Origin: Nakamurella leprariae
Lineage (GTDB): Bacteria; Actinomycetota; Actinomycetes; Mycobacteriales; Nakamurellaceae
DNA length: 64,000 bases
Direction of reading: 5' to 3'
NCBI RefSeq assembly: GCF_016918035.1
Contig: NZ_JAERWK010000008.1
Span: 1 to 64,000, forward strand
In this document: positions 1 through 64,000 of the stretch, one piece after another
How the letters are laid out: every line of letters begins with the position of its first letter
Position numbering within the stretch: position 1 is the first letter of the stretch
The notes under the pieces: model-generated
What the model saw: the letters and a program-made list of their open reading frames with translations, nothing else
Told to the model about the DNA's origin: nothing
Database searches by the model: none
Program-made: the position numbers and the translations under genes

Positions 1-1309
<1,309 letters not shown>

Positions 1310-1346
1310 CCGGCCTGATCTGATCCGGTTCCCCGGTCCTCGACGC

Positions 1347-1379
1347 AAGGCCCGTCCGCGTGTTCCGCGGGCGGGCCTT
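1347..1379 (+). terminator. Hairpin terminator after mdh
   Basis: Arms 1347-1360 (AAGGCCCGTCCGCG) and 1366-1379 pair over 14 bp with a single mismatch and a 5-nt loop. It begins 37 bases after the mdh stop. There is no clear U-tract, as is common in high-GC actinobacteria. Confidence 0.7.
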
Positions 1380-1530
1380 CGTCGTCCGGAGGGGTCACGT
1401 CGCTCCATCGTTCGGGTGATGCTCGGCGGGTCCGGATCACGGAAGCCGTCCGGACGCTGCTACGGTGTCATCGCCGCGTGGTCGGCAGCTCGCACATCGA
1501 GTGATAGAAACCCGAAGGAAGCAGTAGTCG

Positions 1531-2691
1531 ATGACGCACGGTGAAGCATCCGGATCCTCACTGCGGATCCTGACCGATTCGCAGCGCCTGTTCCCCATCG
1601 GTGGTATCGAGGTCGGTACCCTGCACGACGTGCTCGCCCTGCGGCAGCGCGGCCACGACGTCGCCGTCGCCTACGAGCAGGACGGCGACGATCGTGCCGT
1701 CTACCGCGAGGCGGGGGTGGATCTGCTCGGGCCGTACTCCTTCGCCTTCGAACCGCGGCGGGCGCTGACCGGGGTCGCGTCGTTCCTGCCGGCGGCCCGG
1801 GCCGTGCAGCGGTACCGCCCGGACGTGCTGTGGCTGAACCGCTTCGAGCACATCGTGTGGGCCCAGGCGGTGTCCCGCTGGGCGCGGCTGCGCTCCCGGC
1901 CGATCGTCTGCCACCTCCACCACGTGCCCAACTACGACCGGGTGCGGCTGCTCGGCACGGGCGTCGAGACGTTCGTGGCCGTGTCCGAGCACATGCGCGA
2001 CGTCTGGGTGGACCGCGGACTGCCGTCCGAGAAGGTGGTGGTGGTCCACAACGCCGTGGTCCCGGAGCGGTATCCGATGGGCGGTGACGCCGAACGGACG
2101 GCCGCTCGGGCCGCGCTGGGCCTGCCGCAGGACCGTCCGATCGTGCTGTACTACGGCCTGCTCAGCACCCACAAGGGCGCCGACGTGTTGGCCCGGGCCT
2201 TCCGCCGGTTGCCGCCAGAGGCGCTGCTCGTGATGGTCGGGGCGGACGTCCAGCCGGAGGACACCGGGGTGGTGCGGGCCGCCCTGGCCGAGCTGCCGCC
2301 GGGATCGGTCCGCACGTTCGGCAACCAGCGTGACGTGGTGCCGTTCCTGCACGCCGCCGACGTGGTCGCCTTCCCCACCCAGTTGCCCGAGGCGTTCGGC
2401 CGGGTCGCGGTGGAGGCCATGGCGACCGGCCGACCGGTGGTGGCCTCGCGGATCGGCGCCGTCCCCGAGGTGCTGGGCGCCGAGATGTCCGACCTGTTGG
2501 TCGATGCCGCCGACGAGGCCGCGTGGGCGCAGATCCTGGGTAGCCGATTGCACTGGCGCACCGAGGATCCCGACCTGGGCGCGCGCTGCGCCGCCCTGGT
2601 GGACCGCCGGTTCCGGTTCTCCGGCCACATCGATGCGCTGGAGCGCGTGCTGATCGACGCGGCCCGGTCCCGGCCGCGGGTCGTGGCCTGA
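1531..2691 (+). CDS. Glycosyltransferase family 4
   Basis: Retaining GT-B glycosyltransferase expected to move a sugar from a nucleotide-sugar onto a lipid-linked or polysaccharide acceptor at the cytoplasmic face. The 386-residue product has an N-terminal acceptor domain starting with LRILTDSQRLFPIGGIE and a C-terminal donor domain with the GT4 signature LPEAFGRVAVEAMATGRPVVAS (about residues 285-307) including the E-x7-E type acidic pair. GGAAG sits shortly before ATG 1531. It has its own intergenic region after the mdh terminator and converges on a second glycosyltransferase gene, so it probably belongs to the surface-polysaccharide locus to its right. Sugar donor and acceptor cannot be told from sequence. 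Confidence 0.9.
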   Translation: MTHGEASGSSLRILTDSQRLFPIGGIEVGTLHDVLALRQRGHDVAVAYEQDGDDRAVYREAGVDLLGPYSFAFEPRRALTGVASFLPAARAVQRYRPDVLWLNRFEHIVWAQAVSRWARLRSRPIVCHLHHVPNYDRVRLLGTGVETFVAVSEHMRDVWVDRGLPSEKVVVVHNAVVPERYPMGGDAERTAARAALGLPQDRPIVLYYGLLSTHKGADVLARAFRRLPPEALLVMVGADVQPEDTGVVRAALAELPPGSVRTFGNQRDVVPFLHAADVVAFPTQLPEAFGRVAVEAMATGRPVVASRIGAVPEVLGAEMSDLLVDAADEAAWAQILGSRLHWRTEDPDLGARCAALVDRRFRFSGHIDALERVLIDAARSRPRVVA

Positions 2692-2706
2692 CGGTCCGCA
2701 CCTTCT

Positions 2707-2741
2707 GCTCCCTCCCGCGGTCCACGACCACGGAAGGGAGC
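2707..2741. terminator. Stem-loop between convergent glycosyltransferase genes
   Basis: GCTCCCT at 2707-2713 pairs with AGGGAGC at 2735-2741, in the 79-bp gap between two convergent genes. It could end transcription from both sides; the stem is short. Confidence 0.45.
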
Positions 2742-2770
2742 GGGCTGTCACGCGCGGTCGCGGCCGGAGG

Positions 2771-3895
2771 TCACGCCGGCGAGCCCGTCGCGGGCACGGC
2801 GGAGCGAGCGACGCCGGCGAGCACGGTGCGGTCGAGCACGTCGAGCAGTTCGGTGTCCTGCTCGCCGAACTTGCGGGCGAACGAAGCACCGGAGTCGAGC
2901 AGGTAGTCCAGGTCCTGGGCGCGCAGCACGTCGGGGCGGCCGGAACTGCGGTCGCTCCACCGGATGGCGTGCAGGGCAGCGTTGTCGACGGTCAGTTCCG
3001 GGTCGTTGACCAGGATGGTCGCGGTCGCCGACTCCAGCGGGATCACCGTGCGCCGGTAGTACTCCACGAAATCAGGTCGTCGGTCGACGAAGTCGACCAC
3101 TCGCCGCAGTGCGGTGCTGGACAACGCGCACCAGCAGTCGTTGTAGACCGGGACCAGACGGGGCCCGAAGGGCGTGCGGCGGGCCCGGACGCCGACCCGG
3201 GTCGGCAGGTTCAGCTCCGGCGGAGTGACATAGAAGCGGACGAACGGCTGCAGCCGTGAGACATGGTGGAAGAACGCGCCTCGCAGCCACCGGGTGAGGC
3301 GCCGCGCCGGGGCCGGCAGTCGTCGCTCGATCCCGGTCGAGGGCAACGAACGGTACTGGTACAGGTAGCGTCTGCGGAACTCCTCGCGCAGATCGGTGTC
3401 CAGTTCGTCGATCCGGTCGACCCGGACCACCGCGTCGGCGTCACTGGCGGCCAGCCGGTCGCGCAGGGCCGAGAGCGGCTCGATCGGGTAGTCCTGCTCG
3501 GACAGCAGCATCACCCAGTCCACGTGGAGGTGCTCGAGCATCCAGCGGAACACCCGCCAGCGCGCGGCCTCCAGCGACAGGTCGCCCCAGACGATGGGCT
3601 CGTCGCTGATCAACACGTGCACGCCGGGCACGTCGTCGAACCGTGGGGTGGCGCCGCGGAACTGGTCGTGGTGCACCACGATCGGCGCGGTCGGGTCGGC
3701 GGTGCGCAGGGTCCGGACCAGCCGCTGCAACTGCGGGCCGGCCAGGTACGAGCTGATGAAGTAGCCGACCCGGACGGCCGCACCGGGCGCGGGCTCGGCA
3801 GCCGCTGCGCCATGGACGGCGCCATGGACGGCGCCCTGGCCGGCGTGCCGGGCCGTGGTGGTGGGCGCGGCGACGGCCCCGGTGACGACGGACAT
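2771..3895 (-). CDS. Core-2/I-branching-type glycosyltransferase (GT14-like)
   Basis: The 374-residue product resembles the Branch family (core-2/I-branching beta-1,6-N-acetylglucosaminyltransferases), which in bacteria occurs in capsule and exopolysaccharide loci. After an Ala-rich leader of about 45 residues come the family features: VRVGYFISSYLAGPQLQRL, the VVHHDQF strand, the DLSLEAARWRVFRWML helix and the VMLLSEQDYPIEPL segment, which matches the usual LSGxDYPL core. The frame stays open far upstream, but the ATG at 3895 follows a GGGAGA ribosome site and upstream residues look non-coding (Arg runs). A homologue with the same domain lies at 7493-8419, on the other side of the synthetase gene. 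Acceptor and product are unknown. Confidence 0.8.
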   Translation of the reverse strand: MSVVTGAVAAPTTTARHAGQGAVHGAVHGAAAAEPAPGAAVRVGYFISSYLAGPQLQRLVRTLRTADPTAPIVVHHDQFRGATPRFDDVPGVHVLISDEPIVWGDLSLEAARWRVFRWMLEHLHVDWVMLLSEQDYPIEPLSALRDRLAASDADAVVRVDRIDELDTDLREEFRRRYLYQYRSLPSTGIERRLPAPARRLTRWLRGAFFHHVSRLQPFVRFYVTPPELNLPTRVGVRARRTPFGPRLVPVYNDCWCALSSTALRRVVDFVDRRPDFVEYYRRTVIPLESATATILVNDPELTVDNAALHAIRWSDRSSGRPDVLRAQDLDYLLDSGASFARKFGEQDTELLDVLDRTVLAGVARSAVPATGSPA

Positions 3896-4803
3896 GGTCT
3901 CTCCCGGAGGGACGGCTCTCCCGCAGGGGGAAGGCGAACGACGACACGGCAACGCATCACGGACACGGAGGTCCGAGGCCGACGACGGGTGGACGCCGCG
4001 GCGTCGGCGTCGGCGCCGACGCAGCGGTCGGTGGTCCAGGAGCCGGATCCGTCCGGTTCCGCCGTCGATCGTCACAGTCGATCCGGGACATGTCGAGGCA
4101 CCGACCGACCCTCTCAGGCTTCCCCCATCCGGCGATTTCCAGCATTTCCAACAATGCGTGATCGGTCGATCACGAAGCGTTCGATGAATTGTCCGACACC
4201 CCGAACGAGTCATCACCCGATCGATGTCCGGGACGTTCGTCACACCGCCGCCCTGGGCTGTAACGTCGGCAGGCCGTCCCACGATGCACCTGTTCCAAGC
4301 CGGTTCCACCGACCACCGCGCACGCCGCGGTGGTCACTCGAAGCACTCGAGAGAAGCGTCCATGCAGCTGTTCTCGGCGCCGAGCACGACACAGTCGAAG
4401 GCGACGGACGGGTGTGGGCACACTCATTTCCCGCCACCGGGTCCGCGTTCCGTGAATCCAGCCCTCCGAACGTCACACTTCAGTGTGAACTGCTGGGCAA
4501 CCCAGGTGAAAGTACTGCCATCGAATCCGCTGTCCGTTTGCCAGTGCACGGTCAATTCCGTACCGTGTTCTCTGGGCAGATGCACAGCAATTCGACGAGC
4601 GTCCGCACCGGAGCAGCCGGTCCTCCGGATGGATCGCACCCAGCCCCGATGTCCGACCAGCCGGTCATCATCACCGCTCGGTCCCACACTGCCTCGTCGC
4701 GCAGGTGTCTGGCGTGCAGGTGTCCGCCGTGCCCGAGCCGCTGTACCCGATCCCGCCCGCTGATCCCGCCGTGTGACCCGATGCCAGAAGGTGGCCCACC
4801 CGA
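3896..4803. other. 908-bp divergent intergenic region upstream of the synthetase gene
   Basis: No protein-like frame on either strand despite long open shadows. Base composition is visibly less GC-rich than the flanking genes. It contains an inverted repeat GTGATCG-GT-CGATCAC at 4158-4173 and a CACCCGATC motif near 4213, which recurs in two other intergenic regions of this locus. The ribosome site of the next gene (GAAGGTGG) is at about 4788-4795. This is long for a simple divergent promoter and probably carries regulatory sites. Confidence 0.55.
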
Positions 4804-7443
4804 ATGACCACACTCGTGGATGACCGTCCCCTGCTGACTCCGCTCACCGTGCCCGGAGGCGAGCGTTCCGTCGCGCAACGGTGGAAGGCCGTGGTCGCCG
4901 CCGTCCCGGACCGCACCGCCCTGGTCTCCGACGGGGCGCACTACTCGTTCGCCGAGGCCGACCGCCGCTCCGACCGGCTCGCCGCGCTGCTGCTGCCCCG
5001 GCTGCCCGCGGGGAACGACCCGATCGCGCTGGCCATGGGCCACGACGCGGACACCGTCGTGGCCGTGCTCGCGGTGATCAAGACCGGTCGCCCACTGGTC
5101 ATCCTGGACGCGCACATGCCGGCCGAGCGACTGCGGGTCATCGCCGGCCTGGCTCGGGCGACCGCCGTGCTGACCGATCCCGCCCGCGCCGAACTCGCCC
5201 GGTCCCTGGGCGAGCCCGTCGAGCTGGTGGTCGACACCACCGAACTGCTCGCCGCCTCGGGGACCGTCCCGCCGCCACCGCTGCCGGAGCGCGACTACGG
5301 GGACACGGTCGCCATCATCTTCACGTCGGGATCCACCGGCCTGCCCAAGGGTGTGGTGAACACCAACGGCCAGTCGCTCAACGACGGGCTGTTCCTGCGC
5401 GTCGGGCTCGAGCTGACCAGTGACGACCGCATGGCGCTGGTCTTCCCCCTCTCCTTCCTCGCCGGGTACGCCACCGCGATCGGGGCGCTGCTGACGGGCG
5501 CCGCGGTGCACTGCTTCGACCCCCGCGAGGCCGGACTCGGTGGGTTCGCCCGCTGGCTGATCGACGAACGGATCACCGTGCTGTCCTGCACGCCGCACCT
5601 GCTGCGGTCGGCGACCGGTGCGCTCGAGCCGGGTCAGACCCTGGAATCCCTGCGCGTGGTCTGCACCGCCGGTGAGGCGATCCATGGTCGTGACGTGGCG
5701 GCCGTCCGGCCGTTCCTGTCCCCGGACGCCACCTACGTGAACATGACCGGTTCCTCTGAGATCGGGTCGCTCTCGTCCTTCGCCATCCGCCCCGGCGACG
5801 AGATCCCGAACGGATCGGTGCCGGCCGGCATCGCCGCACCCAACAAGCGGTTCCACGTCGTGCTGGACGACGGCACCGTGGCGCCGGACGGCGTCCCTGG
5901 CCACCTGGTCGTCACCTCCGAGTACCTGTCGGCGGGCTACATGACCAGCGCGGAGCTGACTGCCGAGAAGTTCGGCGTGGACTCACACGGCGAGCGCTTC
6001 CACCTGCAGGGCGACCTGGCCCGGATCGACAACGGCATCCTCATGCTGCTCGGCCGGGACGACGCTGCCGTCAAGGTGCGCGGCTACTTCGTGGAGCCGG
6101 CCGAGATCGAGTCGGCCATCCTCGACTCCCCCGCGGTCCGCGAGACGGTGGTGCTGGCCGTCACCGATGACGCGCACCCGACGTACCTGGTCGCCTACGT
6201 GGTGCCCGACCCGCGGGCGGCCACCGAGTCGGTGGCGGCGCTGCGCCGGCGGCTGCGGGAGCGGCTGCCCGAGTTCATGGTCCCGGCAGTGATCGTCCCG
6301 ATGACCGCGCTGCCGCGGAACGAGCGGGGCAAGGTGGAACGCCGCGCGCTGCCCGCCGCGCCGGAACGCGCGATCGGTGCACCGCCGGCCACGCAGTGGG
6401 AGAAGGTGGTCGCCGACCTGTGGGGCGAGGTGCTGGGTCTCGACGAGATCAGCCTGGACGACGACTTCATGGCGCTCGGCGCGGACTCGCTGACCGCCGA
6501 GGAGATGCTGGCCAGGGCCGGTGACCGGTTCTCGGTCTCCCTGGTCACCTCGGACCTGCTGGAGGCGCCGACCCTGCGCGAGTTCAGCCACCGGGTCAGC
6601 CTGGGCTCCGCCTCACTGCCCAGTCACCCGGACGTCGTCTCGCTGGGCGGTCGCGGCACGGCGACCCCGGTGTTCTGCTTCGCCGGCGGCGGCGCCCTGG
6701 CCCTGGGCTTCGCGCCGATCGCCCGGCACTTCGGCGACCGGCCGGTGTACGCGTTCCAGTCCCACGGTCTGGAACGACGGGCCGTGCCGGATCGGACCGT
6801 CGAGGCGGCCGCCGACCGGGCGCTGCAGCTGATGCGGGTGATCCAGCCCGCCGGGCCGTACCTGGTGGTCGGCCACTCGTTCGGCGGGCTGGTCGCGCTC
6901 GAGGTCGCCCGCCGGTTGCGCGACGCCGGTCAGGAGGTCGCCCTGGTCGGCCTGCTGGACACGTTCCTGCTCACCGGCCTGACCGTCCAGGACGCCACCG
7001 AAGCGGCCCAGATCGCCCAGGGCGCCATGGTGCCGCAGCGACTGGACACCCCGCCGGGGCGGTTCGCCGGCGGCTTCCAGGCGCTCGACGGCCTGCTGCG
7101 CCGGGTGCTGCCCGACGGTGTCCCGCACCTGCCGGAGTGGGGTCGGCACGCGCGGGCCAAGGTGGCCGGCGTCATCACCTTCGACGGGCAGCGGCAGTTC
7201 GATGCGCACTTCGACCACACGGTCAAGGTCGCCCGGCGCTATCAGCCCAAGCCGTACGACGGTGCCGCGCTGCTGATCACCGCCGAGAACAACCCGCAGG
7301 GCGCGGCGACCTGGGCCCCGGTGCTCACCGGGAGGCTCGAGGTTCGGGACATGCCCTGTGAGCACAGCTCGATGATCCGGGAGCCGCACGCCGCTCAGGT
7401 GGCCGCGCATCTGGCCGCTGAGATCGACGCGCTCGGACTCTGA
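4804..7443 (+). CDS. Stand-alone adenylation-carrier-thioesterase synthetase (A-T-TE)
   Basis: An 879-residue single-module NRPS-like enzyme without a condensation domain. The adenylation domain (about 20-525) shows IIFTSGSTGLPKG (170-182), GDLARI, VKVRGYFVEPAEIE and the catalytic lysine in NERGKVERR (Lys510). The carrier domain follows (about 535-605) with GADSL, phosphopantetheine serine Ser562. The C-terminal type-I thioesterase (about 620-879) has GHSFGG with nucleophile Ser692 and a late histidine in CEHSSM. In the pocket region the usual FDxS aspartate is missing: the segment reads FPLSFLAGYATAIG (214-227). Known A-T-TE enzymes without that aspartate often activate keto, aryl or hydroxy acids, so an alpha-amino acid substrate is doubtful. 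Its position between two branching glycosyltransferases suggests it supplies an acyl group to a polysaccharide; this is inference. Confidence 0.9.
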   Translation: MTTLVDDRPLLTPLTVPGGERSVAQRWKAVVAAVPDRTALVSDGAHYSFAEADRRSDRLAALLLPRLPAGNDPIALAMGHDADTVVAVLAVIKTGRPLVILDAHMPAERLRVIAGLARATAVLTDPARAELARSLGEPVELVVDTTELLAASGTVPPPPLPERDYGDTVAIIFTSGSTGLPKGVVNTNGQSLNDGLFLRVGLELTSDDRMALVFPLSFLAGYATAIGALLTGAAVHCFDPREAGLGGFARWLIDERITVLSCTPHLLRSATGALEPGQTLESLRVVCTAGEAIHGRDVAAVRPFLSPDATYVNMTGSSEIGSLSSFAIRPGDEIPNGSVPAGIAAPNKRFHVVLDDGTVAPDGVPGHLVVTSEYLSAGYMTSAELTAEKFGVDSHGERFHLQGDLARIDNGILMLLGRDDAAVKVRGYFVEPAEIESAILDSPAVRETVVLAVTDDAHPTYLVAYVVPDPRAATESVAALRRRLRERLPEFMVPAVIVPMTALPRNERGKVERRALPAAPERAIGAPPATQWEKVVADLWGEVLGLDEISLDDDFMALGADSLTAEEMLARAGDRFSVSLVTSDLLEAPTLREFSHRVSLGSASLPSHPDVVSLGGRGTATPVFCFAGGGALALGFAPIARHFGDRPVYAFQSHGLERRAVPDRTVEAAADRALQLMRVIQPAGPYLVVGHSFGGLVALEVARRLRDAGQEVALVGLLDTFLLTGLTVQDATEAAQIAQGAMVPQRLDTPPGRFAGGFQALDGLLRRVLPDGVPHLPEWGRHARAKVAGVITFDGQRQFDAHFDHTVKVARRYQPKPYDGAALLITAENNPQGAATWAPVLTGRLEVRDMPCEHSSMIREPHAAQVAAHLAAEIDALGL

Positions 7444-7453
7444 GCGGAGGGCT

Positions 7454-7484
7454 CACCGGCCCCGGACGCGCGTCGGGGCCGGTG
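7454..7484. terminator. Bidirectional hairpin between convergent genes
   Basis: CACCGGCCCCG at 7454-7464 pairs perfectly with CGGGGCCGGTG at 7474-7484 (11 bp, 9-nt loop); flanking GGCTC/GAGCC can extend it with one bulge. It fills the 49-bp gap between the convergent synthetase and glycosyltransferase genes. Confidence 0.8.
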
Positions 7485-7492
7485 GGAGCCGG

Positions 7493-8419
7493 TCAGCGGC
7501 GCAGTTCGGCGTCGACCCGGTCGAGCAGGACGCTGCTCCGCTCGGTGGACACCTTGCGGGCGAACAGCTTCTGCAGCGGGACGTCGGTGCGGTCCTCGTC
7601 GTCGGGGGTGCCTCCGGGCGCACGGGCCGCGTCGGCGACCCGGTCGAAGTCGCCCTCGGTCAGCCAGGCCGGATGGTGGGATCCGCGGGCCGGCCACTTG
7701 ATGAACCACGGATGCCGGTGGCTCACCGGCACCGCCGGCTCCCCGGTCAGCATCGGCGAGCTGAGCACCGACGCCACGACACTCTCCTCCGGCACCAGCG
7801 TCGATCGCCAGAACCTGACCAGGTCGGGACGGGAGTCGACCACCCGGACCACCAACTCCGCGTCGTGCCGGCTGAGGATCTTCCACTGCGACGTGGCCCG
7901 CAGCTCCTGCCCGGCGGGCAGCGGTCGCTGCCAGGTCGTCCGCACCGGGACGCCGCGGACGGTGACCAGGTCGTCCCCGCGGTGCAGGAAGCGGTGCGCC
8001 GTGCGCCACCGGCCGCCGTCGGGGTGCCGGGGCACACTCCACGGCTCGAACGGGATCGGCGCGTTCATCAGGTACGAGCGCCCCGCCCACGGCTTGAGCG
8101 CCTGGATCAACCCGTCGGTGGACAGCAGCGGGTAGTCCGACCCGGAGAGCACCGCGATGTGATCGGCCGACGAGTGCTGCAGGGCCGCCCGGAGCAGGTC
8201 GATCTCCACCCGCACCAGCGACCAGCTGCCCAAGGTGGCCGACGTCCGGGGCACCGCCCGGACCCGGCCGTCCCATCCGGCGATCATGGCCCCGGCCACG
8301 TCGTCGGCGGTCTTGCTGTCGCAGTGCACGACGACCGGGACGTCCTCGAGGGCGCCGATCAACCGGCGCACCTGCGGCGCGTCCCGGTGCGCCATCACCA
8401 CTGCAGCCAACGACGTCAT
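7493..8419 (-). CDS. Core-2/I-branching beta-1,6-N-acetylglucosaminyltransferase family protein
   Basis: The 308-residue product is a clear Branch-family (GT14) member: LAAVVMAHRDAPQVRRLI at the N-terminus, VVVHCDSKT, the GSWSLVRVEIDLLRAAL helix, then HIAVLSGSDYPLL, and later YLMNAPIPFEPW. Family members transfer GlcNAc or xylose onto glycans. The start at ATG 8419 is supported by the family N-terminus, which begins only a few residues before the first strand; the ribosome site is weak. It is a second, shorter member of the family seen at 2771-3895, with which it shares the overall plan but only moderate identity. It converges on the synthetase gene and diverges from the flippase gene. Confidence 0.85.
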   Translation of the reverse strand: MTSLAAVVMAHRDAPQVRRLIGALEDVPVVVHCDSKTADDVAGAMIAGWDGRVRAVPRTSATLGSWSLVRVEIDLLRAALQHSSADHIAVLSGSDYPLLSTDGLIQALKPWAGRSYLMNAPIPFEPWSVPRHPDGGRWRTAHRFLHRGDDLVTVRGVPVRTTWQRPLPAGQELRATSQWKILSRHDAELVVRVVDSRPDLVRFWRSTLVPEESVVASVLSSPMLTGEPAVPVSHRHPWFIKWPARGSHHPAWLTEGDFDRVADAARAPGGTPDDEDRTDVPLQKLFARKVSTERSSVLLDRVDAELRR

Positions 8420-8762
8420 GGTCCGGCGGTCGCCCCCTCGTCCGATCTCCAGTCGGAACGGTCACTCCGCTGGGCCGGTCCCGCATTCCGTCGGTACCTT
8501 ACGCCGGAAGTTCCCGGTGATCGGGTGAAACATTCGTCACTGGACCGGGTGATGCTGCGGCAACATCGTCACAGACCGAGTCATTGGCGCCCGAATTGCG
8601 TTTTAATGGGTGCTCAGTCCGATCCAACGCTCACGGAGCGTGGACGCAACGCAGATCGCTGCGCCGCGTCCGAAGATCGGTACAGCCATCCGTGTGGGCT
8701 CGTCGTCGCTCCTGCATGCCGGACGCCGGTCTTCCGGTGCCGAGATCCATTCGAGGGGTGAC
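8420..8762. promoter_or_regulatory. Divergent promoter region, glycosyltransferase / flippase
   Basis: A 343-bp gap between divergent genes. It holds GATCGGGTG near 8519-8527 (the reverse complement of the CACCCGATC motif seen elsewhere in the locus) and the GAGGGG ribosome site (8753-8758) of the flippase gene. No gene is seen. Confidence 0.5.
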
Positions 8763-10382
8763 GTGACGAGCTCGACGCCGCCGGTGCAGGACCCGGCCGC
8801 CGCACGGCGACCCGGCCCGAAGCACCGCGCTCCCCGGGGGCGGACGCCTGCGCCCGACGCGACCGGGTCACCGGCCGCCAGCGACGCGGCCGCCACGGCG
8901 TCGCTGGCGATCATGGACCCAGCCGGCGGCCCCGCCGCGGGGGAGGCAACCCAGCACCAGGCGCCCCAGAGCGAGGCCACCGACCGTGCCTCGGGCTCGG
9001 CCCTCTTCGGCCGCGGCCTGCTCTACGGCATCGTCACCGCACTGCAGCTGGTCACCAGCGCGCTGGTCTCGCCGATCCTGGCCCACCTGATGGGCGACCC
9101 GGCGGAGTTCGGACGGTTGTCCTCGGCCATCGCCCTGCACCAGATGTTGGTCGTGGTCGGCGTGGTCGGGCTGGACCAAGCGGTGGTGCTGCGCCGCGGC
9201 CAGGACGGGCACGACCGGGACGCACGCTCCCTGGCCAGTGCGGCGATCATGGTGGTCACGGCGGTCACCGGCCTGCTGTTCGTCACCTCACGGTGGTGGG
9301 GCGAGTTCTTCGGCTTCGGCGAGGCCTCCCCGGTCGTCACGGTCACGGTGCTGTGGACCCTGCCGTCCGCCGCGGTGATGATCATGATGGGGCTGTTGCT
9401 GGCCGGCGACCGGCTCGGGCCATACACCGCGGTCGGCATCGCCACCGCCGCCGGCGGCCAGATCGCCGGCATCGTGGTGGTGCTCATCGCCGGCCCCTCG
9501 GCCCAGGACTACCTGCTCGGTCTGGTGGCGGTGGACATCGTCGCCACCGTGGCCGCCGCCCTGCTCACCCGCCCGCAGTGGCGCCGTGCCATGTCCTGGA
9601 AGGTGCTCCGACCGGGCTTGACCCTCGGAGCCCCGTTGATGTTCAGCGCGCTGTCGCTGTTCGTGCTCAACGCGGGCGATCGCATCGTCATCCAACGGCT
9701 GCTCGGGCCGGCCGAGGTGGGCCGGTACCAGATCGCGTACACGGTCGGCTTCGTCGCGGCCCAGTTGATCGGTCTGATCGGCAGTGCCTGGACGCCGCGG
9801 TTCGCCGCCATCAAGGACCTGCCCACCCGCTGGCGGCTGATCGGGCAGTCCCGCGACGCCCTGTACCGGGTGCTGTGCCCGGTCGTCCTGGGTGTGGTCC
9901 TGGCTGCCCCGATGCTGCTGCGGATCGTGGCACCGGAATCCTTCCAGCCGGACTCGCTGCTCATCGTGGTCTTCCTCATCGTCAGCAACGCGTTCCTGAT
10001 CGCCGCGACGGGCGCCACCGGCCGGATGCTCATCACCGAGGGTCGTTCCGTGCCCCTGGCCGTGTGGGCCGGCACCTCCGCCGCGCTGAACGTCGGCCTG
10101 AACCTGCTGCTGGTGCCGATCGCCGGGATCGCGGGGGCGTCCGCCGCCACGGTGATCGCCTACACCGCGCAGAGCTTCGGCCAGCGCTGGTCCGCCGGAC
10201 GGCGTGATCTGTGGCCCCGGACACCACGACGGTTGCTGGTGATGGCCGGCGTGGTGATCGCGGTGGCCGCCGGGACGGTGCTGCTGCCGCAGGATCTGGG
10301 CTGGAACATCGCCCGGGTGGTGCTGGGGCTGGCCTGCCTGCCCTGGTTGTGGGTCGAAGTGCAGCGGGCCCGGAGGAGCTGA
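8763..10382 (+). CDS. Polysaccharide flippase, Wzx/MATE-like
   Basis: Integral membrane protein expected to flip lipid-linked sugar units across the cytoplasmic membrane. From the GTG at 8763 the product is 539 residues. A hydrophilic Ala/Pro/Thr-rich cytoplasmic leader of about 80 residues precedes a membrane domain of 12 or more segments, beginning GLLYGIVTALQLVTSALVS, with the family-typical ALSLFVLNAGDRIVIQRLLGPAEVGRYQIAYTVG region cut here into ALSLFVLNAGDRIVIQ and LGPAEVGRYQIAYT. The frame is open upstream to 8610, but GAGGGG lies 4 bases before GTG 8763 and the upstream translation is low quality. Located within the glycosyltransferase cluster, it is the likely exporter of the repeat unit. 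Confidence 0.88.
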   Translation: MTSSTPPVQDPAAARRPGPKHRAPRGRTPAPDATGSPAASDAAATASLAIMDPAGGPAAGEATQHQAPQSEATDRASGSALFGRGLLYGIVTALQLVTSALVSPILAHLMGDPAEFGRLSSAIALHQMLVVVGVVGLDQAVVLRRGQDGHDRDARSLASAAIMVVTAVTGLLFVTSRWWGEFFGFGEASPVVTVTVLWTLPSAAVMIMMGLLLAGDRLGPYTAVGIATAAGGQIAGIVVVLIAGPSAQDYLLGLVAVDIVATVAAALLTRPQWRRAMSWKVLRPGLTLGAPLMFSALSLFVLNAGDRIVIQRLLGPAEVGRYQIAYTVGFVAAQLIGLIGSAWTPRFAAIKDLPTRWRLIGQSRDALYRVLCPVVLGVVLAAPMLLRIVAPESFQPDSLLIVVFLIVSNAFLIAATGATGRMLITEGRSVPLAVWAGTSAALNVGLNLLLVPIAGIAGASAATVIAYTAQSFGQRWSAGRRDLWPRTPRRLLVMAGVVIAVAAGTVLLPQDLGWNIARVVLGLACLPWLWVEVQRARRS

Positions 10383-10697
10383 CGAGGCGCTACCGTCGTG
10401 CCCGGCGTGATTCGTTCCGGTGATGGCACGCCCCGCCCGGGTGAACTGCACCCGTTCGGGCCGTCAGACTTGTCCGGACGGCCCACGCTGTGCCAACCAT
10501 CGAGTGCTCACCGCTCGAACAACAGTTCCGATCCGCGCAACGGGCGTGATGCACACACGTCCGTGTACGGGCCGAACCAGCACGCCGAACACGGGCTGGC
10601 CGAACGAGGAGGGAGTCCGGGTGGCGTTGCGACGTCCGACCGGTCGACGGACCGACGGATCGTGGTGCTCCACGATGCGACACGGCGAGGTCGCCCC
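10383..10697. other. 315-bp gap between flippase and polytopic membrane protein
   Basis: The frame of the downstream gene is open through this gap, but its translation (Arg/Thr/Asn-rich, no conserved look) is unlike a membrane protein. I see no separate gene. The gap probably carries a promoter for the next pair of genes. Confidence 0.45.
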
Positions 10698-12950
10698 ATG
10701 GTGACCGACACCCGCACCGGCGCACGCGGCGTGGACCGGACGACCCCGGACGACCGGCCTGAGCCCGGGCCGCTGGGCCCCCGCCGGGAACTCGTCCGGG
10801 CCGCCCTGGTCGGCGCCGCACTGCTGGCCGCCCTGGTGCCCCTGATCGCCTCGGTCGACGTCGCCTTCACCGGACGCGCGGTCCTGGCCACCCTCTTCAT
10901 GATCGGGGTGCCCGGTGTCCCCGTCGCACTGGCGTTCCGGCTGCCGTCGGCGCTGCTGACCACCGCGCTGGCCGTGGCGACCAGCTTCTGCGTCCACATC
11001 GTGATGGCCACCATCGGCATCTACAGCGGCTGGTGGCACCCGGTGGGCGCGGCCTGGATCACCGCGGCGATCGGTCTGGCCGTCACTCCGCTGGCCTGGT
11101 GGCGGCACGCCGCCGGTCGGCGGTGGGCCCGGCCGACCCTGGCGGCCCTGCTGCCGCCGGACCGGCTGGTCGGTCTGGCCGGGCTGGCCGTGGCCGCGGG
11201 CCTGTGGTGGTGGGAGACGCGGCGCATCCCGCTGGACGACAGCGGGGCGCTGGGGCTGCTGCCCGAACTGAGCTGGCGGTACGTGCTGGCGTTGCTGGTG
11301 CTGGCCGCCGTGGTGGCGTTCGCGCTGGTGCGCCGACGGATCGACCACGTCGTGCTGACGGTGGCCGCTGCCCTGCTGGCCCTCATCGCCTTCGCCACCG
11401 TGGCGGTGACCGACGGCAACGGCAGCGTGCCGGTGGGCTGGGTGCACGTCGGCTTCATCCAGTACATCAGCGACAACGGCGACGTCCCGGCCAGCTTCGA
11501 CGCCCGGTTCAGCTGGCCCGGCTTCTTCGCCGCCGCGGCGGAGCTGGTCACCCTGGGCGGCCTGCGGGACGCCAGCGGGCTGCTGGTGCTGGCTTCACCC
11601 GTCTACAACGTGCTGGCCATCCCGGCGCTGCTGGTGATCGGCCGGTTCGTCACCCGGTCCTGGCGCTGGTCGTGGGTCGCGGTGTTCATCTACCTGCTCG
11701 CCAACTGGTACCAGCAGGACTACTTCTCCCCGCAGGCCACCGCGTTGGTGTCCTACCTGGCGGTCATCGCCACCCTGCTCTGGCTGCTGGACGGGGCCGG
11801 GGTCCCCCGGCTGACCGGCGGGTTCGGATCCCGCATCCGGCAGGCGGTCACCCGGCTACCCGGGCTGCCCCCGTGGGTGTCCCCGCGCACCGGCCAGGCC
11901 CTGGGCCTGCTGCTCGCCTTCGTGATCGCCGGCCTCACCGTCGGCCACCAGCTGACCCCGATCAACCTGATCTTCTGCCTGGCCGGCTTCGCCGTCTGCG
12001 GGCTGATCCGGTACCGGATGCTGTGGCTGATCGCCGGCCTCGCCCTGGCGGGTTGGTTCAGCTACGGCGCCACCGACTTCTGGTTCGGCCACCTGCGCGG
12101 CATCGTCAGCGAGGTCGGGGCGGTCGGGAACGCGCTGGACTCCAGCGTGTCCGGGCGGCTCACCGGCAACGCGACGTACCAGCAGGCCCAGTACGTCCGG
12201 ATCGCCTGGTCCGGGTTGCTGTTCCTGGTCGGCGGGGTCGGCGCCTGGCTGTTGCGCCGCCGTCGCGAGGCGCTGCTGCTGGCCGGCCTGGCCTGCGCGC
12301 CGTTCGGGCTGCTGGCCGTGCAGAGCTACGGCGGCGAGGTCATCATCCGCTGCTTCCTGTACGCCACGCCGGTGCTGGCCGCGCTCGCCGCGGTGGCCCT
12401 GCGCGGCGGGGTCCGCGCGCTCGGCCGGGTCGGCGCACGCCGGTCCGCCGGGGGCACGGTGACGCACTCCCCCGCCACCGCCCGTCGGTCCCGGATCGTC
12501 TGGGCCGTCGTCTCGGTGCCGGTGCTGCTGGTCGCGGCGCTGGTGCTCACCTTCACCCGCGGGCTCAACGTCTCGTTCGAGCGGACCCCGCCCGCGCAGG
12601 TCGCCGTCGGGCACGAGCTCTACCAGCGCGCCCAGCCGGGCGACAGCATCGCGCTGGGGTACGGCACCGGACTGAGCCCGTCCCTGGACATCACCGAGAT
12701 CAGGGTGCGCTGGTTCACCCCGCTGCTCTGCGAGGGCGAACCCGCCCTGGCCTGCCTCGGCGACGACCCACCGCGTTTCGTCGTCGTCACCATCACCCAG
12801 CAGCAGTACGCCAACCTCTCGCAGGGCCTGCCCGAGGGCGAGATGTGGCGCTTCGCCGATGAACTGGTGGCCAGCGGCGTGTACCAGAAGGTCATCAGCG
12901 ACGGTGACGCCTGGCTGTTGGAACGACGGACGGAGGTGACGCCGGCATGA
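10698..12950 (+). CDS. Large polytopic membrane protein of the polysaccharide locus
   Basis: A 750-residue membrane protein from ATG 10698 (GAGG at 10687-10690 upstream). After a 30-residue hydrophilic leader it has many hydrophobic segments (at least 12), for example LVGAALLAALVPLIASVDV and ALLVLAAVVAFALV, a soluble-looking loop with WVHVGFIQYISDNGDVPAS and FDARFSWPGFFAA, then further membrane segments and an extracytoplasmic C-terminal domain of about 150 residues that contains GDSIALGYGTG and a CEGEPALACLGDDP cysteine pair. The layout resembles GT-C glycosyltransferases or polymerases of actinobacterial surface-polysaccharide loci, but I do not recognise the family. It overlaps the next gene by ATGA, so the two are translationally coupled. 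Confidence 0.8.
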   Translation: MVTDTRTGARGVDRTTPDDRPEPGPLGPRRELVRAALVGAALLAALVPLIASVDVAFTGRAVLATLFMIGVPGVPVALAFRLPSALLTTALAVATSFCVHIVMATIGIYSGWWHPVGAAWITAAIGLAVTPLAWWRHAAGRRWARPTLAALLPPDRLVGLAGLAVAAGLWWWETRRIPLDDSGALGLLPELSWRYVLALLVLAAVVAFALVRRRIDHVVLTVAAALLALIAFATVAVTDGNGSVPVGWVHVGFIQYISDNGDVPASFDARFSWPGFFAAAAELVTLGGLRDASGLLVLASPVYNVLAIPALLVIGRFVTRSWRWSWVAVFIYLLANWYQQDYFSPQATALVSYLAVIATLLWLLDGAGVPRLTGGFGSRIRQAVTRLPGLPPWVSPRTGQALGLLLAFVIAGLTVGHQLTPINLIFCLAGFAVCGLIRYRMLWLIAGLALAGWFSYGATDFWFGHLRGIVSEVGAVGNALDSSVSGRLTGNATYQQAQYVRIAWSGLLFLVGGVGAWLLRRRREALLLAGLACAPFGLLAVQSYGGEVIIRCFLYATPVLAALAAVALRGGVRALGRVGARRSAGGTVTHSPATARRSRIVWAVVSVPVLLVAALVLTFTRGLNVSFERTPPAQVAVGHELYQRAQPGDSIALGYGTGLSPSLDITEIRVRWFTPLLCEGEPALACLGDDPPRFVVVTITQQQYANLSQGLPEGEMWRFADELVASGVYQKVISDGDAWLLERRTEVTPA

Positions 12951-13474
12951 TCCACGCGATCACCACCTGGCTCGGCCTGGTGCTGTTCCTGGCCGCCGCG
13001 GTGTGCGCGCTGGCCGCCGACTTCCTGCGGCAGCCACTGAGCCCGGCGACCGGGTGGAAAACGACCACGGCGCGGCTCACGCGGGCTCGTCCGGTGCCCG
13101 TCGGCGGCCGTGGGTCCAGCACGTCGCTGACCGACGAGCTGCTGGCCGGACCGGAGTCCAACGGCCCGCCGATCCGGGCGGCCGACGACGAGACGCTGGG
13201 CGCCGTGGTCGGCCGGGCCGGTGGCGGCGACGAGCCGATCGATCGGGTGACCCATGATCCGACCCACGATCCGACCCACGATCGGACCCACGAGGCGACC
13301 GACGGTGCCGCCGGCCAGGGTGCGCCGACGGAAGACACCGGGGTCGCCGAGGACGGTCGCCGGGGCCGGCAGTCCCGGGCCGCCTGGGTGACCCGGCTCG
13401 GCCTGCTCGCCGTGGTGCTGGCCGTGCTGGCCGCGCTGGCCACGATCATCCGGTTCGTCGAGTTCACCTCCTGA
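12947..13474 (+). CDS. Small two-segment membrane protein coupled to the preceding gene
   Basis: 175 residues starting in an ATGA overlap with the stop of the large membrane protein, which fixes the start. An N-terminal hydrophobic segment (TTWLGLVLFLAAAVCALAA, about 6-24) and a C-terminal one (LGLLAVVLAVLAALATIIRF, about 150-169) enclose a hydrophilic middle with a tandem THDP motif (about residues 101-112). The middle is probably cytoplasmic or periplasmic linker. No family recognised; the tight coupling suggests an accessory subunit of the upstream membrane protein. Confidence 0.72.
   Translation: MIHAITTWLGLVLFLAAAVCALAADFLRQPLSPATGWKTTTARLTRARPVPVGGRGSSTSLTDELLAGPESNGPPIRAADDETLGAVVGRAGGGDEPIDRVTHDPTHDPTHDRTHEATDGAAGQGAPTEDTGVAEDGRRGRQSRAAWVTRLGLLAVVLAVLAALATIIRFVEFTS
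13247..13294 (+). repeat. 12-bp tandem repeat inside the small membrane protein gene
   Basis: About four imperfect copies of a GACCCACGATCC-like unit encode the residues THDPTHDPTHDRTHE. In-frame coding repeat; copy number may vary between strains. Confidence 0.7.
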
Positions 13475-13504
13475 GCGCAGCCAGGCCGGCCGGCACCGGG
13501 CGAG

Positions 13505-14508
13505 TCAGCGCTCGAGCTCCAGGACCGTTCCCAGGCCGACGTCGATCATGATCCGGTCACCGATCGGCGCCGCCAACGGCACGTCGACGGGATACAACTG
13601 AGCCATCGCGGTGCAGGTCGCGCTGAAGTCGCCGATCGTCGCGACGGCCACGGTGAAGGTGTGAGCCGTCTCCACGGTCTGCGTGGTGAACCCCTGGTGA
13701 CACGGCGCCGTCCCACCCGCGACGAGCACTCGCACGGACGCCGGGCCGGTGATCCGCGCTTCACCCAGCTCGGGAGCGAACCCGGCGACTCCCGTCGCCT
13801 CGGTGAGACCCGGCACGGCGTCGACGGTCAGCAGATGGTCCGGGGCCACCGCGACGCGGGCCAGCCGGGCCGGCGTCCCGGCGATGGTGAACTCCCAGGC
13901 TGGGACCACCGCCTCGCCGTACGCGGTGGCCAGCGTCATCTCGCCGAACACCGGGTCGACGAGCGTCACGCTGCAGCCGCCGCAGTCCTGCCCGTTCCCA
14001 CCGGCGCGCAGAGCCTCCACCGTCGCGGCCGCATCGATCACCGGAACCACGGCGTCGTCCCGTCCAGGTGTCCGGACCACGCCCGTGGCGGGGGCGCCGA
14101 GATCGACTGAGGCGAACTCCACCGCGCCGGCGGCGAGCGCCGTCTGAGCGTCTCCGCTCGTGTGCCACTGCGACCAGTCGCCGCGTCTTGCCACAGCCCG
14201 AACGGATGTCCGCCCTGGCCGGCCGGGATGACCGCCCCGTCGGGGGCACCCTGCACTGCCGCGTCCCACGCGGCCAGGACTGCATTCGTCAGGTCGAGGG
14301 GTGCACGTGCGGTGCTGGCCACCGAGCCGCCCGCGGTGCTGGTCACGTCACGTCCCGGCGACGATCCGACGGTGCGGTCGGTGGATACCGTGGTCAACGC
14401 GGCATCCGTCGTGTCGATCCCGGTGCCGGTTCCGATCGACGCGGCGCAGGCCGGCAGGAGCAGCATGCCGGCGATGAGACCGATCAGCGACCTGACTGGT
14501 ACCCGCAT
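13505..14508 (-). pseudogene. Frameshifted secreted lipoprotein gene
   Basis: The 5' part starts at ATG 14508 (GGGAG ribosome site) and encodes a lipoprotein signal peptide: basic start, LIGLIAGMLLLPAC lipobox with the lipid-bearing Cys, then a Ser/Thr-rich linker and a segment ending HPFGLWQDA. Near 14175-14200 good codon usage switches to another frame, which continues as GDWSQWHTSGDAQTALAAG through to a stop at 13505, with two close cysteines in QDCGGCSV. Adding one G in the GG of the GCGGCG stretch would restore one product of about 333 residues. It is either a genuine frameshift or a one-base sequence error. The family is not recognised; membrane-anchored, outside the cell. The neighbouring polysaccharide genes suggest an envelope role. 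Confidence 0.7.
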
Positions 14509-14697
14509 GGCTGCACTCCCCTGACGTCGACCCGGATGGGTTCGGTCCGTCCACGCGGTCCGCGATGGATGGACGGTCACGACGGGCCGCCGGGTTGCAT
14601 CATCGCGAGCGATCGTCCGAGCGCGAGGGGGGCCTGGACGACACAGCCGCCGCCAGCGTGGAGCGGTGCATCGCCGCCGTGATCGGCGAGGGGTCCG

Positions 14698-17253
14698 TCA
14701 GGCGGTGCGGAAGACCTCGATCTCGGCCAGCCCGACGTTCTTGGTCGTGCTGGCCACCTGGGTCACGGTGAACCGGATGGACGTCGTCGACTTCGCCGGG
14801 AACGAGACCGTCAGCGCCGAACCGTCGTTCGGCAGCTGTCCGACCGCGACGGTGGATCCGTCCGAGAAGCGCAGCGTGCCGGCCAAGATCCGATCGTCGG
14901 CGTTCGGCCGGTCGTACAGCACGACCCGGTCGACCCGGACCGCGGAGGCCCACGCCAAGTTGAACCAGGAGTTGGCCCGGCCACCGGTGGTGACCCACTC
15001 CCGGCTGGCGTCACCCGGGTACCCGTCCTTGACACCGTCGACCGCCTTGGCGGCCGTCTGCCCGTCCGCGGTGTTCTGCGACGACGCGGTCACCGTGGCC
15101 TGCCCGGCCACGTTCACGGCGTCCGACGCCGGCGGCGTGGTGGTCGTGGGGGTGGTCGGCGTGGTCGTGGTCGGCGGGTTGGTGGTGGGCGTCGTGGTCG
15201 GCGGGTTGGTGGTGGTCGGCGGCGGAGTGCTGGTGCCGGCGGTCAGCACCTGCATCTCGGCCAGGCCGACGTTCCGGGTGGTTCCGGACACCTGGGTGAT
15301 GGTGAACCGGATCGACGTCGTCGACTCGGCCGGGAAGGAGACCGTCAGCGGGGATCCGTCGTTGGGCAACTGCCCGACCGCGACGGTGGACCCGTCGGAG
15401 AAGCGCAGCGTCCCGGCGAGGATCTGGTCGTCGGCGTTGGGGCGGTCGTGCAGCACCACCCGGTCCACCTGCACCGCGGACGGCCAGGCCAGGTTCAGCC
15501 ACGAGTTGGCCCGGCCACCGGTGGTGGCCCACTCCCGGGCGAAGTCACCCGGGTACCCGTCGGCCACGCCGTCGACCGCCTTGGGTGCGGTCTGCCCGTC
15601 GGCCGTGTTCTGTGACGACGCGGTCGCCGTCGACTGCGGGGCGACGTTCAGTCCTCCGGAGCCGGGCGGCGGTGTGGTGGGTGGCGTCGTGGTGGGCGGG
15701 GTCGTCGTGGGCGGAGTCGTCGGCGGCGTGGTGGTGGGCGGAGTCGTCGGCGGCGTGGTGGTGGGCGGAGTCGTCGGCGGCGTGGTGGTGGGCGGAGTCG
15801 TCGGCGGCGTGGTGGTGGGCGGGGTCGTCCCGGTGGCCAGCACCTGGAACTCGGCCAGCCCGATGTTCAGCGTGGTGCTGGACACCTGGGTCACGGTGAA
15901 CCGGATGGACGTCGTCGACTTCGCGGGGAACGAGACCGTCAGCGCCGAACCGTCGTTCGGCAGCTGTCCGACCGCGACGGTGGATCCGTCCGAGAAGCGC
16001 AGCGTGCCGGCCAGGATCCGATCGTCGGCGTTGGGTCGGTCGTGCAGCACCACCCGGTCCACGCGCACCGCCGGGTTCCACGCCAGGTTGAGCCAGGAGT
16101 TGGCCCGGCCACCCGCCGTGGCCCACTCCCGGGACACGTCGCCCGGATAGCCGTCGGCGACGCCGTCGACCGCCTTGGCGGCGGTCTGCCCGTCCGCGGT
16201 GTTCTGCGAGGACGCGGTCACCGTGGCCTGACCGGCCACGTTGGTGCCACCGGACGTGGGCGGGGTCGTCGTCGGCGGGGTGGTCGTCGGCGGGGTCGTG
16301 GGAGGTGTCGTGGTGGGCGGGACCTGTCCCGGTTCCTGATCACTGCCGGGCACCGTGTGGCTGCGGGTCAGCCACTGGGCCTCCGGCTTGCCGGCGCAGG
16401 CGGCCACCGTCTGGCATTCCCGCCAGTCGAAGGGGGCGTAGGTGTAGTAGGCGCTGGACTTGGCCTGCGCGTCGGCGGCGGACAGGTTGGCCGACTCGTA
16501 CACCGTCGGGTAGCCGCGGTAGCCCAGCAACGCGGCCGACGGGGCGTACTGCTGGCGGATCTGCTCGGCCAGGTAGGCCACCGTGTAGTGGTCGCTGTGG
16601 TCGCCGTCGCCGTAGTGCCCGTCGAAGTCCAGGGTTCGGATCACGGTGGGCGTCGACGCGGTGACGATCGCGCCGACCGCGGTCCGCAGCTGTGCCAGCG
16701 TGTAGGTGGCGGTCCGGTCGACGGCGCGGATGCTGGTGATCGCACCGGACCACAGCTTCTGCAGGCTGGCGTACTGGCTGCGGCTCCCGCCGCTGCCATC
16801 CATCATCCCGTCGGGTAGACGCATCCAGACGGTGGAGACCTTCGGGTTGGCCGACAGGGTGTTCATCACCACGGGGCGCCCACCGGCCGGCGCGGTACCG
16901 CTGGTCCACTGGTTGGCGACCCCGGCCATCTGCGCGTACGCGGCGAGCACGCCGGCCTCGCGCGACATCCAGTAGTAGGAGTCGTCGTTCGCGTCACCGG
17001 AGGTGAGGAACACCGTGCGGACGCACTTCCCGGCCTTGATGTCCTTGATGATGGCCGGGTTGACGAAGAACAGGTCATCGTCCGGGTGGGCGACGATGCT
17101 GACCGTCGACCCGGCCGGGCACGCCGCCGGCGCGGCGGCAGCCTCGGCGTCGGGGTTCTGGATCCGGATCAGGACGACCGCCACGAGGGCAAGCACCACC
17201 CCGATCGAGAGCAGCTGCGGGCGGCGTCGTCGAGGCGTCGCGGCGGTGTTCAT
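14698..17253 (-). CDS. Secreted PIG-L-type deacetylase with three C-terminal F5/8C-like modules
   Basis: An 851-residue exported protein. An Arg-rich start and a hydrophobic segment (LLSIGVVLALVAVVLI) form a signal peptide or anchor. The catalytic PIG-L/LmbE domain (about 45-310) has the zinc motif AHPDDD (55-60; the usual last residue is Glu) and a later DHSDHYT histidine pair. Family enzymes remove N-acetyl groups from sugars such as GlcNAc. Three near-identical discoidin-like modules of about 138 residues (about 337-472, 534-672 and 712-851) are joined by Thr/Pro linkers and each contains TASSQNTADGQTA and NADDRILAGTLRFSDGST-like segments. They probably bind glycans. ATG 17253 follows AAGAAGAG; an ATG at 17286 with GGGGGAGG only 3 bases away is an alternative. 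A likely role is trimming or de-N-acetylating the locus polysaccharide. Confidence 0.88.
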   Translation of the reverse strand: MNTAATPRRRRPQLLSIGVVLALVAVVLIRIQNPDAEAAAAPAACPAGSTVSIVAHPDDDLFFVNPAIIKDIKAGKCVRTVFLTSGDANDDSYYWMSREAGVLAAYAQMAGVANQWTSGTAPAGGRPVVMNTLSANPKVSTVWMRLPDGMMDGSGGSRSQYASLQKLWSGAITSIRAVDRTATYTLAQLRTAVGAIVTASTPTVIRTLDFDGHYGDGDHSDHYTVAYLAEQIRQQYAPSAALLGYRGYPTVYESANLSAADAQAKSSAYYTYAPFDWRECQTVAACAGKPEAQWLTRSHTVPGSDQEPGQVPPTTTPPTTPPTTTPPTTTPPTSGGTNVAGQATVTASSQNTADGQTAAKAVDGVADGYPGDVSREWATAGGRANSWLNLAWNPAVRVDRVVLHDRPNADDRILAGTLRFSDGSTVAVGQLPNDGSALTVSFPAKSTTSIRFTVTQVSSTTLNIGLAEFQVLATGTTPPTTTPPTTPPTTTPPTTPPTTTPPTTPPTTTPPTTPPTTTPPTTTPPTTPPPGSGGLNVAPQSTATASSQNTADGQTAPKAVDGVADGYPGDFAREWATTGGRANSWLNLAWPSAVQVDRVVLHDRPNADDQILAGTLRFSDGSTVAVGQLPNDGSPLTVSFPAESTTSIRFTITQVSGTTRNVGLAEMQVLTAGTSTPPPTTTNPPTTTPTTNPPTTTTPTTPTTTTPPASDAVNVAGQATVTASSQNTADGQTAAKAVDGVKDGYPGDASREWVTTGGRANSWFNLAWASAVRVDRVVLYDRPNADDRILAGTLRFSDGSTVAVGQLPNDGSALTVSFPAKSTTSIRFTVTQVASTTKNVGLAEIEVFRTA
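15721..15828 (-). repeat. Four 27-bp tandem repeats coding a Thr/Pro linker
   Basis: Units at 15721-15747, 15748-15774 and 15775-15801 are identical and 15802-15828 differs by one base. Each encodes nine residues of the T/P linker between the first and second C-terminal modules of the deacetylase. The neighbouring linkers (about 15130-15230 and 16250-16320) carry looser versions. Confidence 0.9.
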
Positions 17254-17313
17254 GGTCTCTTCTTCCGGATCGTCCGTGCCATGCACCTCCCCCGGTGCGC
17301 GGCTCCAAGGCGG

Positions 17314-18735
17314 TCAGGCCGTGCGGCGCCAGGCGACCGGTCGACCGGTCACATCCGACGCAGCGGCGGAGGGAGCCGTCGTGCGTCCGGTGGGGAGGGT
17401 GTTCAGGTGGCCGCGGTCCCAGCGCCGGTTGGCCCGGCGGCTGCGCAGGTACGCCAGCGGACCGGACGGCATGCCGCGGAGTTCGCTGGCCAGCAGCTGC
17501 CTCGGGTAGCCGTGGTCCACCTCGGGCTCGGACGTCGCGGTCGACGCGGTGACCTCGGGCTCCGCCCCGCCGCGCACCCGGGCCAGACTCTGCGCGGTGA
17601 ACCGGTGCGCCGCGTTGGGCAGCGCCGCGGCCAGTGCGAGCAGGTGGCGCCCGTCGTGGCGGATCAGCGAGGTCAGCATGGCGGTGAAGCCGAGTCCGTT
17701 GCCGTGCAACTGGTGCAGCAGTTCGGGGACCTCACGGCGATGCCGGTGGTGCACGACGGACGCCGGCTCGAAACCGATCGACCCGCCGTTGAACAGCACC
17801 GCGATGAGCGCGGCGAGATCCTCCCCGCCGCGGGCGGCCGTCCCGGTCCCGAGCGACACGTCGAAGCCGCCGATCCGGCGCAGCGTGGAGCGCCGGAAGG
17901 CCATGTTGGCCCCGGCGCCGTAGGCACCGACGCCATAGACGGAGAACTCACGCTGCGACCGACCGTCCGCGCCACGGACCGAGACCCGGGCGCCGGACAG
18001 GGCCTTCCAGCGGGACGGGGACGCGTGCAGGGACACCGGCTCGAACGTGCGCTCGCCGCTGAAGCCGCCGTAGTACCGCTCGAACCAGATCTGGGCCGGC
18101 GTCTCGAGTTCCGCCGGCAGGATCATGCCGGTCACGGCGTCGAGCTCGGGCTCGACGGCGAACCGGCTGCCCAGCGCCCGCAGCCAGTTGGGGTCCACCC
18201 GCACGTCGTCGTCGGTGAAGGCGACGATCTCGCCGCGGGCGGCGGCCACCCCGGCGTTGCGGGCCGCGGAGATCCCGGGCCGCAGCGCCCGGGCCACGCG
18301 CACCTGGGCGAACCGGGCGACCAGCTCGTCCAACGGGTCGTCCGCCGGCCGGTGGGACCGGTTGTCCACCAGGATGAACTCGACGTCGGGGTAGTCGACG
18401 GCCCGGAACCCGTCCAACAGCAACTGCAGATCGACGACGCGCGAGACCATGGTCGGGACGACGACCGAGATGGACGGCAGGGCCCCGTCGGCGACGCGGA
18501 CATCGCCGACGGGACGGCGGATCTCGCCGGCCGCGGCGGCGACGTCGTCCCGCAGCACGTCGGCGGGCCGACGCAGGTCGAACTCGCGCGCCTCGCGCGG
18601 GATCCCGCTCTGGCGGAAGACCACGAGGGCGGTGTCGTAGCCGGTGGTGCGACTGAGGTCGACGGCCGGACGCTCCACGTCGACCGAGACCACGCTGACG
18701 GGCGTGGGTCCGGGGGCGGTCACCACGGACTTCAC
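17314..18735 (-). CDS. Glycosyltransferase family 2
   Basis: A 473-residue protein starting at GTG 18735, in a GTGA overlap with the stop of the upstream glycosyltransferase gene, which decides the start. An N-terminal region of about 90 residues precedes the GT-A fold: ISVVVPTMVSRVVDLQLLL, the EFILVDNRS strand, GISAARNAGVAAARGEIVAF and the metal-binding TDDDV motif, then GANMAFRRSTLRRIGGFD and a GGEDLAALIAVLFNGGSI segment matching the acceptor-side ED motif. It probably adds a sugar to a polysaccharide or glycolipid on the cytoplasmic side. A C-terminal tail of about 120 residues is unassigned. It lies upstream of the secreted deacetylase on the same strand. Confidence 0.88.
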   Translation of the reverse strand: MKSVVTAPGPTPVSVVSVDVERPAVDLSRTTGYDTALVVFRQSGIPREAREFDLRRPADVLRDDVAAAAGEIRRPVGDVRVADGALPSISVVVPTMVSRVVDLQLLLDGFRAVDYPDVEFILVDNRSHRPADDPLDELVARFAQVRVARALRPGISAARNAGVAAARGEIVAFTDDDVRVDPNWLRALGSRFAVEPELDAVTGMILPAELETPAQIWFERYYGGFSGERTFEPVSLHASPSRWKALSGARVSVRGADGRSQREFSVYGVGAYGAGANMAFRRSTLRRIGGFDVSLGTGTAARGGEDLAALIAVLFNGGSIGFEPASVVHHRHRREVPELLHQLHGNGLGFTAMLTSLIRHDGRHLLALAAALPNAAHRFTAQSLARVRGGAEPEVTASTATSEPEVDHGYPRQLLASELRGMPSGPLAYLRSRRANRRWDRGHLNTLPTGRTTAPSAAASDVTGRPVAWRRTA

Positions 18736-19589
18736 GCCGACGCCTCCTCGACGACGGCGGCGGTCGGGACCGGGCGGGCGGCGCGGCGGCCCCACCGCAG
18801 CGAGCGGACGTTCGACTGCCCGACGGGCAGTTCGAGAGCGCGGCGGCGGGAGCGGCCGGGCAACGTCCGCCAGCGTTCGGTCACGATGGTGCGCAGCACC
18901 CGGAGACCGTCGCGGACGGCATGCAGGTTGCTCTCGCCGAACAGGCGGTCCTGCTCGATGCTGGGCACCTCGGCCACCCGCAGGCGGGCGGTGGCGACCC
19001 GGGTGTTGATCATCGTCTCGATCTCGAAACCGTCGCCCCACTGCGGGGTGTCGGTCGGGTGCGGCAGCGGCAGGTCCAGGTGCGGCAGCACGTCCGACCA
19101 GAACGCGTTGTAGCCGTAGCAGAGGTCGGTGTAGCGGGTGCGGAAGACGACGTTGGTCAGCAGCGTCAGCCCGCGGTTGCCCAGCGAGCGGATCACCGTG
19201 ATGTCGGTGCTGCCGCCACCGGCCAGCACCCGGCTGCCCTTGGCGAAATCAGCACCGGCGAGCAGGGCCTCGACGAAGCGGTCGATCTCGGCGACGTCGG
19301 CCGACCCGTCGGCGTCGAACATGACGATGATGTCGCCGGTGGCCTCGGCGAACCCGACGGCCAGGGCGTTGCCCTTGCCCTTGCGGGTCTGCCCGACGAA
19401 CCGCGCGTCGGGCCGGACCCGGCGGACGACCTCAGCGCTGTCGTCGACCGAGTGACCGTCCACGACGATGATCTCGGCGCCGGACGGCAGGGCCGGCAGG
19501 ACGACCTCGAGGTTGCGGGCCTCGTTCCGCGCGGGGACGACGATGGAGATCTTCGGGGCGGCTTCTGGGCGCGGACGGACAGCGTGCAT
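18732..19589 (-). CDS. Glycosyltransferase family 2, polyprenyl-phosphate-sugar synthase type
   Basis: 285 residues. The GT-A domain shows ISIVVPARNEARNLEVVLPAL, EIIVVDGHSVDDSA, GKGNALAVGFAEATGD and the nucleotide/metal motif FDADGSAD, as in dolichyl- or undecaprenyl-phosphate sugar synthases; there are no transmembrane segments. CYGYNAFW and GDGFEIETMINTR match the conserved acceptor half. ATG 19589 follows GGAG by six bases; a TTG one codon earlier is less likely. It is the first gene of a minus-strand pair with the next GT2 enzyme and shares with it a long leader region. It may make a lipid-linked sugar donor used by the polysaccharide machinery. Confidence 0.88.
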   Translation of the reverse strand: MHAVRPRPEAAPKISIVVPARNEARNLEVVLPALPSGAEIIVVDGHSVDDSAEVVRRVRPDARFVGQTRKGKGNALAVGFAEATGDIIVMFDADGSADVAEIDRFVEALLAGADFAKGSRVLAGGGSTDITVIRSLGNRGLTLLTNVVFRTRYTDLCYGYNAFWSDVLPHLDLPLPHPTDTPQWGDGFEIETMINTRVATARLRVAEVPSIEQDRLFGESNLHAVRDGLRVLRTIVTERWRTLPGRSRRRALELPVGQSNVRSLRWGRRAARPVPTAAVVEEASA

Positions 19590-20179
19590 CAAGGACTCCA
19601 GGCGTGCGAGATCGACGTACGGGCAGCGGGTTGCTCACCCCACGACTGGCAGACCCCGATCGGCCAGGGGGGTGGTGATGTCGTTCGCCTCCGAACGACA
19701 CGGTCAGAGTAACCGAGTCGTGATCGCGACTACAAGGAGTAGACAGGAAAGGACCAAACCGGGCATGTCCGGTCTCCGGACCGGTGAATGCTCACCCGAT
19801 CAGTGGCAATGGGCAACCACATGAGTGATCACGCCGTCGCTCCGAAGGCTCACGGCCGTTCCGACGAGCGCTGAACGCCCCGCGATGCCGCACGGGCGGG
19901 TCCGGACACCCCATTCGTGTCATCTGTGGCATATGTCGCATTCAAATTCGTGAACCGGCGTAACGATCACGGTGCGAGAGTCCGCCGCTACGCGGGGTTG
20001 TCGACGATCGCGTCCCACCGCCACGACGGCCCGCTCGGAGCCGCTCGGACCGGCCGCACAGATGCCCACCGGTCCGGCCGGCACCGTCCGACGCGGACGA
20101 GGCCGACGCCCATCCGGGTGGTGGCCTCGTCCGCGTTCCGTGATCTTCGCGCTGCGGTGCCGGGCGGCGGCGCCGCTCC
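19590..20179. other. 590-bp intergenic region between ftsK and the GT2 pair
   Basis: No gene seen. It has comparatively AT-rich patches (for example around 19915-19960), likely promoter sequence for the GT2 pair, a CACCCGATCA motif at about 19794-19803, and a strong inverted repeat near the ftsK end. Confidence 0.5.
20091..20136 (-). terminator. 14-bp perfect hairpin downstream of ftsK
   Basis: ACGCGGACGAGGCC at 20091-20104 and its exact complement at 20123-20136 form a 14-bp stem with an 18-nt loop, 43 bases beyond the ftsK stop. Best read as the ftsK terminator. Confidence 0.75.
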
Positions 20180-23071
20180 TCAGAGCTCGTCGGGGACGGC
20201 CTCCGGCGTGCCGTTGAGCGCGTTCAGCACCTCGTCCAGTTCATCCGGCTTGACGAGCACCTCGCGGGCCTTGGAGCCCTCGGACGGCCCGACGATGCCG
20301 CGGGTCTCCATGAGGTCCATCAGGCGACCCGCCTTGGCGAACCCGACCCGGAGCTTGCGCTGCAGCATCGAGGTCGAGCCGAGCTGGGAGGTGACGACCA
20401 GCTCGACCGCCTGCAGCAGCAGGTCCAGATCGCCGCCGATGTCGGGGTCGACGTCCTTGCTCGGGTCAGCCTTGGCCTGGGTGACGCCCTCGGTGTACTC
20501 GGGCTCGGCCTGCGTCTTGACGAACTCGACGACCTGGGCGATCTCCTCGTCGGAGATGTAGGCGCCCTGGATGCGCAGCGGTTTGGACGCGCCCATCGGC
20601 AGGTAGAGGCCGTCACCCATGCCGATCAGCTTCTCGGCGCCCGGCTGGTCGAGGATGACCCGCGAGTCGGTGAGCGACGACGTCGCGAAGGCCAGCCGCG
20701 ACGGCACGTTCGTCTTGATCAGGCCGGTGACCACGTCGACGGACGGGCGCTGGGTGGCCAGCACCAGGTGGATGCCGGCGGCCCGGGCCTTCTGGGTGAT
20801 CCGGACGATCGCGTCCTCGACGTCCCGCGGCGCGGTCATCATCAGGTCGGCGAGCTCGTCGATGATGCCGAGGATGTAGGGGTAGGGCCGGTAGACGCGC
20901 TCCGAGCCGGGCGGCGTGGTGATCTGCCCGGTGCGGACCTTGCGGTTGAAGTCGTCCACGTGCCGGACACCGTGGGCGAGCATGTCCTGGTACCGCTGCT
21001 CCATCTCCTCGACCAGCCAGGCCAGCGCCGCCGCCGCCTTCTTGGGCTGGGTGATGATCGGCGTGATCAGGTGCGGGATGCCTTCGTACGGCGTGAGCTC
21101 GACCATCTTGGGGTCGATGAGCACCATGCGGACCTCGGCCGGAGTGGCACGCTGCAACAGCGAGACCAGCATGGAGTTCACGAAGCTGGACTTGCCGGAG
21201 CCGGTGGCGCCGGCCACCAGCAGGTGCGGGGTCTTGGCCAGATTGGCCGTGACGAACTGCCCCTCGACGTCCTTGCCGAGGCCGATGACGAGCGGGTGCT
21301 GATCGCTGCGGGCCTCCGGGTCGGCCAGCACGTCACCGAGCCGCACCATCTCGCGGTCCGAGTTGGGCACCTCGATGCCGACCGCGGACTTGCCCGGGAT
21401 GGGCGCGAGCAGCCGCACGTTGTCGGTGGCCACCGCGTACGCGATGTTGCGGGTCAGCGCGGTGATCTTCTCGACCTTGACGCCCGGCCCGAGTTCGACC
21501 TCGTAGCGGGTGACCGTCGGGCCGCGGGTGAATCCGGTGACGGCAGCGTCGACGTTGAACTGCTCGAGGACGCTGCTGATCCGCTCGATCATCTCGTCGT
21601 TGGCCGCCGAGCGGGTCTTCGGCGGGGCGCCGAGCTTGAGGAGTCCGCCGGGCGGCAACTGGTAGCTGCCGTCCACCATGCGGTCGAGGGTGAGCTGGGT
21701 CGGCTCCTGCACCGGCGGCTGCTCCGGCTCGGCGACGGGCGGGCGGTCCACCCGGGCCGGGCGGGCCGCGACCGGCGCCGCCGTGGGCCCGGCAGCCGAC
21801 TCCGCCTCCGGTGCCGCCGCGGCCCGGCCACGTCGGGGCAGGGCCCGGGTGGACTGTTCGGGCAGGGCCGGCGGCTCGCCCCACGGAGCGTCCAGCCCCG
21901 GGTCGTCCGCCGGATCCAGCTCGGGCTGCACCTGGTCGTCGGCGCTGGCCTGCCGGCGGCGCTGCGGCCGGCGCAGGCGGGTGGTGGCCGGGTCGGCCTC
22001 ACGGTCCAGCGCAACGGTGGCGCCGTCCAGGTACTCGTCATGCCCGTCGGCGGTGTCGACCGCGGTGCCGACACCGTCCTCGGCGGCCGCGTCCCGCCGG
22101 GGACGGCGGGCGCGGCGGGCCGGCTGCTCGTCGTCGAGGTCGTCCTGGTCGGCCCAGTCGTCGGTGTGCTCGGACCGGCTGCCGCTGAACCGGTCGACGA
22201 GATCGCGTGTCGCGGCAGGAAGGTCGCGCACCGGGATGCCGATGAGCAGCAGCAGGCCGAAGAGCCCGAGCAGCACCAGCAGCAGGATGGCCGGCACGGT
22301 GCTGATGCCGATGTACAGCGGCTGACCGACCAGCCAACCGAGGGTGCCGCCGGCGGTGCGCCGGCCGGACACCGACTCCAGCGCCGGATCGGCCAGGCTG
22401 CTGACATAGCTGACGTGCAGGACACCGTCGACGGCCAGGACCAGCGCGGCGGTGCCGAGCACCCGGCGCGGTCGGTGCGGCGGGTCGGCCGGGCGGCGCA
22501 GCACCAGGATCGCCACCACGGCCAGCGCGACGGGCAGCCAGAAGGCGAGCGTGCCGAACCAGACCCGGACCGCGTCGTCGACGACGGCGCCGACCGGTCC
22601 GGCCGCAGAGAACCAGGTGGCGACGGCGGCGATGACCGCTGCGGCCAGCAGCAGCAGGGCCACCCCGTCCCGGCGGTGCGCCGGATCGATCTCCCGGCTG
22701 CGGGCGGCGCCGTGGCCGACCGCCCGGACCAGCCCACCGACGGCGCCGGCGATCATCCGCCAGATGCGCAGCAGTCCCCGGCCGATCGCCGGACCCGCGC
22801 CGCCGCCACTGCGGCGGGCGGCCGGGCGACCGGACGGGCGGGACCCGCGAGCCGGCCCGCGCTGCGGGCTCCGGGACGCGGCCGGACGGGCCCGGGTGGA
22901 GGCACCGGACGACGGCCGGCGGGTGGTGGTGCCGGACTTGGACGCCGAGCCGGAGGTCCGGCGGGTCGCGGTGGACGCGGACGATCCGGAGGACCGGGTG
23001 CTCGTGCGGCCGCCGGCACTCCCGGTCGAACGGGGACGTGGGCTCGCCGAAGCAGGGGTCTTCCCGGGCAT
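20180..23071 (-). CDS. ftsK: DNA translocase FtsK/SpoIIIE
   Basis: Septal membrane-anchored ATPase that pumps chromosomal DNA during division. From ATG 23071 the product is 963 residues. A basic Ser/Thr/Arg/Gly-rich tail of about 110 residues precedes four membrane segments, then an acidic/Pro-rich linker. The motor domain (about 450-880) has Walker A GATGSGKS (621-628), [16 protein letters not shown], the Walker B-type [11 protein letters not shown] and [18 protein letters not shown]. The C-terminal gamma winged helix (about 895-963) that reads KOPS-type DNA sites is present ([20 protein letters not shown]). The frame is open to 23125, but the ATG is preferred; its ribosome site is weak. It is a single-gene unit ended by a hairpin. 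Confidence 0.96.
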
Positions 23072-23146
23072 GGCCTGCACGCTAGCGGCGGCGGCCCCAC
23101 GAGTCACAGGTGCCACACCGGCCACAGGCCGGTGAGGTCGGTCCCG

Positions 23147-23449
23147 TCAGCCCGGCACCACGCCGGGGGCCACGCCGCCGCCGGTCACCTGCAGCACCCG
23201 GGTGACGTCCACCGCCGACAGCCACAGGTACCAGGGCGAGGCCCGCAACTGGCCGGTCGGTGGGCGGATGGCGACCAGCACGGCCGACCGGGTCCATCGC
23301 ACCGCCTGCGCGGGCCACCACTGCTGGCGCCCGTCCGCGAACACCAGGCGGGCGACCACCGGGATGGCGCCGACCGTCCCCTTCGGTTTCTCCCCCGGCG
23401 GCCCGATCTGGTTGATGATGTCCTGCCCGAGCGACCACTGACCGTCCAC
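23147..23449 (-). CDS. Small conserved-looking protein upstream of ftsK
   Basis: A 100-residue product from GTG 23449 that reads as a compact beta-rich soluble domain (WSLGQDIINQIGPPGEKPKG, VARLVFADGRQQWWPAQAVR, WYLWLSAVDVTRVLQ). Tryptophans are frequent and codon use is typical for the window, so it is likely real. No ribosome site precedes the GTG; leaderless translation is possible since the divergent gene starts 64 bases away. I do not recognise a function. Confidence 0.6.
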   Translation of the reverse strand: MDGQWSLGQDIINQIGPPGEKPKGTVGAIPVVARLVFADGRQQWWPAQAVRWTRSAVLVAIRPPTGQLRASPWYLWLSAVDVTRVLQVTGGGVAPGVVPG

Positions 23450-23512
23450 GAATGGAGCGTATCGAACATGTGTTCGACAGATCGGACACCAACCCCTGCC
23501 GGAAGCGAAGAC

Positions 23513-23983
23513 GTGCGCCTGGCATCGACGTCCGATCAGACGTCCCTCGAGTTGACGATCACCGGCTACGAGTTCCCACGACGACGAACCAGGACCGACC
23601 CGCCGGACTGGGACGCCAACTGGCTGGTGATCGACGGTCGGGTGGCGCTGCCGACCGGCGAACAATGGTCCTTCCGAGCGCCGTGCCTCACGACCTGGGA
23701 GGCCGAGAACCTCGGAGCCTGGCTCGGAGCCGCCGCTTCCGCGACGTCGACCGACCTGCCGGCCCAGGATTTCACCGAGCCGGAACTGTGGCTCGACCTG
23801 GTGGCCGTGGCGGGCGACCTGCTCACGATCGCAGTGCGGCTCGCCCACGGCGCGGCGGTGCCGTTGCAGCGCGAGCGCGCGTCCTCCGCCGGTGTGACCG
23901 TGTCCCTGGCGATCCACCGGAACGAGCTGCGGGCAGCCGCATCGGCGTGGGCGGTCGAGGTGCGACGTTTCCCGGTCCGGTGA
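23513..23983 (+). CDS. WapI-immunity-family-like protein
   Basis: 156 residues from GTG 23513, which follows GGAAGCGAAG; an ATG at 23468 would add 15 residues. The opening pattern, SLELTITGYEFP then DWDANWLVIDGRV and WSFRAPCLTTWEAENLGAWL, is the one I associate with small WapI-family immunity proteins, common as orphans in actinobacteria. Later it has FTEPELWLDLVAVAGDLLTIAVRL. In B. subtilis the WapI protein neutralises the WapA contact-dependent toxin. No toxin gene is next to it here, so it may be an orphan immunity protein or a domain with another job. It converges with the secreted repeat-protein gene, 15 bp apart. Confidence 0.6.
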   Translation: MRLASTSDQTSLELTITGYEFPRRRTRTDPPDWDANWLVIDGRVALPTGEQWSFRAPCLTTWEAENLGAWLGAAASATSTDLPAQDFTEPELWLDLVAVAGDLLTIAVRLAHGAAVPLQRERASSAGVTVSLAIHRNELRAAASAWAVEVRRFPVR

Positions 23984-23998
23984 CCGAGCTGGAGGCGG

Positions 23999-25360
23999 TC
24001 AGACCTCCCGACAGCCGATCACGGTGTTGGCCTGACCGGTCGTCGAGATGGCCAAGACGCAGACCTGCGCGGTGCGCAGGTCGATCGGGACCGTCACGTG
24101 GAAGCCGTGGTCGCCCGGCACCCCGAGCACCGCGTTGACGTCGGGTCGCGGCTGGCCCGCGGTGCGCGCGTGGCCGACACCGTTGACGTAGATGTGCACG
24201 TCGGTACCGGCCTCAGGAGCATTCGGGTCCAGCGTCCAGCCGGTCACCGTGACCGAGGCGCCGTCGACCGAGCGGATCGCCGCATCCAGCACCCCTTGCG
24301 CCGGCGCGGAACCGGGGCCGTGGACCGTGCGGCAACCCAGTGCCGTGTCGTCGCCGCCCGACCGGGACACGGCGACCGCGCACACCTCGTTGCTGCCCGC
24401 CCTGAGCGGGACGTCGTACGCGAAGCCGTGATCACCTCGCACCCCGAGCACGGCGTTGACGTCGGGCCGCGGGTCCGCGGCCTCGCCGGTGAACCACTCC
24501 CCGTTCACGGAGATGTCGACGTCGGTCGACTCGCCCGGCGCGTTGGGATCCAGTGCCCAACCCGACACGGTGGCCACCGTGCCGTCCGACGAACGAGCCA
24601 CCCCGTCGAGCGCGCCCACCGCGGGGAGCAGCGAGGCGGCGCCCTCGACCGTGCGGCAGCCGAGCAGCGTGTTGCCGGAGCCGACGGTGGAGATCGCGAA
24701 GACGCAGACCTCGTTCGAGCCCGGGTCCAGCGGCAACGTGTGCTCGAAGCCGTAGTTCCCCGGCACCCCGAACGCCGCGTTCACATCCGGTCGCGGTTCG
24801 CGAGCGGGTCGTTCGTAGCCGACACCGTTGATGTAGATGTGTACGGGCGCGGTGCTCCGTGGGAGCGGCGGAAGCCGCGACCAGCCTGCCACCGTCACCG
24901 CCTTCCCGTCGGGCGAGACGGTCACGGAGTCGAGCGCTCCCTGGGCCGGGTCGTAGCGGCCACCGGAGACGAACTGGCATCGCAGCAGTGTGTTGCCCGC
25001 GCCCGTGGCGGAGATGGCGAAGACGCACACCTCGTTCGTGCCATAGCCGATCGGTACGGTCGCGGCGAAGCCGTGGTCGCCCGGGACGCCCAAGGCCGCG
25101 TTGACGTCGGGACGAGGCTCCGCCGCGCGCCGCACGTGGCCGGCGCCGTTGACGTAGATGTGCACCTCGGTCGCAGCGCCAGGAGCGTTCGGATCCAGCG
25201 CCCATCCGGTGATGATCGCCTGCGTGACGTTCGGCACCCGCACGGCCGAGTCCAGGGCCCCACGGGCGGGCGACGCCGCCGCGGCGACCGGCGCCACCAC
25301 CAGACCGATGGAGGCCGTCGCCGCGACGATGGCGAGCAGGAGTGCAGCGAGGCGGCGCAC
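23999..25360 (-). CDS. Secreted protein of four ~107-residue tandem repeats
   Basis: 453 residues. GTG 25360 follows GGAGGA and begins a signal peptide (RRLAALLLAIVAATASIGLVV then AAAASPA cleavage-like). The rest is four tandem domains of about 100-107 residues. Each starts GALD or GVLD, has a W-x-x-DPNAP-like segment (degenerate in repeat 2), V-x-IYVNG or similar, RPDVNA, G-D/N-H/Y-GF, then a V-CV-A-I strand and a closing Cys in an NTLLGC-type motif; two cysteines per repeat suggest one disulfide each. I recognise this module only as a recurrent extracellular repeat of actinobacteria, sometimes attached to wall hydrolases; no catalytic domain is present here. Likely a surface-binding or adhesive protein. 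Confidence 0.82.
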   Translation of the reverse strand: MRRLAALLLAIVAATASIGLVVAPVAAAASPARGALDSAVRVPNVTQAIITGWALDPNAPGAATEVHIYVNGAGHVRRAAEPRPDVNAALGVPGDHGFAATVPIGYGTNEVCVFAISATGAGNTLLRCQFVSGGRYDPAQGALDSVTVSPDGKAVTVAGWSRLPPLPRSTAPVHIYINGVGYERPAREPRPDVNAAFGVPGNYGFEHTLPLDPGSNEVCVFAISTVGSGNTLLGCRTVEGAASLLPAVGALDGVARSSDGTVATVSGWALDPNAPGESTDVDISVNGEWFTGEAADPRPDVNAVLGVRGDHGFAYDVPLRAGSNEVCAVAVSRSGGDDTALGCRTVHGPGSAPAQGVLDAAIRSVDGASVTVTGWTLDPNAPEAGTDVHIYVNGVGHARTAGQPRPDVNAVLGVPGDHGFHVTVPIDLRTAQVCVLAISTTGQANTVIGCREV

Positions 25361-25517
25361 GGGTCCTCCGGTCCTTCGGGCCAGCTGGGTCGTCAGCCCA
25401 GCGTGGCCGCCGTACAGCGTCCGGACAATCACACCGACGGGTGCTGACCCGCACCGATCGAGCGCTGTCCGTGCCCGTCGCCGCGGATCCGGGTCGACCC
25501 CCGGAACGATCGGCGCC

Positions 25518-26035
25518 ATGGACGCCACCCACCGGATCGACGTCGAGCAGGCGATGGGCGTTCAATCCGGGGACTGTCTGTGGCCTCCGGTCCCGTTCGA
25601 CGACGCGTCGCCATACGAGTGCTGCGAGGCGGTCTGGTCGGCACTCGGCCAGGCGGTCACCCCGGCGATGCTGGCCTCGCTCGACGATCAGGACGTCACG
25701 CGCCTTGCTGCCGCCGTCGGACAGTGGTTCGAGGTCGACACGCCCTCCCTCGCGCAGGTCCGGACCGCCGGCGCGCAGACCCTCGCGCGCTGGCCCGCCT
25801 GACCGAGATCCTGCGGTGCGAACCGCCGGGCCTGGCGGGTGACACCGAGTTCGAGCTGATCCACGCCGCGGTGCTCGCGGAGCCGATGTTCCCGCTCCAC
25901 GGTCCGGGAGCCGGAGGCGTCGGGTGGGACCTGGCGCTCGTGGCGCCGGCCCGGCTGCTGGCCGGCGGCGACCCGCAGCACGTCGCGGCCGCGGTCGCGG
26001 CCACCACCTGGTTCTCCGCACCCGATCCGACCTGA
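25518..26035 (+). pseudogene. Frameshifted hypothetical gene
   Basis: The first frame runs from ATG 25518 to a stop at 25802 (94 residues: MDATHRIDVEQAMGVQ..., GDCLWPPVPFDD). Good codon usage then continues in the -1 frame (LTEILRCEPPGLAGDTEFEL, later AVAATTWFSAPDP) to a stop at 26035, without a usable start codon of its own at its beginning. One extra C in the CCC at 25794-25796 would join both into a 172-residue protein. It is therefore a recent pseudogene or a one-base sequence error. The family is not recognised; it looks like a small acidic soluble protein. Confidence 0.65.
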
Positions 26036-26072
26036 ACGTCCCGGCCGCCCGTCCGGCGGCCGGGACGTTCAG
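26032..26072. terminator. Perfect 18-bp bidirectional hairpin covering two stop codons
   Basis: Arms 26032-26049 and 26055-26072 are exact complements with a 5-nt loop CGTCC. The left arm contains the TGA of the plus-strand gene and the right arm the TGA of the minus-strand cysG-like gene, so both convergent genes end inside the same stem. Confidence 0.9.
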
Positions 26073-27046
26073 TACCGCAGCAGCGCCACCCGCCGGCCGG
26101 TGCGGCGGTGCGCCACGGCTGGTGCGGTGATCGGCACCGCGGCAGCGGTGGTCACCCCACGGACCACCGTCACTGCGATCCCGGCGCTGCGGCCCGCCGC
26201 GGCCAGCTCGGCGGCCACCATCCCGCGGGACGGATCACCGGCGACCAGGCACACCACCCGTTGCCCGGCCCGGGCGTGTTCCAGCAACGCCTCCACGTCC
26301 AGGGTCGACGTCCCGTGCCGGGCGGACACCGGTCCGGCGTCGACCCGCTGTACCGCCGGTGCGAGTCGGCTGAGCAGCTCGCCGGGGACCGACCGGTCGT
26401 GCGCCACCACATCCGCGGCGGCCAGCTCCCGCATGCCGCGCACGGTGATCAGGTCCGCGTCCCCGCCGGGTCCCGCCCCGACCAGCGCGATGCGACCGAC
26501 CCCCGGCCGGCGTCGGCGCAGCGGCACCCGCCCGGTGTCGACGGCCAGCGCGACCGCCCGCTGCGCGATCGGCAGCACCGCGTCCCGCACCGCCACCGCT
26601 CGGCCCGGGTCGGCCCGCTCCCCGCGGCCGGTCACGCCGTCGGCGCCCACGCTGATCACCAGTCCGTCCCGACGGACGGTGGCCGGGGTGGCCGCCGTGC
26701 CGGCGCCGGCGCGGTCCGCCCGCACGCAGAACGTGCGCAGCGTGGTGGCGTCGCACTCCACGGCGCCGTCGGTCGCCGGATCGCCGGTGGCCGTGACGGC
26801 CAGCCAGGCGCCGTCCAGGTCCCCGGCCGCGTACCGCCGCGGCCGCCAGTGCAGCCCGCCGGCCGCCGCCGTCCCGGCCAGCTCGGCGCACACCCGCGGG
26901 GCGACCACGGTGACGACCGCGCCGACCGCGAGCAGTCCGCGGACCTTGCGGGCCGCCACCGGTCCCCCACCGACCACGGTCACCGCGCGTCCGGTGAGAT
27001 CCAGGTGCACCGGGTACGACGCGGGATCGTCCGCGGCCGGGCGCAT
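26069..27046 (-). CDS. cysG: CysG-like siroheme synthase with short, degenerate methyltransferase half
   Basis: 325 residues, starting at ATG 27046 one base after the narK stop, with GAGGGGAT upstream. The N-terminal half is a precorrin-2 dehydrogenase/ferrochelatase domain: VHLDLTGRAVTVVGGGPVAARKVRGLL with the NAD-binding GGG. The C-terminal half starts like uroporphyrinogen-III C-methyltransferase (IALVGAGPGGDADLITVRGMREL, VVAHDR) but the GDPFVFGRGGEE motif is reduced to AGDPSRGM and the protein stops about 110 residues early, after a HRRTGRRVALLRY end. The actinobacterial CysG is usually about 400 residues. Dehydrogenase activity seems intact, methyl transfer is doubtful. It sits in the nitrite-reductase cluster, which needs siroheme for NirB. 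Confidence 0.82.
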   Translation of the reverse strand: MRPAADDPASYPVHLDLTGRAVTVVGGGPVAARKVRGLLAVGAVVTVVAPRVCAELAGTAAAGGLHWRPRRYAAGDLDGAWLAVTATGDPATDGAVECDATTLRTFCVRADRAGAGTAATPATVRRDGLVISVGADGVTGRGERADPGRAVAVRDAVLPIAQRAVALAVDTGRVPLRRRRPGVGRIALVGAGPGGDADLITVRGMRELAAADVVAHDRSVPGELLSRLAPAVQRVDAGPVSARHGTSTLDVEALLEHARAGQRVVCLVAGDPSRGMVAAELAAAGRSAGIAVTVVRGVTTAAAVPITAPAVAHRRTGRRVALLRY

Positions 27047-27047
27047 C

Positions 27048-28466
27048 TCAGATCCCCTCGAGCCGGCGGGCGCTGGGCCGCAGGTAGACGAACCAGGTGA
27101 CGGCCAGGCACAGCACGTAGAACGCGATGAACCCGATGTACGCCGCGTCGGCGGACTTCGTGGCCAGGAACGACTGCCGGAACGCCAGGTTCACCAGCAC
27201 GCCCCCGAAGGCACCGATGGCACCGGCCACGCCGATGAGCGCTCCGGACAGCCGCTGCGCCGTCGCCATCGACACCGCGGGCTCGGCCCCGTGCCGGGTG
27301 ATCTCGAGTCCCGACTTGGCCCGGAAGATGGCCGGGATCATCTTGTAGACCGAGCCGTTGCCGATGCCGCTGAAGGTGAACAGCAACACGAACCCGATCA
27401 GGTACAGCACCAGCGACCCGCTCAACGAGGCGGTGAGCACCACCCCCGCGCCCAGAGCCATGGCCACGAAGTTGACGAAGGACACCGTGGCACCGCCGAA
27501 CCGGTCGGCCAGCCGGCCACCGATCGGCCGGATGAGCGACCCGATGAGCGGACCGATGAAGGTCAGGTAGGCGGCCTTGACCGGGGTGGAGAACGTGTCG
27601 GCGAACTGGACCTGCAGCACCTGCCCGAACGCGAAACTGAAGCCGATGAACGAGCCGAACGTGCCGATGTAGAGCAGCGAGATGATCCACGTGTGCCCGT
27701 CCCGGGTCACGTCCCGCATCGCCCGCTTGCTGTTCCGCATCTCGGCCAGGTTGTTCATGGTCAGGAAGGCGCCGACCGCCGCCAGCACGATGAGCGGGAT
27801 GTAGATGAGCGCGAGCAGCCGCGGCTGGCCGGCGCCCACGGTGGCCAGGATGAGCAGCCCGACGAGCTGGACGACCGCGACGCCGATGTTGCCGCCGCCG
27901 GCGTTCACGCCCAGCGCCCAGCCCTTGAGCCGGTTCGGGTAGTAGGCGTTGATGTTCGTCATGGACGATGCGAAGTTGCCGCCGCCCACCCCGGCCAGGC
28001 AGGCCACGAACAGCAGGGTGCCGTACGAGACACCCGGTTCCAGCACGACGGCGATGGCCACGGTCGGGACGAGCAGCAGCAGCGCGCTGACCACCGTCCA
28101 GTTCCGGCCGCCGAAGGTGGCCACCGCGAACGTGTACGGCAGTCGCAGCGCCGCGCCGAGCAGGGTGGGCAGCGCGGTGAGCAGGAACTTCCCGGCCGGA
28201 TCGATGCCGTACTCCGGTCCCAGGAAGAGCACGAGCACCGACCACATGCTCCAGACCGAGAAGCCGATGTGCTCGGAGACGACCGAGAAGACGAGGTTGC
28301 GTCGGGCCACCCGGGCGCCGGTGGCCTCCCAGAACACCGGGTCCTCGGGACGCCAGTCGGTGATCCAGTGCGGACCGCGGTGGGACCGCGGGATGTCCGG
28401 CGCGTCGGGCCGGCTGCGTGGTTCGGACTCGACCGGGGCGACCTCGGGCGGGGTCGGGGTGCTCAT
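27048..28466 (-). CDS. narK: Nitrate/nitrite transporter, MFS NarK family
   Basis: A 472-residue inner-membrane carrier of the NarK/NNP group bringing nitrate in or nitrite out. About 60 cytoplasmic residues with the HWITDWRPEDPVFWE stretch typical of actinobacterial NarK precede 12 membrane segments. GVGGGNFASSMTNINAYYP and later GFVLLFTFSGIGNGSVYKMIP contain the glycine-rich nitrate-signature regions of the family. It lies between nirD (88 bp upstream) and the cysG-like gene (1 bp downstream), so it belongs to the nitrate/nitrite assimilation operon. Confidence 0.95.
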   Translation of the reverse strand: MSTPTPPEVAPVESEPRSRPDAPDIPRSHRGPHWITDWRPEDPVFWEATGARVARRNLVFSVVSEHIGFSVWSMWSVLVLFLGPEYGIDPAGKFLLTALPTLLGAALRLPYTFAVATFGGRNWTVVSALLLLVPTVAIAVVLEPGVSYGTLLFVACLAGVGGGNFASSMTNINAYYPNRLKGWALGVNAGGGNIGVAVVQLVGLLILATVGAGQPRLLALIYIPLIVLAAVGAFLTMNNLAEMRNSKRAMRDVTRDGHTWIISLLYIGTFGSFIGFSFAFGQVLQVQFADTFSTPVKAAYLTFIGPLIGSLIRPIGGRLADRFGGATVSFVNFVAMALGAGVVLTASLSGSLVLYLIGFVLLFTFSGIGNGSVYKMIPAIFRAKSGLEITRHGAEPAVSMATAQRLSGALIGVAGAIGAFGGVLVNLAFRQSFLATKSADAAYIGFIAFYVLCLAVTWFVYLRPSARRLEGI

Positions 28467-28553
28467 CGCGGCCTCCAGGGGCGGGCGAGGTGGGCAGGGT
28501 GGGAGATGACCTTCTGCTCGGGCGGGCGAGCGGCGGCGTCCGGCGGAGGCGAC

Positions 28554-28934
28554 TCAGCCGCGGACGGCGCCGTGCAGGTACAGCAGGACGTCGCCGGTGC
28601 CGTCCACCTCGACCCGGTAGGCGGTCAGCGGAGACTCACCCGTGGTGGAGCATCCGGTGGCCAGCTCGAATCCGTTCAGGTGCAACGGGCACAGCACCTG
28701 CCGCTCGTCGAGCTGACCGTCGGCCAGTGGCCCGCCGCGGTGCGGGCACACCGCCGAGAGGGCGTACACCGACCCGGATCGGACGCGGAAGACGGCGATC
28801 TGCTGACCGTCGACCCCGAAGGCTCGGCCCTCGCCCACGGGAATCTGCTCCAGTGGGCCGAGGCGGTGCGGTGCCTCGTGCACTGCGAGCGGCCCCTCCT
28901 GCGCGTCCGGCGCGGCCGTGTCCGGGGCGCTCAT
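28554..28934 (-). CDS. nirD: Nitrite reductase [NAD(P)H] small subunit
   Basis: A 126-residue Rieske-type protein, partner of NirB in assimilatory nitrite reduction to ammonium. The [2Fe-2S] ligand motifs CPHRGG (63-68) and CPLHLNG (82-88) are both complete. The ATG at 28934 overlaps the nirB stop in ATGA, indicating translational coupling. About 30 residues precede the Rieske fold. Confidence 0.95.
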   Translation of the reverse strand: MSAPDTAAPDAQEGPLAVHEAPHRLGPLEQIPVGEGRAFGVDGQQIAVFRVRSGSVYALSAVCPHRGGPLADGQLDERQVLCPLHLNGFELATGCSTTGESPLTAYRVEVDGTGDVLLYLHGAVRG

Positions 28935-31462
28935 CGGATCGGCACCTGCGGCAGCACCTGCAGCGGCAGGCCGGTGCGGAACTGACCGGGGGTGGCCGGG
29001 CGGTGGGCTTCGTGCCACGGATCGCGGTATGCGTCGATCGAGGACTGCATCCGGGTGTCGAGATCCGCGCCGATGCCCAGCGAGTCCTCGACGATCACCG
29101 CCTTGAGGTGGTCCAGGCCGACCCGGGGCACGAACGCGTACGTCCGTTCGAGCCACTTGGCGTGCTCCCGGTAGTACTGCATGAATCGCCCGGTGAGCCG
29201 TTCGGCGGTCTCCGGGTCGTCGACGGTGGCCAACAGGTCGCCCTTGCGGATGTGCGCCCCGGCCGCACCGCCGACGTAGATCTCCCACCGGCCACCGTCG
29301 ATGGCGACGATCCCGACGTCCTTGACGTAGGACTCGGCGCAGTTGCGCGGGCAGCCGGACACTGCCATCTTGATCTTGGCCGGCGACTCCAGACCCTGGA
29401 ACCGGCTCTCCAGCGCGATGCCCAGGTTGGTCGAGTCCCCGACGCCGAACCGGCAGAACTCCTGCCCGACACAGGTCTTCACGGTGCGGAAGCTCTTGCC
29501 GTAGGCGTATCCGGAGGGCATCTCCAGGTCGGCCCACACGGCCGGCAGGTCCTCCTTGCGCACGCCGAGCAGGTCGATGCGCTGGCCGCCGGTCAGCTTG
29601 ACCATCGGCACCTGCCACTTCTCGGCGACGTCGGCGATGCGGCGCAGCTGGGCCGGGCTGGTCACCCCGCCCTTCATCTGCGGCACCACCGAGAAGGTGC
29701 CGTCCCGCTGGATGTTCGCGTGCACCCGGTCGTTGATGAACCGGGCGTCCCGCTCGTCGACGTACTCGTCGTTCCACATCATCTTGAGCAGCGAGCCGAG
29801 ACCCATCTTGGACCTGGCGTCCTCCTGGCCGTCCGGGGCCAGCGCGGCGAAGACGGCCGAGACCGACCGGAGTCCCTGCTCCCGGATGGCCCTCATGAGG
29901 GCCGGCTTGTCCATCGGGATGCCCGGGACGTACCAGTGCACCGACGGGTCCTCCTGGACCCGGTCGCCGGCGGCCCACTCCACGATCTGCTTGACCATGA
30001 GCTTGCAGGACCCGCAGCCCTTCCCGGCCCGGGTCCTGTCCATGACGCCCTGCACCGACGTGCAGCCGCTCTCCACCGCGGAGCACAACTGGGCCTTGCT
30101 CACCCCGTTGCAGTTGCACACCTGGGCCTGCGGGTCGAGCTCCGCCGCACCGACCTCCGCGCTCGGCGCGCCCAGCTCGAACAGCATCGACAGCCGCTCC
30201 TGCGGCAGCGGCAGCCCCTGGTCGAACGCCTGCATCAGGAACGCGACCTTGGACGTGTCACCGAGCACCGTTGCTCCGACCAGCTTGTCGTCCCGGATGA
30301 TGAGCGACTTGTAGACGCCTCGCTTGGGCTCGGCGAACAGCACCTGTTCGTCGGTGTCCCGCTCGGGCTCCTGCAGCCCCATCGCGGCCACCTCCATGCC
30401 GGCGACCTTGAGCTTGGTCGCGGTCCGGGAGCCGTGGTACGCCGCGGTGACGTCGGCGCCGGTGATCTGGTCGGCCAGCACGCCGGCCTGCTCCCACAGC
30501 GGTGCCACCAGGCCGTACACCTGACCGCGGTGCTGCACGCACTCGCCCACCGCGTACACATCGGGATCGTCGACGGTGCGCATGAAGTCGTCGACCACGA
30601 TCGCCCGCTCCACGGTGAACCCGCTGGTCACCGCGAGCTCGACGTTGGGCCGGATCCCGGCGGCGATGACCACCATGTCGCAGGGCAGCGCCTCCCGGTC
30701 CTGCAGCGCGACCCCGGTGACCCGGCCGTCGCCGAGGATCCCAGTGGTCCGGGCCGACAGGTGCACACCGATGCCCAGTCGCTCGACGCCGGCCCGCAGG
30801 ATGTCGGCGCCGGCCGCGCCCAGCTGCGCGTTCATCAGGTGGGCGCCGGCGTGCACCACGTCCACGGACAACCCGAAGCGCTGCAGCCCGCGAGCGGCCT
30901 CCAGGCCGAGCAGGCCACCACCGATGACCACCGCCCGGTGGTGGTGGTCATGCTCCGCGTACGCGATCATTCCGCGCGTGTCGTCGATGGTCCGGAAGGC
31001 GAAGACCCCGTCGGTGAGCGAGCCGTCCGGACGGGTCAGCCCGTCCATCCGGGGCATGAACGAGGAGCTGCCGGTCGCGATGATCAACTTGTCGTATCCG
31101 GCCTCGGCGACGTCGCCGGTGGCGGTGTGCACCGCAGTGACGATCTTCGCGAACCGGTCGACGCGAACGACGCGGTGCCCGGCGTGCAGGCTGATGTCGT
31201 TGTCCGCGTACCAGTCCAGCGTGTTCAGGTAGATGTCCTCGTCGGTCTCCTCGCCGGAGAGCACGTGCGAGAGCATGATCCGGTTGTAGTTGCCGTAGGG
31301 CTCGTCGCCGAACATCGTGACGGAGAACTGCTCCGCCCCACCGCGGGCCAGGATCTCCTCGACCGTCCGGGCACCGGCCATGCCGTTGCCGATGACCACC
31401 AGCCGGCTGCGCACCGGACCGTCCTCGGTGGCCGTCAGCGGCCGGTCCTGCAGCGCCGTCAT
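28931..31462 (-). CDS. nirB: Nitrite reductase [NAD(P)H] large subunit
   Basis: An 843-residue flavo-siroheme enzyme reducing nitrite to ammonium with NAD(P)H. Domain order: FAD/NAD-dependent oxidoreductase (about 20-330; VVIGNGMAGARTVEE and AVVIGGGLLGLEAARGL nucleotide folds), BFD-like [2Fe-2S] domain (about 445-500; CNCNGVSK and GKGCGSCK), then nitrite/sulfite reductase ferredoxin-like half and the siroheme/[4Fe-4S] half with Cys664, Cys670, Cys704 and Cys708 (CVGQEFC and CPRNC). Length matches the family. The ATG overlaps the stop of the preceding gene (ATGA), and nirD follows by another ATGA overlap. Siroheme would come from the cysG-like product encoded downstream. Confidence 0.97.
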   Translation of the reverse strand: MTALQDRPLTATEDGPVRSRLVVIGNGMAGARTVEEILARGGAEQFSVTMFGDEPYGNYNRIMLSHVLSGEETDEDIYLNTLDWYADNDISLHAGHRVVRVDRFAKIVTAVHTATGDVAEAGYDKLIIATGSSSFMPRMDGLTRPDGSLTDGVFAFRTIDDTRGMIAYAEHDHHHRAVVIGGGLLGLEAARGLQRFGLSVDVVHAGAHLMNAQLGAAGADILRAGVERLGIGVHLSARTTGILGDGRVTGVALQDREALPCDMVVIAAGIRPNVELAVTSGFTVERAIVVDDFMRTVDDPDVYAVGECVQHRGQVYGLVAPLWEQAGVLADQITGADVTAAYHGSRTATKLKVAGMEVAAMGLQEPERDTDEQVLFAEPKRGVYKSLIIRDDKLVGATVLGDTSKVAFLMQAFDQGLPLPQERLSMLFELGAPSAEVGAAELDPQAQVCNCNGVSKAQLCSAVESGCTSVQGVMDRTRAGKGCGSCKLMVKQIVEWAAGDRVQEDPSVHWYVPGIPMDKPALMRAIREQGLRSVSAVFAALAPDGQEDARSKMGLGSLLKMMWNDEYVDERDARFINDRVHANIQRDGTFSVVPQMKGGVTSPAQLRRIADVAEKWQVPMVKLTGGQRIDLLGVRKEDLPAVWADLEMPSGYAYGKSFRTVKTCVGQEFCRFGVGDSTNLGIALESRFQGLESPAKIKMAVSGCPRNCAESYVKDVGIVAIDGGRWEIYVGGAAGAHIRKGDLLATVDDPETAERLTGRFMQYYREHAKWLERTYAFVPRVGLDHLKAVIVEDSLGIGADLDTRMQSSIDAYRDPWHEAHRPATPGQFRTGLPLQVLPQVPIR

Positions 31463-31809
31463 CAGACCTCCACCAGGCCGAGATCGATCACCACGGTGCC
31501 AGTCAGCCCGGCGGGAGCGGCCAGGTGCAGTTCGACCGCCGTGCCACCCTCGAGGTCCTCGACGACCCGAAGCGGCACGTGTACGTCGGACCGGGCGCCG
31601 ATCGGGAAGTACCGCATCGGCACGCCGTCGCGCACCAGCACCACCACGACGAGCTCGTCGGTGGTGTTGCCGCCGCGGAAGTACAGCGCCTGGCTCACCG
31701 AGCCGTCCGGCACCACGTAGGTCAGCTCACCCGACAGCGGCTGCGGTTTGTCGATCCCGGCGCCGGTGAACGGCAGGATCCCCTGCAGGAAACGGTTCCT
31801 GGTGTGCAT
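31462..31809 (-). CDS. Small nitrate-reductase-associated protein nested at the 3' end of the reductase frame
   Basis: A 115-residue protein starting at ATG 31809, preceded by a strong AGGAG at 7 bases, and ending in an ATGA overlap with nirB. The sequence (RNRFLQGILPFTGAGIDKP, LTYVVPDGSVSQALYFRGGN, VPMRYFPIGARSDVHVPLRV) looks like a compact beta-rich domain that I know as a separate small gene beside assimilatory nitrate reductases in actinobacteria. Here no stop codon separates it from the reductase, so the same residues can also be made as a C-terminal extension. Function unknown; possibly a reductase subunit or assembly factor. Confidence 0.72.
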   Translation of the reverse strand: MHTRNRFLQGILPFTGAGIDKPQPLSGELTYVVPDGSVSQALYFRGGNTTDELVVVVLVRDGVPMRYFPIGARSDVHVPLRVVEDLEGGTAVELHLAAPAGLTGTVVIDLGLVEV

Positions 31810-34056
31810 CGAGTACTCCTGGTGTCGCGACGGTGGTCGGAGGGTCCGGGATGGGAGCGGCTGCCGGGTGCGGTGGGCAGGCCGGTCGGTGGGCTCCGGC
31901 TGCGGGAGCGGCCGGGCGAACAGGTGGACGTCGTCCGGGGCGCCGATGCGGCGGAGCCGGGCGGCACAGGCCTTGAACTCGGGCATCCGGGAGGACGGGT
32001 CCAGCCGCGGCTCGATCAGCGCGTTGGCGTTCGACGCACCGCCCCAATGGAACGGGACGAACACCGTGTCGGCCCGGATGGCGTCGGAGAGCTGGGCCCG
32101 GAACACCGAGGCGCCGCGCCGGGTGCGCACCTCCACCACGTCGTCGGCCCCGATGCCGGAGCGCCGCGCCAGGTCCGGGTGCAGCTGCACGGTCGGGTCG
32201 GGCACCATCGTGCCGCCGAGCCGGCGCGTCTGCGTGCCGCTCTGGTACTGGTTCAGCAGCCGGCCGGTGGTCAGGGTGACCGGGTACTCGGCATCCACCG
32301 CCTCGGCCGGCGGCCGGTACCGCACCGGCAGGAACCGGGCCCGGCCGTCGGGCGTGGCGAACCGCTCGGTGAACAGCCGGGGCGTGCCCGGGTGGCTCTC
32401 CGCCGGGCACGGCCAGAAGACGCCCTGCTCGGCGTCGATCCGCTCGTAGGTGATGCCGGCGTAGTCGGCGATCCCGCCGGCGCTGGCCCGGCGCAGCTCG
32501 TCGAACACGGTCCGCGGATCGTCCGAGAAGTACTCACCCCGACCCAGCCGCTCGGCCAGCCGGCACAGCATCTGCAGGTCGTCCAGCACCCCGTCCGGCG
32601 GCGGTAGCGCCTGACGCCGCCGGATCACCCGGCCCTCGAAGTTGGTCATGGTGCCGGACTCCTCGGCCCACTGGGCCGTCGGCAGCACGACGTCGGCGCG
32701 CTGCGCCGTCTCGGACAGGAACAGGTCGGAGACGACCAGGAAGTCCAACGCGGCCAGCCGGCGGGCCACCCGGTTGGCGTCCGGCGCGGACACCACGACG
32801 TTGGAGGCCAGCACGAACAGGGCCCGCACGCCCCCGTCGGTGCCGAGCCGATCGAGCATCTCGAACGCCGACACCCCGGGCATCGGCAGTTCGGCCGGGT
32901 CGATCCCCCACACCGCCGCGACGTGCGCGCGGGCGGCCGGATCGTCGAGCCGCCGGTAGCCGGGCAGCTGGTCGGACTTCTGCCCGTGCTCACGCCCGCC
33001 CTGCCCGTTGCCCTGGCCGGTGACGGTGGCGTACCCGGAGGCGAACCGACCGGGCAGCCCCAGGGCCAGGGCCAGGTTGATCCACGCCTGCGCGGTGTCG
33101 GTGCCGTTGCTGTGCTGCTCGGCCCCGCGCGCGGTCAGGACCATGGCGGACGGCGCCTCGGCGAGCATCCGCACCGTCCGACGCAGGTCGGCCACCGGGA
33201 CGCCGGTGATCCGCTCCACCCGGTCCGGCCAGTACGGACGGGCGGCGTCCCGGGCTGCGGCGAAGCCGGTGGTACGCGCGGCCACGTAACGCTCGTCGAC
33301 CAGCTTCTCGGCCACGGCCAGGTGCAGCAGCCCGTTGGCCAGCGCCAGGTCGGTGCCGGGTCGGGGCTGCAGGTGCAGGGCCGCCCCGGCCGCGGTGGAC
33401 GTGCGCCGTGGGTCGATGACGATGTGCTGGGCGCCGGCGGCCCGGCCCTGGTCGAACCACTGCATGACCGGCGGCATGGTGTCGGCCGGGTTGGAGCCGA
33501 CCAGCAGCACGACCCTCGCCTCCGCGATGTCCTGCACCGGGAACGGCATGCCGCGGTCGATGCCGAAGGCCCGGTTCGCGGCGGTCGCCGCGGACGACAT
33601 GCAGAACCGGCCGTTGTAGTCGATGGCCGAGGTGCGCAGCGCGACCCGGGCGAACTTCCCCAGGGCGTAGGCCTTCTCGTTGGTGAGCCCGCCGCCGCCG
33701 AAGATGCCGACGGCATCCCGGCCGTACCGGTGCTGGGCGGTGGAGACGGCGGCGGCGATCGCGTCCAGCGCCTCGTCCCAGGTCGCGGGCCGGAACGCGC
33801 TGCTGCGGTCACCGGGCACGCTGCGCAGCAGCGGGGTGAGCAACCGGTCCGGGTGGTCGAGCAGTTCGGCGGCCGTCCATCCCTTGGCGCACAGCCCACC
33901 CCGGTTGGTCGGGAAGTGTTCCAGCGGCTCCAGCGTCGCCGGCCGGCCACCGGCCACCAGCGAGATGCCGCACTGCAGCGAGCAGTACGGGCAGTGCGTG
34001 GCGGTGCGCCGCCGGACCCCGGACGACGCCGTGGCCAGCTGCAGGTCGATCGTCAT
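31462..34056 (-). CDS. Assimilatory nitrate reductase, molybdopterin-dependent catalytic subunit (with in-frame C-terminal extension)
   Basis: Cytoplasmic Mo-bis-MGD enzyme reducing nitrate to nitrite (NarB/NasC type). From ATG 34056 (GGGGAGGA upstream) the open frame is 864 residues. The N-terminal [4Fe-4S] ligands are Cys22, Cys25, Cys29 and Cys56 (HCPYCSLQCGI, RGGLCAKGW). Molybdopterin-family segments follow: GIFGGGGLTNEKAYALGKF, LVGSNPADTMPPVMQWF, VVLPTAQWAEESGTMTNFEGR and, near the end, FVPFHWGGASNANAL. The conserved enzyme ends near residue 720. A Pro/Arg-rich stretch of about 30 residues then leads without a stop into the 115-residue nested protein (from residue 750). Thus either a fusion is made, or the nested product is made separately, or both. 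It heads the nitrate/nitrite operon. Confidence 0.93.
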   Translation of the reverse strand: MTIDLQLATASSGVRRRTATHCPYCSLQCGISLVAGGRPATLEPLEHFPTNRGGLCAKGWTAAELLDHPDRLLTPLLRSVPGDRSSAFRPATWDEALDAIAAAVSTAQHRYGRDAVGIFGGGGLTNEKAYALGKFARVALRTSAIDYNGRFCMSSAATAANRAFGIDRGMPFPVQDIAEARVVLLVGSNPADTMPPVMQWFDQGRAAGAQHIVIDPRRTSTAAGAALHLQPRPGTDLALANGLLHLAVAEKLVDERYVAARTTGFAAARDAARPYWPDRVERITGVPVADLRRTVRMLAEAPSAMVLTARGAEQHSNGTDTAQAWINLALALGLPGRFASGYATVTGQGNGQGGREHGQKSDQLPGYRRLDDPAARAHVAAVWGIDPAELPMPGVSAFEMLDRLGTDGGVRALFVLASNVVVSAPDANRVARRLAALDFLVVSDLFLSETAQRADVVLPTAQWAEESGTMTNFEGRVIRRRQALPPPDGVLDDLQMLCRLAERLGRGEYFSDDPRTVFDELRRASAGGIADYAGITYERIDAEQGVFWPCPAESHPGTPRLFTERFATPDGRARFLPVRYRPPAEAVDAEYPVTLTTGRLLNQYQSGTQTRRLGGTMVPDPTVQLHPDLARRSGIGADDVVEVRTRRGASVFRAQLSDAIRADTVFVPFHWGGASNANALIEPRLDPSSRMPEFKACAARLRRIGAPDDVHLFARPLPQPEPTDRPAHRTRQPLPSRTLRPPSRHQEYSMHTRNRFLQGILPFTGAGIDKPQPLSGELTYVVPDGSVSQALYFRGGNTTDELVVVVLVRDGVPMRYFPIGARSDVHVPLRVVEDLEGGTAVELHLAAPAGLTGTVVIDLGLVEV

Positions 34057-34504
34057 CCGTGTCCTCCCCTCGCTCCTCGGCACCGCCCGCCACATCGCCG
34101 GTCTCGGTGCCGTCGCCCCCGGATCGCCTGCCGGGCAACCGCTGTCGCCGGCGCGGCTCCGGTGGCGCCTCGGGGGCGGACCTGGGCCGGCCGACGGGAT
34201 CCATGGTGGAGCTCGCGGCGCGACCGGAGGTGACGCCCGCGTTTCCCGTCTGTTCGGTTCTCCGCACATGGCGGTGGCGGCCCGTGTGAGGGTCCGGGCG
34301 GTCCTGGACGGGTGCGGCCACGTCACACGACGGACACGCCGCGGACATCCGCCGACCGGGGGGCGCCTGCATACTGGACGCCGCCCGCGCGGGTGAACCG
34401 CACGCCGCCGGGTGGAGGACGCTGCCGCCGCGGTCCTCGTCCGTCGCGCGGGTGTCGACCACTCGACGGACGCCTCGACCGGCCCCGATCTGCAGGAGTG
34501 CCCC
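34057..34504. promoter_or_regulatory. Divergent control region, nitrate operon / UroS-wHTH regulator
   Basis: 448 bp without a recognisable gene, between the start of the nitrate reductase (minus) and the uroporphyrinogen-synthase fusion (plus). It holds both ribosome sites and should hold both promoters; CATACT at about 34371-34376 is a possible -10 for the plus-strand gene. I could not find a convincing GlnR box. Confidence 0.5.
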
Positions 34505-35677
34505 ATGTCGACCGAGCCGCTCCCGCCGCGCGCCACCGGTGCCCCGGATCAGGTCGGACCACTCAGCGGCTTCGCCGTCGCGGTCACCGCGGCCCGGCGC
34601 CGGGTGGAGTTCGGGACGGCGCTGGAGCGCAAGGGCGCCGAGGTGGTGTACGGCCCGGCCATCGAGATCCAGTCACTGGAGGACGACGACACGCTGCGGG
34701 CGGTCACCCAGGCCTGCATCGACGCCCCACCGGACATCGTGGTCGCGACCACCGGCATCGGCTTCCGCGGCTGGATCGACGCGGCGGACAGCTGGGGTCT
34801 CGGCGGCCCGCTGCTCGAGGCGCTGGGCCGGGCCCAGCTGTACGCGCGGGGCCCCAAGGTGGTCGGCGCCATGCACGCCGCCGGGCTGTTCGGCGAGTGG
34901 TCCCCGGCGTCCGAGTCGTCCTCGGAGGTGCTGGAGCGCCTGCTGACCACCGACCTGCAGGATCGCCGTCTGGTCATCCAGCTGCACGGCGAACCACTGC
35001 CGGACGTGGTCGACGCGCTGCGGGCGGCGGGCGCCGAGGTGGTGGAGGCCCAGGTCTACCGCTGGCTGCCGCATCCGGACGCGGCCCCGCTGGCCCGGGT
35101 CTGCCAGCTCACCGCCGCCCGGGAACTCGACTGCGTCACGTTCACCAGTGCCCCCGCCGCGGCCAGCTTCCTGCAGGCCAGCGAGCGGGACGGGTTCCTG
35201 CCGGAGGTGCTGGCCGCGTTGCAGGGCGAGGTGCTCGCGGCGGCGGTCGGCCCGGTCACCGCGGCGCCGCTGCAGCGCGCCGGGGTGCCGGTGCTGCACC
35301 CCGCCCGGTCCCGGCTCGGCGCGCTGGTCCGGGAGATCGCCGAGCAGGTGCCGGCGCGCCGCGCGCACCGGCTGGTGGCGGCTGGGCACCGGCTCGAGGT
35401 CCGCGGCCGGGCGGTGCTGGTGGACGGGGTGCTGGTCACACCGGGTCGCACCGGGATGGCGTTGCTGCGGCGGCTGACCGCGCATCCCGGCCAGGTGCTC
35501 ACCCGGGCCGAACTCGGCGCCGGGCTGCCGGGCGGGGACGCCGACCCGCACGCCGTCGAGGTCAGCGTCGGCCGGCTGCGGTCCGCGCTCGGCGACCCCC
35601 GGATCGTGCAGACGGTGGTGAAGCGGGGCTACCGGCTGGCGTTCGAACCCGAGGCGGATGTGACCTGGCGGTACTGA
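34505..35677 (+). CDS. Uroporphyrinogen-III synthase fused to a winged-helix DNA-binding domain
   Basis: 390 residues from ATG 34505 (GCAGGAG upstream). Residues about 20-270 form a HemD-like uroporphyrinogen-III synthase (SGFAVAVTAARRRVEFGTALE, the TTGIGFRGW loop, CVTFTSAPAAASFLQ). Residues about 295-385 are an OmpR/PhoB-type C-terminal winged helix without a receiver (GMALLRRLTAHPGQVLTRAEL, VEVSVGRLRSALG, VQTVVKRGYRLAF). The same fusion occurs beside nitrite-reductase genes in Mycobacterium (Rv0260c type). Placed divergently from the nitrate operon, it probably acts as its regulator, perhaps sensing a tetrapyrrole; synthase activity is not proven. Confidence 0.88.
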   Translation: MSTEPLPPRATGAPDQVGPLSGFAVAVTAARRRVEFGTALERKGAEVVYGPAIEIQSLEDDDTLRAVTQACIDAPPDIVVATTGIGFRGWIDAADSWGLGGPLLEALGRAQLYARGPKVVGAMHAAGLFGEWSPASESSSEVLERLLTTDLQDRRLVIQLHGEPLPDVVDALRAAGAEVVEAQVYRWLPHPDAAPLARVCQLTAARELDCVTFTSAPAAASFLQASERDGFLPEVLAALQGEVLAAAVGPVTAAPLQRAGVPVLHPARSRLGALVREIAEQVPARRAHRLVAAGHRLEVRGRAVLVDGVLVTPGRTGMALLRRLTAHPGQVLTRAELGAGLPGGDADPHAVEVSVGRLRSALGDPRIVQTVVKRGYRLAFEPEADVTWRY

Positions 35678-35781
35678 TCACCGGCTGCCCGCCGGTCCGC
35701 GGCCCGCACAGCAGGCACTAGCGTCGTTCCCCGGTCACGTCGTCGTGGCCGGACGTGCGCGGCGGTGCTTGCGGAGGGTCG

Positions 35782-37071
35782 ATGAGGACAGCGGACGACG
35801 GTGCCGGGGCGGGCACGTTCGACCCGGAGCGCGACCGTCGCCGGGGTTGGGTGGCCACCGTGGTGGTCGGCTTCGGGGCGTTCGTGCTGGCGGCGAGCCA
35901 GCTCATGCCGGTCGCGCTCATCGCTCAGGTGGCCACCGACCTGGACGTCAGCGACGGGATCTCCGGCCTGATGATCGCGGTCCCGGCGGTCACCGCGGCA
36001 CTGACGGCGTTCACCCTCACCGTGCCGTTGCAGCACGTGGACCGGCGGTGGCTGCTGGTCGGCTTCGCGGTGCTGTTCACCGTGTCGGACGCCATCGCCG
36101 CGGTCAGCCCGCACATCGCCGTGCTGCTCGCCGCGCGGGTGCTGCTCGGCGTCGCGCTGGGCGGGTTCTGGGCGATCGCGGCCAGCATGGCGCCCCGACT
36201 GGTGCCGACCCGGGACGTCGGCATGGCCACCGCGACCGTGTTCGGCGGCATCGCGCTGGCCACCGCGGTGGGCGTGCCGGCCGGGGCGTTCCTGGCCTCC
36301 TGGTCGAACTGGCGGGTGGCCATCGGGGTGATGGCGGCGCTCGGACTGCTCGCCGCGGTGCTGCAACTGGTGGCCGTGCCGTCGCTGCCCGAGCACCGGC
36401 TGCGGCCCCGGCCGCCGCTCGGCCAGGTGCTCCGGCGCCGCAGCCTGTGGACGGTGGCCGTGGTGTCGCTGCTGATGTTCACCGGCCAGTTCTCGGCCTA
36501 CACCTATCTTCAGCCGACGTTGCGCGACGAGTTCGGCGTCGCTCCCGGCGACATCGGCGGCCTGCTGCTGGCGTTCGGGATCGGCGCGGTGATCGGCAAC
36601 TTCACCGCCGGACCGCTGGCCCAGCGGTTCATCGGGCTGACCATCTGCGGAGTCTGCACGCTGTCGTTGCTCGGCATCCTGGCCCTGCGGCTGCCGTTGC
36701 CCGTCCCGGTGGCCCTCGGTGCCGCGCTGGTGGTGTGGGGCATGGGACTGGGGTCGACCGCGGCGGTGCTGTCGATCTGGAACATGCGGGTGTCCGGCGA
36801 CCACCTGGAGGCGGGCGCCGCGGTGTTCATCGGCGTGACGCAGGGGTCGATCGCGCTCGGCGCCGCCATCGGTGGTCGCTGGGTGGACGGCTTCGGGACG
36901 CCCGCGGCCGCGTGGTTCGGCGCCGCGCTGTTCGCCGTGGCGCTGGGCCTGCTGGTCGCCGTGTGGTGGCCGCGACCGGGCCCGCGGGCCGACGCAGCAC
37001 CGGCCGGCGTCAGTCCAGCCGGTCCCGCAGCTCGGGCACGGCCCAGCCGTCGGCCGTCCGGGTCAGCGTGA
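35782..37071 (+). CDS. MFS transporter, DHA1/AraJ-like
   Basis: A 429-residue, 12-segment major facilitator. ATG 35782 follows GGAGGG. The N-terminal half has GWVATVVVGFGAFVLAASQLMPVAL split across the first segments and LLAARVLLGVALGGFWAIA, a motif typical of sugar-efflux/drug-efflux DHA1 carriers (AraJ, PurR-like). Substrate cannot be inferred. The C-terminal 30 residues are Pro/Ala/Arg-rich and their codons overlap the 3' end of the convergent DUF952 gene by 62 bp, which may mean the stop was lost and replaced by a later one. Confidence 0.9.
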   Translation: MRTADDGAGAGTFDPERDRRRGWVATVVVGFGAFVLAASQLMPVALIAQVATDLDVSDGISGLMIAVPAVTAALTAFTLTVPLQHVDRRWLLVGFAVLFTVSDAIAAVSPHIAVLLAARVLLGVALGGFWAIAASMAPRLVPTRDVGMATATVFGGIALATAVGVPAGAFLASWSNWRVAIGVMAALGLLAAVLQLVAVPSLPEHRLRPRPPLGQVLRRRSLWTVAVVSLLMFTGQFSAYTYLQPTLRDEFGVAPGDIGGLLLAFGIGAVIGNFTAGPLAQRFIGLTICGVCTLSLLGILALRLPLPVPVALGAALVVWGMGLGSTAAVLSIWNMRVSGDHLEAGAAVFIGVTQGSIALGAAIGGRWVDGFGTPAAAWFGAALFAVALGLLVAVWWPRPGPRADAAPAGVSPAGPAARARPSRRPSGSA

Positions 37072-37441
37072 CCACCTGCACCACCGCCGCCACCGGCAAC
37101 GGCCCGTAGAGGTGTGGGAAGCCGCGCTCGGCCGAGGCGGCGCCCGACGGACCGGAGGCGCCCGGCGGACCCGCGGGCGCCTCGACGGCGACCCGCGCAC
37201 CGACCGCGGCCGGGTCGATCGCCAGCAGCACCATCGGCTCGGTGACGTCCGCGTAGAACGACTCCAGTACCCACGGCACCTGGCTGGCGAAGCTGCAGTG
37301 CAGGAAGCCCTCCTGCTCCAGCGTGCGGCCGCGGGTCGAGACCCGCGACTCGCCGTCCCGTCGGGCCTGCGCCCAGTCGGCCTCGGTGGCGCAGTGGTAC
37401 AGCAGCCGCCCGGCCGCGTTCGGGTCGACCTGCCCGTTCAT
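37010..37441 (-). CDS. DUF952 family protein
   Basis: A 143-residue soluble protein of the DUF952 family: LLYHCATEADWAQARRDGE at the start, then the LEQEGFLHCSFASQVPWVL segment containing the conserved GF-HCS motif, and FPHLYGPLPVAAVVQVVTL near the end. The family fold is related to ADP-ribosyl-transferase-like or glutathione-independent small enzymes but has no proven activity. Its start is 1 base after the RNase J stop, so it is the last gene of the dapA-rnj operon. Its 3' end overlaps the convergent transporter gene. Confidence 0.85.
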   Translation of the reverse strand: MNGQVDPNAAGRLLYHCATEADWAQARRDGESRVSTRGRTLEQEGFLHCSFASQVPWVLESFYADVTEPMVLLAIDPAAVGARVAVEAPAGPPGASGPSGAASAERGFPHLYGPLPVAAVVQVVTLTRTADGWAVPELRDRLD

Positions 37442-37442
37442 C

Positions 37443-40222
<2,780 letters not shown>

Positions 40223-40873
40223 TCACATGCCCCGCTCCATGGCCCGCAGCGCGTCCATCACCCCCGGATCGCCGGACAGCTCGACGTGGCAGGCGTCCCG
40301 CCCGGACAGCCACAGCAGCACCTCGCCGGGCTCTCCGGCGATGGTGGCCGCCGGGGTGCCGTCCTTGAGCCGGACGGTCTCGGTCGACCCGCTCCCGGTC
40401 ACCAGCTCGGCGACGACGCCTCCCGGGACCCGACGGACCAGCCGGCGGGCGATCGGGCTGCGCAGCATCCGCACCAGCTCGGCGGTGCGCGTGGCGTCCA
40501 GCCGCCGCGGCTGCCAACCCGGGGCGCCCCGACGCAGGTCCTCGTGGTGGATGAAGTACTCGCCGCCGTTGGCCAGCGCGTCGATCCTGGCGCTGATGCC
40601 GAACACGCTCCACCGCGGCGGACCCGACCGCACCAGCTGCACCTGCTGGGACCAGGGCCGGCCGGCGTACCCCGCGCCGACCCGGCGCGACCACCCGGAC
40701 AGCACCGGCAGCGTGGCCAGCGCACCCGGGACGGCATCGGGGCGACGCTCCCGGATCAGCAGGTGCACCAACAGGTCCTGGGCCTGCCAGCCCTCGTCGA
40801 GGGTCGGATGATCGGGTCCGACCTCGTCGAACAGGTCGGCCAGATCGGCCCGCTCGCGCTGCGCCAGAGTCAT
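40223..40873 (-). CDS. TIGR03085 family protein (DinB/MDMPI-like)
   Basis: 216 residues matching the TIGR03085 group of actinobacterial proteins with a DinB/maleylpyruvate-isomerase-like four-helix bundle. It opens TLAQRERADLADLFDEVGPD, followed by the GWQAQDLLVHLLIRERRPD helix with the first putative metal histidine, then GGEYFIHHEDLRRG with a His pair, and DATRTAELVRMLR. Members are thought to bind a metal and may be mycothiol-dependent; no function is established. The ATG at 40873 matches the family N-terminus. It lies between the symporter pair and dapA on one strand. Confidence 0.82.
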   Translation of the reverse strand: MTLAQRERADLADLFDEVGPDHPTLDEGWQAQDLLVHLLIRERRPDAVPGALATLPVLSGWSRRVGAGYAGRPWSQQVQLVRSGPPRWSVFGISARIDALANGGEYFIHHEDLRRGAPGWQPRRLDATRTAELVRMLRSPIARRLVRRVPGGVVAELVTGSGSTETVRLKDGTPAATIAGEPGEVLLWLSGRDACHVELSGDPGVMDALRAMERGM

Positions 40874-40929
40874 GCGACCGGAGTGTAGGCCGACGGCGAC
40901 CACCGGCACCGGAACCGAGTGGTGGCTGC

Positions 40930-42645
40930 TCAGTGCTTGCTGCTCTTCTCGGCGTGCGCCCCGGTGATCGACCGGACCTCCATCTCCGCCCACTTCGCCT
41001 GGTTCCACTCCTTGCTGGTGACGGTGCCGAGCCAGGCGAAGAAGAAGCCCAACGGGATGGACACCAGACCGGGGTTGTCCAGCGGGAACCAGGAGAAGTC
41101 GACGGACGGATCGCTGAACAGCGACGGCGACTTCCCGGTGGCCGGGTTCACCGGCTTGCCGGAGACGTTGGGCGAGAACAACAGCAGGATCAGCGCGGAG
41201 GCCAGCCCGCCGTAGATGCCCCAGGTGGCACCGCGGGTGTTGAACCGCTTCCAGAACAGCGACAGCAGGATGGCCGGGAGGTTCGCCGAGGCGGCGATGG
41301 CGAAGGCCAGCGCGACCAGGAAGGCCACGTTCAGACCCTGGGCCGGGATGGCCAGGGCGATGGCCACCGCCCCGATGACGACCGCCGCGATGCGACCGAC
41401 CCGGACCTCCTGCGCCCCGGTGGCCCGGCCCTTGCGGATGACGTTGGCGTACAGGTCGTGCGCCAGCGAGGCCGACGAGGCCAGGGTGAGGCCGGCCACC
41501 ACGGCCAGGATGGTGGCGAACGCGACGGCGGCGATGACCGAGAGCATCACCGCGCCCAGGGTCGTTCCCTGACCGCCGAGCGCCTCGGCCAGTTGCGGCG
41601 CGGCCGTGTTGCCCGCCGCGTTGCGGGAGGTGATCTCGTCCTGCGAGAGCAGTGCCGCCGCACCGAACCCGATGACCAGGGTCATCAGGTAGAAGATGCC
41701 GATGATGCCGATGGCCCAGTTCACCGACTTCCGCGCGGTCCGTGAGTCCGGCACCGTGTAGAAGCGGATCAGGATGTGCGGCAGCCCGGCGGTACCGAGC
41801 ACCAGGGCCAGCCCGAGCGAGATGAAGTCGAGCTTGGAGAACAGCGTGGTCGCGGCGTCCGCGGTCTCCTTGCCGTAGTACAGGCCCGGTTCCAGGAAGC
41901 CCTCCTTGCCGGAGTTGGCCGCGGCCGATCCCAGCAGTTCGGAGAGGTTGAAGCCGTACTTTGCCAGCACCCACACCGTCATGACGGCGGCGCCGCCCAT
42001 CAGCAGCACGGCCTTGACGATCTGCACCCAGGTGGTGCCCTTCATGCCGCCGAAGACCACGTAGATGATCATCAGCGCACCCACCCCGCCGATCACCAGG
42101 TTCTTGGCCGTGGTGTCGGTGATGCCCAGCAGCAGCGCGACGAGCGTTCCGGCGCCGACCATCTGGGCGAGCAGGTAGAAGATCGAGACGACCACCGTGG
42201 AGATGGACGCGGCGGTGCGCACCGGGGCCTGCCGCATCCGGAACGACAGCACGTCGGCCATCGTGTACTTGCCGGTGTTGCGCATCAGCTCGGCGACCAG
42301 CAGCAGCGCCACCAGCCAGGCGACCAGGAAGCCGATCGAGTACAGGAACCCGTCGTAGCCGTACAGCGCGATGGTTCCGGCGATCCCCAGGAACGACGCG
42401 GCCGACATGTAGTCGCCGCCGATGGCCAGACCGTTCTGGAAGCCGCTGAACGACCGGCCGCCGGCGTAGTAGTCGGCGGCGGTGCGGGTCTGCCGGCTGG
42501 CCCAGATGGTGATGCCGATGGTCACCGCCACGAACGCCGCGAACAGGGTGATGGTCAGCGTGCGGTGCGAGGTGTCCGGTTCCGGCGCCGCCAGCACCGA
42601 CGAGTGCAGGGCCGGGCTCAGAGTCGCCAGCACGGTCGCGCTCAT
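40930..42645 (-). CDS. Sodium/solute symporter, acetate permease (ActP) type
   Basis: A 571-residue SSS-family carrier with about 13 membrane segments. The family features are ASRQTRTAADYYAGGRSFSGFQNGLAIGGD (cut here: RTAADYYAGGR, then GDYMSAASFLGIAG) and GTAGLPHILIRFYTVPDSRTAR near the middle, a segment typical of ActP/MctC monocarboxylate carriers. ATG 42645 overlaps the DUF485 stop in ATGA. The DUF485-ActP pair is the standard arrangement for acetate/propionate/pyruvate uptake; the precise substrate cannot be told. Confidence 0.92.
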   Translation of the reverse strand: MSATVLATLSPALHSSVLAAPEPDTSHRTLTITLFAAFVAVTIGITIWASRQTRTAADYYAGGRSFSGFQNGLAIGGDYMSAASFLGIAGTIALYGYDGFLYSIGFLVAWLVALLLVAELMRNTGKYTMADVLSFRMRQAPVRTAASISTVVVSIFYLLAQMVGAGTLVALLLGITDTTAKNLVIGGVGALMIIYVVFGGMKGTTWVQIVKAVLLMGGAAVMTVWVLAKYGFNLSELLGSAAANSGKEGFLEPGLYYGKETADAATTLFSKLDFISLGLALVLGTAGLPHILIRFYTVPDSRTARKSVNWAIGIIGIFYLMTLVIGFGAAALLSQDEITSRNAAGNTAAPQLAEALGGQGTTLGAVMLSVIAAVAFATILAVVAGLTLASSASLAHDLYANVIRKGRATGAQEVRVGRIAAVVIGAVAIALAIPAQGLNVAFLVALAFAIAASANLPAILLSLFWKRFNTRGATWGIYGGLASALILLLFSPNVSGKPVNPATGKSPSLFSDPSVDFSWFPLDNPGLVSIPLGFFFAWLGTVTSKEWNQAKWAEMEVRSITGAHAEKSSKH

Positions 42646-43049
42646 GCCCGGCCTCCCTGGGCGGGACCCACGGTGGTGCCCTCGATCTCGTGGCGCATCC
42701 GGGTGGCGGGTGGATCCAGTCGCCGGTCGGCGTACCGGGAGTAGGCCAGCGCGATGCCGAACGTCGACACGAACTGCAGCAGACCGAAGATCAGGCCGAC
42801 GTTCACGGTGCCGAAGACCTGCGCGTCCATGAAGGGCCGCGCGTAGGCCGCCATGATCACGTACAGCAGGTACCAGCTCAGGAACGCGATGGTGGTGGGC
42901 AGGATGAACCGGTGCAGGGCCCGGCGCAGCCGGCCGAACTCCTCGCTGGCCTGCCAGGCCATCCAGTCGGGGTCGGGTCCCGGCGGATCCACGGTGTGCC
43001 GGTCAGCATCCGGATCACGATCCTGGTCCCGGCGCGGTCCAGTGGCCAC
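42642..43049 (-). CDS. DUF485 membrane protein, partner of the symporter
   Basis: 135 residues from GTG 43049, which follows GAGGAGG by five to six bases; the frame is open to 43100. Two hydrophobic segments (PTTIAFLSWYLLYVIMAAYA and TVNVGLIFGLLQFVSTFGIA) enclose a short loop, the DUF485 pattern. Members of this family are encoded directly before ActP-type symporters and are presumed accessory subunits. A charged Asp/Pro-rich N-terminal tail of about 30 residues is cytoplasmic. Confidence 0.9.
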   Translation of the reverse strand: MATGPRRDQDRDPDADRHTVDPPGPDPDWMAWQASEEFGRLRRALHRFILPTTIAFLSWYLLYVIMAAYARPFMDAQVFGTVNVGLIFGLLQFVSTFGIALAYSRYADRRLDPPATRMRHEIEGTTVGPAQGGRA

Positions 43050-43225
43050 GGTGCCCTCCTCGTCGACGGCGGACCGCAGCGTCGCTCGGGGCCTGGACAT
43101 CCGCCGGTCCGACGCACCGCGGTGTGACGCAGCACACGGTACGTCCGGCGCCGATCAACGGCATCCGGATCCGGCTGCGAACCCGACCGGCGTGTCGCGC
43201 TCCGGCGTGTCCGGGGCCGGCCGGG

Positions 43226-44017
43226 TCAGCCCTCGCCGACCAGCGGGGACGCCGCCACCTCGGTGCCGTCGGGCAGGGTGCTGATGCGGAAGTCGGCGAA
43301 GACGTTCGGCGCAAGCTCCTGCAGCTGCCGCAGCACCGCCAGGGCGAGCGTGCGGATCTCCACGTCCGCGGCCTCGGTGGCCCGCATGCCGATGAAATGC
43401 CGCCAGGCGCGGTAGTTCCCGGTGACCACGATGTCGGTGGCGGTGGCCGCGGGCAGCACCGCCCGGGCCAGCTGGCGGGCCTGCTTGCGGGCCAGGGTGC
43501 CGTCCGGCGCCTCCCGGGCGCGGTCCTCCAGCGCCGTCAACAGCCGCGTGTGGGCGTCCCGGGCGGCCGCCACGGCCGACGAGAACACCTCGTGCAGCTC
43601 GGGGTCCGCGGCGATCTCGGCCGGCTCGGCCACCTCCGGCCCGTCCGGCGCGGTGTAGCGCTGCGAGAGCTGCGAGTAGGAGAAGTGCCGGTGCCGGACC
43701 AGCTCGTGGGTCACCGACCGACTCAACCCGGTGCACCAGAAGGTCGCCGACGAGTGCTCCAGGACGGCCAGGTGACCCACCTGCAGGATGTGGTCGAGAT
43801 AGCCGGCGTTCGTCGCGGTGGCCGGCACGGTCCTGGCCCAGGAGCGGTAGCAGGCCCGGCCCGCGAACTCGGCGAGCGCCTGGCCGCCGTCCGCATCCGT
43901 GGTGAACGGCACCTCGGGCGGCGGGGTGAATTCGGTCCGGCCGATCAGGTGCACCCGCATGCCGGCGGGTGCGGTGGTCGTTCCCGGCCCGGCAGGCAGA
44001 TCCGTTCGCTCCGACAC
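43226..44017 (-). CDS. thyX: FAD-dependent thymidylate synthase ThyX
   Basis: 263 residues; makes dTMP from dUMP using methylene-tetrahydrofolate and FAD. The signature RHRxxSxxxxSxR is present: Arg108, His109, Arg110, Ser113, Ser118, Arg120 ([13 protein letters not shown]). [20 protein letters not shown] precedes it and [20 protein letters not shown] follows, both typical. In many actinobacteria thyX lies directly before dapA; here the DUF485/symporter pair and a TIGR03085 gene lie between. It diverges from the ribbon-helix-helix gene. Confidence 0.97.
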
Positions 44018-44105
44018 GGCCCGACACTCTCACACGGTGGCCGGCTTCCCGGGTCGACGCCCGGGATCCCCCGCCGCCGCACCCCGAGCGGACTGCGGGT
44101 GACCA

Positions 44106-44147
44106 TGACACCACTTCCAGGGTTGTCTGACACCACCGGTGGTGTCA
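44106..44147. promoter_or_regulatory. 20-bp perfect palindrome with an upstream half-site: probable operator
   Basis: TGACACCACCGGTGGTGTCA at 44128-44147 is a perfect palindrome ending 11 bp before the ATG of the ribbon-helix-helix gene. The half-site TGACACCAC also occurs at 44106-44114, 22 bp upstream (two helical turns). Its position between divergent thyX and the RHH gene, and RHH proteins' habit of binding short inverted and direct repeats, suggest autoregulation. Confidence 0.65.
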
Positions 44148-44158
44148 CGCTGGTCGCC

Positions 44159-44824
44159 ATGGACCTCACCCCGTACGTCAACGACCTGCGCAACGACCTG
44201 CTGGCCACCGCCGCGGTCGGGACCGAGGAGGTGCGCCGCACCGCTGCGGTGCTGGCCACCTCGGTCGAGTCGGCCGCCCGGCTGGCGATCATGCACGCCC
44301 TGTCCGACCTGGCCGCCGAGATCACCGGCCGGCTGCCGGAGGGCTCCGTCGACCTGCGCCTGGACGGCCGCGAGGTCCGGGTCACGGTGTCCGGCCTGCC
44401 CACTGCGGGCACCGGTGACGCCGCCGGTCACACCTCGGCGTCCGCCACGGCCACCTCCTGGGCGCAGCGGTTCGGCTGGACCAAGTCCGGCCCGGCCGGC
44501 GGGGGCACCCACGTCGGGGGTACCACCGCCGCCGACGGCACCGCGGCGACCGACGCCGGGGACCCGGACGGACACCTGAGCACCCCGGAGGAGCTGCGCC
44601 GGGCCGTGCAGGACGCCGGCGGCGAGCTGTCCCGGACCACCGTCCGGCTGTTCAACGAGCTCAAGAGCCAGGCGGAGCGGGCCGCGGCCGACCAGGGCGT
44701 CTCGCTGAACACCTACATCTCCCGCGCGGTGTCCGACTCGGTCCGCTCGTCGGTGCCGGGCCGGCGCCCCGATCGGCCCGACGGCGCCCAGGGCAACACC
44801 GTCACCGGCCACGTGCACAGCTGA
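44159..44824 (+). CDS. Ribbon-helix-helix (HicB/CopG-like) protein
   Basis: 221 residues from ATG 44159. The first 90 residues (YVNDLRNDLLATAAVGTEEVRRTAAVLA..., DLAAEITGRLPEGSVDLRLDGREVRVTV) form a helical region with a short beta part. After a Gly/Thr/Ala linker, the C-terminus (about 185-210) carries QGVSLNTYISRAVSDSV, the pattern of an RHH DNA-binding helix pair seen in HicB-type antitoxins. No HicA-type toxin is adjacent; instead a DUF4097 gene follows by 11 bp, a pairing often seen in actinobacteria. Together with the palindrome upstream, it looks like an autoregulated operon whose target process is unknown. Confidence 0.72.
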   Translation: MDLTPYVNDLRNDLLATAAVGTEEVRRTAAVLATSVESAARLAIMHALSDLAAEITGRLPEGSVDLRLDGREVRVTVSGLPTAGTGDAAGHTSASATATSWAQRFGWTKSGPAGGGTHVGGTTAADGTAATDAGDPDGHLSTPEELRRAVQDAGGELSRTTVRLFNELKSQAERAAADQGVSLNTYISRAVSDSVRSSVPGRRPDRPDGAQGNTVTGHVHS

Positions 44825-44835
44825 GGAGCCGCGAC

Positions 44836-45861
44836 ATGAAGACCTTCCTGACCCCCGATCCCGTCGTCGTCGAGGTGCGCAACGCCGCGGGCACCGTGGT
44901 GGTCGACCTGACCGGCGACCACGACCATGTTCATGACACGGGCCCCGTCACCGCCACCGTGGAGGTGACCGGCGGCGCCGCGTTCGGTGTCGTCGACGAA
45001 CTGCTGCGCTCGTTCCTGCCCGGCGCCGGGACCTCCGGACCGGGTACTGCCGACGGCGAGAGCCCGGAGGACCGGGCGCGGATCGAGCTGCGGGAGGCAC
45101 GGGCGGGCGGCGACCGCCCGGTGCTGCTGGTCGACACCGACCCGGCCCGGACCGGATGGCGGTCGGCGTTCACCGTGCGGATCACTGCGCCGCCCGGCTC
45201 GGACGTGCGCGGGCAGAGCCAGTCCGCCGACGTCACCGTCCGCGGACGCGCCGGCCGGCTGGAACTGCGGACCGCGTCCGGAGCGGTACGGGTCGACGAG
45301 GCGACCGGGGCGGCGGTGGTCCAGACGGCCTCCGGGCGCATCCACCTGGACGGCGTCGCCGGGCCGGTGGACGCCCGCTCCGCCTCCGGTGACATCGACA
45401 TCGCCGCGCCCGGGCCGGAGGTGCCGGTCGTCGTGGTCGAGGCAGGTCCGGATCCCGCGACCGCGGGCAACGGCGGATCGGACGGCGGATCGGACGGCGG
45501 ATCGAACGGTGCCAGAGGCGCGGTGTCCGCCCAGTCCACCTCCGGGGCGGTGACGGTGCGCGGTGCGGCCGGACGGGTCACCGCGCGCAGCGTCTCCGGC
45601 GAGGTGCGGCTGCTCGACCTTCAGGACGGCAGCGCCGAGGCGGTGTCGGTGTCCGGCAACGTCGAGGTGACCCTGCTGCCCGGCGTGCACGCCGAGGTCG
45701 ACCTGAACTCGACGTCCGGGACGGCGGCGAGCGAGTTCCCGGTGCACGACGCCTCCGAGCACGAGGACCGGGCAGGCACCGACCGTTCCGGGGCTGATCC
45801 CGTGGTGCTCAGCGTCCGAGCCAGCAGCGCCTCCGGCTCCGTCCGGCTGCGGCCGGCCTGA
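44836..45861 (+). CDS. DUF4097 beta-helix protein
   Basis: 341 residues, ATG preceded by GAGGAG. The middle and C-terminal parts have repeated short strands with TASGAVRV, TASGRIHL, SASGDIDI, STSGAVTV, SVSGEVRL and SVSGNVEV, the right-handed parallel beta-helix pattern of the DUF4097 (adhesin-like) family. A Gly/Ser/Asp insert (GGSDGGSDGGSN, 12-bp DNA repeats near 45474-45509) interrupts it. No signal peptide is seen, so it is probably cytoplasmic. It is the second gene of the RHH operon. Function of the family is unproven. Confidence 0.85.
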   Translation: MKTFLTPDPVVVEVRNAAGTVVVDLTGDHDHVHDTGPVTATVEVTGGAAFGVVDELLRSFLPGAGTSGPGTADGESPEDRARIELREARAGGDRPVLLVDTDPARTGWRSAFTVRITAPPGSDVRGQSQSADVTVRGRAGRLELRTASGAVRVDEATGAAVVQTASGRIHLDGVAGPVDARSASGDIDIAAPGPEVPVVVVEAGPDPATAGNGGSDGGSDGGSNGARGAVSAQSTSGAVTVRGAAGRVTARSVSGEVRLLDLQDGSAEAVSVSGNVEVTLLPGVHAEVDLNSTSGTAASEFPVHDASEHEDRAGTDRSGADPVVLSVRASSASGSVRLRPA

Positions 45862-45876
45862 GCAGATCAGGACGTC

Positions 45877-47283
45877 TCACCCGAGCGGGACGGCGACCCC
45901 GCCGCGGCGCGGATCCGCGGCGGGGCCGTCGGCGGCCACCACCGCCACCCCACCGAAGAACGGGCGCGACTGCGCCCACCGCACCACCGGGTGGCCCGCG
46001 GCCCGCAGCGCGACCTCGACCTCGGGCTCGAAACCCGGTTCGAGGTGCACGGTCTCGTCGAGCACCGCCAGGCGCGGCGCGGCCACCGCGGCGGCGGCAC
46101 CGCGGCCCTGCACCAGCACCCCGGCCAGCACCTGCAGCAGGGACGACCGGATCCGGCTGCCACCGGCCGCGCCGCCGACCAGCACCGCCCGACCGTCGTC
46201 GTCGGTGACGACCAGCGGCACCATCATCGACGGCATCCGCTCCCCGGGCGCGGCCGTGCGACGGAGCAACTCGCCCTCGCCGAGCATCGAGTTGCCGTGT
46301 ACCCCGTCGGACCAGACGCCCGAGCCGAGGCCGAGCGAGTGCGTGACGACACAGGCGCTGCCGTCCGCGTCCACGGCGACCAGGCTGGTGGTCTCCGAGC
46401 GCGCGGTCGGGGCGCGCAGTGCCTCGACCAGCGCGAGGACCCGGGCCGCACCGCCGGCGCGGACCGCCTCGACGTCGAGCGCGACCGCGGTGGCGCCGAA
46501 GGCGTCCAGATCGTCGCCCCGGACCCGGATCCATCGTCCGGCGAACGGCACCCGCTCCGCGGGCAGGTCCCGCACCCGGTAGGCCTGCAGATCGGCGGTG
46601 CTCAGCGCGCCGCCGTCGACCCGGACCGCGTCGACCAGGCGGCGTCCGTACGGTCCCTCGGTCCACAGGGCCGGCCCCTCGTGCAGGTACGCGTCCAGGG
46701 TGGCAGCCAGCCCCTCGTGGTGCAGCAGTTCCCCGGCCCGCAGGTGTCGCGGCAGCCCGTCCGGCCCGGTGCGGGAGTAGGCGGTGACGCCGGCCCCCAC
46801 CACCATCGCCGCCGCCACGTCGGGGAGCAGCTCGGCGTGCTGCTCCGGGAACGGGCTGCCGAGCTCGGCGAGATCACGTGCCGGACGGACGATGTCGCTC
46901 CACTCGAGCCGACCGAAGCGGCCGTGCAGCTCCGCCACTCCCTGCGGGGTGCCGGGCACGGCCACGCTCGGCCCGCCGATCGCGTACGGCACAGCGACGC
47001 CGCCGAAGCGCACGTCGATGGTGCGCGCCGGTGCGGGTACGGTCCCGTCCAGACCGGGGACGGCGACGAAGAAGTCGAGGCAGTGCACCTCGCCGGTGCG
47101 CCCGTCCAGGACGGTCGCGAAACCACCGCCACCGAGTCCGGTGAACAGCGTCTCGGCCACGCAGCCGGCCAGCACCATGGCCGCGGCGGCGTCGGCGGCG
47201 TTGCCGCCGGCCAGCAGCACCTGCCGACCGACCTCGGCGGTGGCGGGGTGCCCGGCCGCGACCGCGGGTGCCAGAGTCGTCAT
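45877..47283 (-). CDS. Gamma-glutamyltransferase-like protein
   Basis: 468 residues from ATG 47283. It follows the gamma-glutamyltranspeptidase plan: GHPATAEVGRQVLLAGGNAADAA at the start, FTGLGGGGFATVLDG, GPSVAVPGTPQGVAELH, and the autoprocessing site SETTSLVAVDADGSA with the likely nucleophile Thr298; a normal enzyme has TTH where this has TTS. GGAAGGSRI near the end matches the conserved GG-GGS loop. It is about 100 residues shorter than typical enzymes and has no signal peptide, so it may be a cytoplasmic amidase or acylase of the Ntn family rather than a periplasmic glutathione hydrolase. It converges on the DUF4097 gene. Confidence 0.8.
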   Translation of the reverse strand: MTTLAPAVAAGHPATAEVGRQVLLAGGNAADAAAAMVLAGCVAETLFTGLGGGGFATVLDGRTGEVHCLDFFVAVPGLDGTVPAPARTIDVRFGGVAVPYAIGGPSVAVPGTPQGVAELHGRFGRLEWSDIVRPARDLAELGSPFPEQHAELLPDVAAAMVVGAGVTAYSRTGPDGLPRHLRAGELLHHEGLAATLDAYLHEGPALWTEGPYGRRLVDAVRVDGGALSTADLQAYRVRDLPAERVPFAGRWIRVRGDDLDAFGATAVALDVEAVRAGGAARVLALVEALRAPTARSETTSLVAVDADGSACVVTHSLGLGSGVWSDGVHGNSMLGEGELLRRTAAPGERMPSMMVPLVVTDDDGRAVLVGGAAGGSRIRSSLLQVLAGVLVQGRGAAAAVAAPRLAVLDETVHLEPGFEPEVEVALRAAGHPVVRWAQSRPFFGGVAVVAADGPAADPRRGGVAVPLG

Positions 47284-47671
47284 CGCCGCGCCCCCGGGGT
47301 CGGGGCGTCGATCGGGCCCCGGGACGGGCGCCACGACCACGCCGGCCGCGGTGCGGTCGGTCCGGGTGCGGTCATCGGCGGTCCAGAGGCTGAGGATCGG
47401 GCGGGATGCGACGAGGTCGGGCGAGCCGGTCGCCGCGGATGACCCGCGCTCCGACCCGACGCCCTGCGAGGGTAGCCGGCAGGACCGGCCGCCCTGCGCA
47501 GCGCGACGCGCCCGGCCGGTCCGGATCCCGTCCGGCGCACGGACGCCGGCACCGGACGCCGGACGGAACGCCGGACGCCCCGGCCACCCGACCCTGCAGG
47601 GGCCGGGCGACCGGGGCGTCCGGTCACGCAGGAGGGACCGGTCGGTCCCCGCTCCTGGTCGATCGGATCGG
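47284..47671. other. 388-bp intergenic stretch with a terminator hairpin
   Basis: No protein-like frame on either strand. The promoter of the gamma-glutamyltransferase-like gene should lie at its left end, and a strong inverted repeat lies at 47571-47623. Confidence 0.5.
47571..47623 (-). terminator. Long hairpin downstream of the 45-residue membrane protein gene
   Basis: CCGGACGCCCCGG at 47571-47583 and its exact complement at 47611-47623 form a 13-bp stem; the 27-nt interior can pair further. It starts 48 bases after the small gene's stop. Confidence 0.75.
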
Positions 47672-47809
47672 TCAGATCGTCAGCACCGCGGCCACGGCCA
47701 GCAGGACCGCGATCGCGAGCATGCCGCCGACGGTCCGGACCAGCGCGCGGTCGGCGCGGTCCATCTCGACGACGTCGGTCTTCACGGCGGTGATCAGGGT
47801 GTTCGTCAT
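47672..47809 (-). CDS. 45-residue single-span membrane protein
   Basis: ATG 47809 has GAGGAG nine bases upstream; the frame ends TGA at 47672. The product starts MTNTLITAVKTDVVEMDRAD with an acidic amphipathic segment and ends with one hydrophobic span, MLAIAVLLAVAAVLTI. Codon third positions are GC-rich as in its neighbours, and a hairpin terminator follows. The family is not recognised. It stands alone between the gamma-glutamyltransferase-like gene and the YcaQ gene, both on the same strand. Confidence 0.7.
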   Translation of the reverse strand: MTNTLITAVKTDVVEMDRADRALVRTVGGMLAIAVLLAVAAVLTI

Positions 47810-47986
47810 TCGGTTCGACTCCTCGTGCCTGCAGGACGGCCATGCTTCCTTGCTCAGGCCCTTGGGTACCCGTGGGGCACCGATGGAGAGACGTCGGGTG
47901 ACTCGTCAGGGTGTCTCGCTGTGACCGACCTCACGGATTCAAGCAGAACCGAACATTTTCCAACGACATGTTCGAACACAGCCCCA

Positions 47987-49363
47987 TCAGTCCCGGTCCC
48001 CGCCCCTGCGGTCGAGCCGGCCGACGGCGGCTCGCACCGGCCCGGCGACGTTGCCGGCGTCCCGGACCTCGATCTCGTCGAGTTCCAGCCATCGCGCCAG
48101 CTCGGCCAGCCGGCCGGCGGCCGCCTCGGCCACCTCCGATCCGCCGTCCCCCGGACCCGACCCCGGTTCGTACCACGACGCCTGGACCAGCAGCCGGCCC
48201 GCGGCCCGGTCGGCCTTGAGGTCGAACCGGCCGGCCAGGTGGTCACCGACCAGCAACGGCAGCACGTAATAGCCGAAGATCCGCTTGGGCGCGGGCGTGT
48301 AGATCTCGATGCGGTACCGGAATCCGAAGATCCGCTCGGTCCGCTCGCGGTACCAGACCAGCGGATCGAACGGGCTGACCAGGGCCACGCCGGAGACCCG
48401 GCGCGGGATCCGGGCGGCGGTGTCCAGGTACGCCGGCGCCGGCCAGCCGGTGACGACGACCGGTTGCACCGCCCCGTCCTCGACCAGGTCGGCCACCGCC
48501 CGCTTGGTGTCGGCCACGCTCATCCGGAAGTAGTCGGCCAGGTCGCCGACGGTGGCGACGCCCAGCGACCGGGCCGCGATCCGGACCAGCTCCCGCTGCG
48601 CGTCGGCCGGTTCCGGCGTCGGCGCGGCCAGCACGTGCGCCGGCAGGATCGCCTCGATGAGGTCGTACCGCCGTTCGAAGGCGACCCGGTCGGCGGCGCC
48701 GATGACGCCCAGGCTGAACAGCGCCTCACAGGCCCGTTTGGTGGCCGACCACTCCCACCAGCCGGCCTCGCCGCGGGGGTGCACCTCAAGCTCGCGCTCG
48801 ATCTCGCCGGCGGAACTGGGACCACGCTCGCGGAGCACCGCGAGCACGTCGTCGAGCAGGCCGGGCAGCTGCTCCTGCACCCGGCGGGCGTTGGCGGCGC
48901 TCCAGTGTCGTCGTGGCCAGCGCAGCAGCGGATGCAGGTCGACCGGGACGAGTGACGCCTCGTGCGCCCAGGTCTCGACCAGCCAGCGCGGGGACGACCG
49001 GCGACGGCCGGTGCCGCTGTTCGGCGGGACGGCGGCCGACGGCCAGGCTCCGGCCTCCAGCCGGTCCACCCGGTACGCCCCGAGCCGGGAGAAGACCGGC
49101 AGCCGGTGCGCCCGGGCCAGCACGTTCACCGAATCCAGCTGCACCACGCCGAGCCGCTCCACCACCCGGCGGACGGCAGCCGCCGACGGCCCGTCCGGGT
49201 GCGCGGCAACGGGCTCGGCGGCCAGCTGTTGCGCCGCGACGGCGATCCGACGGGCCTGGGCGGCACTCAGCGTCCGGGGGGCCCGGACGATGCGGGCACT
49301 GCCGCTCGTGCTGGCCGACGCCTGCGCCGGACGTGCTCCGACTTGCATCCCGCGTGAGTCCAC
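47987..49363 (-). CDS. YcaQ-type winged-helix DNA glycosylase family protein
   Basis: 458 residues. The family (YcaQ/AlkX) unhooks DNA interstrand crosslinks by excising alkylated bases. Visible: LSAAQARRIAVAAQQL and VERLGVVQLDSVNVLARAHRLPVFSRLG, the conserved VQ-DSVNV-RAH-L segment; ETWAHEASLVPVDLHPLLRW; and VSPFDPLVWYRERTERIFGF with the conserved FDPL...R-R. The QxD/QxQ catalytic motif region VVQLDSV is present. GTG 49363 is chosen because GGGGAG precedes it by five bases; an ATG at 49348 is possible. The frame is open to 49471. Confidence 0.88.
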   Translation of the reverse strand: MDSRGMQVGARPAQASASTSGSARIVRAPRTLSAAQARRIAVAAQQLAAEPVAAHPDGPSAAAVRRVVERLGVVQLDSVNVLARAHRLPVFSRLGAYRVDRLEAGAWPSAAVPPNSGTGRRRSSPRWLVETWAHEASLVPVDLHPLLRWPRRHWSAANARRVQEQLPGLLDDVLAVLRERGPSSAGEIERELEVHPRGEAGWWEWSATKRACEALFSLGVIGAADRVAFERRYDLIEAILPAHVLAAPTPEPADAQRELVRIAARSLGVATVGDLADYFRMSVADTKRAVADLVEDGAVQPVVVTGWPAPAYLDTAARIPRRVSGVALVSPFDPLVWYRERTERIFGFRYRIEIYTPAPKRIFGYYVLPLLVGDHLAGRFDLKADRAAGRLLVQASWYEPGSGPGDGGSEVAEAAAGRLAELARWLELDEIEVRDAGNVAGPVRAAVGRLDRRGGDRD

Positions 49364-49558
49364 CGTCACTCCCCGATGGTGACAGCTGCCCCCCGACGCC
49401 GGGCCCAGCCCGACCTCGACCCCACGTGTCGCACCCGACCCCGGAGCGCCGGGCGCTCGTTCGTGGAACACTGAGTCACCACTGATCAGCGCATGGTGAT
49501 CAACTTCCGACTCGCTGTGCCGGGCGAGCCGTCACGTCGATGACGGGAGGCACCACTC

Positions 49559-49960
49559 GTGTTCCAGGTCACTGTCAGTTACGGCTTCCCGGTCGACCCG
49601 TCCGCCTTCGACCGGTACTACGAGGACGTCCACCTGCCGCTGGCGACCACGATCCCGAACGTCCGGTCCCTGGTGGCGTCGCGTTGCGAGTCCTGGGGCG
49701 GCGCGGAAGCGCAGGCGTACTTCCAGGTGACGCTGACCTTCGACTCGCGCGAGGCCGCCCAGCAGGCGTTCCAGTCCGACCAGGGTCAGGCGGCCACGGC
49801 CGACATCCCACAGCTGGCCACCGGCGGGTTCACGGTGACCGCGGCGACCGTCGAGCCGACGCTGACGATCCCCACCGCGGCACCGGAACCGGACGACGCC
49901 GGCCTGCCCACGCAGCCGGTCGACCGGGACGTCCCGGCCCGGACCGAGCAAGCCGGCTGA
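49559..49960 (+). CDS. EthD-domain protein
   Basis: 133 residues from GTG 49559 with GGGAGG eight bases before. The first 100 residues are an EthD/dimeric alpha-beta barrel domain (VTVSYGFPVDPSAFDRYYED, then HLPLA, typical YxxxHxPL), followed by an acidic Pro-rich tail of about 35 residues. Related EthD proteins are accessory to ether-degrading monooxygenases, but isolated copies like this are widespread and unassigned. It is convergent with the DUF4333 gene and separated from it by a hairpin. Confidence 0.82.
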   Translation: MFQVTVSYGFPVDPSAFDRYYEDVHLPLATTIPNVRSLVASRCESWGGAEAQAYFQVTLTFDSREAAQQAFQSDQGQAATADIPQLATGGFTVTAATVEPTLTIPTAAPEPDDAGLPTQPVDRDVPARTEQAG

Positions 49961-49991
49961 ACCCGGGCCGGCTCCGCGGCCGCCCCCACGC

Positions 49992-50028
49992 GGTGGTCGC
50001 GCGACCGAGACGGTCGCGCGATCACCAC
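49992..50028. terminator. Bidirectional hairpin between convergent genes
   Basis: GGTGGTCGCGCGACC (49992-50006) pairs with GGTCGCGCGATCACCACC (50012-50028) over 15 bp with a single bulge and a 5-nt loop, between the EthD and DUF4333 genes. Confidence 0.75.
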
Positions 50029-50044
50029 CGGGTCACTGGGCGGG

Positions 50045-51115
50045 TCACTGGGGCGGGCTGACCTCGTAGGTGCCCTCGTCGTCGAGCACCTCGATCCGCA
50101 CGCTGCGCAGGGTGCCCTCCTCACGCAGATCGCACTGGAACACGTCGCCGGCGCGCACCTCGCGCCCCTGCGGGCAGCTCACGTCGGTGATGCCGGTCAG
50201 GCCGTACCCGGCCGGGGTGGCCTGGGTCAGCACGCGTTCCACGCCGTCGGCGACCTGATCGGCGTCGAAGGTCGTCTTGGCCAGCCACCCCGGCCAGACG
50301 AACAGGGCCAGCGCGACCAGGGCGAGGACGACGACGCCGGCCACGATGCCGGCGATCAGGCCGGTCGGCGTCTTCTTCCCGCTCTGGGCGCCGGGCTGGG
50401 TCGCGTACGCGGCCGGCGGCTGGCCGTACTGGCCGGGCTGGCCGTAGCCAGGCTGCTGCCCGTACCCAGCGGGCTGACCGTACCCGGGCTGCTGGCCGGG
50501 CTGGCCGTACTGCCCCGCGTAGGTCGGCGACTGCTCTGCGGGCTGCCCGTAGCCGGACGGGTACTGCTGGCCGGGCTGGGTTCCGTACTGGCCGTACCCC
50601 TGCTGCCCGTACGGCGCCTGGTACTGGCCGTACTGCTGACCCGGCTGCTGGCCGGACTCGGCCGGCGACTGGGTGTTCCACGACGCCGTCGACTGCTGGC
50701 CGCCGTACTCCCCGCCCGGTTGGCCGCTCCAGCCGCCCTGGCCGTACCCGGACGGCTGGCCGTACTGGGTCGGCTGGTCGTACTGGGTCGGCTGGTCAGG
50801 CTGGCCGTACTGCGCGGGCTGGCCGTACTGGCCGGCCTGACCCGGCTGCTGGCCGTACTGCGTGGGCTGGTCGTACGGGGCGGGCTGCCCGTACCCGCCC
50901 GGCTGACCGTACTGGGGCGGTTGCCCGCCCTCGCCCGGCTGGCCGTACGACGACTGACCGCCGGACGGGCCCGCCCAGCCACCGGTCGACGTGGGCTCGG
51001 ACGCCGGTGCACCGGTGCCCGTGTCCTTGGTCAGATCGGGGGTCAGATCGGGCCGGGACTTCTGCGGCGCGTCGCGGCCGTCCTCCGGGCTTCCACTGCC
51101 GTACGGCGTGCTCAT
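50045..51115 (-). CDS. DUF4333 membrane protein with long YGQP-rich tail
   Basis: 356 residues; ATG 51115 follows AGGAGGC. Residues about 45-245 are a low-complexity Gln/Gly/Tyr/Pro region with many YGQP/YGQ repeats, cytoplasmic. One membrane span follows ([23 protein letters not shown]), then an extracytoplasmic DUF4333 domain (about 270-356; [33 protein letters not shown] with the conserved Cys pair). The family is common in actinobacteria and its function is unknown. The YGQP tail resembles those of several actinobacterial membrane regulators. Confidence 0.88.
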
Positions 51116-51231
51116 CGCCTGCCTCCTGTCGGGCCGGCCACCCACCGACCACTTCGCGCCTGGATCAAATCACGCCGCCCGGCCGCTGCGCGGCACCCGG
51201 TCGGGGTCGCCGGGTCACCGATCTGCCCTGA

Positions 51232-54153
51232 TCACCCGGCGCCGAGCGCGACCACGCCGCGGCGCAGCGCCCGCACCCCGTTCCGGGCGGCGGCCGCCAC
51301 CGGGTCCGACGCCACACCACCGAGCTGGTCCAGCAGGTCGATGACCTGCCGGCACCACCGCACGAAATCGCCGGCCGACAGCTCGGTCCCTCCGGCCACC
51401 GCGGCGGTCAGCGCCTCGGCCAGACTGCCGCCCCGGGCCCACGCCGACACCGCGCCGACGAACCCGGCGTCCGGCTCACGGGTGACCCGCAGACCCAGTT
51501 CGGTCTCCCGGCCCGTGATCTCGGCCCAGGTCCGCACCGTCTGCGACACCGCGTCGCCGACCGGTCCGGCCGCCGGAGCCCGGCTCGGACCCCCTTCCCG
51601 CCGGCCCTCGTACACCAGCACCGACACCACGGCGGCGAGCTCTGCGCCGGTCAACGACGACCACGTCCCGCGGCGCAGGCACTCGGCCACCACCAGGTCG
51701 CTCTCCGACCAGATCCGGGCCAGCATCGCACCGGCCGGCGTGAGCTCATCGCCCTGCACGTAGCCGCGCTCCTGCAGCAGGGTCAGGATCCGCTCCAACG
51801 CCTGCCCGAGCGACCCCCGGGCTCCCTCCACCCGGCGCTGCAGCGCGTCGGTCTCAGTGCGCAACCGGGACCACCGGCGCGCCCACTGCACGTGCTGGTC
51901 CCGGTCGGCGCAGCCGTGCACCGGATGGGCCCGCACCGTCCGGCGCAGCATGGCCAGGTCGGCCTCGCCGGGTCCCTCGACGGCGGCCGGCCGGTCCCGG
52001 TCGCGGTCGGCGCGGGACGGCAGCCCGATGCCGGACGACGCCAACGCGGACGCCAGGTCGCGGCGCACCTTGGCCGAGCGGTGGTCGGTGAACCTGCCCA
52101 GCTTGAGCCGGCCCAGGGCCGGCACCGGTCCGCGGAAGTCCTGCGCGGACAGCCGGCCGGCCCAGCGACCGGACGTCGCCACCAACGGCCGAGCCTGCCC
52201 GTCGGCGTCCACACCCGGGTCCAGCACCACGGCCAAGCCGGAACGCCGACCGGCCGGAACGGCGATGACGTCGCCACGGCGCAGCTGGGCCAGGTCGCGT
52301 GCGGTGGTCTCCCGCCGTCGCGCGGAACCGGCCCGGGCCAGCGCCTTCTCCGTCGCACTGATCTCGTCGAGCAGTCCCAGGTACTCACCGGTGTCACCCA
52401 GGTGGCACTGCATCCTCTGGGCGTACTGCGCGACGGACTCGGCGTTGCGGCGGGCCTGCCGGGCCAGCCCGACGACCGCCGCGTCCGCCTGGAACTGGGC
52501 GAACGACTGCTCGAGCAGCTCCTTGGCTGCGGACCGTCCGAGCCGGTGCACCAGGTTGACGGCCATGTTGTAGCTGGGCCGGAACGAGGACCGCAGCGGG
52601 TAGGTGCGTTTGGAGGCCAGACCGCCGACGGTGCGCGGGTCCACCCCGGGCGACCAGAGCACCACCGCGTGGCCCTCGACGTCGATGCCGCGCCGCCCGG
52701 CCCGGCCGGTCAGCTGGGTGTACTCCCCCGGGGTCAGATCGACGTGACCCTCGCCGTTGAACTTGACCAGCTTCTCCAGCACCACGGTGCGGGCCGGCAT
52801 GTTGATGCCCAGGGCCAGCGTCTCGGTCGCGAAGACCGCCTTGACCAGCCCGGCGACGAACAGCTCCTCCACCGTCTCCTTGAACGCGGGCAGCATGCCG
52901 GCGTGGTGCGCGGCGATGCCGCGCTCGAGCCCCTCGCGCCACTCCCAGTAGCCCAGTACGCCGAGGTCGGCCTCGGGCAGTTCGGCGGTCCGCCGATCGA
53001 CGATCTGCCGGATCAGCTCGCGTTCGTGCTCGGTGGTCAACCGCATCCCGGACCGTACGCACTGCGCGACGGCCGCGTCGCACCCGGCCCGGGAGAAGAT
53101 GAAGGTGATGGCGGGCAGCAACCCGTTGCCGTCCAGCCGTTCGATCACCTCGACACGGCTGGGCGGGCGCCACCGCGGCCCCCCGCGGAATTCCGAGCGT
53201 CCTCGGCCGGGTGATCCGGCCCTGGCCTGCGGACCGCCCCGCCGCCCGCCGCCGAACCGGTCGGCCAGCGACTCGGCGTCGGCGACCGCCCGGGTCAGCG
53301 CCGGGTCGACCCGGGCGTGCCGCTCGCCGCCCTCCTCCGGACCGGCGGAGAACAGGTCGTACAGCCGCCGGCCCACCAGCATGTGCTGCCACAACGGCAC
53401 CGGCCGGATCTCGTCCACCACCACCGCGGTGTGCCCGCGTACCTCCTGCAGCCAGGAGCCGAACTCCTCGGCGTTGGAGACGGTGGCCGACAGGCCGACC
53501 AGCTGCACCTCGCTGGGCAGATGCAGGATGACCTCCTCCCACACCGCCCCGCGGAACTTGTCGGCCAGGTAGTGGATCTCGTCCATCACCACGGCGGTCA
53601 GCCCGGCCAGGTCCGCCGAGCCCGCGTACAGCATGTTGCGCAGCACCTCGGTGGTCATCACCACCACCGGCGCGTGCGAGTTGATCGATGTGTCCCCGGT
53701 CAGCAGCCCGACCCGGTCCGGCCCGTACTGGGCGACCAGGTCGGCGTACTTCTGGTTGGACAGCGCCTTGATGGGCGTCGTGTAGAAGCACTTGCCGCCC
53801 TCGGTGAGCGCGCGGTGCACGGCGAACTCGCCGACGACGGTCTTGCCGGCACCGGTCGGGGCACACACCAGCACGCCCAGCCCGTCCTCCAGCGCGCGGC
53901 AGCCGTCGATCTGGAACTGGTCCAGCCGGAACGGCCGGGTCGCCGCGAACTCGTGCATCGCGGGGTACTCCGCCCGCTGCCGCGACCGGGCGTACCGCTC
54001 GGCGGGTGACAGTGCGGCCGACTCCTCGCCGTCACGCGGGCCGTCCTCGTCCGGCAGGGATCCGGGCAGCCGCCCGGAACGTCGGGCCATCCGCGGACCG
54101 TCGGGATCCGCCGCCGATGAAGCCGTCCCGTCATCGCGCCGTGCCCGTGTCAC
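51232..54153 (-). CDS. helY: Ski2-like DEAD/DEAH RNA helicase, HelY type
   Basis: 973 residues from GTG 54153. ATP-dependent helicase of the Ski2/Mtr4 superfamily. Motifs: APTGAGKT (about 98-105), TTPIKALSNQKY, VVMDEIHYL (motif II DEIH), LVGLSATVSNAEEFGSWL, FIFSRAGCDAAV, HHAGMLPAFKETVEELF, VFATETLALGINMPARTVV and QLTGRAGRRGID. Length and order match mycobacterial HelY, which also lies downstream of tatC. The start is uncertain: no clear ribosome site, and an ATG at 54090 is possible. It follows tatC by 94 bp on the same strand. Confidence 0.92.
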   Translation of the reverse strand: MTRARRDDGTASSAADPDGPRMARRSGRLPGSLPDEDGPRDGEESAALSPAERYARSRQRAEYPAMHEFAATRPFRLDQFQIDGCRALEDGLGVLVCAPTGAGKTVVGEFAVHRALTEGGKCFYTTPIKALSNQKYADLVAQYGPDRVGLLTGDTSINSHAPVVVMTTEVLRNMLYAGSADLAGLTAVVMDEIHYLADKFRGAVWEEVILHLPSEVQLVGLSATVSNAEEFGSWLQEVRGHTAVVVDEIRPVPLWQHMLVGRRLYDLFSAGPEEGGERHARVDPALTRAVADAESLADRFGGGRRGGPQARAGSPGRGRSEFRGGPRWRPPSRVEVIERLDGNGLLPAITFIFSRAGCDAAVAQCVRSGMRLTTEHERELIRQIVDRRTAELPEADLGVLGYWEWREGLERGIAAHHAGMLPAFKETVEELFVAGLVKAVFATETLALGINMPARTVVLEKLVKFNGEGHVDLTPGEYTQLTGRAGRRGIDVEGHAVVLWSPGVDPRTVGGLASKRTYPLRSSFRPSYNMAVNLVHRLGRSAAKELLEQSFAQFQADAAVVGLARQARRNAESVAQYAQRMQCHLGDTGEYLGLLDEISATEKALARAGSARRRETTARDLAQLRRGDVIAVPAGRRSGLAVVLDPGVDADGQARPLVATSGRWAGRLSAQDFRGPVPALGRLKLGRFTDHRSAKVRRDLASALASSGIGLPSRADRDRDRPAAVEGPGEADLAMLRRTVRAHPVHGCADRDQHVQWARRWSRLRTETDALQRRVEGARGSLGQALERILTLLQERGYVQGDELTPAGAMLARIWSESDLVVAECLRRGTWSSLTGAELAAVVSVLVYEGRREGGPSRAPAAGPVGDAVSQTVRTWAEITGRETELGLRVTREPDAGFVGAVSAWARGGSLAEALTAAVAGGTELSAGDFVRWCRQVIDLLDQLGGVASDPVAAAARNGVRALRRGVVALGAG

Positions 54154-54247
54154 CCACCCAGCGTGACACACCGTCGTGGGCGGCCATCGCAGGCAGGCAG
54201 CGCACCGGCCCGCCCACGGCGCCGATCAGCTGTCGGACAGGCGCCGA

Positions 54248-55231
54248 TCAGCTGTCGGTGGTCCGCTTCGGCGGCGCCACCGGGTCGGCGTCGGCCACCG
54301 CGGCGGGCGGAGCCACCGGATCGACGGCCACGCCGCCGCCGGCGCCTCCGGGCAGCACGGAGGCTTCGTCGTCGGACAGTTCGCCGAGGCCTTCGGCGGC
54401 CAGTCGCTTGGCCTTGCGCCGGTCGTGCAGACGCGACACCTGGACCGCGACCTCGTACAGCAGAACCAGGGCCACGGCCAGAGCGAGCATGGTGATCGGG
54501 TCGTTGCCCGGCACGACCAGGCCGGCGAACACGACCAGCCCGAAGATCGCGTACCGGCGGGCCTTGGCCAGCTTCGCACCGGTCACCGCACCGGCCAGGT
54601 TCAGCATGATGAGCAGCAGCGGCAGCTCGAACGAGACGCCGAAGATCAGCAGCATCGCGATGAGGAAGCTGAAGTACTTGTCCGGGTCGAGGGCGGCCAC
54701 CGCCGTGTCGGCGCCCATCCCGAGCAGCACGGACAGGCCCTCGGAGATGACGATGTAGGCCAGGACGGCGCCACCGGCGAACAGCACGGCGGCGGACGCC
54801 GCGAAGGTCACCGCGAACTTCTTCTCCCGGGAGTACAGCGCGGGCGCGACGAACGCCCACAGCTGGTACAGCCAGATCGGGCTGGACAGCACCGCGCCGG
54901 CCATCAGGGCGGCCTTGAGTCGGATCTGCAGGATGCTGAACGGACCGGTCGCCAGCAGCTGACATCCCTGGGCGTCGCTGATGTCGGCCAGGTACTCCGT
55001 CGGCACCGCGCAGTACGGACGGGTCAGGATGTCGCCCAGGCTCGGGATCGGACCGACCTGGACGCCGAACCAGATGAACCCCAGCACGGTGCCCAGTAGC
55101 AGGCCGAGGACGGCGAAGAACAGCCGGCGGCGGAGCTCGTACAGGTGCTCCATGAGCGGCATGCTGCCGTCGGTCGCACGTTCCCTGCGGCGTCGCACCA
55201 TCGGCAGTCGCGGGAGCGAGAACTTCGGCAC
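54248..55231 (-). CDS. tatC: Sec-independent protein translocase TatC
   Basis: 327 residues from GTG 55231 (GAGGAG eight bases upstream). Six membrane segments with the family landmarks: MEHLYELRRRLFF at the start of the first span, QVGPIPSLGDILTRPYC, SSPIWLYQLWAFVAPALYSREKKFA, FGVSFELPLLLIMLNLAG and ARRYAIFGLVVFAGLVV. A cytoplasmic Ala/Pro/Asp-rich tail of about 60 residues follows. TatC recognises twin-arginine signal peptides at the membrane. Usually tatA lies beside it in the pafC-tatA-tatC order; here no tatA fits in the 170 bp before it. Confidence 0.96.
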   Translation of the reverse strand: MPKFSLPRLPMVRRRRERATDGSMPLMEHLYELRRRLFFAVLGLLLGTVLGFIWFGVQVGPIPSLGDILTRPYCAVPTEYLADISDAQGCQLLATGPFSILQIRLKAALMAGAVLSSPIWLYQLWAFVAPALYSREKKFAVTFAASAAVLFAGGAVLAYIVISEGLSVLLGMGADTAVAALDPDKYFSFLIAMLLIFGVSFELPLLLIMLNLAGAVTGAKLAKARRYAIFGLVVFAGLVVPGNDPITMLALAVALVLLYEVAVQVSRLHDRRKAKRLAAEGLGELSDDEASVLPGGAGGGVAVDPVAPPAAVADADPVAPPKRTTDS

Positions 55232-55401
55232 CGGGGCGACTCCTCTGCAGGTGCGGGCCGGGCAGTCGGCCGGGGGCCAGGGTGCCCGTGGTTCGTGGCC
55301 GGGCACCCGCCGGATGGCCGGACACCGACCGGGTCGCAGCGACCGCCGACAGCCGGACCGGCCGGGAACAGCGGCGGCACGCGGGTGCCGCCGGGCGCAG
55401 T

Positions 55402-56514
55402 CTACGCAGGCACGACCGGTCCAGGACCGTCCTCGACCGACGGGACGCCCTCGCCGTACCCGGCCAGGGCGGCCGCGGCCCGTCGCCCGACCTCCGCCAT
55501 CAGGTCAGGACGGTCGATCACGGCGACGCTCCCAGACTGACCCAGCACCAGCCGGATCAACCACTCGTCACCGGCCTGCATCCGCACCACCAGGTCGCCG
55601 GGGGTGGGCGCACCACCGGGCGCGACCGGGCCGCCCGGAGCGGGTGCGCCGGCGTCCCGGCCATCGGAGACCACCTCGACCGGGTAGTACTCGGCGATCC
55701 AGTGCGACGCCGGCAGCAGCCGCAGCGTCGCCGCGGGCAGCTGCGGGTCGGGATGGAACATCCGCTCGGGCACGGCGGACTCGACCCACAGCGGCGCCTG
55801 CGCCGGCTCGTCGAGCACCCGCACCTGATCGATGCGGTCGACCCGGAAGTGCCGGACCGCTCCGGCCAGGTGGCAGTACGCCTCGAGGTAGGCGTGCCCC
55901 TCGGTGACCAGCAGTCGGATCGGGTCCACGGTGCGCTCGGTGACGACGTCGCGCGACGCCGTGTAGTACCGCATCCACACCTGGCGGCGGGCGTCGAGCG
56001 CGGCCCGGACCGCGGGAAGGGCGGGCGCCGGATCGGCCGCGGCGATCTGCACCGGGGCGGCCGGTCCGTCGCCGTCCGCCTCCGCGGCCGGCGCACCCGG
56101 CAGGCCGGACGGGCCTGCCGGAGCGTTCGCGCCGACCGCACTGATGGCCTCGAGCTTGGCCAGCGCGGAGTGCACGGCCGCCGCGTCGACCAGCCCGGGC
56201 AGCTCGGCCAGCGCGCGCAGGGCCACGGTGAGTGCCATCGCCTCGTCCCCGGTCAGCCGGATGGGCCGTTCCAGGCCGGCGTCGAAGGCGATCGAGACGG
56301 TGCCGCCGTCCTCGTCCAGCACCACGTCGATGAGGTCGTCCGGGTAGTAGCCGGGCAGGCCGCAGACCATCAGCAGGTTGAGGTCCGCGGTGACCTGGTC
56401 GACGTCGACGTCGAACTCGGCGGCGAGATCGGCCAGCGACAACCCGGGGCGCCGTGAGATGTACGGGACCATGGCGAGCATGCGGGCCAGCCGGGTCCCC
56501 GCCGCGTCACTCAC
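55402..56514 (-). CDS. pafC: PafC, WYL-domain regulator
   Basis: 370 residues from GTG 56514 in a GTGA overlap with the pafB stop. An N-terminal helix-turn-helix region (LARMLAMVPYISRRPGLSLADLAAEF) is followed by the WYL-type ligand domain (WMRYYTASRDVVTERTVDPI, then the AYLEAYCH segment with WYL replaced by AYC) and a C-terminal WCX part. PafB and PafC form a heterodimeric activator of DNA-damage-responsive genes independent of LexA/RecA in mycobacteria. A Pro/Ala/Gly insert near residues 145-175 is longer than usual. Confidence 0.93.
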   Translation of the reverse strand: MSDAAGTRLARMLAMVPYISRRPGLSLADLAAEFDVDVDQVTADLNLLMVCGLPGYYPDDLIDVVLDEDGGTVSIAFDAGLERPIRLTGDEAMALTVALRALAELPGLVDAAAVHSALAKLEAISAVGANAPAGPSGLPGAPAAEADGDGPAAPVQIAAADPAPALPAVRAALDARRQVWMRYYTASRDVVTERTVDPIRLLVTEGHAYLEAYCHLAGAVRHFRVDRIDQVRVLDEPAQAPLWVESAVPERMFHPDPQLPAATLRLLPASHWIAEYYPVEVVSDGRDAGAPAPGGPVAPGGAPTPGDLVVRMQAGDEWLIRLVLGQSGSVAVIDRPDLMAEVGRRAAAALAGYGEGVPSVEDGPGPVVPA

Positions 56515-57677
56515 GATCGCTCCCCGCCGTCCCGGTCGGGCAGCCCAGGCACCTCGGTGAGCTGCTCGGTGAGCTGCTCGGTGATCGCGGTCGGTGCCGG
56601 TGCGCCCGGCGCCGGCGCCGGTGGTCCCGCCGCGACCGACCGGCGCAGACCGGCGATCACCGCGTCGCGGAGTTCGGGCGGATCGAGCACGAGGACGTCC
56701 GGGCCGTGTTCGGCGATGCTGCGGGCCGTGTCGATCAGGTGCCGGACCGGGACGACCACCTCGTCCCATCCGGTCCGGTCGTCCGGCTGGTCGGACCGGT
56801 CGGGATGAGCGGCATCGGCAGGGTGGGCCGGGCGCTCGGACCGGGCGGGGTGGGCGTAGGTCGCCGAACGGCGCAGTCCGGCGGCCCGTCCTTCCCGGAT
56901 GAGCAGGCGGGCCTCGGTCGCGCCCTGGGTCTCCGGGCGGTCCGCGACCTCGGCGGCCAGGTCGAGCTCGACCGGTGGAATCACCGCCCCGGCCCGGCCC
57001 ACGGCGGTGACGGCGCCGGCGATCCGGGACAGGCGGAACACCCGCCGGTCCTGCCGGTCGCGGTCCCAGCCGACGAGGTACCAGCGCCCGCGCCGGGAGA
57101 CCAGGCCCCACGGTTCGACCGTCCGCTCGACGGCGCCGGGCACGTTGCCGCTGTCGGCGTCCCGGGCGGGCAGCGACGGCGCTCCCCCGGTGCGGTACGG
57201 GAAGGTGACCAGCCGCCGGTCCCGGACCGCGGTGTACAGCGGCGCGAAAGCCGGGTCGGCGGTCCGGACCCGGGGCTGCAGCACGTCGCTGGCCGGGGCC
57301 AGCGGCGCGCCGTCGGTGGCGTCCCGGATCTTGCGCAGCGCGCCGGCACCCGCGGCGGCCAGGGCGGTGGTCTCCCACAGCCGGCCGGCCAGGGCCAGGG
57401 CCGCTCCCTCGGCCGGGGTGAACCGCAGATGGGGCAGGGCGAGGTCGGCCCGCTGGATGCGGTAGCCGTCGCCCACGCCGTCCTGGGTCTGCACCGGGAT
57501 GCCCAGCGCGCGCAGTTCCTGCTTGTCCCGTTCGAACATGCGGAAGAACGCCTCGTCGGACGGCGCGTCGCCGTACCCGGCCACGTGTTCCCGGATCCAC
57601 CCGGCGGTGCGGTACCGGGGCGCATTGACCAGGGCGATGACCAGGTTCAGCAGCCGTTCCGCCTTCGCCGTCGCCAC
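56511..57677 (-). CDS. pafB: PafB, WYL-domain regulator
   Basis: 388 residues from GTG 57677. Helix-turn-helix domain at the start (KAERLLNLVIALVNAPRYRT, EAFFRMFERDKQELRALGIPV), a WYL-type domain (VTFPYRTGG..., RGRWYLVGWDRDRQDRRVFR with the WYL residues and the ligand-arginine region), and a C-terminal WCX domain with a long His/Asp/Arg-rich insert near 280-305. Partner of PafC, with which it is translationally coupled. It is not next to pafA, the fxsA gene lies between on the other strand. Confidence 0.93.
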   Translation of the reverse strand: MATAKAERLLNLVIALVNAPRYRTAGWIREHVAGYGDAPSDEAFFRMFERDKQELRALGIPVQTQDGVGDGYRIQRADLALPHLRFTPAEGAALALAGRLWETTALAAAGAGALRKIRDATDGAPLAPASDVLQPRVRTADPAFAPLYTAVRDRRLVTFPYRTGGAPSLPARDADSGNVPGAVERTVEPWGLVSRRGRWYLVGWDRDRQDRRVFRLSRIAGAVTAVGRAGAVIPPVELDLAAEVADRPETQGATEARLLIREGRAAGLRRSATYAHPARSERPAHPADAAHPDRSDQPDDRTGWDEVVVPVRHLIDTARSIAEHGPDVLVLDPPELRDAVIAGLRRSVAAGPPAPAPGAPAPTAITEQLTEQLTEVPGLPDRDGGERS

Positions 57678-57851
57678 GGGATCAGCCTGTCACAGCCGGT
57701 GCCCGCGACCGGGCAGCGACCGGCCGGAACGCCCCGCGGCCGCTGCGGCGGAGGTGGCTCACAGACCGCGCTCACCCGCTCCGGACGGGATCGGCACGCG
57801 TCCGCGGCGCCGGGCGGGATCAGGACGGGCTCGTCGTTCGTTGGACCGGGC

Positions 57852-58406
57852 ATGCCGCTGCTCGTGTTCGTGCTGCTCGAGATCGTCGTGCTCCTGGCCG
57901 TGGGGTCCTGGATCGGGGTCGGCTGGACCCTGCTCGCCCTGCTGGCCAGCACCGTCCTGGGCGTGCTGCTCGCCCGTCGCGAGGGGGCCCGTGCGTTGCG
58001 CGCCCTGTCCGGCGCGGGACGGCGGGGCGCACTGCCCGCCGAGGAGGTCACCGACGGCCTGCTCATCGCCCTGGGCGGCGTGCTGTTCATCGTGCCCGGG
58101 TTCGTCAGCGACCTGCTGGGTCTCTTGCTGCTGCTGCCCCCGACCCGGCACCTGATCGGCCACCGGATGGTCCGGGCCGCCGAGCGGCGCACGCCGGGTC
58201 TGCGCACCCTGCGGATCCGGACCGGCGGCCCCATCATCGATGGCTCGGTCGATGGTTCGGTCGATGGTTCGACTCGCGGCTCGGCGACCCGCCGGCCGAC
58301 CGGCGCCCCGGTGATCGACGGCACGGTGGTCGACGGCACGGTGGTCGACGGCACGGTGGTCGACGAACCGGACACCTCGGGCCGGCCGGACCTGCGCAAG
58401 CACTGA
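57852..58406 (+). CDS. fxsA: FxsA family membrane protein
   Basis: 184 residues. The N-terminal two-thirds has three hydrophobic spans: LLVFVLLEIVVLLAVGSWIG, WTLLALLASTVLGVLL and LIALGGVLFIVPGFVSDLLG, with the family segment EEVTDGLLIALGGVLFIVPGF. FxsA-type proteins relieve exclusion of phage T7 by the F plasmid; their own role is unclear. The tail has short tandem repeats: DGSVDGSVDGS and VVDGTVVDGTVVDGT (DNA repeats at about 58237-58270 and 58315-58365). It lies convergent with pafA and between pafB and pafA. Confidence 0.9.
   Translation: MPLLVFVLLEIVVLLAVGSWIGVGWTLLALLASTVLGVLLARREGARALRALSGAGRRGALPAEEVTDGLLIALGGVLFIVPGFVSDLLGLLLLLPPTRHLIGHRMVRAAERRTPGLRTLRIRTGGPIIDGSVDGSVDGSTRGSATRRPTGAPVIDGTVVDGTVVDGTVVDEPDTSGRPDLRKH
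58237..58367 (+). repeat. 12-bp and 15-bp tandem repeats in the fxsA tail
   Basis: Three near-copies of GATGGTTCGGTC-like units (about 58237-58270) and about four of a GACGGCACGGTGGTC unit (58315-58365) encode DGSV and GTVVD repeats at the C-terminus of the FxsA-like protein. In-frame expansion. Confidence 0.75.
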
Positions 58407-58449
58407 CCGGACGGCCGGGCCCTGGTGCACAACCCGAGGCCGGCGGGCG

Positions 58450-59808
58450 CTACATGGACTCGATGAGCTTGGTGACCCGGTCGTCCTCGGCTCGGAACGG
58501 ATCCTTGAGCAGCACGGTGCGCTGCGCCTGGTCGTTCAGCTTCAGGTGCACCCAGTCGACCGTGTAGTCACGGCCGGCGTCCTGGGCGGCGGCGACGAAC
58601 TCACCACGCAGCCGGGCCCGGGTGGTCTGCGGCGGGAGTTCAGTGGCCTGCTGGATCTGCTCCTCGGTGACCACGGTGGCAGCCTGGCCGCGGGCGGTCA
58701 GCAGGCTGTGCAGGCCCCGGCCGATCCGCACGTCGTGGTAGGTCAGGTCGAGCTGCGCGATCCGCGGGCTGGCCAGTTCCAGACCGTGCCGCTCGGAATA
58801 ACTGTCGATCAGCTTCTTCTTCATCACCCAGTCGATCTCGGTGTCGACCTTGCGCAGGTCGCCGGTCTCCACGCCCTCCAGCACCCGGCGCCAGAGATCG
58901 AGCACCTGCTCGCTGACCGCATCGCTGCCGCGCCGCGCGACGTGGTCGGCGGCCCGGGAGTAGTACTCGGTCTGGGCGTCCAGCGCGTTGATCTCGCCGC
59001 CGGCGGCCAGCCGCACCGGCCGCCGTCCGGTGATGTCGTGCGAGATCTCCCGGATGGCCCGGATCGGGTTCTCGAAGGTGAGGTCGCGCAGCGGGACGCC
59101 GGCCTCGATCATCTCCAGCACCAGGGCGGCGCTGCCGACCTTGAGCAGCGTGGTCGTCTCGCTCATGTTCGAGTCGCCCACGATGACGTGCAGGCGCCGG
59201 TACCGCTCGGCGTCGGCGTGTGGCTCGTCCCGGGTGTTGATGATCGGGCGGGACCGGGTGGTGGCGCTGGACACCCCCTCCCAGATGTGATCGGCCCGCT
59301 GGGACAGGCAGTAGGTGGCGCCGCGCGGCGACTGCAGCACCTTGCCGGCGCCGGCGATGAGCTGCCGGGTGACCAGGAACGGGATGAGTCCGTCGGCGAT
59401 CCGGGAGAATTCGCCGCCCCGAGTGATGAGGAAGTTCTCGTGGCAGCCGTAGGAGTTGCCCGCCGAATCGGTGTTGTTCTTGAACAGGTAGATGTCGCCG
59501 CCGATGCCCTCCTCGGCCAGCCGGGCCTCGGCGTCGACGACCAGTTCCTGCAGGATCCGCTCCCCCGCCTTGTCGTGGGCGATGAGGGTGGGCAGGTCGT
59601 CGCACTCGGCGGTGGCGTACTCGGGGTGCGAGCCGACATCCAGGTACAGCCGGGACCCGTTGCGCAGGAAGACGTTGGACGATCGTCCCCAGGACACCAC
59701 CCGGCGGAACAGGTACCGAGCCACCTCGTCCGGGCTGAGCCGGCGCTGCCCGTGGAACGTGCAGGTGATGCCGAACTCGGTTTCGATCCCCAGGATCCGC
59801 CGCTGCAT
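58450..59808 (-). CDS. pafA: Pup-protein ligase
   Basis: 452 residues. It attaches the C-terminal glutamate of Pup to lysines of target proteins, marking them for the proteasome. Glutamine-synthetase-like fold: [18 protein letters not shown] at the N-terminus with the ATP-binding acidic residues, [51 protein letters not shown] and the C-terminal [21 protein letters not shown] region cut here into [16 protein letters not shown]. The length is normal. The gene sits next to proteasome genes, separated from prcA by two CNNM genes. Confidence 0.97.
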
Positions 59809-59818
59809 GCCTGCGACC

Positions 59819-60961
59819 CTATGCCTGCGGCCGCCGCGTGCTGCTGGGAACCGGGTAGGGCGACCGGCGGGTCGCGTCGCGGATCTCGCCGATCAGGGTC
59901 TCGATGACGTCCTCGAGCATGACCAGGCCCCGGCGCCGGTCCGGCTCGATGGTCTGCTCGCCGGCGCCCGGGGCCACCTGCCCGGGACGCGGCTCGGTCG
60001 GTCCGGTGTCCGCCGAACGCACCTGGGCCATGTGCGCGCCCTGCCGGCGCATCCGGTCCAGCGCGGTGCGCAGGTCGGTGTCGGCGGTCAGAACGGGCAA
60101 CGGCCGGATCGCCTCCGGCGGCACCGGCAGGTCCCGCACGTCCTCCAACCCGACGACGTCCCGGATGTGCAGGTACCCGATGAACCGGCCGTCCTCCCGG
60201 CGGATCGGGAACCGGGAGAAGCCGGTCCGCTGGCAGGCCCGCTCCACCTCGGCGGGCGTCACTCCGACCGGGACAGACACCACGGCCTCGTCCGGGACCA
60301 GCACCGAGGTGACCGGTGCGGTGTCCAGGTCGAGCGCCGAGGTGATCAGCTGGTGCTCCTCGGCGTCCAGCAGCCCCTCGGTGTGCGACTGGGCGACCAG
60401 GTCGGCCACCTCCTCGCGGGTGAACGCCGACGCGACCTCGTCGCGAGGTTCCCGGCCGGTGAGCCGCACCACCGCGTTGGCCAGGTGGTTGAGCCCGCGG
60501 ACGACCGGTCCGATCGCCGTGGCCACCGCCTGCAGCGGCGGCGCCAGCATCATCGCGGTGCGCTCGGGACCGGCGATGGCGATGTTCTTGGGGACCATCT
60601 CACCCAGTGCCACGTGTGCGGACACCACCAGCAGCAGCGCGATGGTCAGCGCGACCGGGTGCAACCAGGCGTCCGGGACACCCAGGTCGTGGAAGACCGG
60701 CTCGAGCAGCGACGCCACCGCCGGCTCGCCGAGGGCCCCGAGCAGCACGCCGCACAGGGTGATGCCGAGCTGGGCGGTGGCCATCATCACCGACACCTGC
60801 TCCATGGCCCGCAACGTGGAGCGGGCCCGGGCACTGCTCACCGCGAGCGGCTCGATGACGCTGCGTCGGGCCGAGATGAGGGAGAACTCGGCCGCCACGA
60901 AGAACGCGCTGGCCATCAGCAGCACCACCACCAGCAGCAACAGCAACCAGCTGCCGGTCAT
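59819..60961 (-). CDS. CNNM/CBS-domain membrane protein (hemolysin-related)
   Basis: 380 residues. N-terminal DUF21/CNNM transmembrane domain (about 1-190; [41 protein letters not shown]) followed by two CBS domains (about 205-330; [42 protein letters not shown]). No C-terminal CorC/HlyC transporter domain is seen, only a short Pro/Arg tail. Members are thought to move Mg2+/Co2+ or bind adenine nucleotides. ATG 60961 overlaps the stop of the upstream paralogue by ATGA, so the two are coupled. Confidence 0.9.
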
Positions 60962-62454
60962 CGGTCGCTCCCGTCCCGCGACCCGGACCGGTCACCCTCG
61001 ATCTGATCACGGCGGGGCTGGTCGGTGCGTTCGTCCGGCGGATCGCGGTCGTCGTCCAGCCCGACCGCGGACAGGACCACCGCGTCGACCCGGCGACGGA
61101 CCATGCGCTGCACCGTGAGCCGGACGTGCACCGCCCGGGGCAGGTCGTCCTCGGACCGACCGGCGACCGGCTCGTCCGCGGGCACCTGCGTGGTCGCGCC
61201 CAGCCGGGACCAGGCGGCCATGGTGGCCGGGACGGTGACGGTGTCGGCCGGCACGGGGATCCGGCCCAGCCCGGCGATGAGCAGCCCGGCGACCGTCTCG
61301 TACGCGCCCGACTCCGGCAGGCTCACGCCGGTGATCTCCTCGATCTCGTCGGGGCGCAGCGTGCCGGGCAGCAGCCAGGTGTCGTCGGCGCGGCGTTCAC
61401 CGCGGTTGACCCGGGGATCGTGTTCGTCCTGGATCTCCCCGACCAGCTCCTCGACGACGTCCTCGAGGGTGAGGATCCCCGCGGTGCCCCCGTACTCGTC
61501 GGCCACCACCGCCATCTGCAGGCCGCGGCGGCGCAACTGGTCGAGCAGGTCGTCCAGCGGGATGGACTCGGGCACCACCGGCACCGGCACCATCAGCTGT
61601 CGCACCTGCACGCCGGAGCGCTCGTCCGGCGGGATGGCCACTGCCCGCTTCAGATGCACCAGGCCGACGACGTCGTCGGAGTCCTCCCCGGACACCGGGA
61701 ACCGCGAGTGCCCGGTCTCCACGGCGGCGGCCAGGATCTCGTCGGCCGGGTCGGAGGCCTTGACGAAGCGGACCCGCACCCGCGGGGTGAGGACGTCGGC
61801 GGCGCTCTTGCCGGAGAACGCGATCGACCGGGCCAACAGCCCGGCGGTCGGCGCCTCGAGGGTGCCCTGGGCGGCGGAGCGGCGCACCAACGAGTGCAGC
61901 TCGACCGACGACCGCGCCGACCGGAGTTCCTCCTGCGGCTCGATGCCGATCAGCCGCAGCACGCCGTTGGCGATCCCGTTCAGCACCCAGATGAGCGGCC
62001 GGAACAACATGGTGGAGATGCGCATCGGCAGCACCACGGTCTTGGCCGTGTCCAGCGGATCGGCGATGGCGATGTTCTTGGGCACCAGTTCGCCGAAGAC
62101 CATCGACAACACGGTCGCGATGACCAGCGCCGCGGTGACCGAGATGCTGCCGGCCACCCGCTCCGGGATGCCGGTCCACTCCAGCGGCCCCTGCAGCAAC
62201 GAGGCCAGCGACGGCTCCATCACGAAGCCGAGGGCGAGGGTGGTGACGGTGATGCCGACCTGCGCGCCCGACAGCTGGGTGGACAGGCTGCGGAAGCCGG
62301 CCATCAGCATCCGTGCGCCGCGGTCACCCTCGGCCGCCTGCCGGGACACGGTGGCCCGATCGGCGGTGACCAGGCTGAACTCCGCGGCGACGTACAGGGC
62401 CGTGCCGGCGATCAGGACCAGTCCGACGAACAGCAACACCCATTGGGTGATCAC
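60958..62454 (-). CDS. CNNM/CBS-domain membrane protein (hemolysin-related), full length
   Basis: 498 residues, paralogue of the next gene. Transmembrane domain (about 1-200; [44 protein letters not shown]), CBS pair (about 210-345; DVLTPRVRVRFVKASDPADEI, FPVSGEDSDDVVGLVHLKRA, VVADEYGGTAGILTLEDVVEELVGEIQDEHD cut here into VVADEYGGTAGILTLEDV), and a C-terminal CorC/HlyC-type domain (about 350-430; LLPGTLRPDEIEEITGV). The GILTLEDV motif is the family hallmark. It is the first gene of the CNNM pair, encoded between prcA and pafA. Confidence 0.93.
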   Translation of the reverse strand: MITQWVLLFVGLVLIAGTALYVAAEFSLVTADRATVSRQAAEGDRGARMLMAGFRSLSTQLSGAQVGITVTTLALGFVMEPSLASLLQGPLEWTGIPERVAGSISVTAALVIATVLSMVFGELVPKNIAIADPLDTAKTVVLPMRISTMLFRPLIWVLNGIANGVLRLIGIEPQEELRSARSSVELHSLVRRSAAQGTLEAPTAGLLARSIAFSGKSAADVLTPRVRVRFVKASDPADEILAAAVETGHSRFPVSGEDSDDVVGLVHLKRAVAIPPDERSGVQVRQLMVPVPVVPESIPLDDLLDQLRRRGLQMAVVADEYGGTAGILTLEDVVEELVGEIQDEHDPRVNRGERRADDTWLLPGTLRPDEIEEITGVSLPESGAYETVAGLLIAGLGRIPVPADTVTVPATMAAWSRLGATTQVPADEPVAGRSEDDLPRAVHVRLTVQRMVRRRVDAVVLSAVGLDDDRDPPDERTDQPRRDQIEGDRSGSRDGSDR

Positions 62455-62529
62455 CAGATGCTCAGCGCTCCCGACCCGTCCGTTGTGCTGGCGAGCACGC
62501 TACTGGACGACCGCCCCACCGCCGGGAGG

Positions 62530-63390
62530 TCAGTCAGCGCCGGGTTCCCGGGGCAGGTCGGCGCCGGCGTGCTCGGCGTCCACCGGCTCCGGCGCCGCGC
62601 CGGAGCCCGTCGGTTCCGTCGAGCTGCCGGCGGCCGGGGCCGCGGTCTCACCGGCGGGTTGCAGCAGGGCGGCCATCTCGGACGACCCGATCCGCCGGAA
62701 GGTCCGGCCGGGCCGGCCCCGCTCCAGCACGGCCACCTCCAGCTGGGCCGGGAGCAGCGTCCGCGGCGCCTGGTCGCCGACGGTGCCGAGGGCGGCGACG
62801 GCCGCGCCCAGCGCGCCGGCCAGGTCCCAGCCGGGCGAGAAGCTGGCGTTCAGCGCGCTGATCACCGGTTCGGTGGTGCCGCCCATGACCACGAAGCGGC
62901 TCTCGTCGATGATCGAGCCGTCGTAGGAGATGCGGTACAGCTGGTCGACGCCGCCCGGGTCGACGACCGAGGCGTCCGGCACGGCGGCAGGCCCGGCGCC
63001 GGGCCGGCCGACCTCGGCCACGCACACCTCGACCTCGTACGGCTTCTGGTGCTCGGAGAAGATCGAGCCCAGCGTCTGCGCGTACGCGTTGGCCAGCCAC
63101 CGGCCGGTGACGTCCCGCCGGTCGTAGGAGAAGCCGCGCACGTCGGCCAGACGGATGCCCGCGGTGCGCAGGTTCTCGAACTCGTTGTACCGGCCGACCG
63201 CGGCGAATCCGATGCGGTCGTAGATCTCGCTGACCTTGTGCAGGGTCGGTGAGTGATTCTCGGCCACGAACAGCACACCGCCGCGGTAGGTGGTGACGAC
63301 GACGCTGCGGCCCCGGCTGATGCCCTTGCGGGCGTACTCGGATCGGTCCCGGATGAACTGCTCGGGCGAGGCGTAGATCGGCATGGTCAC
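62530..63390 (-). CDS. prcA: Proteasome subunit alpha
   Basis: 286 residues from GTG 63390; the mycobacterial pattern M-x-x-P-Y aligns with [20 protein letters not shown], which supports this over an ATG at 63384. The gate-forming N-terminus is followed by [62 protein letters not shown] and [16 protein letters not shown]. The alpha ring docks the ATPase (Mpa/ARC) and gates substrate entry. A C-terminal Ala/Pro/Glu tail of about 40 residues is longer than in mycobacteria. It lies directly downstream of prcB. Confidence 0.97.
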
Positions 63391-63494
63391 GGCGGCAACA
63401 GCTCCAGGACGAAGTCGGTCCGGCCCCGGGCGGAGTCCGGGCACGGAACGGGCGGAACGAGCGGGATCGAGGCGGACAGGTCACCCCGGGCGGA

Positions 63495-64000
63495 TCAGCC
63501 GCCGGGGTTGACCATGCGACCGGCGACGACCGCCTGGGCGACCTCGCCGACCGCGTCGTCAGCCAGCCGCACCGCGCCGTCGGCGCCGATGACGACCACG
63601 ACCGGGTAGATCCGGCGGGTGAGATCCGGTCCACCGGTCGCGGTGTCGTCGTCCGCGGCGTCGTAGAGCGCCTCGACGGCGGCGCGCACCGCGGTGTCGG
63701 CGTCGGCCGCCCGGTCGTACCGCTTCTTGAGCGCCGAGCGCGCGAACAGCGACCCCGACCCGACGGCGTAGAAGTCGTGCTCCTCGTACTTGCCGCCGGT
63801 GATGTCGTAGGAGAAGACCCGACCCACGCCCGGCGCGCCGGGTGCGGTGACGCCGTCGCCCGGGATCTCCACGCCGGCGAACAGCGGCACCACAGCCAGG
63901 CCCTGGAGGGCCGCGCCCAGGTTCCCGCGGATCATCGCGGACAACCGGTTCGCCTTGCCGTCCAACGAGAGCCGGACGCCCTCGATCTTCTCGTAGTGCT
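63495..64000 (-). CDS. prcB: Proteasome subunit beta, N-terminal part outside the window
   Basis: The 3' 168 codons are present; the gene continues past the right edge. It contains [53 protein letters not shown], cut here into [15 protein letters not shown] and [17 protein letters not shown], and [19 protein letters not shown], all typical of PrcB. The catalytic Thr1 and propeptide lie outside. Pup and, as usual, the ATPase and Dop genes would be expected further right. Its stop is 104 bp before the prcA start. Confidence 0.97.

Follow-up and report, generated by a model that had tools for sequence, protein, structure and literature searches.

Fungal quinone and furanone synthetases combine an adenylation (A), a carrier or thiolation (T) and a thioesterase (TE) domain in the order A-T-TE. 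In the DltA-DltC and AlmE systems, the components are separate proteins, and in the AHBA pathways the acid goes into pigments, other small molecules or polyketides. Terminal modules of nonribosomal peptide synthetases (NRPSs), such as EntF, SrfA-C, AB3403 and ObiF1, have the layout C-A-T-TE, and the stand-alone aryl-acid A domains DhbE, EntE, CahJ and NpsA need no aspartate for an α-amine. AlfA is reported to convert phenylpyruvate to polyporic acid (PMC12105029).

Here we describe an A-T-TE enzyme encoded in the window, that is, the whole 64,000-nucleotide stretch of Nakamurella leprariae DNA that was analysed. The enzyme shares the fold and order of its A, T and TE domains with the terminal NRPS modules, but differs from them in having no condensation domain, no D235 (PheA numbering) and no GPTE proline, and in its glycan context. 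Its family resembles the fungal synthetases in the A-T-TE order and in a probable non-amino-acid substrate; what sets it apart from the AlfA-type synthetases is its linkage to glycan genes and, at 6 of 57 loci, also to genes for benzoic acids. As with the stand-alone aryl-acid A domains, the family appears not to need the α-amine aspartate and part of it is linked to aryl-acid genes, whereas the window enzyme has fused T and TE domains, carries L rather than DhbE's N at position 235 and finds its top sequence and structure matches among amino-acid A domains. The A domains of DltA-DltC and AlmE serve an envelope glycan or lipid according to PMC11253843, a role that we propose for the window enzyme as well, although those systems keep the amine-binding aspartate that it lacks. 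Genes similar to the precursor genes of the 3,4-AHBA pathways (GriI/GriH, BagB/BagC, FevI/FevH) and of rifamycin-type AHBA adjoin some family members; distinct from those pathways, they adjoin an A-T-TE gene here, together with a flippase gene in the 3,4-AHBA-type loci.

Architecture of the A-T-TE enzyme

An earlier note on this DNA had described a free-standing A-T-TE enzyme with no condensation domain, and this layout is borne out by the 879-residue frame and its Pfam domains (Table 1). All four domains, AMP-binding (residues 30-379), AMP-binding_C (434-510), PP-binding and Thioesterase, score above their gathering thresholds, Pfam detects no condensation domain in the protein, and the sole condensation domain detected in the genome (E ≤ 0.001) lies on another contig, C25. 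This succession of A, carrier and TE domains without a condensation domain is that of NRPS-like A-T-TE enzymes. The term "free-standing" holds in that there is no condensation domain or partner, but the enzyme is not an orphan, because the same genome encodes four further family members.

In agreement with the earlier note, the adenylation motifs are complete, the carrier serine is S562 and the thioesterase motif GHSFGG occupies residues 690-695; FPLSFLAG starts at residue 214. The catalytic residues K510, S562 and S692-D719-H854, the last three of which we take from their motifs to be the TE triad, are all in place. S562 is kept in 60 of 60 family members, and S692, D719 and H854 are kept in 52, 52 and 51 of the 60, respectively.

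The AlphaFold2 model of the protein has a mean pLDDT of 87.4, and in a structural search its adenylation domain resembles NRPS A domains with Z scores of up to 49.4. Modules of the EntF, SrfA-C, AB3403 and ObiF1 type take the first structural ranks for the whole model and also occur among the sequence matches. In the ranking of the adenylation domain, amino-acid A domains are on top, with NpsA and feruloyl-CoA synthetase about 3 Z units below; as a discriminator of aryl-acid from amino-acid enzymes this ranking was discarded, since it does not separate the two A-domain types.

Table 1. Coordinates of the A-T-TE gene, its domains and pocket segments, and the neighbouring genes in the window
Feature	Position	Strand	Basis or detail
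GT4-type glycosyltransferase	1531..2691	+	PF00534, PF13439
Core-2/I-branching-type glycosyltransferase	2771..3895	-	PF02485, 32.2 bits, cut-off 23.4
A-T-TE enzyme gene	4804..7443	+	one open frame, 879 aa; single gene flanked by two minus-strand genes
Adenylation domain (AMP-binding and C-terminal subdomain)	4891..6333	+	aa 30-510; PF00501, PF13193
A4 pocket segment FPLSFLAGYATAIG	5443..5484	+	aa 214-227; L219 at PheA D235 position
A5 segment MTGSSE	5743..5760	+	aa 314-319; S317 at GPTE proline position
Carrier (thiolation) domain, S562	6406..6594	+	aa 535-597; PF00550
Type I thioesterase domain, S692/D719/H854	6667..7416	+	aa 622-871; PF00975, conservation
Second Core-2/I-branching-type glycosyltransferase	7493..8419	-	PF02485, 48.5 bits
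Polysaccharide flippase	8763..10382	+	PF13440, PF01943; 12 hydrophobic segments (simple hydropathy scan)
GT-C-fold membrane protein (oligosaccharyl/arabinosyltransferase-like)	10698..12950	+	structural match; no Pfam family
Small protein	12947..13474	+	frame overlaps end of GT-C gene

Related enzymes in actinobacteria

Judged by sequence comparison, the window enzyme is a member of a distinct actinobacterial A-T-TE family. Its closest relatives are a 61% paralogue and matches of 51% and 47% in two congeneric genomes, so the A-T-TE enzyme with a lost aspartate is more than a chance observation. In the family tree, a single branch (SH-aLRT 99) separates the 60 family rows from nine NRPS rows, a small outgroup without DhbE-type enzymes, and the window enzyme groups with L029 and L033. 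Eight of the 60 members show no TE; one of these, L032, is truncated by the contig end, and seven end at a stop codon in place, so that under the function proposed below another acyltransferase must act there. The order-wide search gave a clear score gap, whereas the gap is less clear in the class-wide search, in which matches continue from 591 bits down; because the order-wide search scored two candidates per genome, its paralogue numbers are too low. Gene starts beyond the window come from a simple gene caller. A scan of one genome-contig collection with the window protein returned no relative.

The substrate pocket lacks the α-amine aspartate

The loss of the pocket aspartate claimed in the earlier note was recovered by alignment to LgrA, which places the FDxS aspartate on L219; α-amino-acid A domains have aspartate at this position. 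The specificity code, whose residues were assigned by sequence alignment and not from model coordinates, is LAASCAMSLK, and another acidic residue, looked for at its ten positions, is found at none. Across the 60 family members, the PheA 235 position is A in 29, G in 13, S in 7, D in 4, I in 3, L in 2 and H in 2, versus D in all nine of the NRPS A domains taken from genomes of relatives. Additionally, an acidic residue occurs at some code position in 16 of the 60 members, in four as D235 itself, and the GPTE proline is absent from 60 of 60 relatives and kept in eight of the nine NRPS A domains.

Codes of aryl-linked relatives, such as AATHTCWHLK in L030 and AATHTSWSLK in L176 and L183, differ from the pocket of the window enzyme (L, A, A, S, C, A, M, S, L). 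L170 and L179 have the code AATHTCWSLK, yet no aromatic-acid gene lies close by; the pocket code is not a strict predictor of gene context. The invariant P215 was considered as a mark of acyl or aryl ligases and dropped, since four of the nine NRPS rows share it.

According to PMC11253843, hydroxy-acid A domains have Ala or Gly and keto-acid A domains have Ile at 235, the keto-acid enzyme StsA has lost the GPTE proline if M415 is read as that position, and aryl-acid A domains use a polar 235 residue for a 2-hydroxyl group (N in DhbE, D in EntE). The window enzyme, with L219, has no such polar residue. Taken together, L219 in place of D235, a code free of acidic residues and the loss of the GPTE proline support a substrate other than an ordinary α-amino acid, as do the aromatic-acid genes that adjoin a paralogue and some distant relatives. 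This falls short of proof, because McyG, as reported in PMC11253843, has Val instead of aspartate at 235 and still accepts Phe.

Glycan genes surround the A-T-TE gene and recur beside some of its relatives

Genes for glycan assembly and export surround the A-T-TE gene (Table 1), a context expected of glycan acylation systems. The model of the GT-C-fold protein (mean pLDDT 73.3) matches yeast OST with a Z score of 23.0 (rmsd 5.3, 429 aligned) and PglB with a Z score of 17.1. None of the aromatic-acid biosynthesis genes sought was found across the whole window, and Rfam gives no match at gathering score within it. At the place of the small frame that follows the GT-C gene, L033 has a frame with weak similarity to the window's small protein (E 3e-7), and L030 and L034 have frames that do not match it.

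The 57 neighbourhoods comprise 42 own-genome and order-level loci and 15 class-level loci; the 40 control windows were placed by hand, non-randomly, on own-genome and order-level contigs and cover no class-level genomes. Flippase matches occur in 17 of the 42 own-genome and order-level loci, the other 25 having none, compared with 0 of the 40 controls. Reference sequences for these counts were drawn partly from the same loci, and a recount without the seven loci that supplied them gives 12 of 35 versus 0 of 40. GT-C-like genes occur in 17 of 42 loci versus 1 of 40 controls, and GH16 in 10 of 42 versus 0 of 40. Among the class-level loci, 0 of 15 have a match above 50 bits to any polysaccharide reference, flippase included. 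In four members (L085, L100, L101 and L102), a flippase-like part is fused to the A-T-TE enzyme; L101 and L102 have no GriH match within 20 kb.

Aromatic-acid genes adjoin some relatives

Aromatic-acid genes lie close to the A-T(-TE) gene in 6 of 57 loci, versus 0 of 40 control windows, and these six are spread over four distinct branches of the tree; the other 51 have no such cluster, L096 being left out of the count because its HAD match (69 bits) stands alone. Specifically, L030, in the same genome as the window, has a chorismate lyase (PF01947, 28.0 bits, cut-off 22) and a hydroxybenzoate hydroxylase (505.6 bits, subfamily cut-off 351) near the family gene. L085, L086 and L100 have GriI/GriH-like genes: a 3-dehydroquinate-synthase-II/BagC-FevH-like gene and, in L086 and L100 as well as in L145, which overlaps, an ADH-synthase-like gene. 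L176 and L183 have a 3-amino-5-hydroxybenzoate-type set with AroB-, AroE-, AroQ- and DegT-like genes (AHBA_synth_RP in L183, 325.2 bits, cut-off 246.65), and an ABC exporter adjoins the AHBA-type genes in L176. The nearest relatives, L029 and L033, have none of the aromatic-acid genes sought in their 20-kb loci. A gene for a BD-FAE-type esterase is likewise part of the L030 cluster.

PF01959 adjoins the family gene in three of the four order-level genomes that have both, and the two occur together in 4 of 397 genomes versus 2.6 expected (31 and 33 carriers), without enrichment; it is the adjacency alone that is striking, not the genome-level co-occurrence. TIGR01454 has matches in 20 of 335 class-level genomes. 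In four of these (G449, G464, G528 and G654) it is no more than 6 kb away from an A-T-TE match; as all four share one genus code, they represent one event. Of 397 genomes, eight have an Rv2949c-like gene, and two of these also have the A-T-TE family. In G182, the Rv2949c-like gene lies next to an A domain and next to a long gene with a polyketide-synthase-like start, and the family member lies on another contig.

Proposed function and alternatives

We propose that the window enzyme may take part in coupling an aromatic acid to a glycan of the envelope or the extracellular space. It would adenylate a carboxylic acid without an α-amine, the likeliest being a hydroxy- or aminobenzoic acid, and load the activated acid on its own carrier at S562; in the cytoplasm, the thioesterase (S692) would then acylate a glycan, or the precursor of one, on a hydroxyl, and the acylated glycan would be exported by the flippase afterwards. 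As a whole explanation, this sequence of benzoic-acid activation, carrier loading, TE transfer and flippase export has, in our estimate, a little less than an even chance (about 0.48). Within it, three points are inferred: that the acid is a (hydroxy/amino)benzoic acid, that the TE works by transfer and not by hydrolysis, and that the acyl acceptor is a glycan or its precursor. In its favour are the code free of acidic residues, the lost GPTE proline, the aromatic-acid genes near some relatives, the flippase matches and fusions, and the GT-C-fold neighbour. Weighing against it are the negative search for aromatic-acid genes in the window and at L029 and L033, a pocket unlike the aryl-linked ones, codes that do not strictly follow gene context, the 51 of 57 loci with no aromatic-acid cluster, the loci with no flippase match, the members with an acidic code residue and those that lack a TE.

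The main rival is an A-T-TE enzyme for an α-keto or α-hydroxy acid, for example an arylpyruvate, whose TE dimerises it to a quinone or furanone, with the glycan neighbours present by chance or for pigment export. The domain order is identical, and L219 and S317 fit the small or aliphatic 235 residue and the lost GPTE proline described in PMC11253843, but the benzoic-acid genes of some relatives, the flippase-like part fused in four of them and the position of the window gene within a glycan cluster that includes a GT-C protein make this unlikely. Accordingly, of the earlier note's substrate reading, the non-α-amino acid is supported, whereas the parallel with A-T-TE quinone synthetases finds no support in a context of glycan assembly and of aromatic-acid supply in relatives, though the pocket would fit a keto- or hydroxy-acid enzyme too.

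Alternatively, the enzyme might make a secondary metabolite: after loading of an aryl or other acid, the TE would release a diffusible small molecule (an ester, an amide or the free acid), which the flippase relative would export, and the glycan link would be incidental. This would account for the lack of a flippase match in 25 of the 42 loci from the own genome and the order and in all 15 class-level loci, for the ABC exporter in L176 and for L087 and L090, which adjoin a long gene judged polyketide-synthase-like from its first residues only; given the flippase-A-T-TE fusions and the flippase, GT-C-like and GH16 counts (17, 17 and 10 of 42 loci versus 0, 1 and 0 of 40 controls), we consider it improbable. 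Aminoacylation of a glycan or lipid by a single protein equivalent to DltA/DltC or AlmE/AlmF, which would activate an amino acid despite the lost aspartate, is very unlikely: the glycan context, the presence of DltA among the structural matches and the acceptance of Phe by McyG with Val at 235 are in its favour, whereas DltA and AlmE retain the aspartate (D197 and D247; PMC11253843) and the window enzyme has L219, no acidic code residue and no GPTE proline.

Returning to the attachment of an aromatic acid to a glycan, its wider form is tentative and somewhat doubtful: actinobacteria might have a widespread, undescribed aroylation of extracellular glycans, yielding phenolic polysaccharides that are redox-active or metal-binding, with the window enzyme as a branch that uses a new acid. 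One A-T-TE protein, fused to the flippase in some genomes, would acylate a lipid-linked glycan before export, the candidate acids being 4-hydroxybenzoate/protocatechuate, 3-amino-4-hydroxybenzoate, 3-amino-5-hydroxybenzoate or another. Among the papers listed, titles and opening abstract lines describe no A-T-TE enzyme that acylates a polysaccharide, which is weak evidence of novelty, as the subscription literature lay mostly outside this search. If true, the proposal would join NRPS-type acid activation with polysaccharide export, two fields that are usually separate, and would predict phenolic esters (4-hydroxybenzoyl, protocatechuoyl, aminohydroxybenzoyl) on actinobacterial glycans. It would also explain some genes annotated as "NRPS-like, substrate unknown" and assign the flippase-A-T-TE fusions a clear role that can be tested, acylation followed by flipping.

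Substrate pocket of the window enzyme

The earlier note was right about the window gene as a whole, which it described as a free-standing A-T-TE enzyme lacking both a condensation domain and the substrate aspartate, and its motif positions were borne out: the carrier serine is S562, the thioesterase (TE) nucleophile is S692 in GHSFGG (from residue 690), and FPLSFLAG runs from residue 214. In an alignment with LgrA, F218-L219 lie opposite the FD of FDxS. The pocket code reads L-A-A-S-C-A-M-S-L-K at PheA positions 235, 236, 239, 278, 299, 301, 322, 330, 331 and 517, in which positions beyond 239 were placed through the LgrA alignment and the PheA motifs. In this alignment-derived code, no acidic residue substitutes for the missing aspartate.

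A second change, beyond the one in the note, affects the GPTE proline, which is replaced in all 60 family members compared (S 43, A 11, T 3, V 2, C 1) and retained in 8 of 9 NRPS A domains in the same comparison. A review reports Met in a keto-acid A domain at the place of a conserved proline (PMC11253843), which by our own reading is the GPTE proline. With the aspartate gone without an acidic stand-in and the GPTE proline also gone, there is good support for the note's view that the substrate is probably not an ordinary alpha-amino acid. At PheA 322, the window enzyme carries M, and 32/60 members carry W. The aspartate at 235 is kept in only 4/60 members (two genes at L076, one each at L080 and L099), and none of the sought glycan or aromatic genes matched in these 20-kb loci.

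Family of the window enzyme

The same genome encodes four more members, at C6:74479 (61%), C1:202602 (44%), C6:24776 (43%) and C29:94682 (42%), and the best matches include one member each in genomes G011 (51%), G013 (47%) and G045 (39%). In the order-wide search of 397 genomes, a score gap separates matches of at least 573 bits, which define the family at order level, from the next ones at 498 bits or below, most of which belong to frames that are much longer. By our count from the match list, 33 genomes carry members. The class-wide search (335 genomes) added many further members, chiefly under family code f32; there the score gap is less distinct. The 60 members comprise 45 from the own genome and order and 15 from the class. 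In a tree with 9 NRPS A domains as outgroup, a single branch (SH-aLRT 99) sets all 60 apart from the outgroup, which is small, contains no DhbE-type enzyme and does not fix the nearest non-family kin. The window enzyme forms its own branch with the members at L029 and L033 (SH-aLRT 99).

A TE was not seen in 8/60 members: seven reach a stop codon without it, and L032 is cut by the contig end. At L032, a TE is encoded by a gene of its own some 2 kb upstream. At L094, an Acyl_transf_3 gene adjoins the A-T gene. Near the A-T-TE gene, L074, L075, L077 and L081 each encode a further, distantly related protein some 985-990 residues long; the one scanned, at L075, has AMP-binding, carrier, TE and ACAS_N matches, with a phosphopantetheinyl transferase gene in front. 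A third kind of setting occurs at L087 and L090, where the A-T-TE genes adjoin a long gene that is polyketide-synthase-like, as named from its first residues.

Glycan genes beside part of the family

The A-T-TE gene of the window is a solitary plus-strand gene, flanked on either side by a minus-strand glycosyltransferase gene; the window opens at the first base of contig C27, which limits the view upstream. The model of the 10698-12950 protein (mean pLDDT 73.3) matches the GT-C enzymes yeast oligosaccharyltransferase (Z 23.0, rmsd 5.3, 429 aligned), PglB (Z 17.1), AftA (Z 16.9) and ArnT (Z 15.6). Given these GT4, Core-2/I-branching, flippase and GT-C-fold neighbours, the neighbourhood looks like one for assembly and export of a lipid-linked glycan.

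Features of the window and of related loci
Locus	Feature	Coordinates	Strand	Basis or remark
Window	GT4 glycosyltransferase	1531-2691		Pfam; upstream of A-T-TE gene
Window	Core-2/I-branching glycosyltransferase domain	2771-3895	-	Pfam
Window	A-T-TE gene	4804-7443	+	One open frame, 879 residues; Pfam: A domain, carrier, thioesterase
Window	Core-2/I-branching glycosyltransferase domain	7493-8419	-	Pfam
Window	Polysaccharide flippase	8763-10382		Pfam; downstream of A-T-TE gene
Window	GT-C-fold membrane protein	10698-12950		750 residues, no Pfam family; structural model match; after flippase
Window	PIG-L-type deacetylase domain plus three DUF7402/F5-F8-type domains	14698-17253		One protein
L085	Flippase-A-T-TE fusion	7350-11243		One open frame
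L100	Flippase-A-T-TE fusion	8655-12536		One open frame
L101	Flippase-A-T-TE fusion	8689-12561		One open frame
L102	Flippase-A-T-TE fusion	8648-12436		One open frame
L075	Second protein	11591-15249		
L145	GT2/hydroxylase/synthase set	7120-18863		
L146	GT2/hydroxylase/synthase set	8337-13815		

Across the 42 own-genome and order-level loci, flippase (17/42), GT-C-like (17/42, the type at window 10698-12950), GH16 (10/42) and GT2 (18/42) genes recur, versus 0/40, 1/40, 0/40 and 2/40 in hand-placed control windows. Because the references were partly drawn from counted loci, seven reference loci were removed for a recount, giving 12/35, 12/35, 7/35 and 14/35. A flippase match is absent from 25/42 loci, and 0/15 class-level loci match any polysaccharide reference above 50 bits; one of them, L171, has a bacterial sugar transferase. 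In four genomes of family code f7, a single frame of about 1260-1300 residues starts with a flippase-like part, in which 10 or 11 segments are hydrophobic, and continues as A-T-TE. The flippase assignment comes from BLAST matches to the reference flippases (233-254 bits); Pfam, run on the L100 and L101 fusions, finds A, T and TE in both and a flippase, sub-threshold, only in L101.

Aromatic-acid genes beside relatives

Aromatic-acid genes lie near the family gene in 6/57 loci (with L096 excluded, where a weak HAD match stands by itself) versus 0/40 control windows, and the six are spread over four separate tree branches. At the own-genome paralogue locus L030, an Rv2949c-like chorismate lyase gene (28.0 bits, cut-off 22) adjoins the A-T gene, the frames touching. 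Within 8 kb lie a 4-hydroxybenzoate 3-monooxygenase-like gene, which passes the subfamily cut-off (505.6 versus 351 bits) but not the equivalog cut-off (455.5 versus 538.7), a BD-FAE-type esterase gene and a WxL/lactonase-propeller protein gene.

At L100 (genome G094), L145/L085 (G229) and L086 (G391), the A-T-TE gene adjoins a set of GT2, hydroxybenzoate-hydroxylase-like, ADH-synthase-like and 3-dehydroquinate-synthase-II-like genes. At L100, the ADH-synthase-like gene scores 249.9 bits against a subfamily cut-off of 241 and the 3-dehydroquinate-synthase-II-like gene 476.2 bits against one of 375; both also match bagremycin/ferroverdin models, below the strict cut-offs of those models. Scanned proteins of L086, L145 and L146 agree. 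In genome G328, the set (L146) and the two A-T-TE genes are on different contigs, and G229 has two copies of the 3-dehydroquinate-synthase-II-like gene. At L176 and L183, the A-T-TE gene lies amid AroB-, AroE-, AroQ-, DegT-, ROK-, GFO- and HAD-like genes, which we take to be a 3-amino-5-hydroxybenzoate pathway, backed by the L183 HAD protein reaching an AHBA-associated model (325.2 bits, cut-off 246.65).

The codes of these aryl-linked members are AATHTCWHLK (L030), AATHTSWSLK (L176 and L183), GANVITWSIK (L100), GANVVTWSIK (L085) and GGDHTCLNLK (L086). L170 and L179 share a near-identical AATHTCWSLK but have no aromatic-acid genes at their loci; therefore, the pocket code alone is not diagnostic of context.

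Proposed role of the window enzyme

The kinship with A-T-TE quinone synthetases that the earlier note drew from the lost aspartate, a loss known from such enzymes, may still apply but fits this glycan context less well than acylation of a glycan does. For glycan acylation, the enzyme parts are observed, and from them we infer a chain of acyl transfer. The A domain would convert a carboxylic acid and ATP to an acyl-adenylate, and the acyl group would pass to the phosphopantetheine on S562. S692 of the TE would then pick it up and deliver it to a hydroxyl group on either a nucleotide sugar or a lipid-linked glycan, and the flippase and GT-C protein would complete export and assembly. That the TE acts as a transferase rather than a hydrolase is suggested only by the flippase fusions and the L030 esterase gene.

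We place transfer of an aryl acid to a glycan by the window enzyme at slightly under one in two (about 0.48), because the pockets of the window/L029/L033 branch differ from those of aryl-linked members and none of the sought aromatic-acid genes occurs in the whole 64-kb window or beside L029 or L033. Candidate acids for the window enzyme are a different benzoate, a cinnamate, a keto acid and a hydroxy acid.
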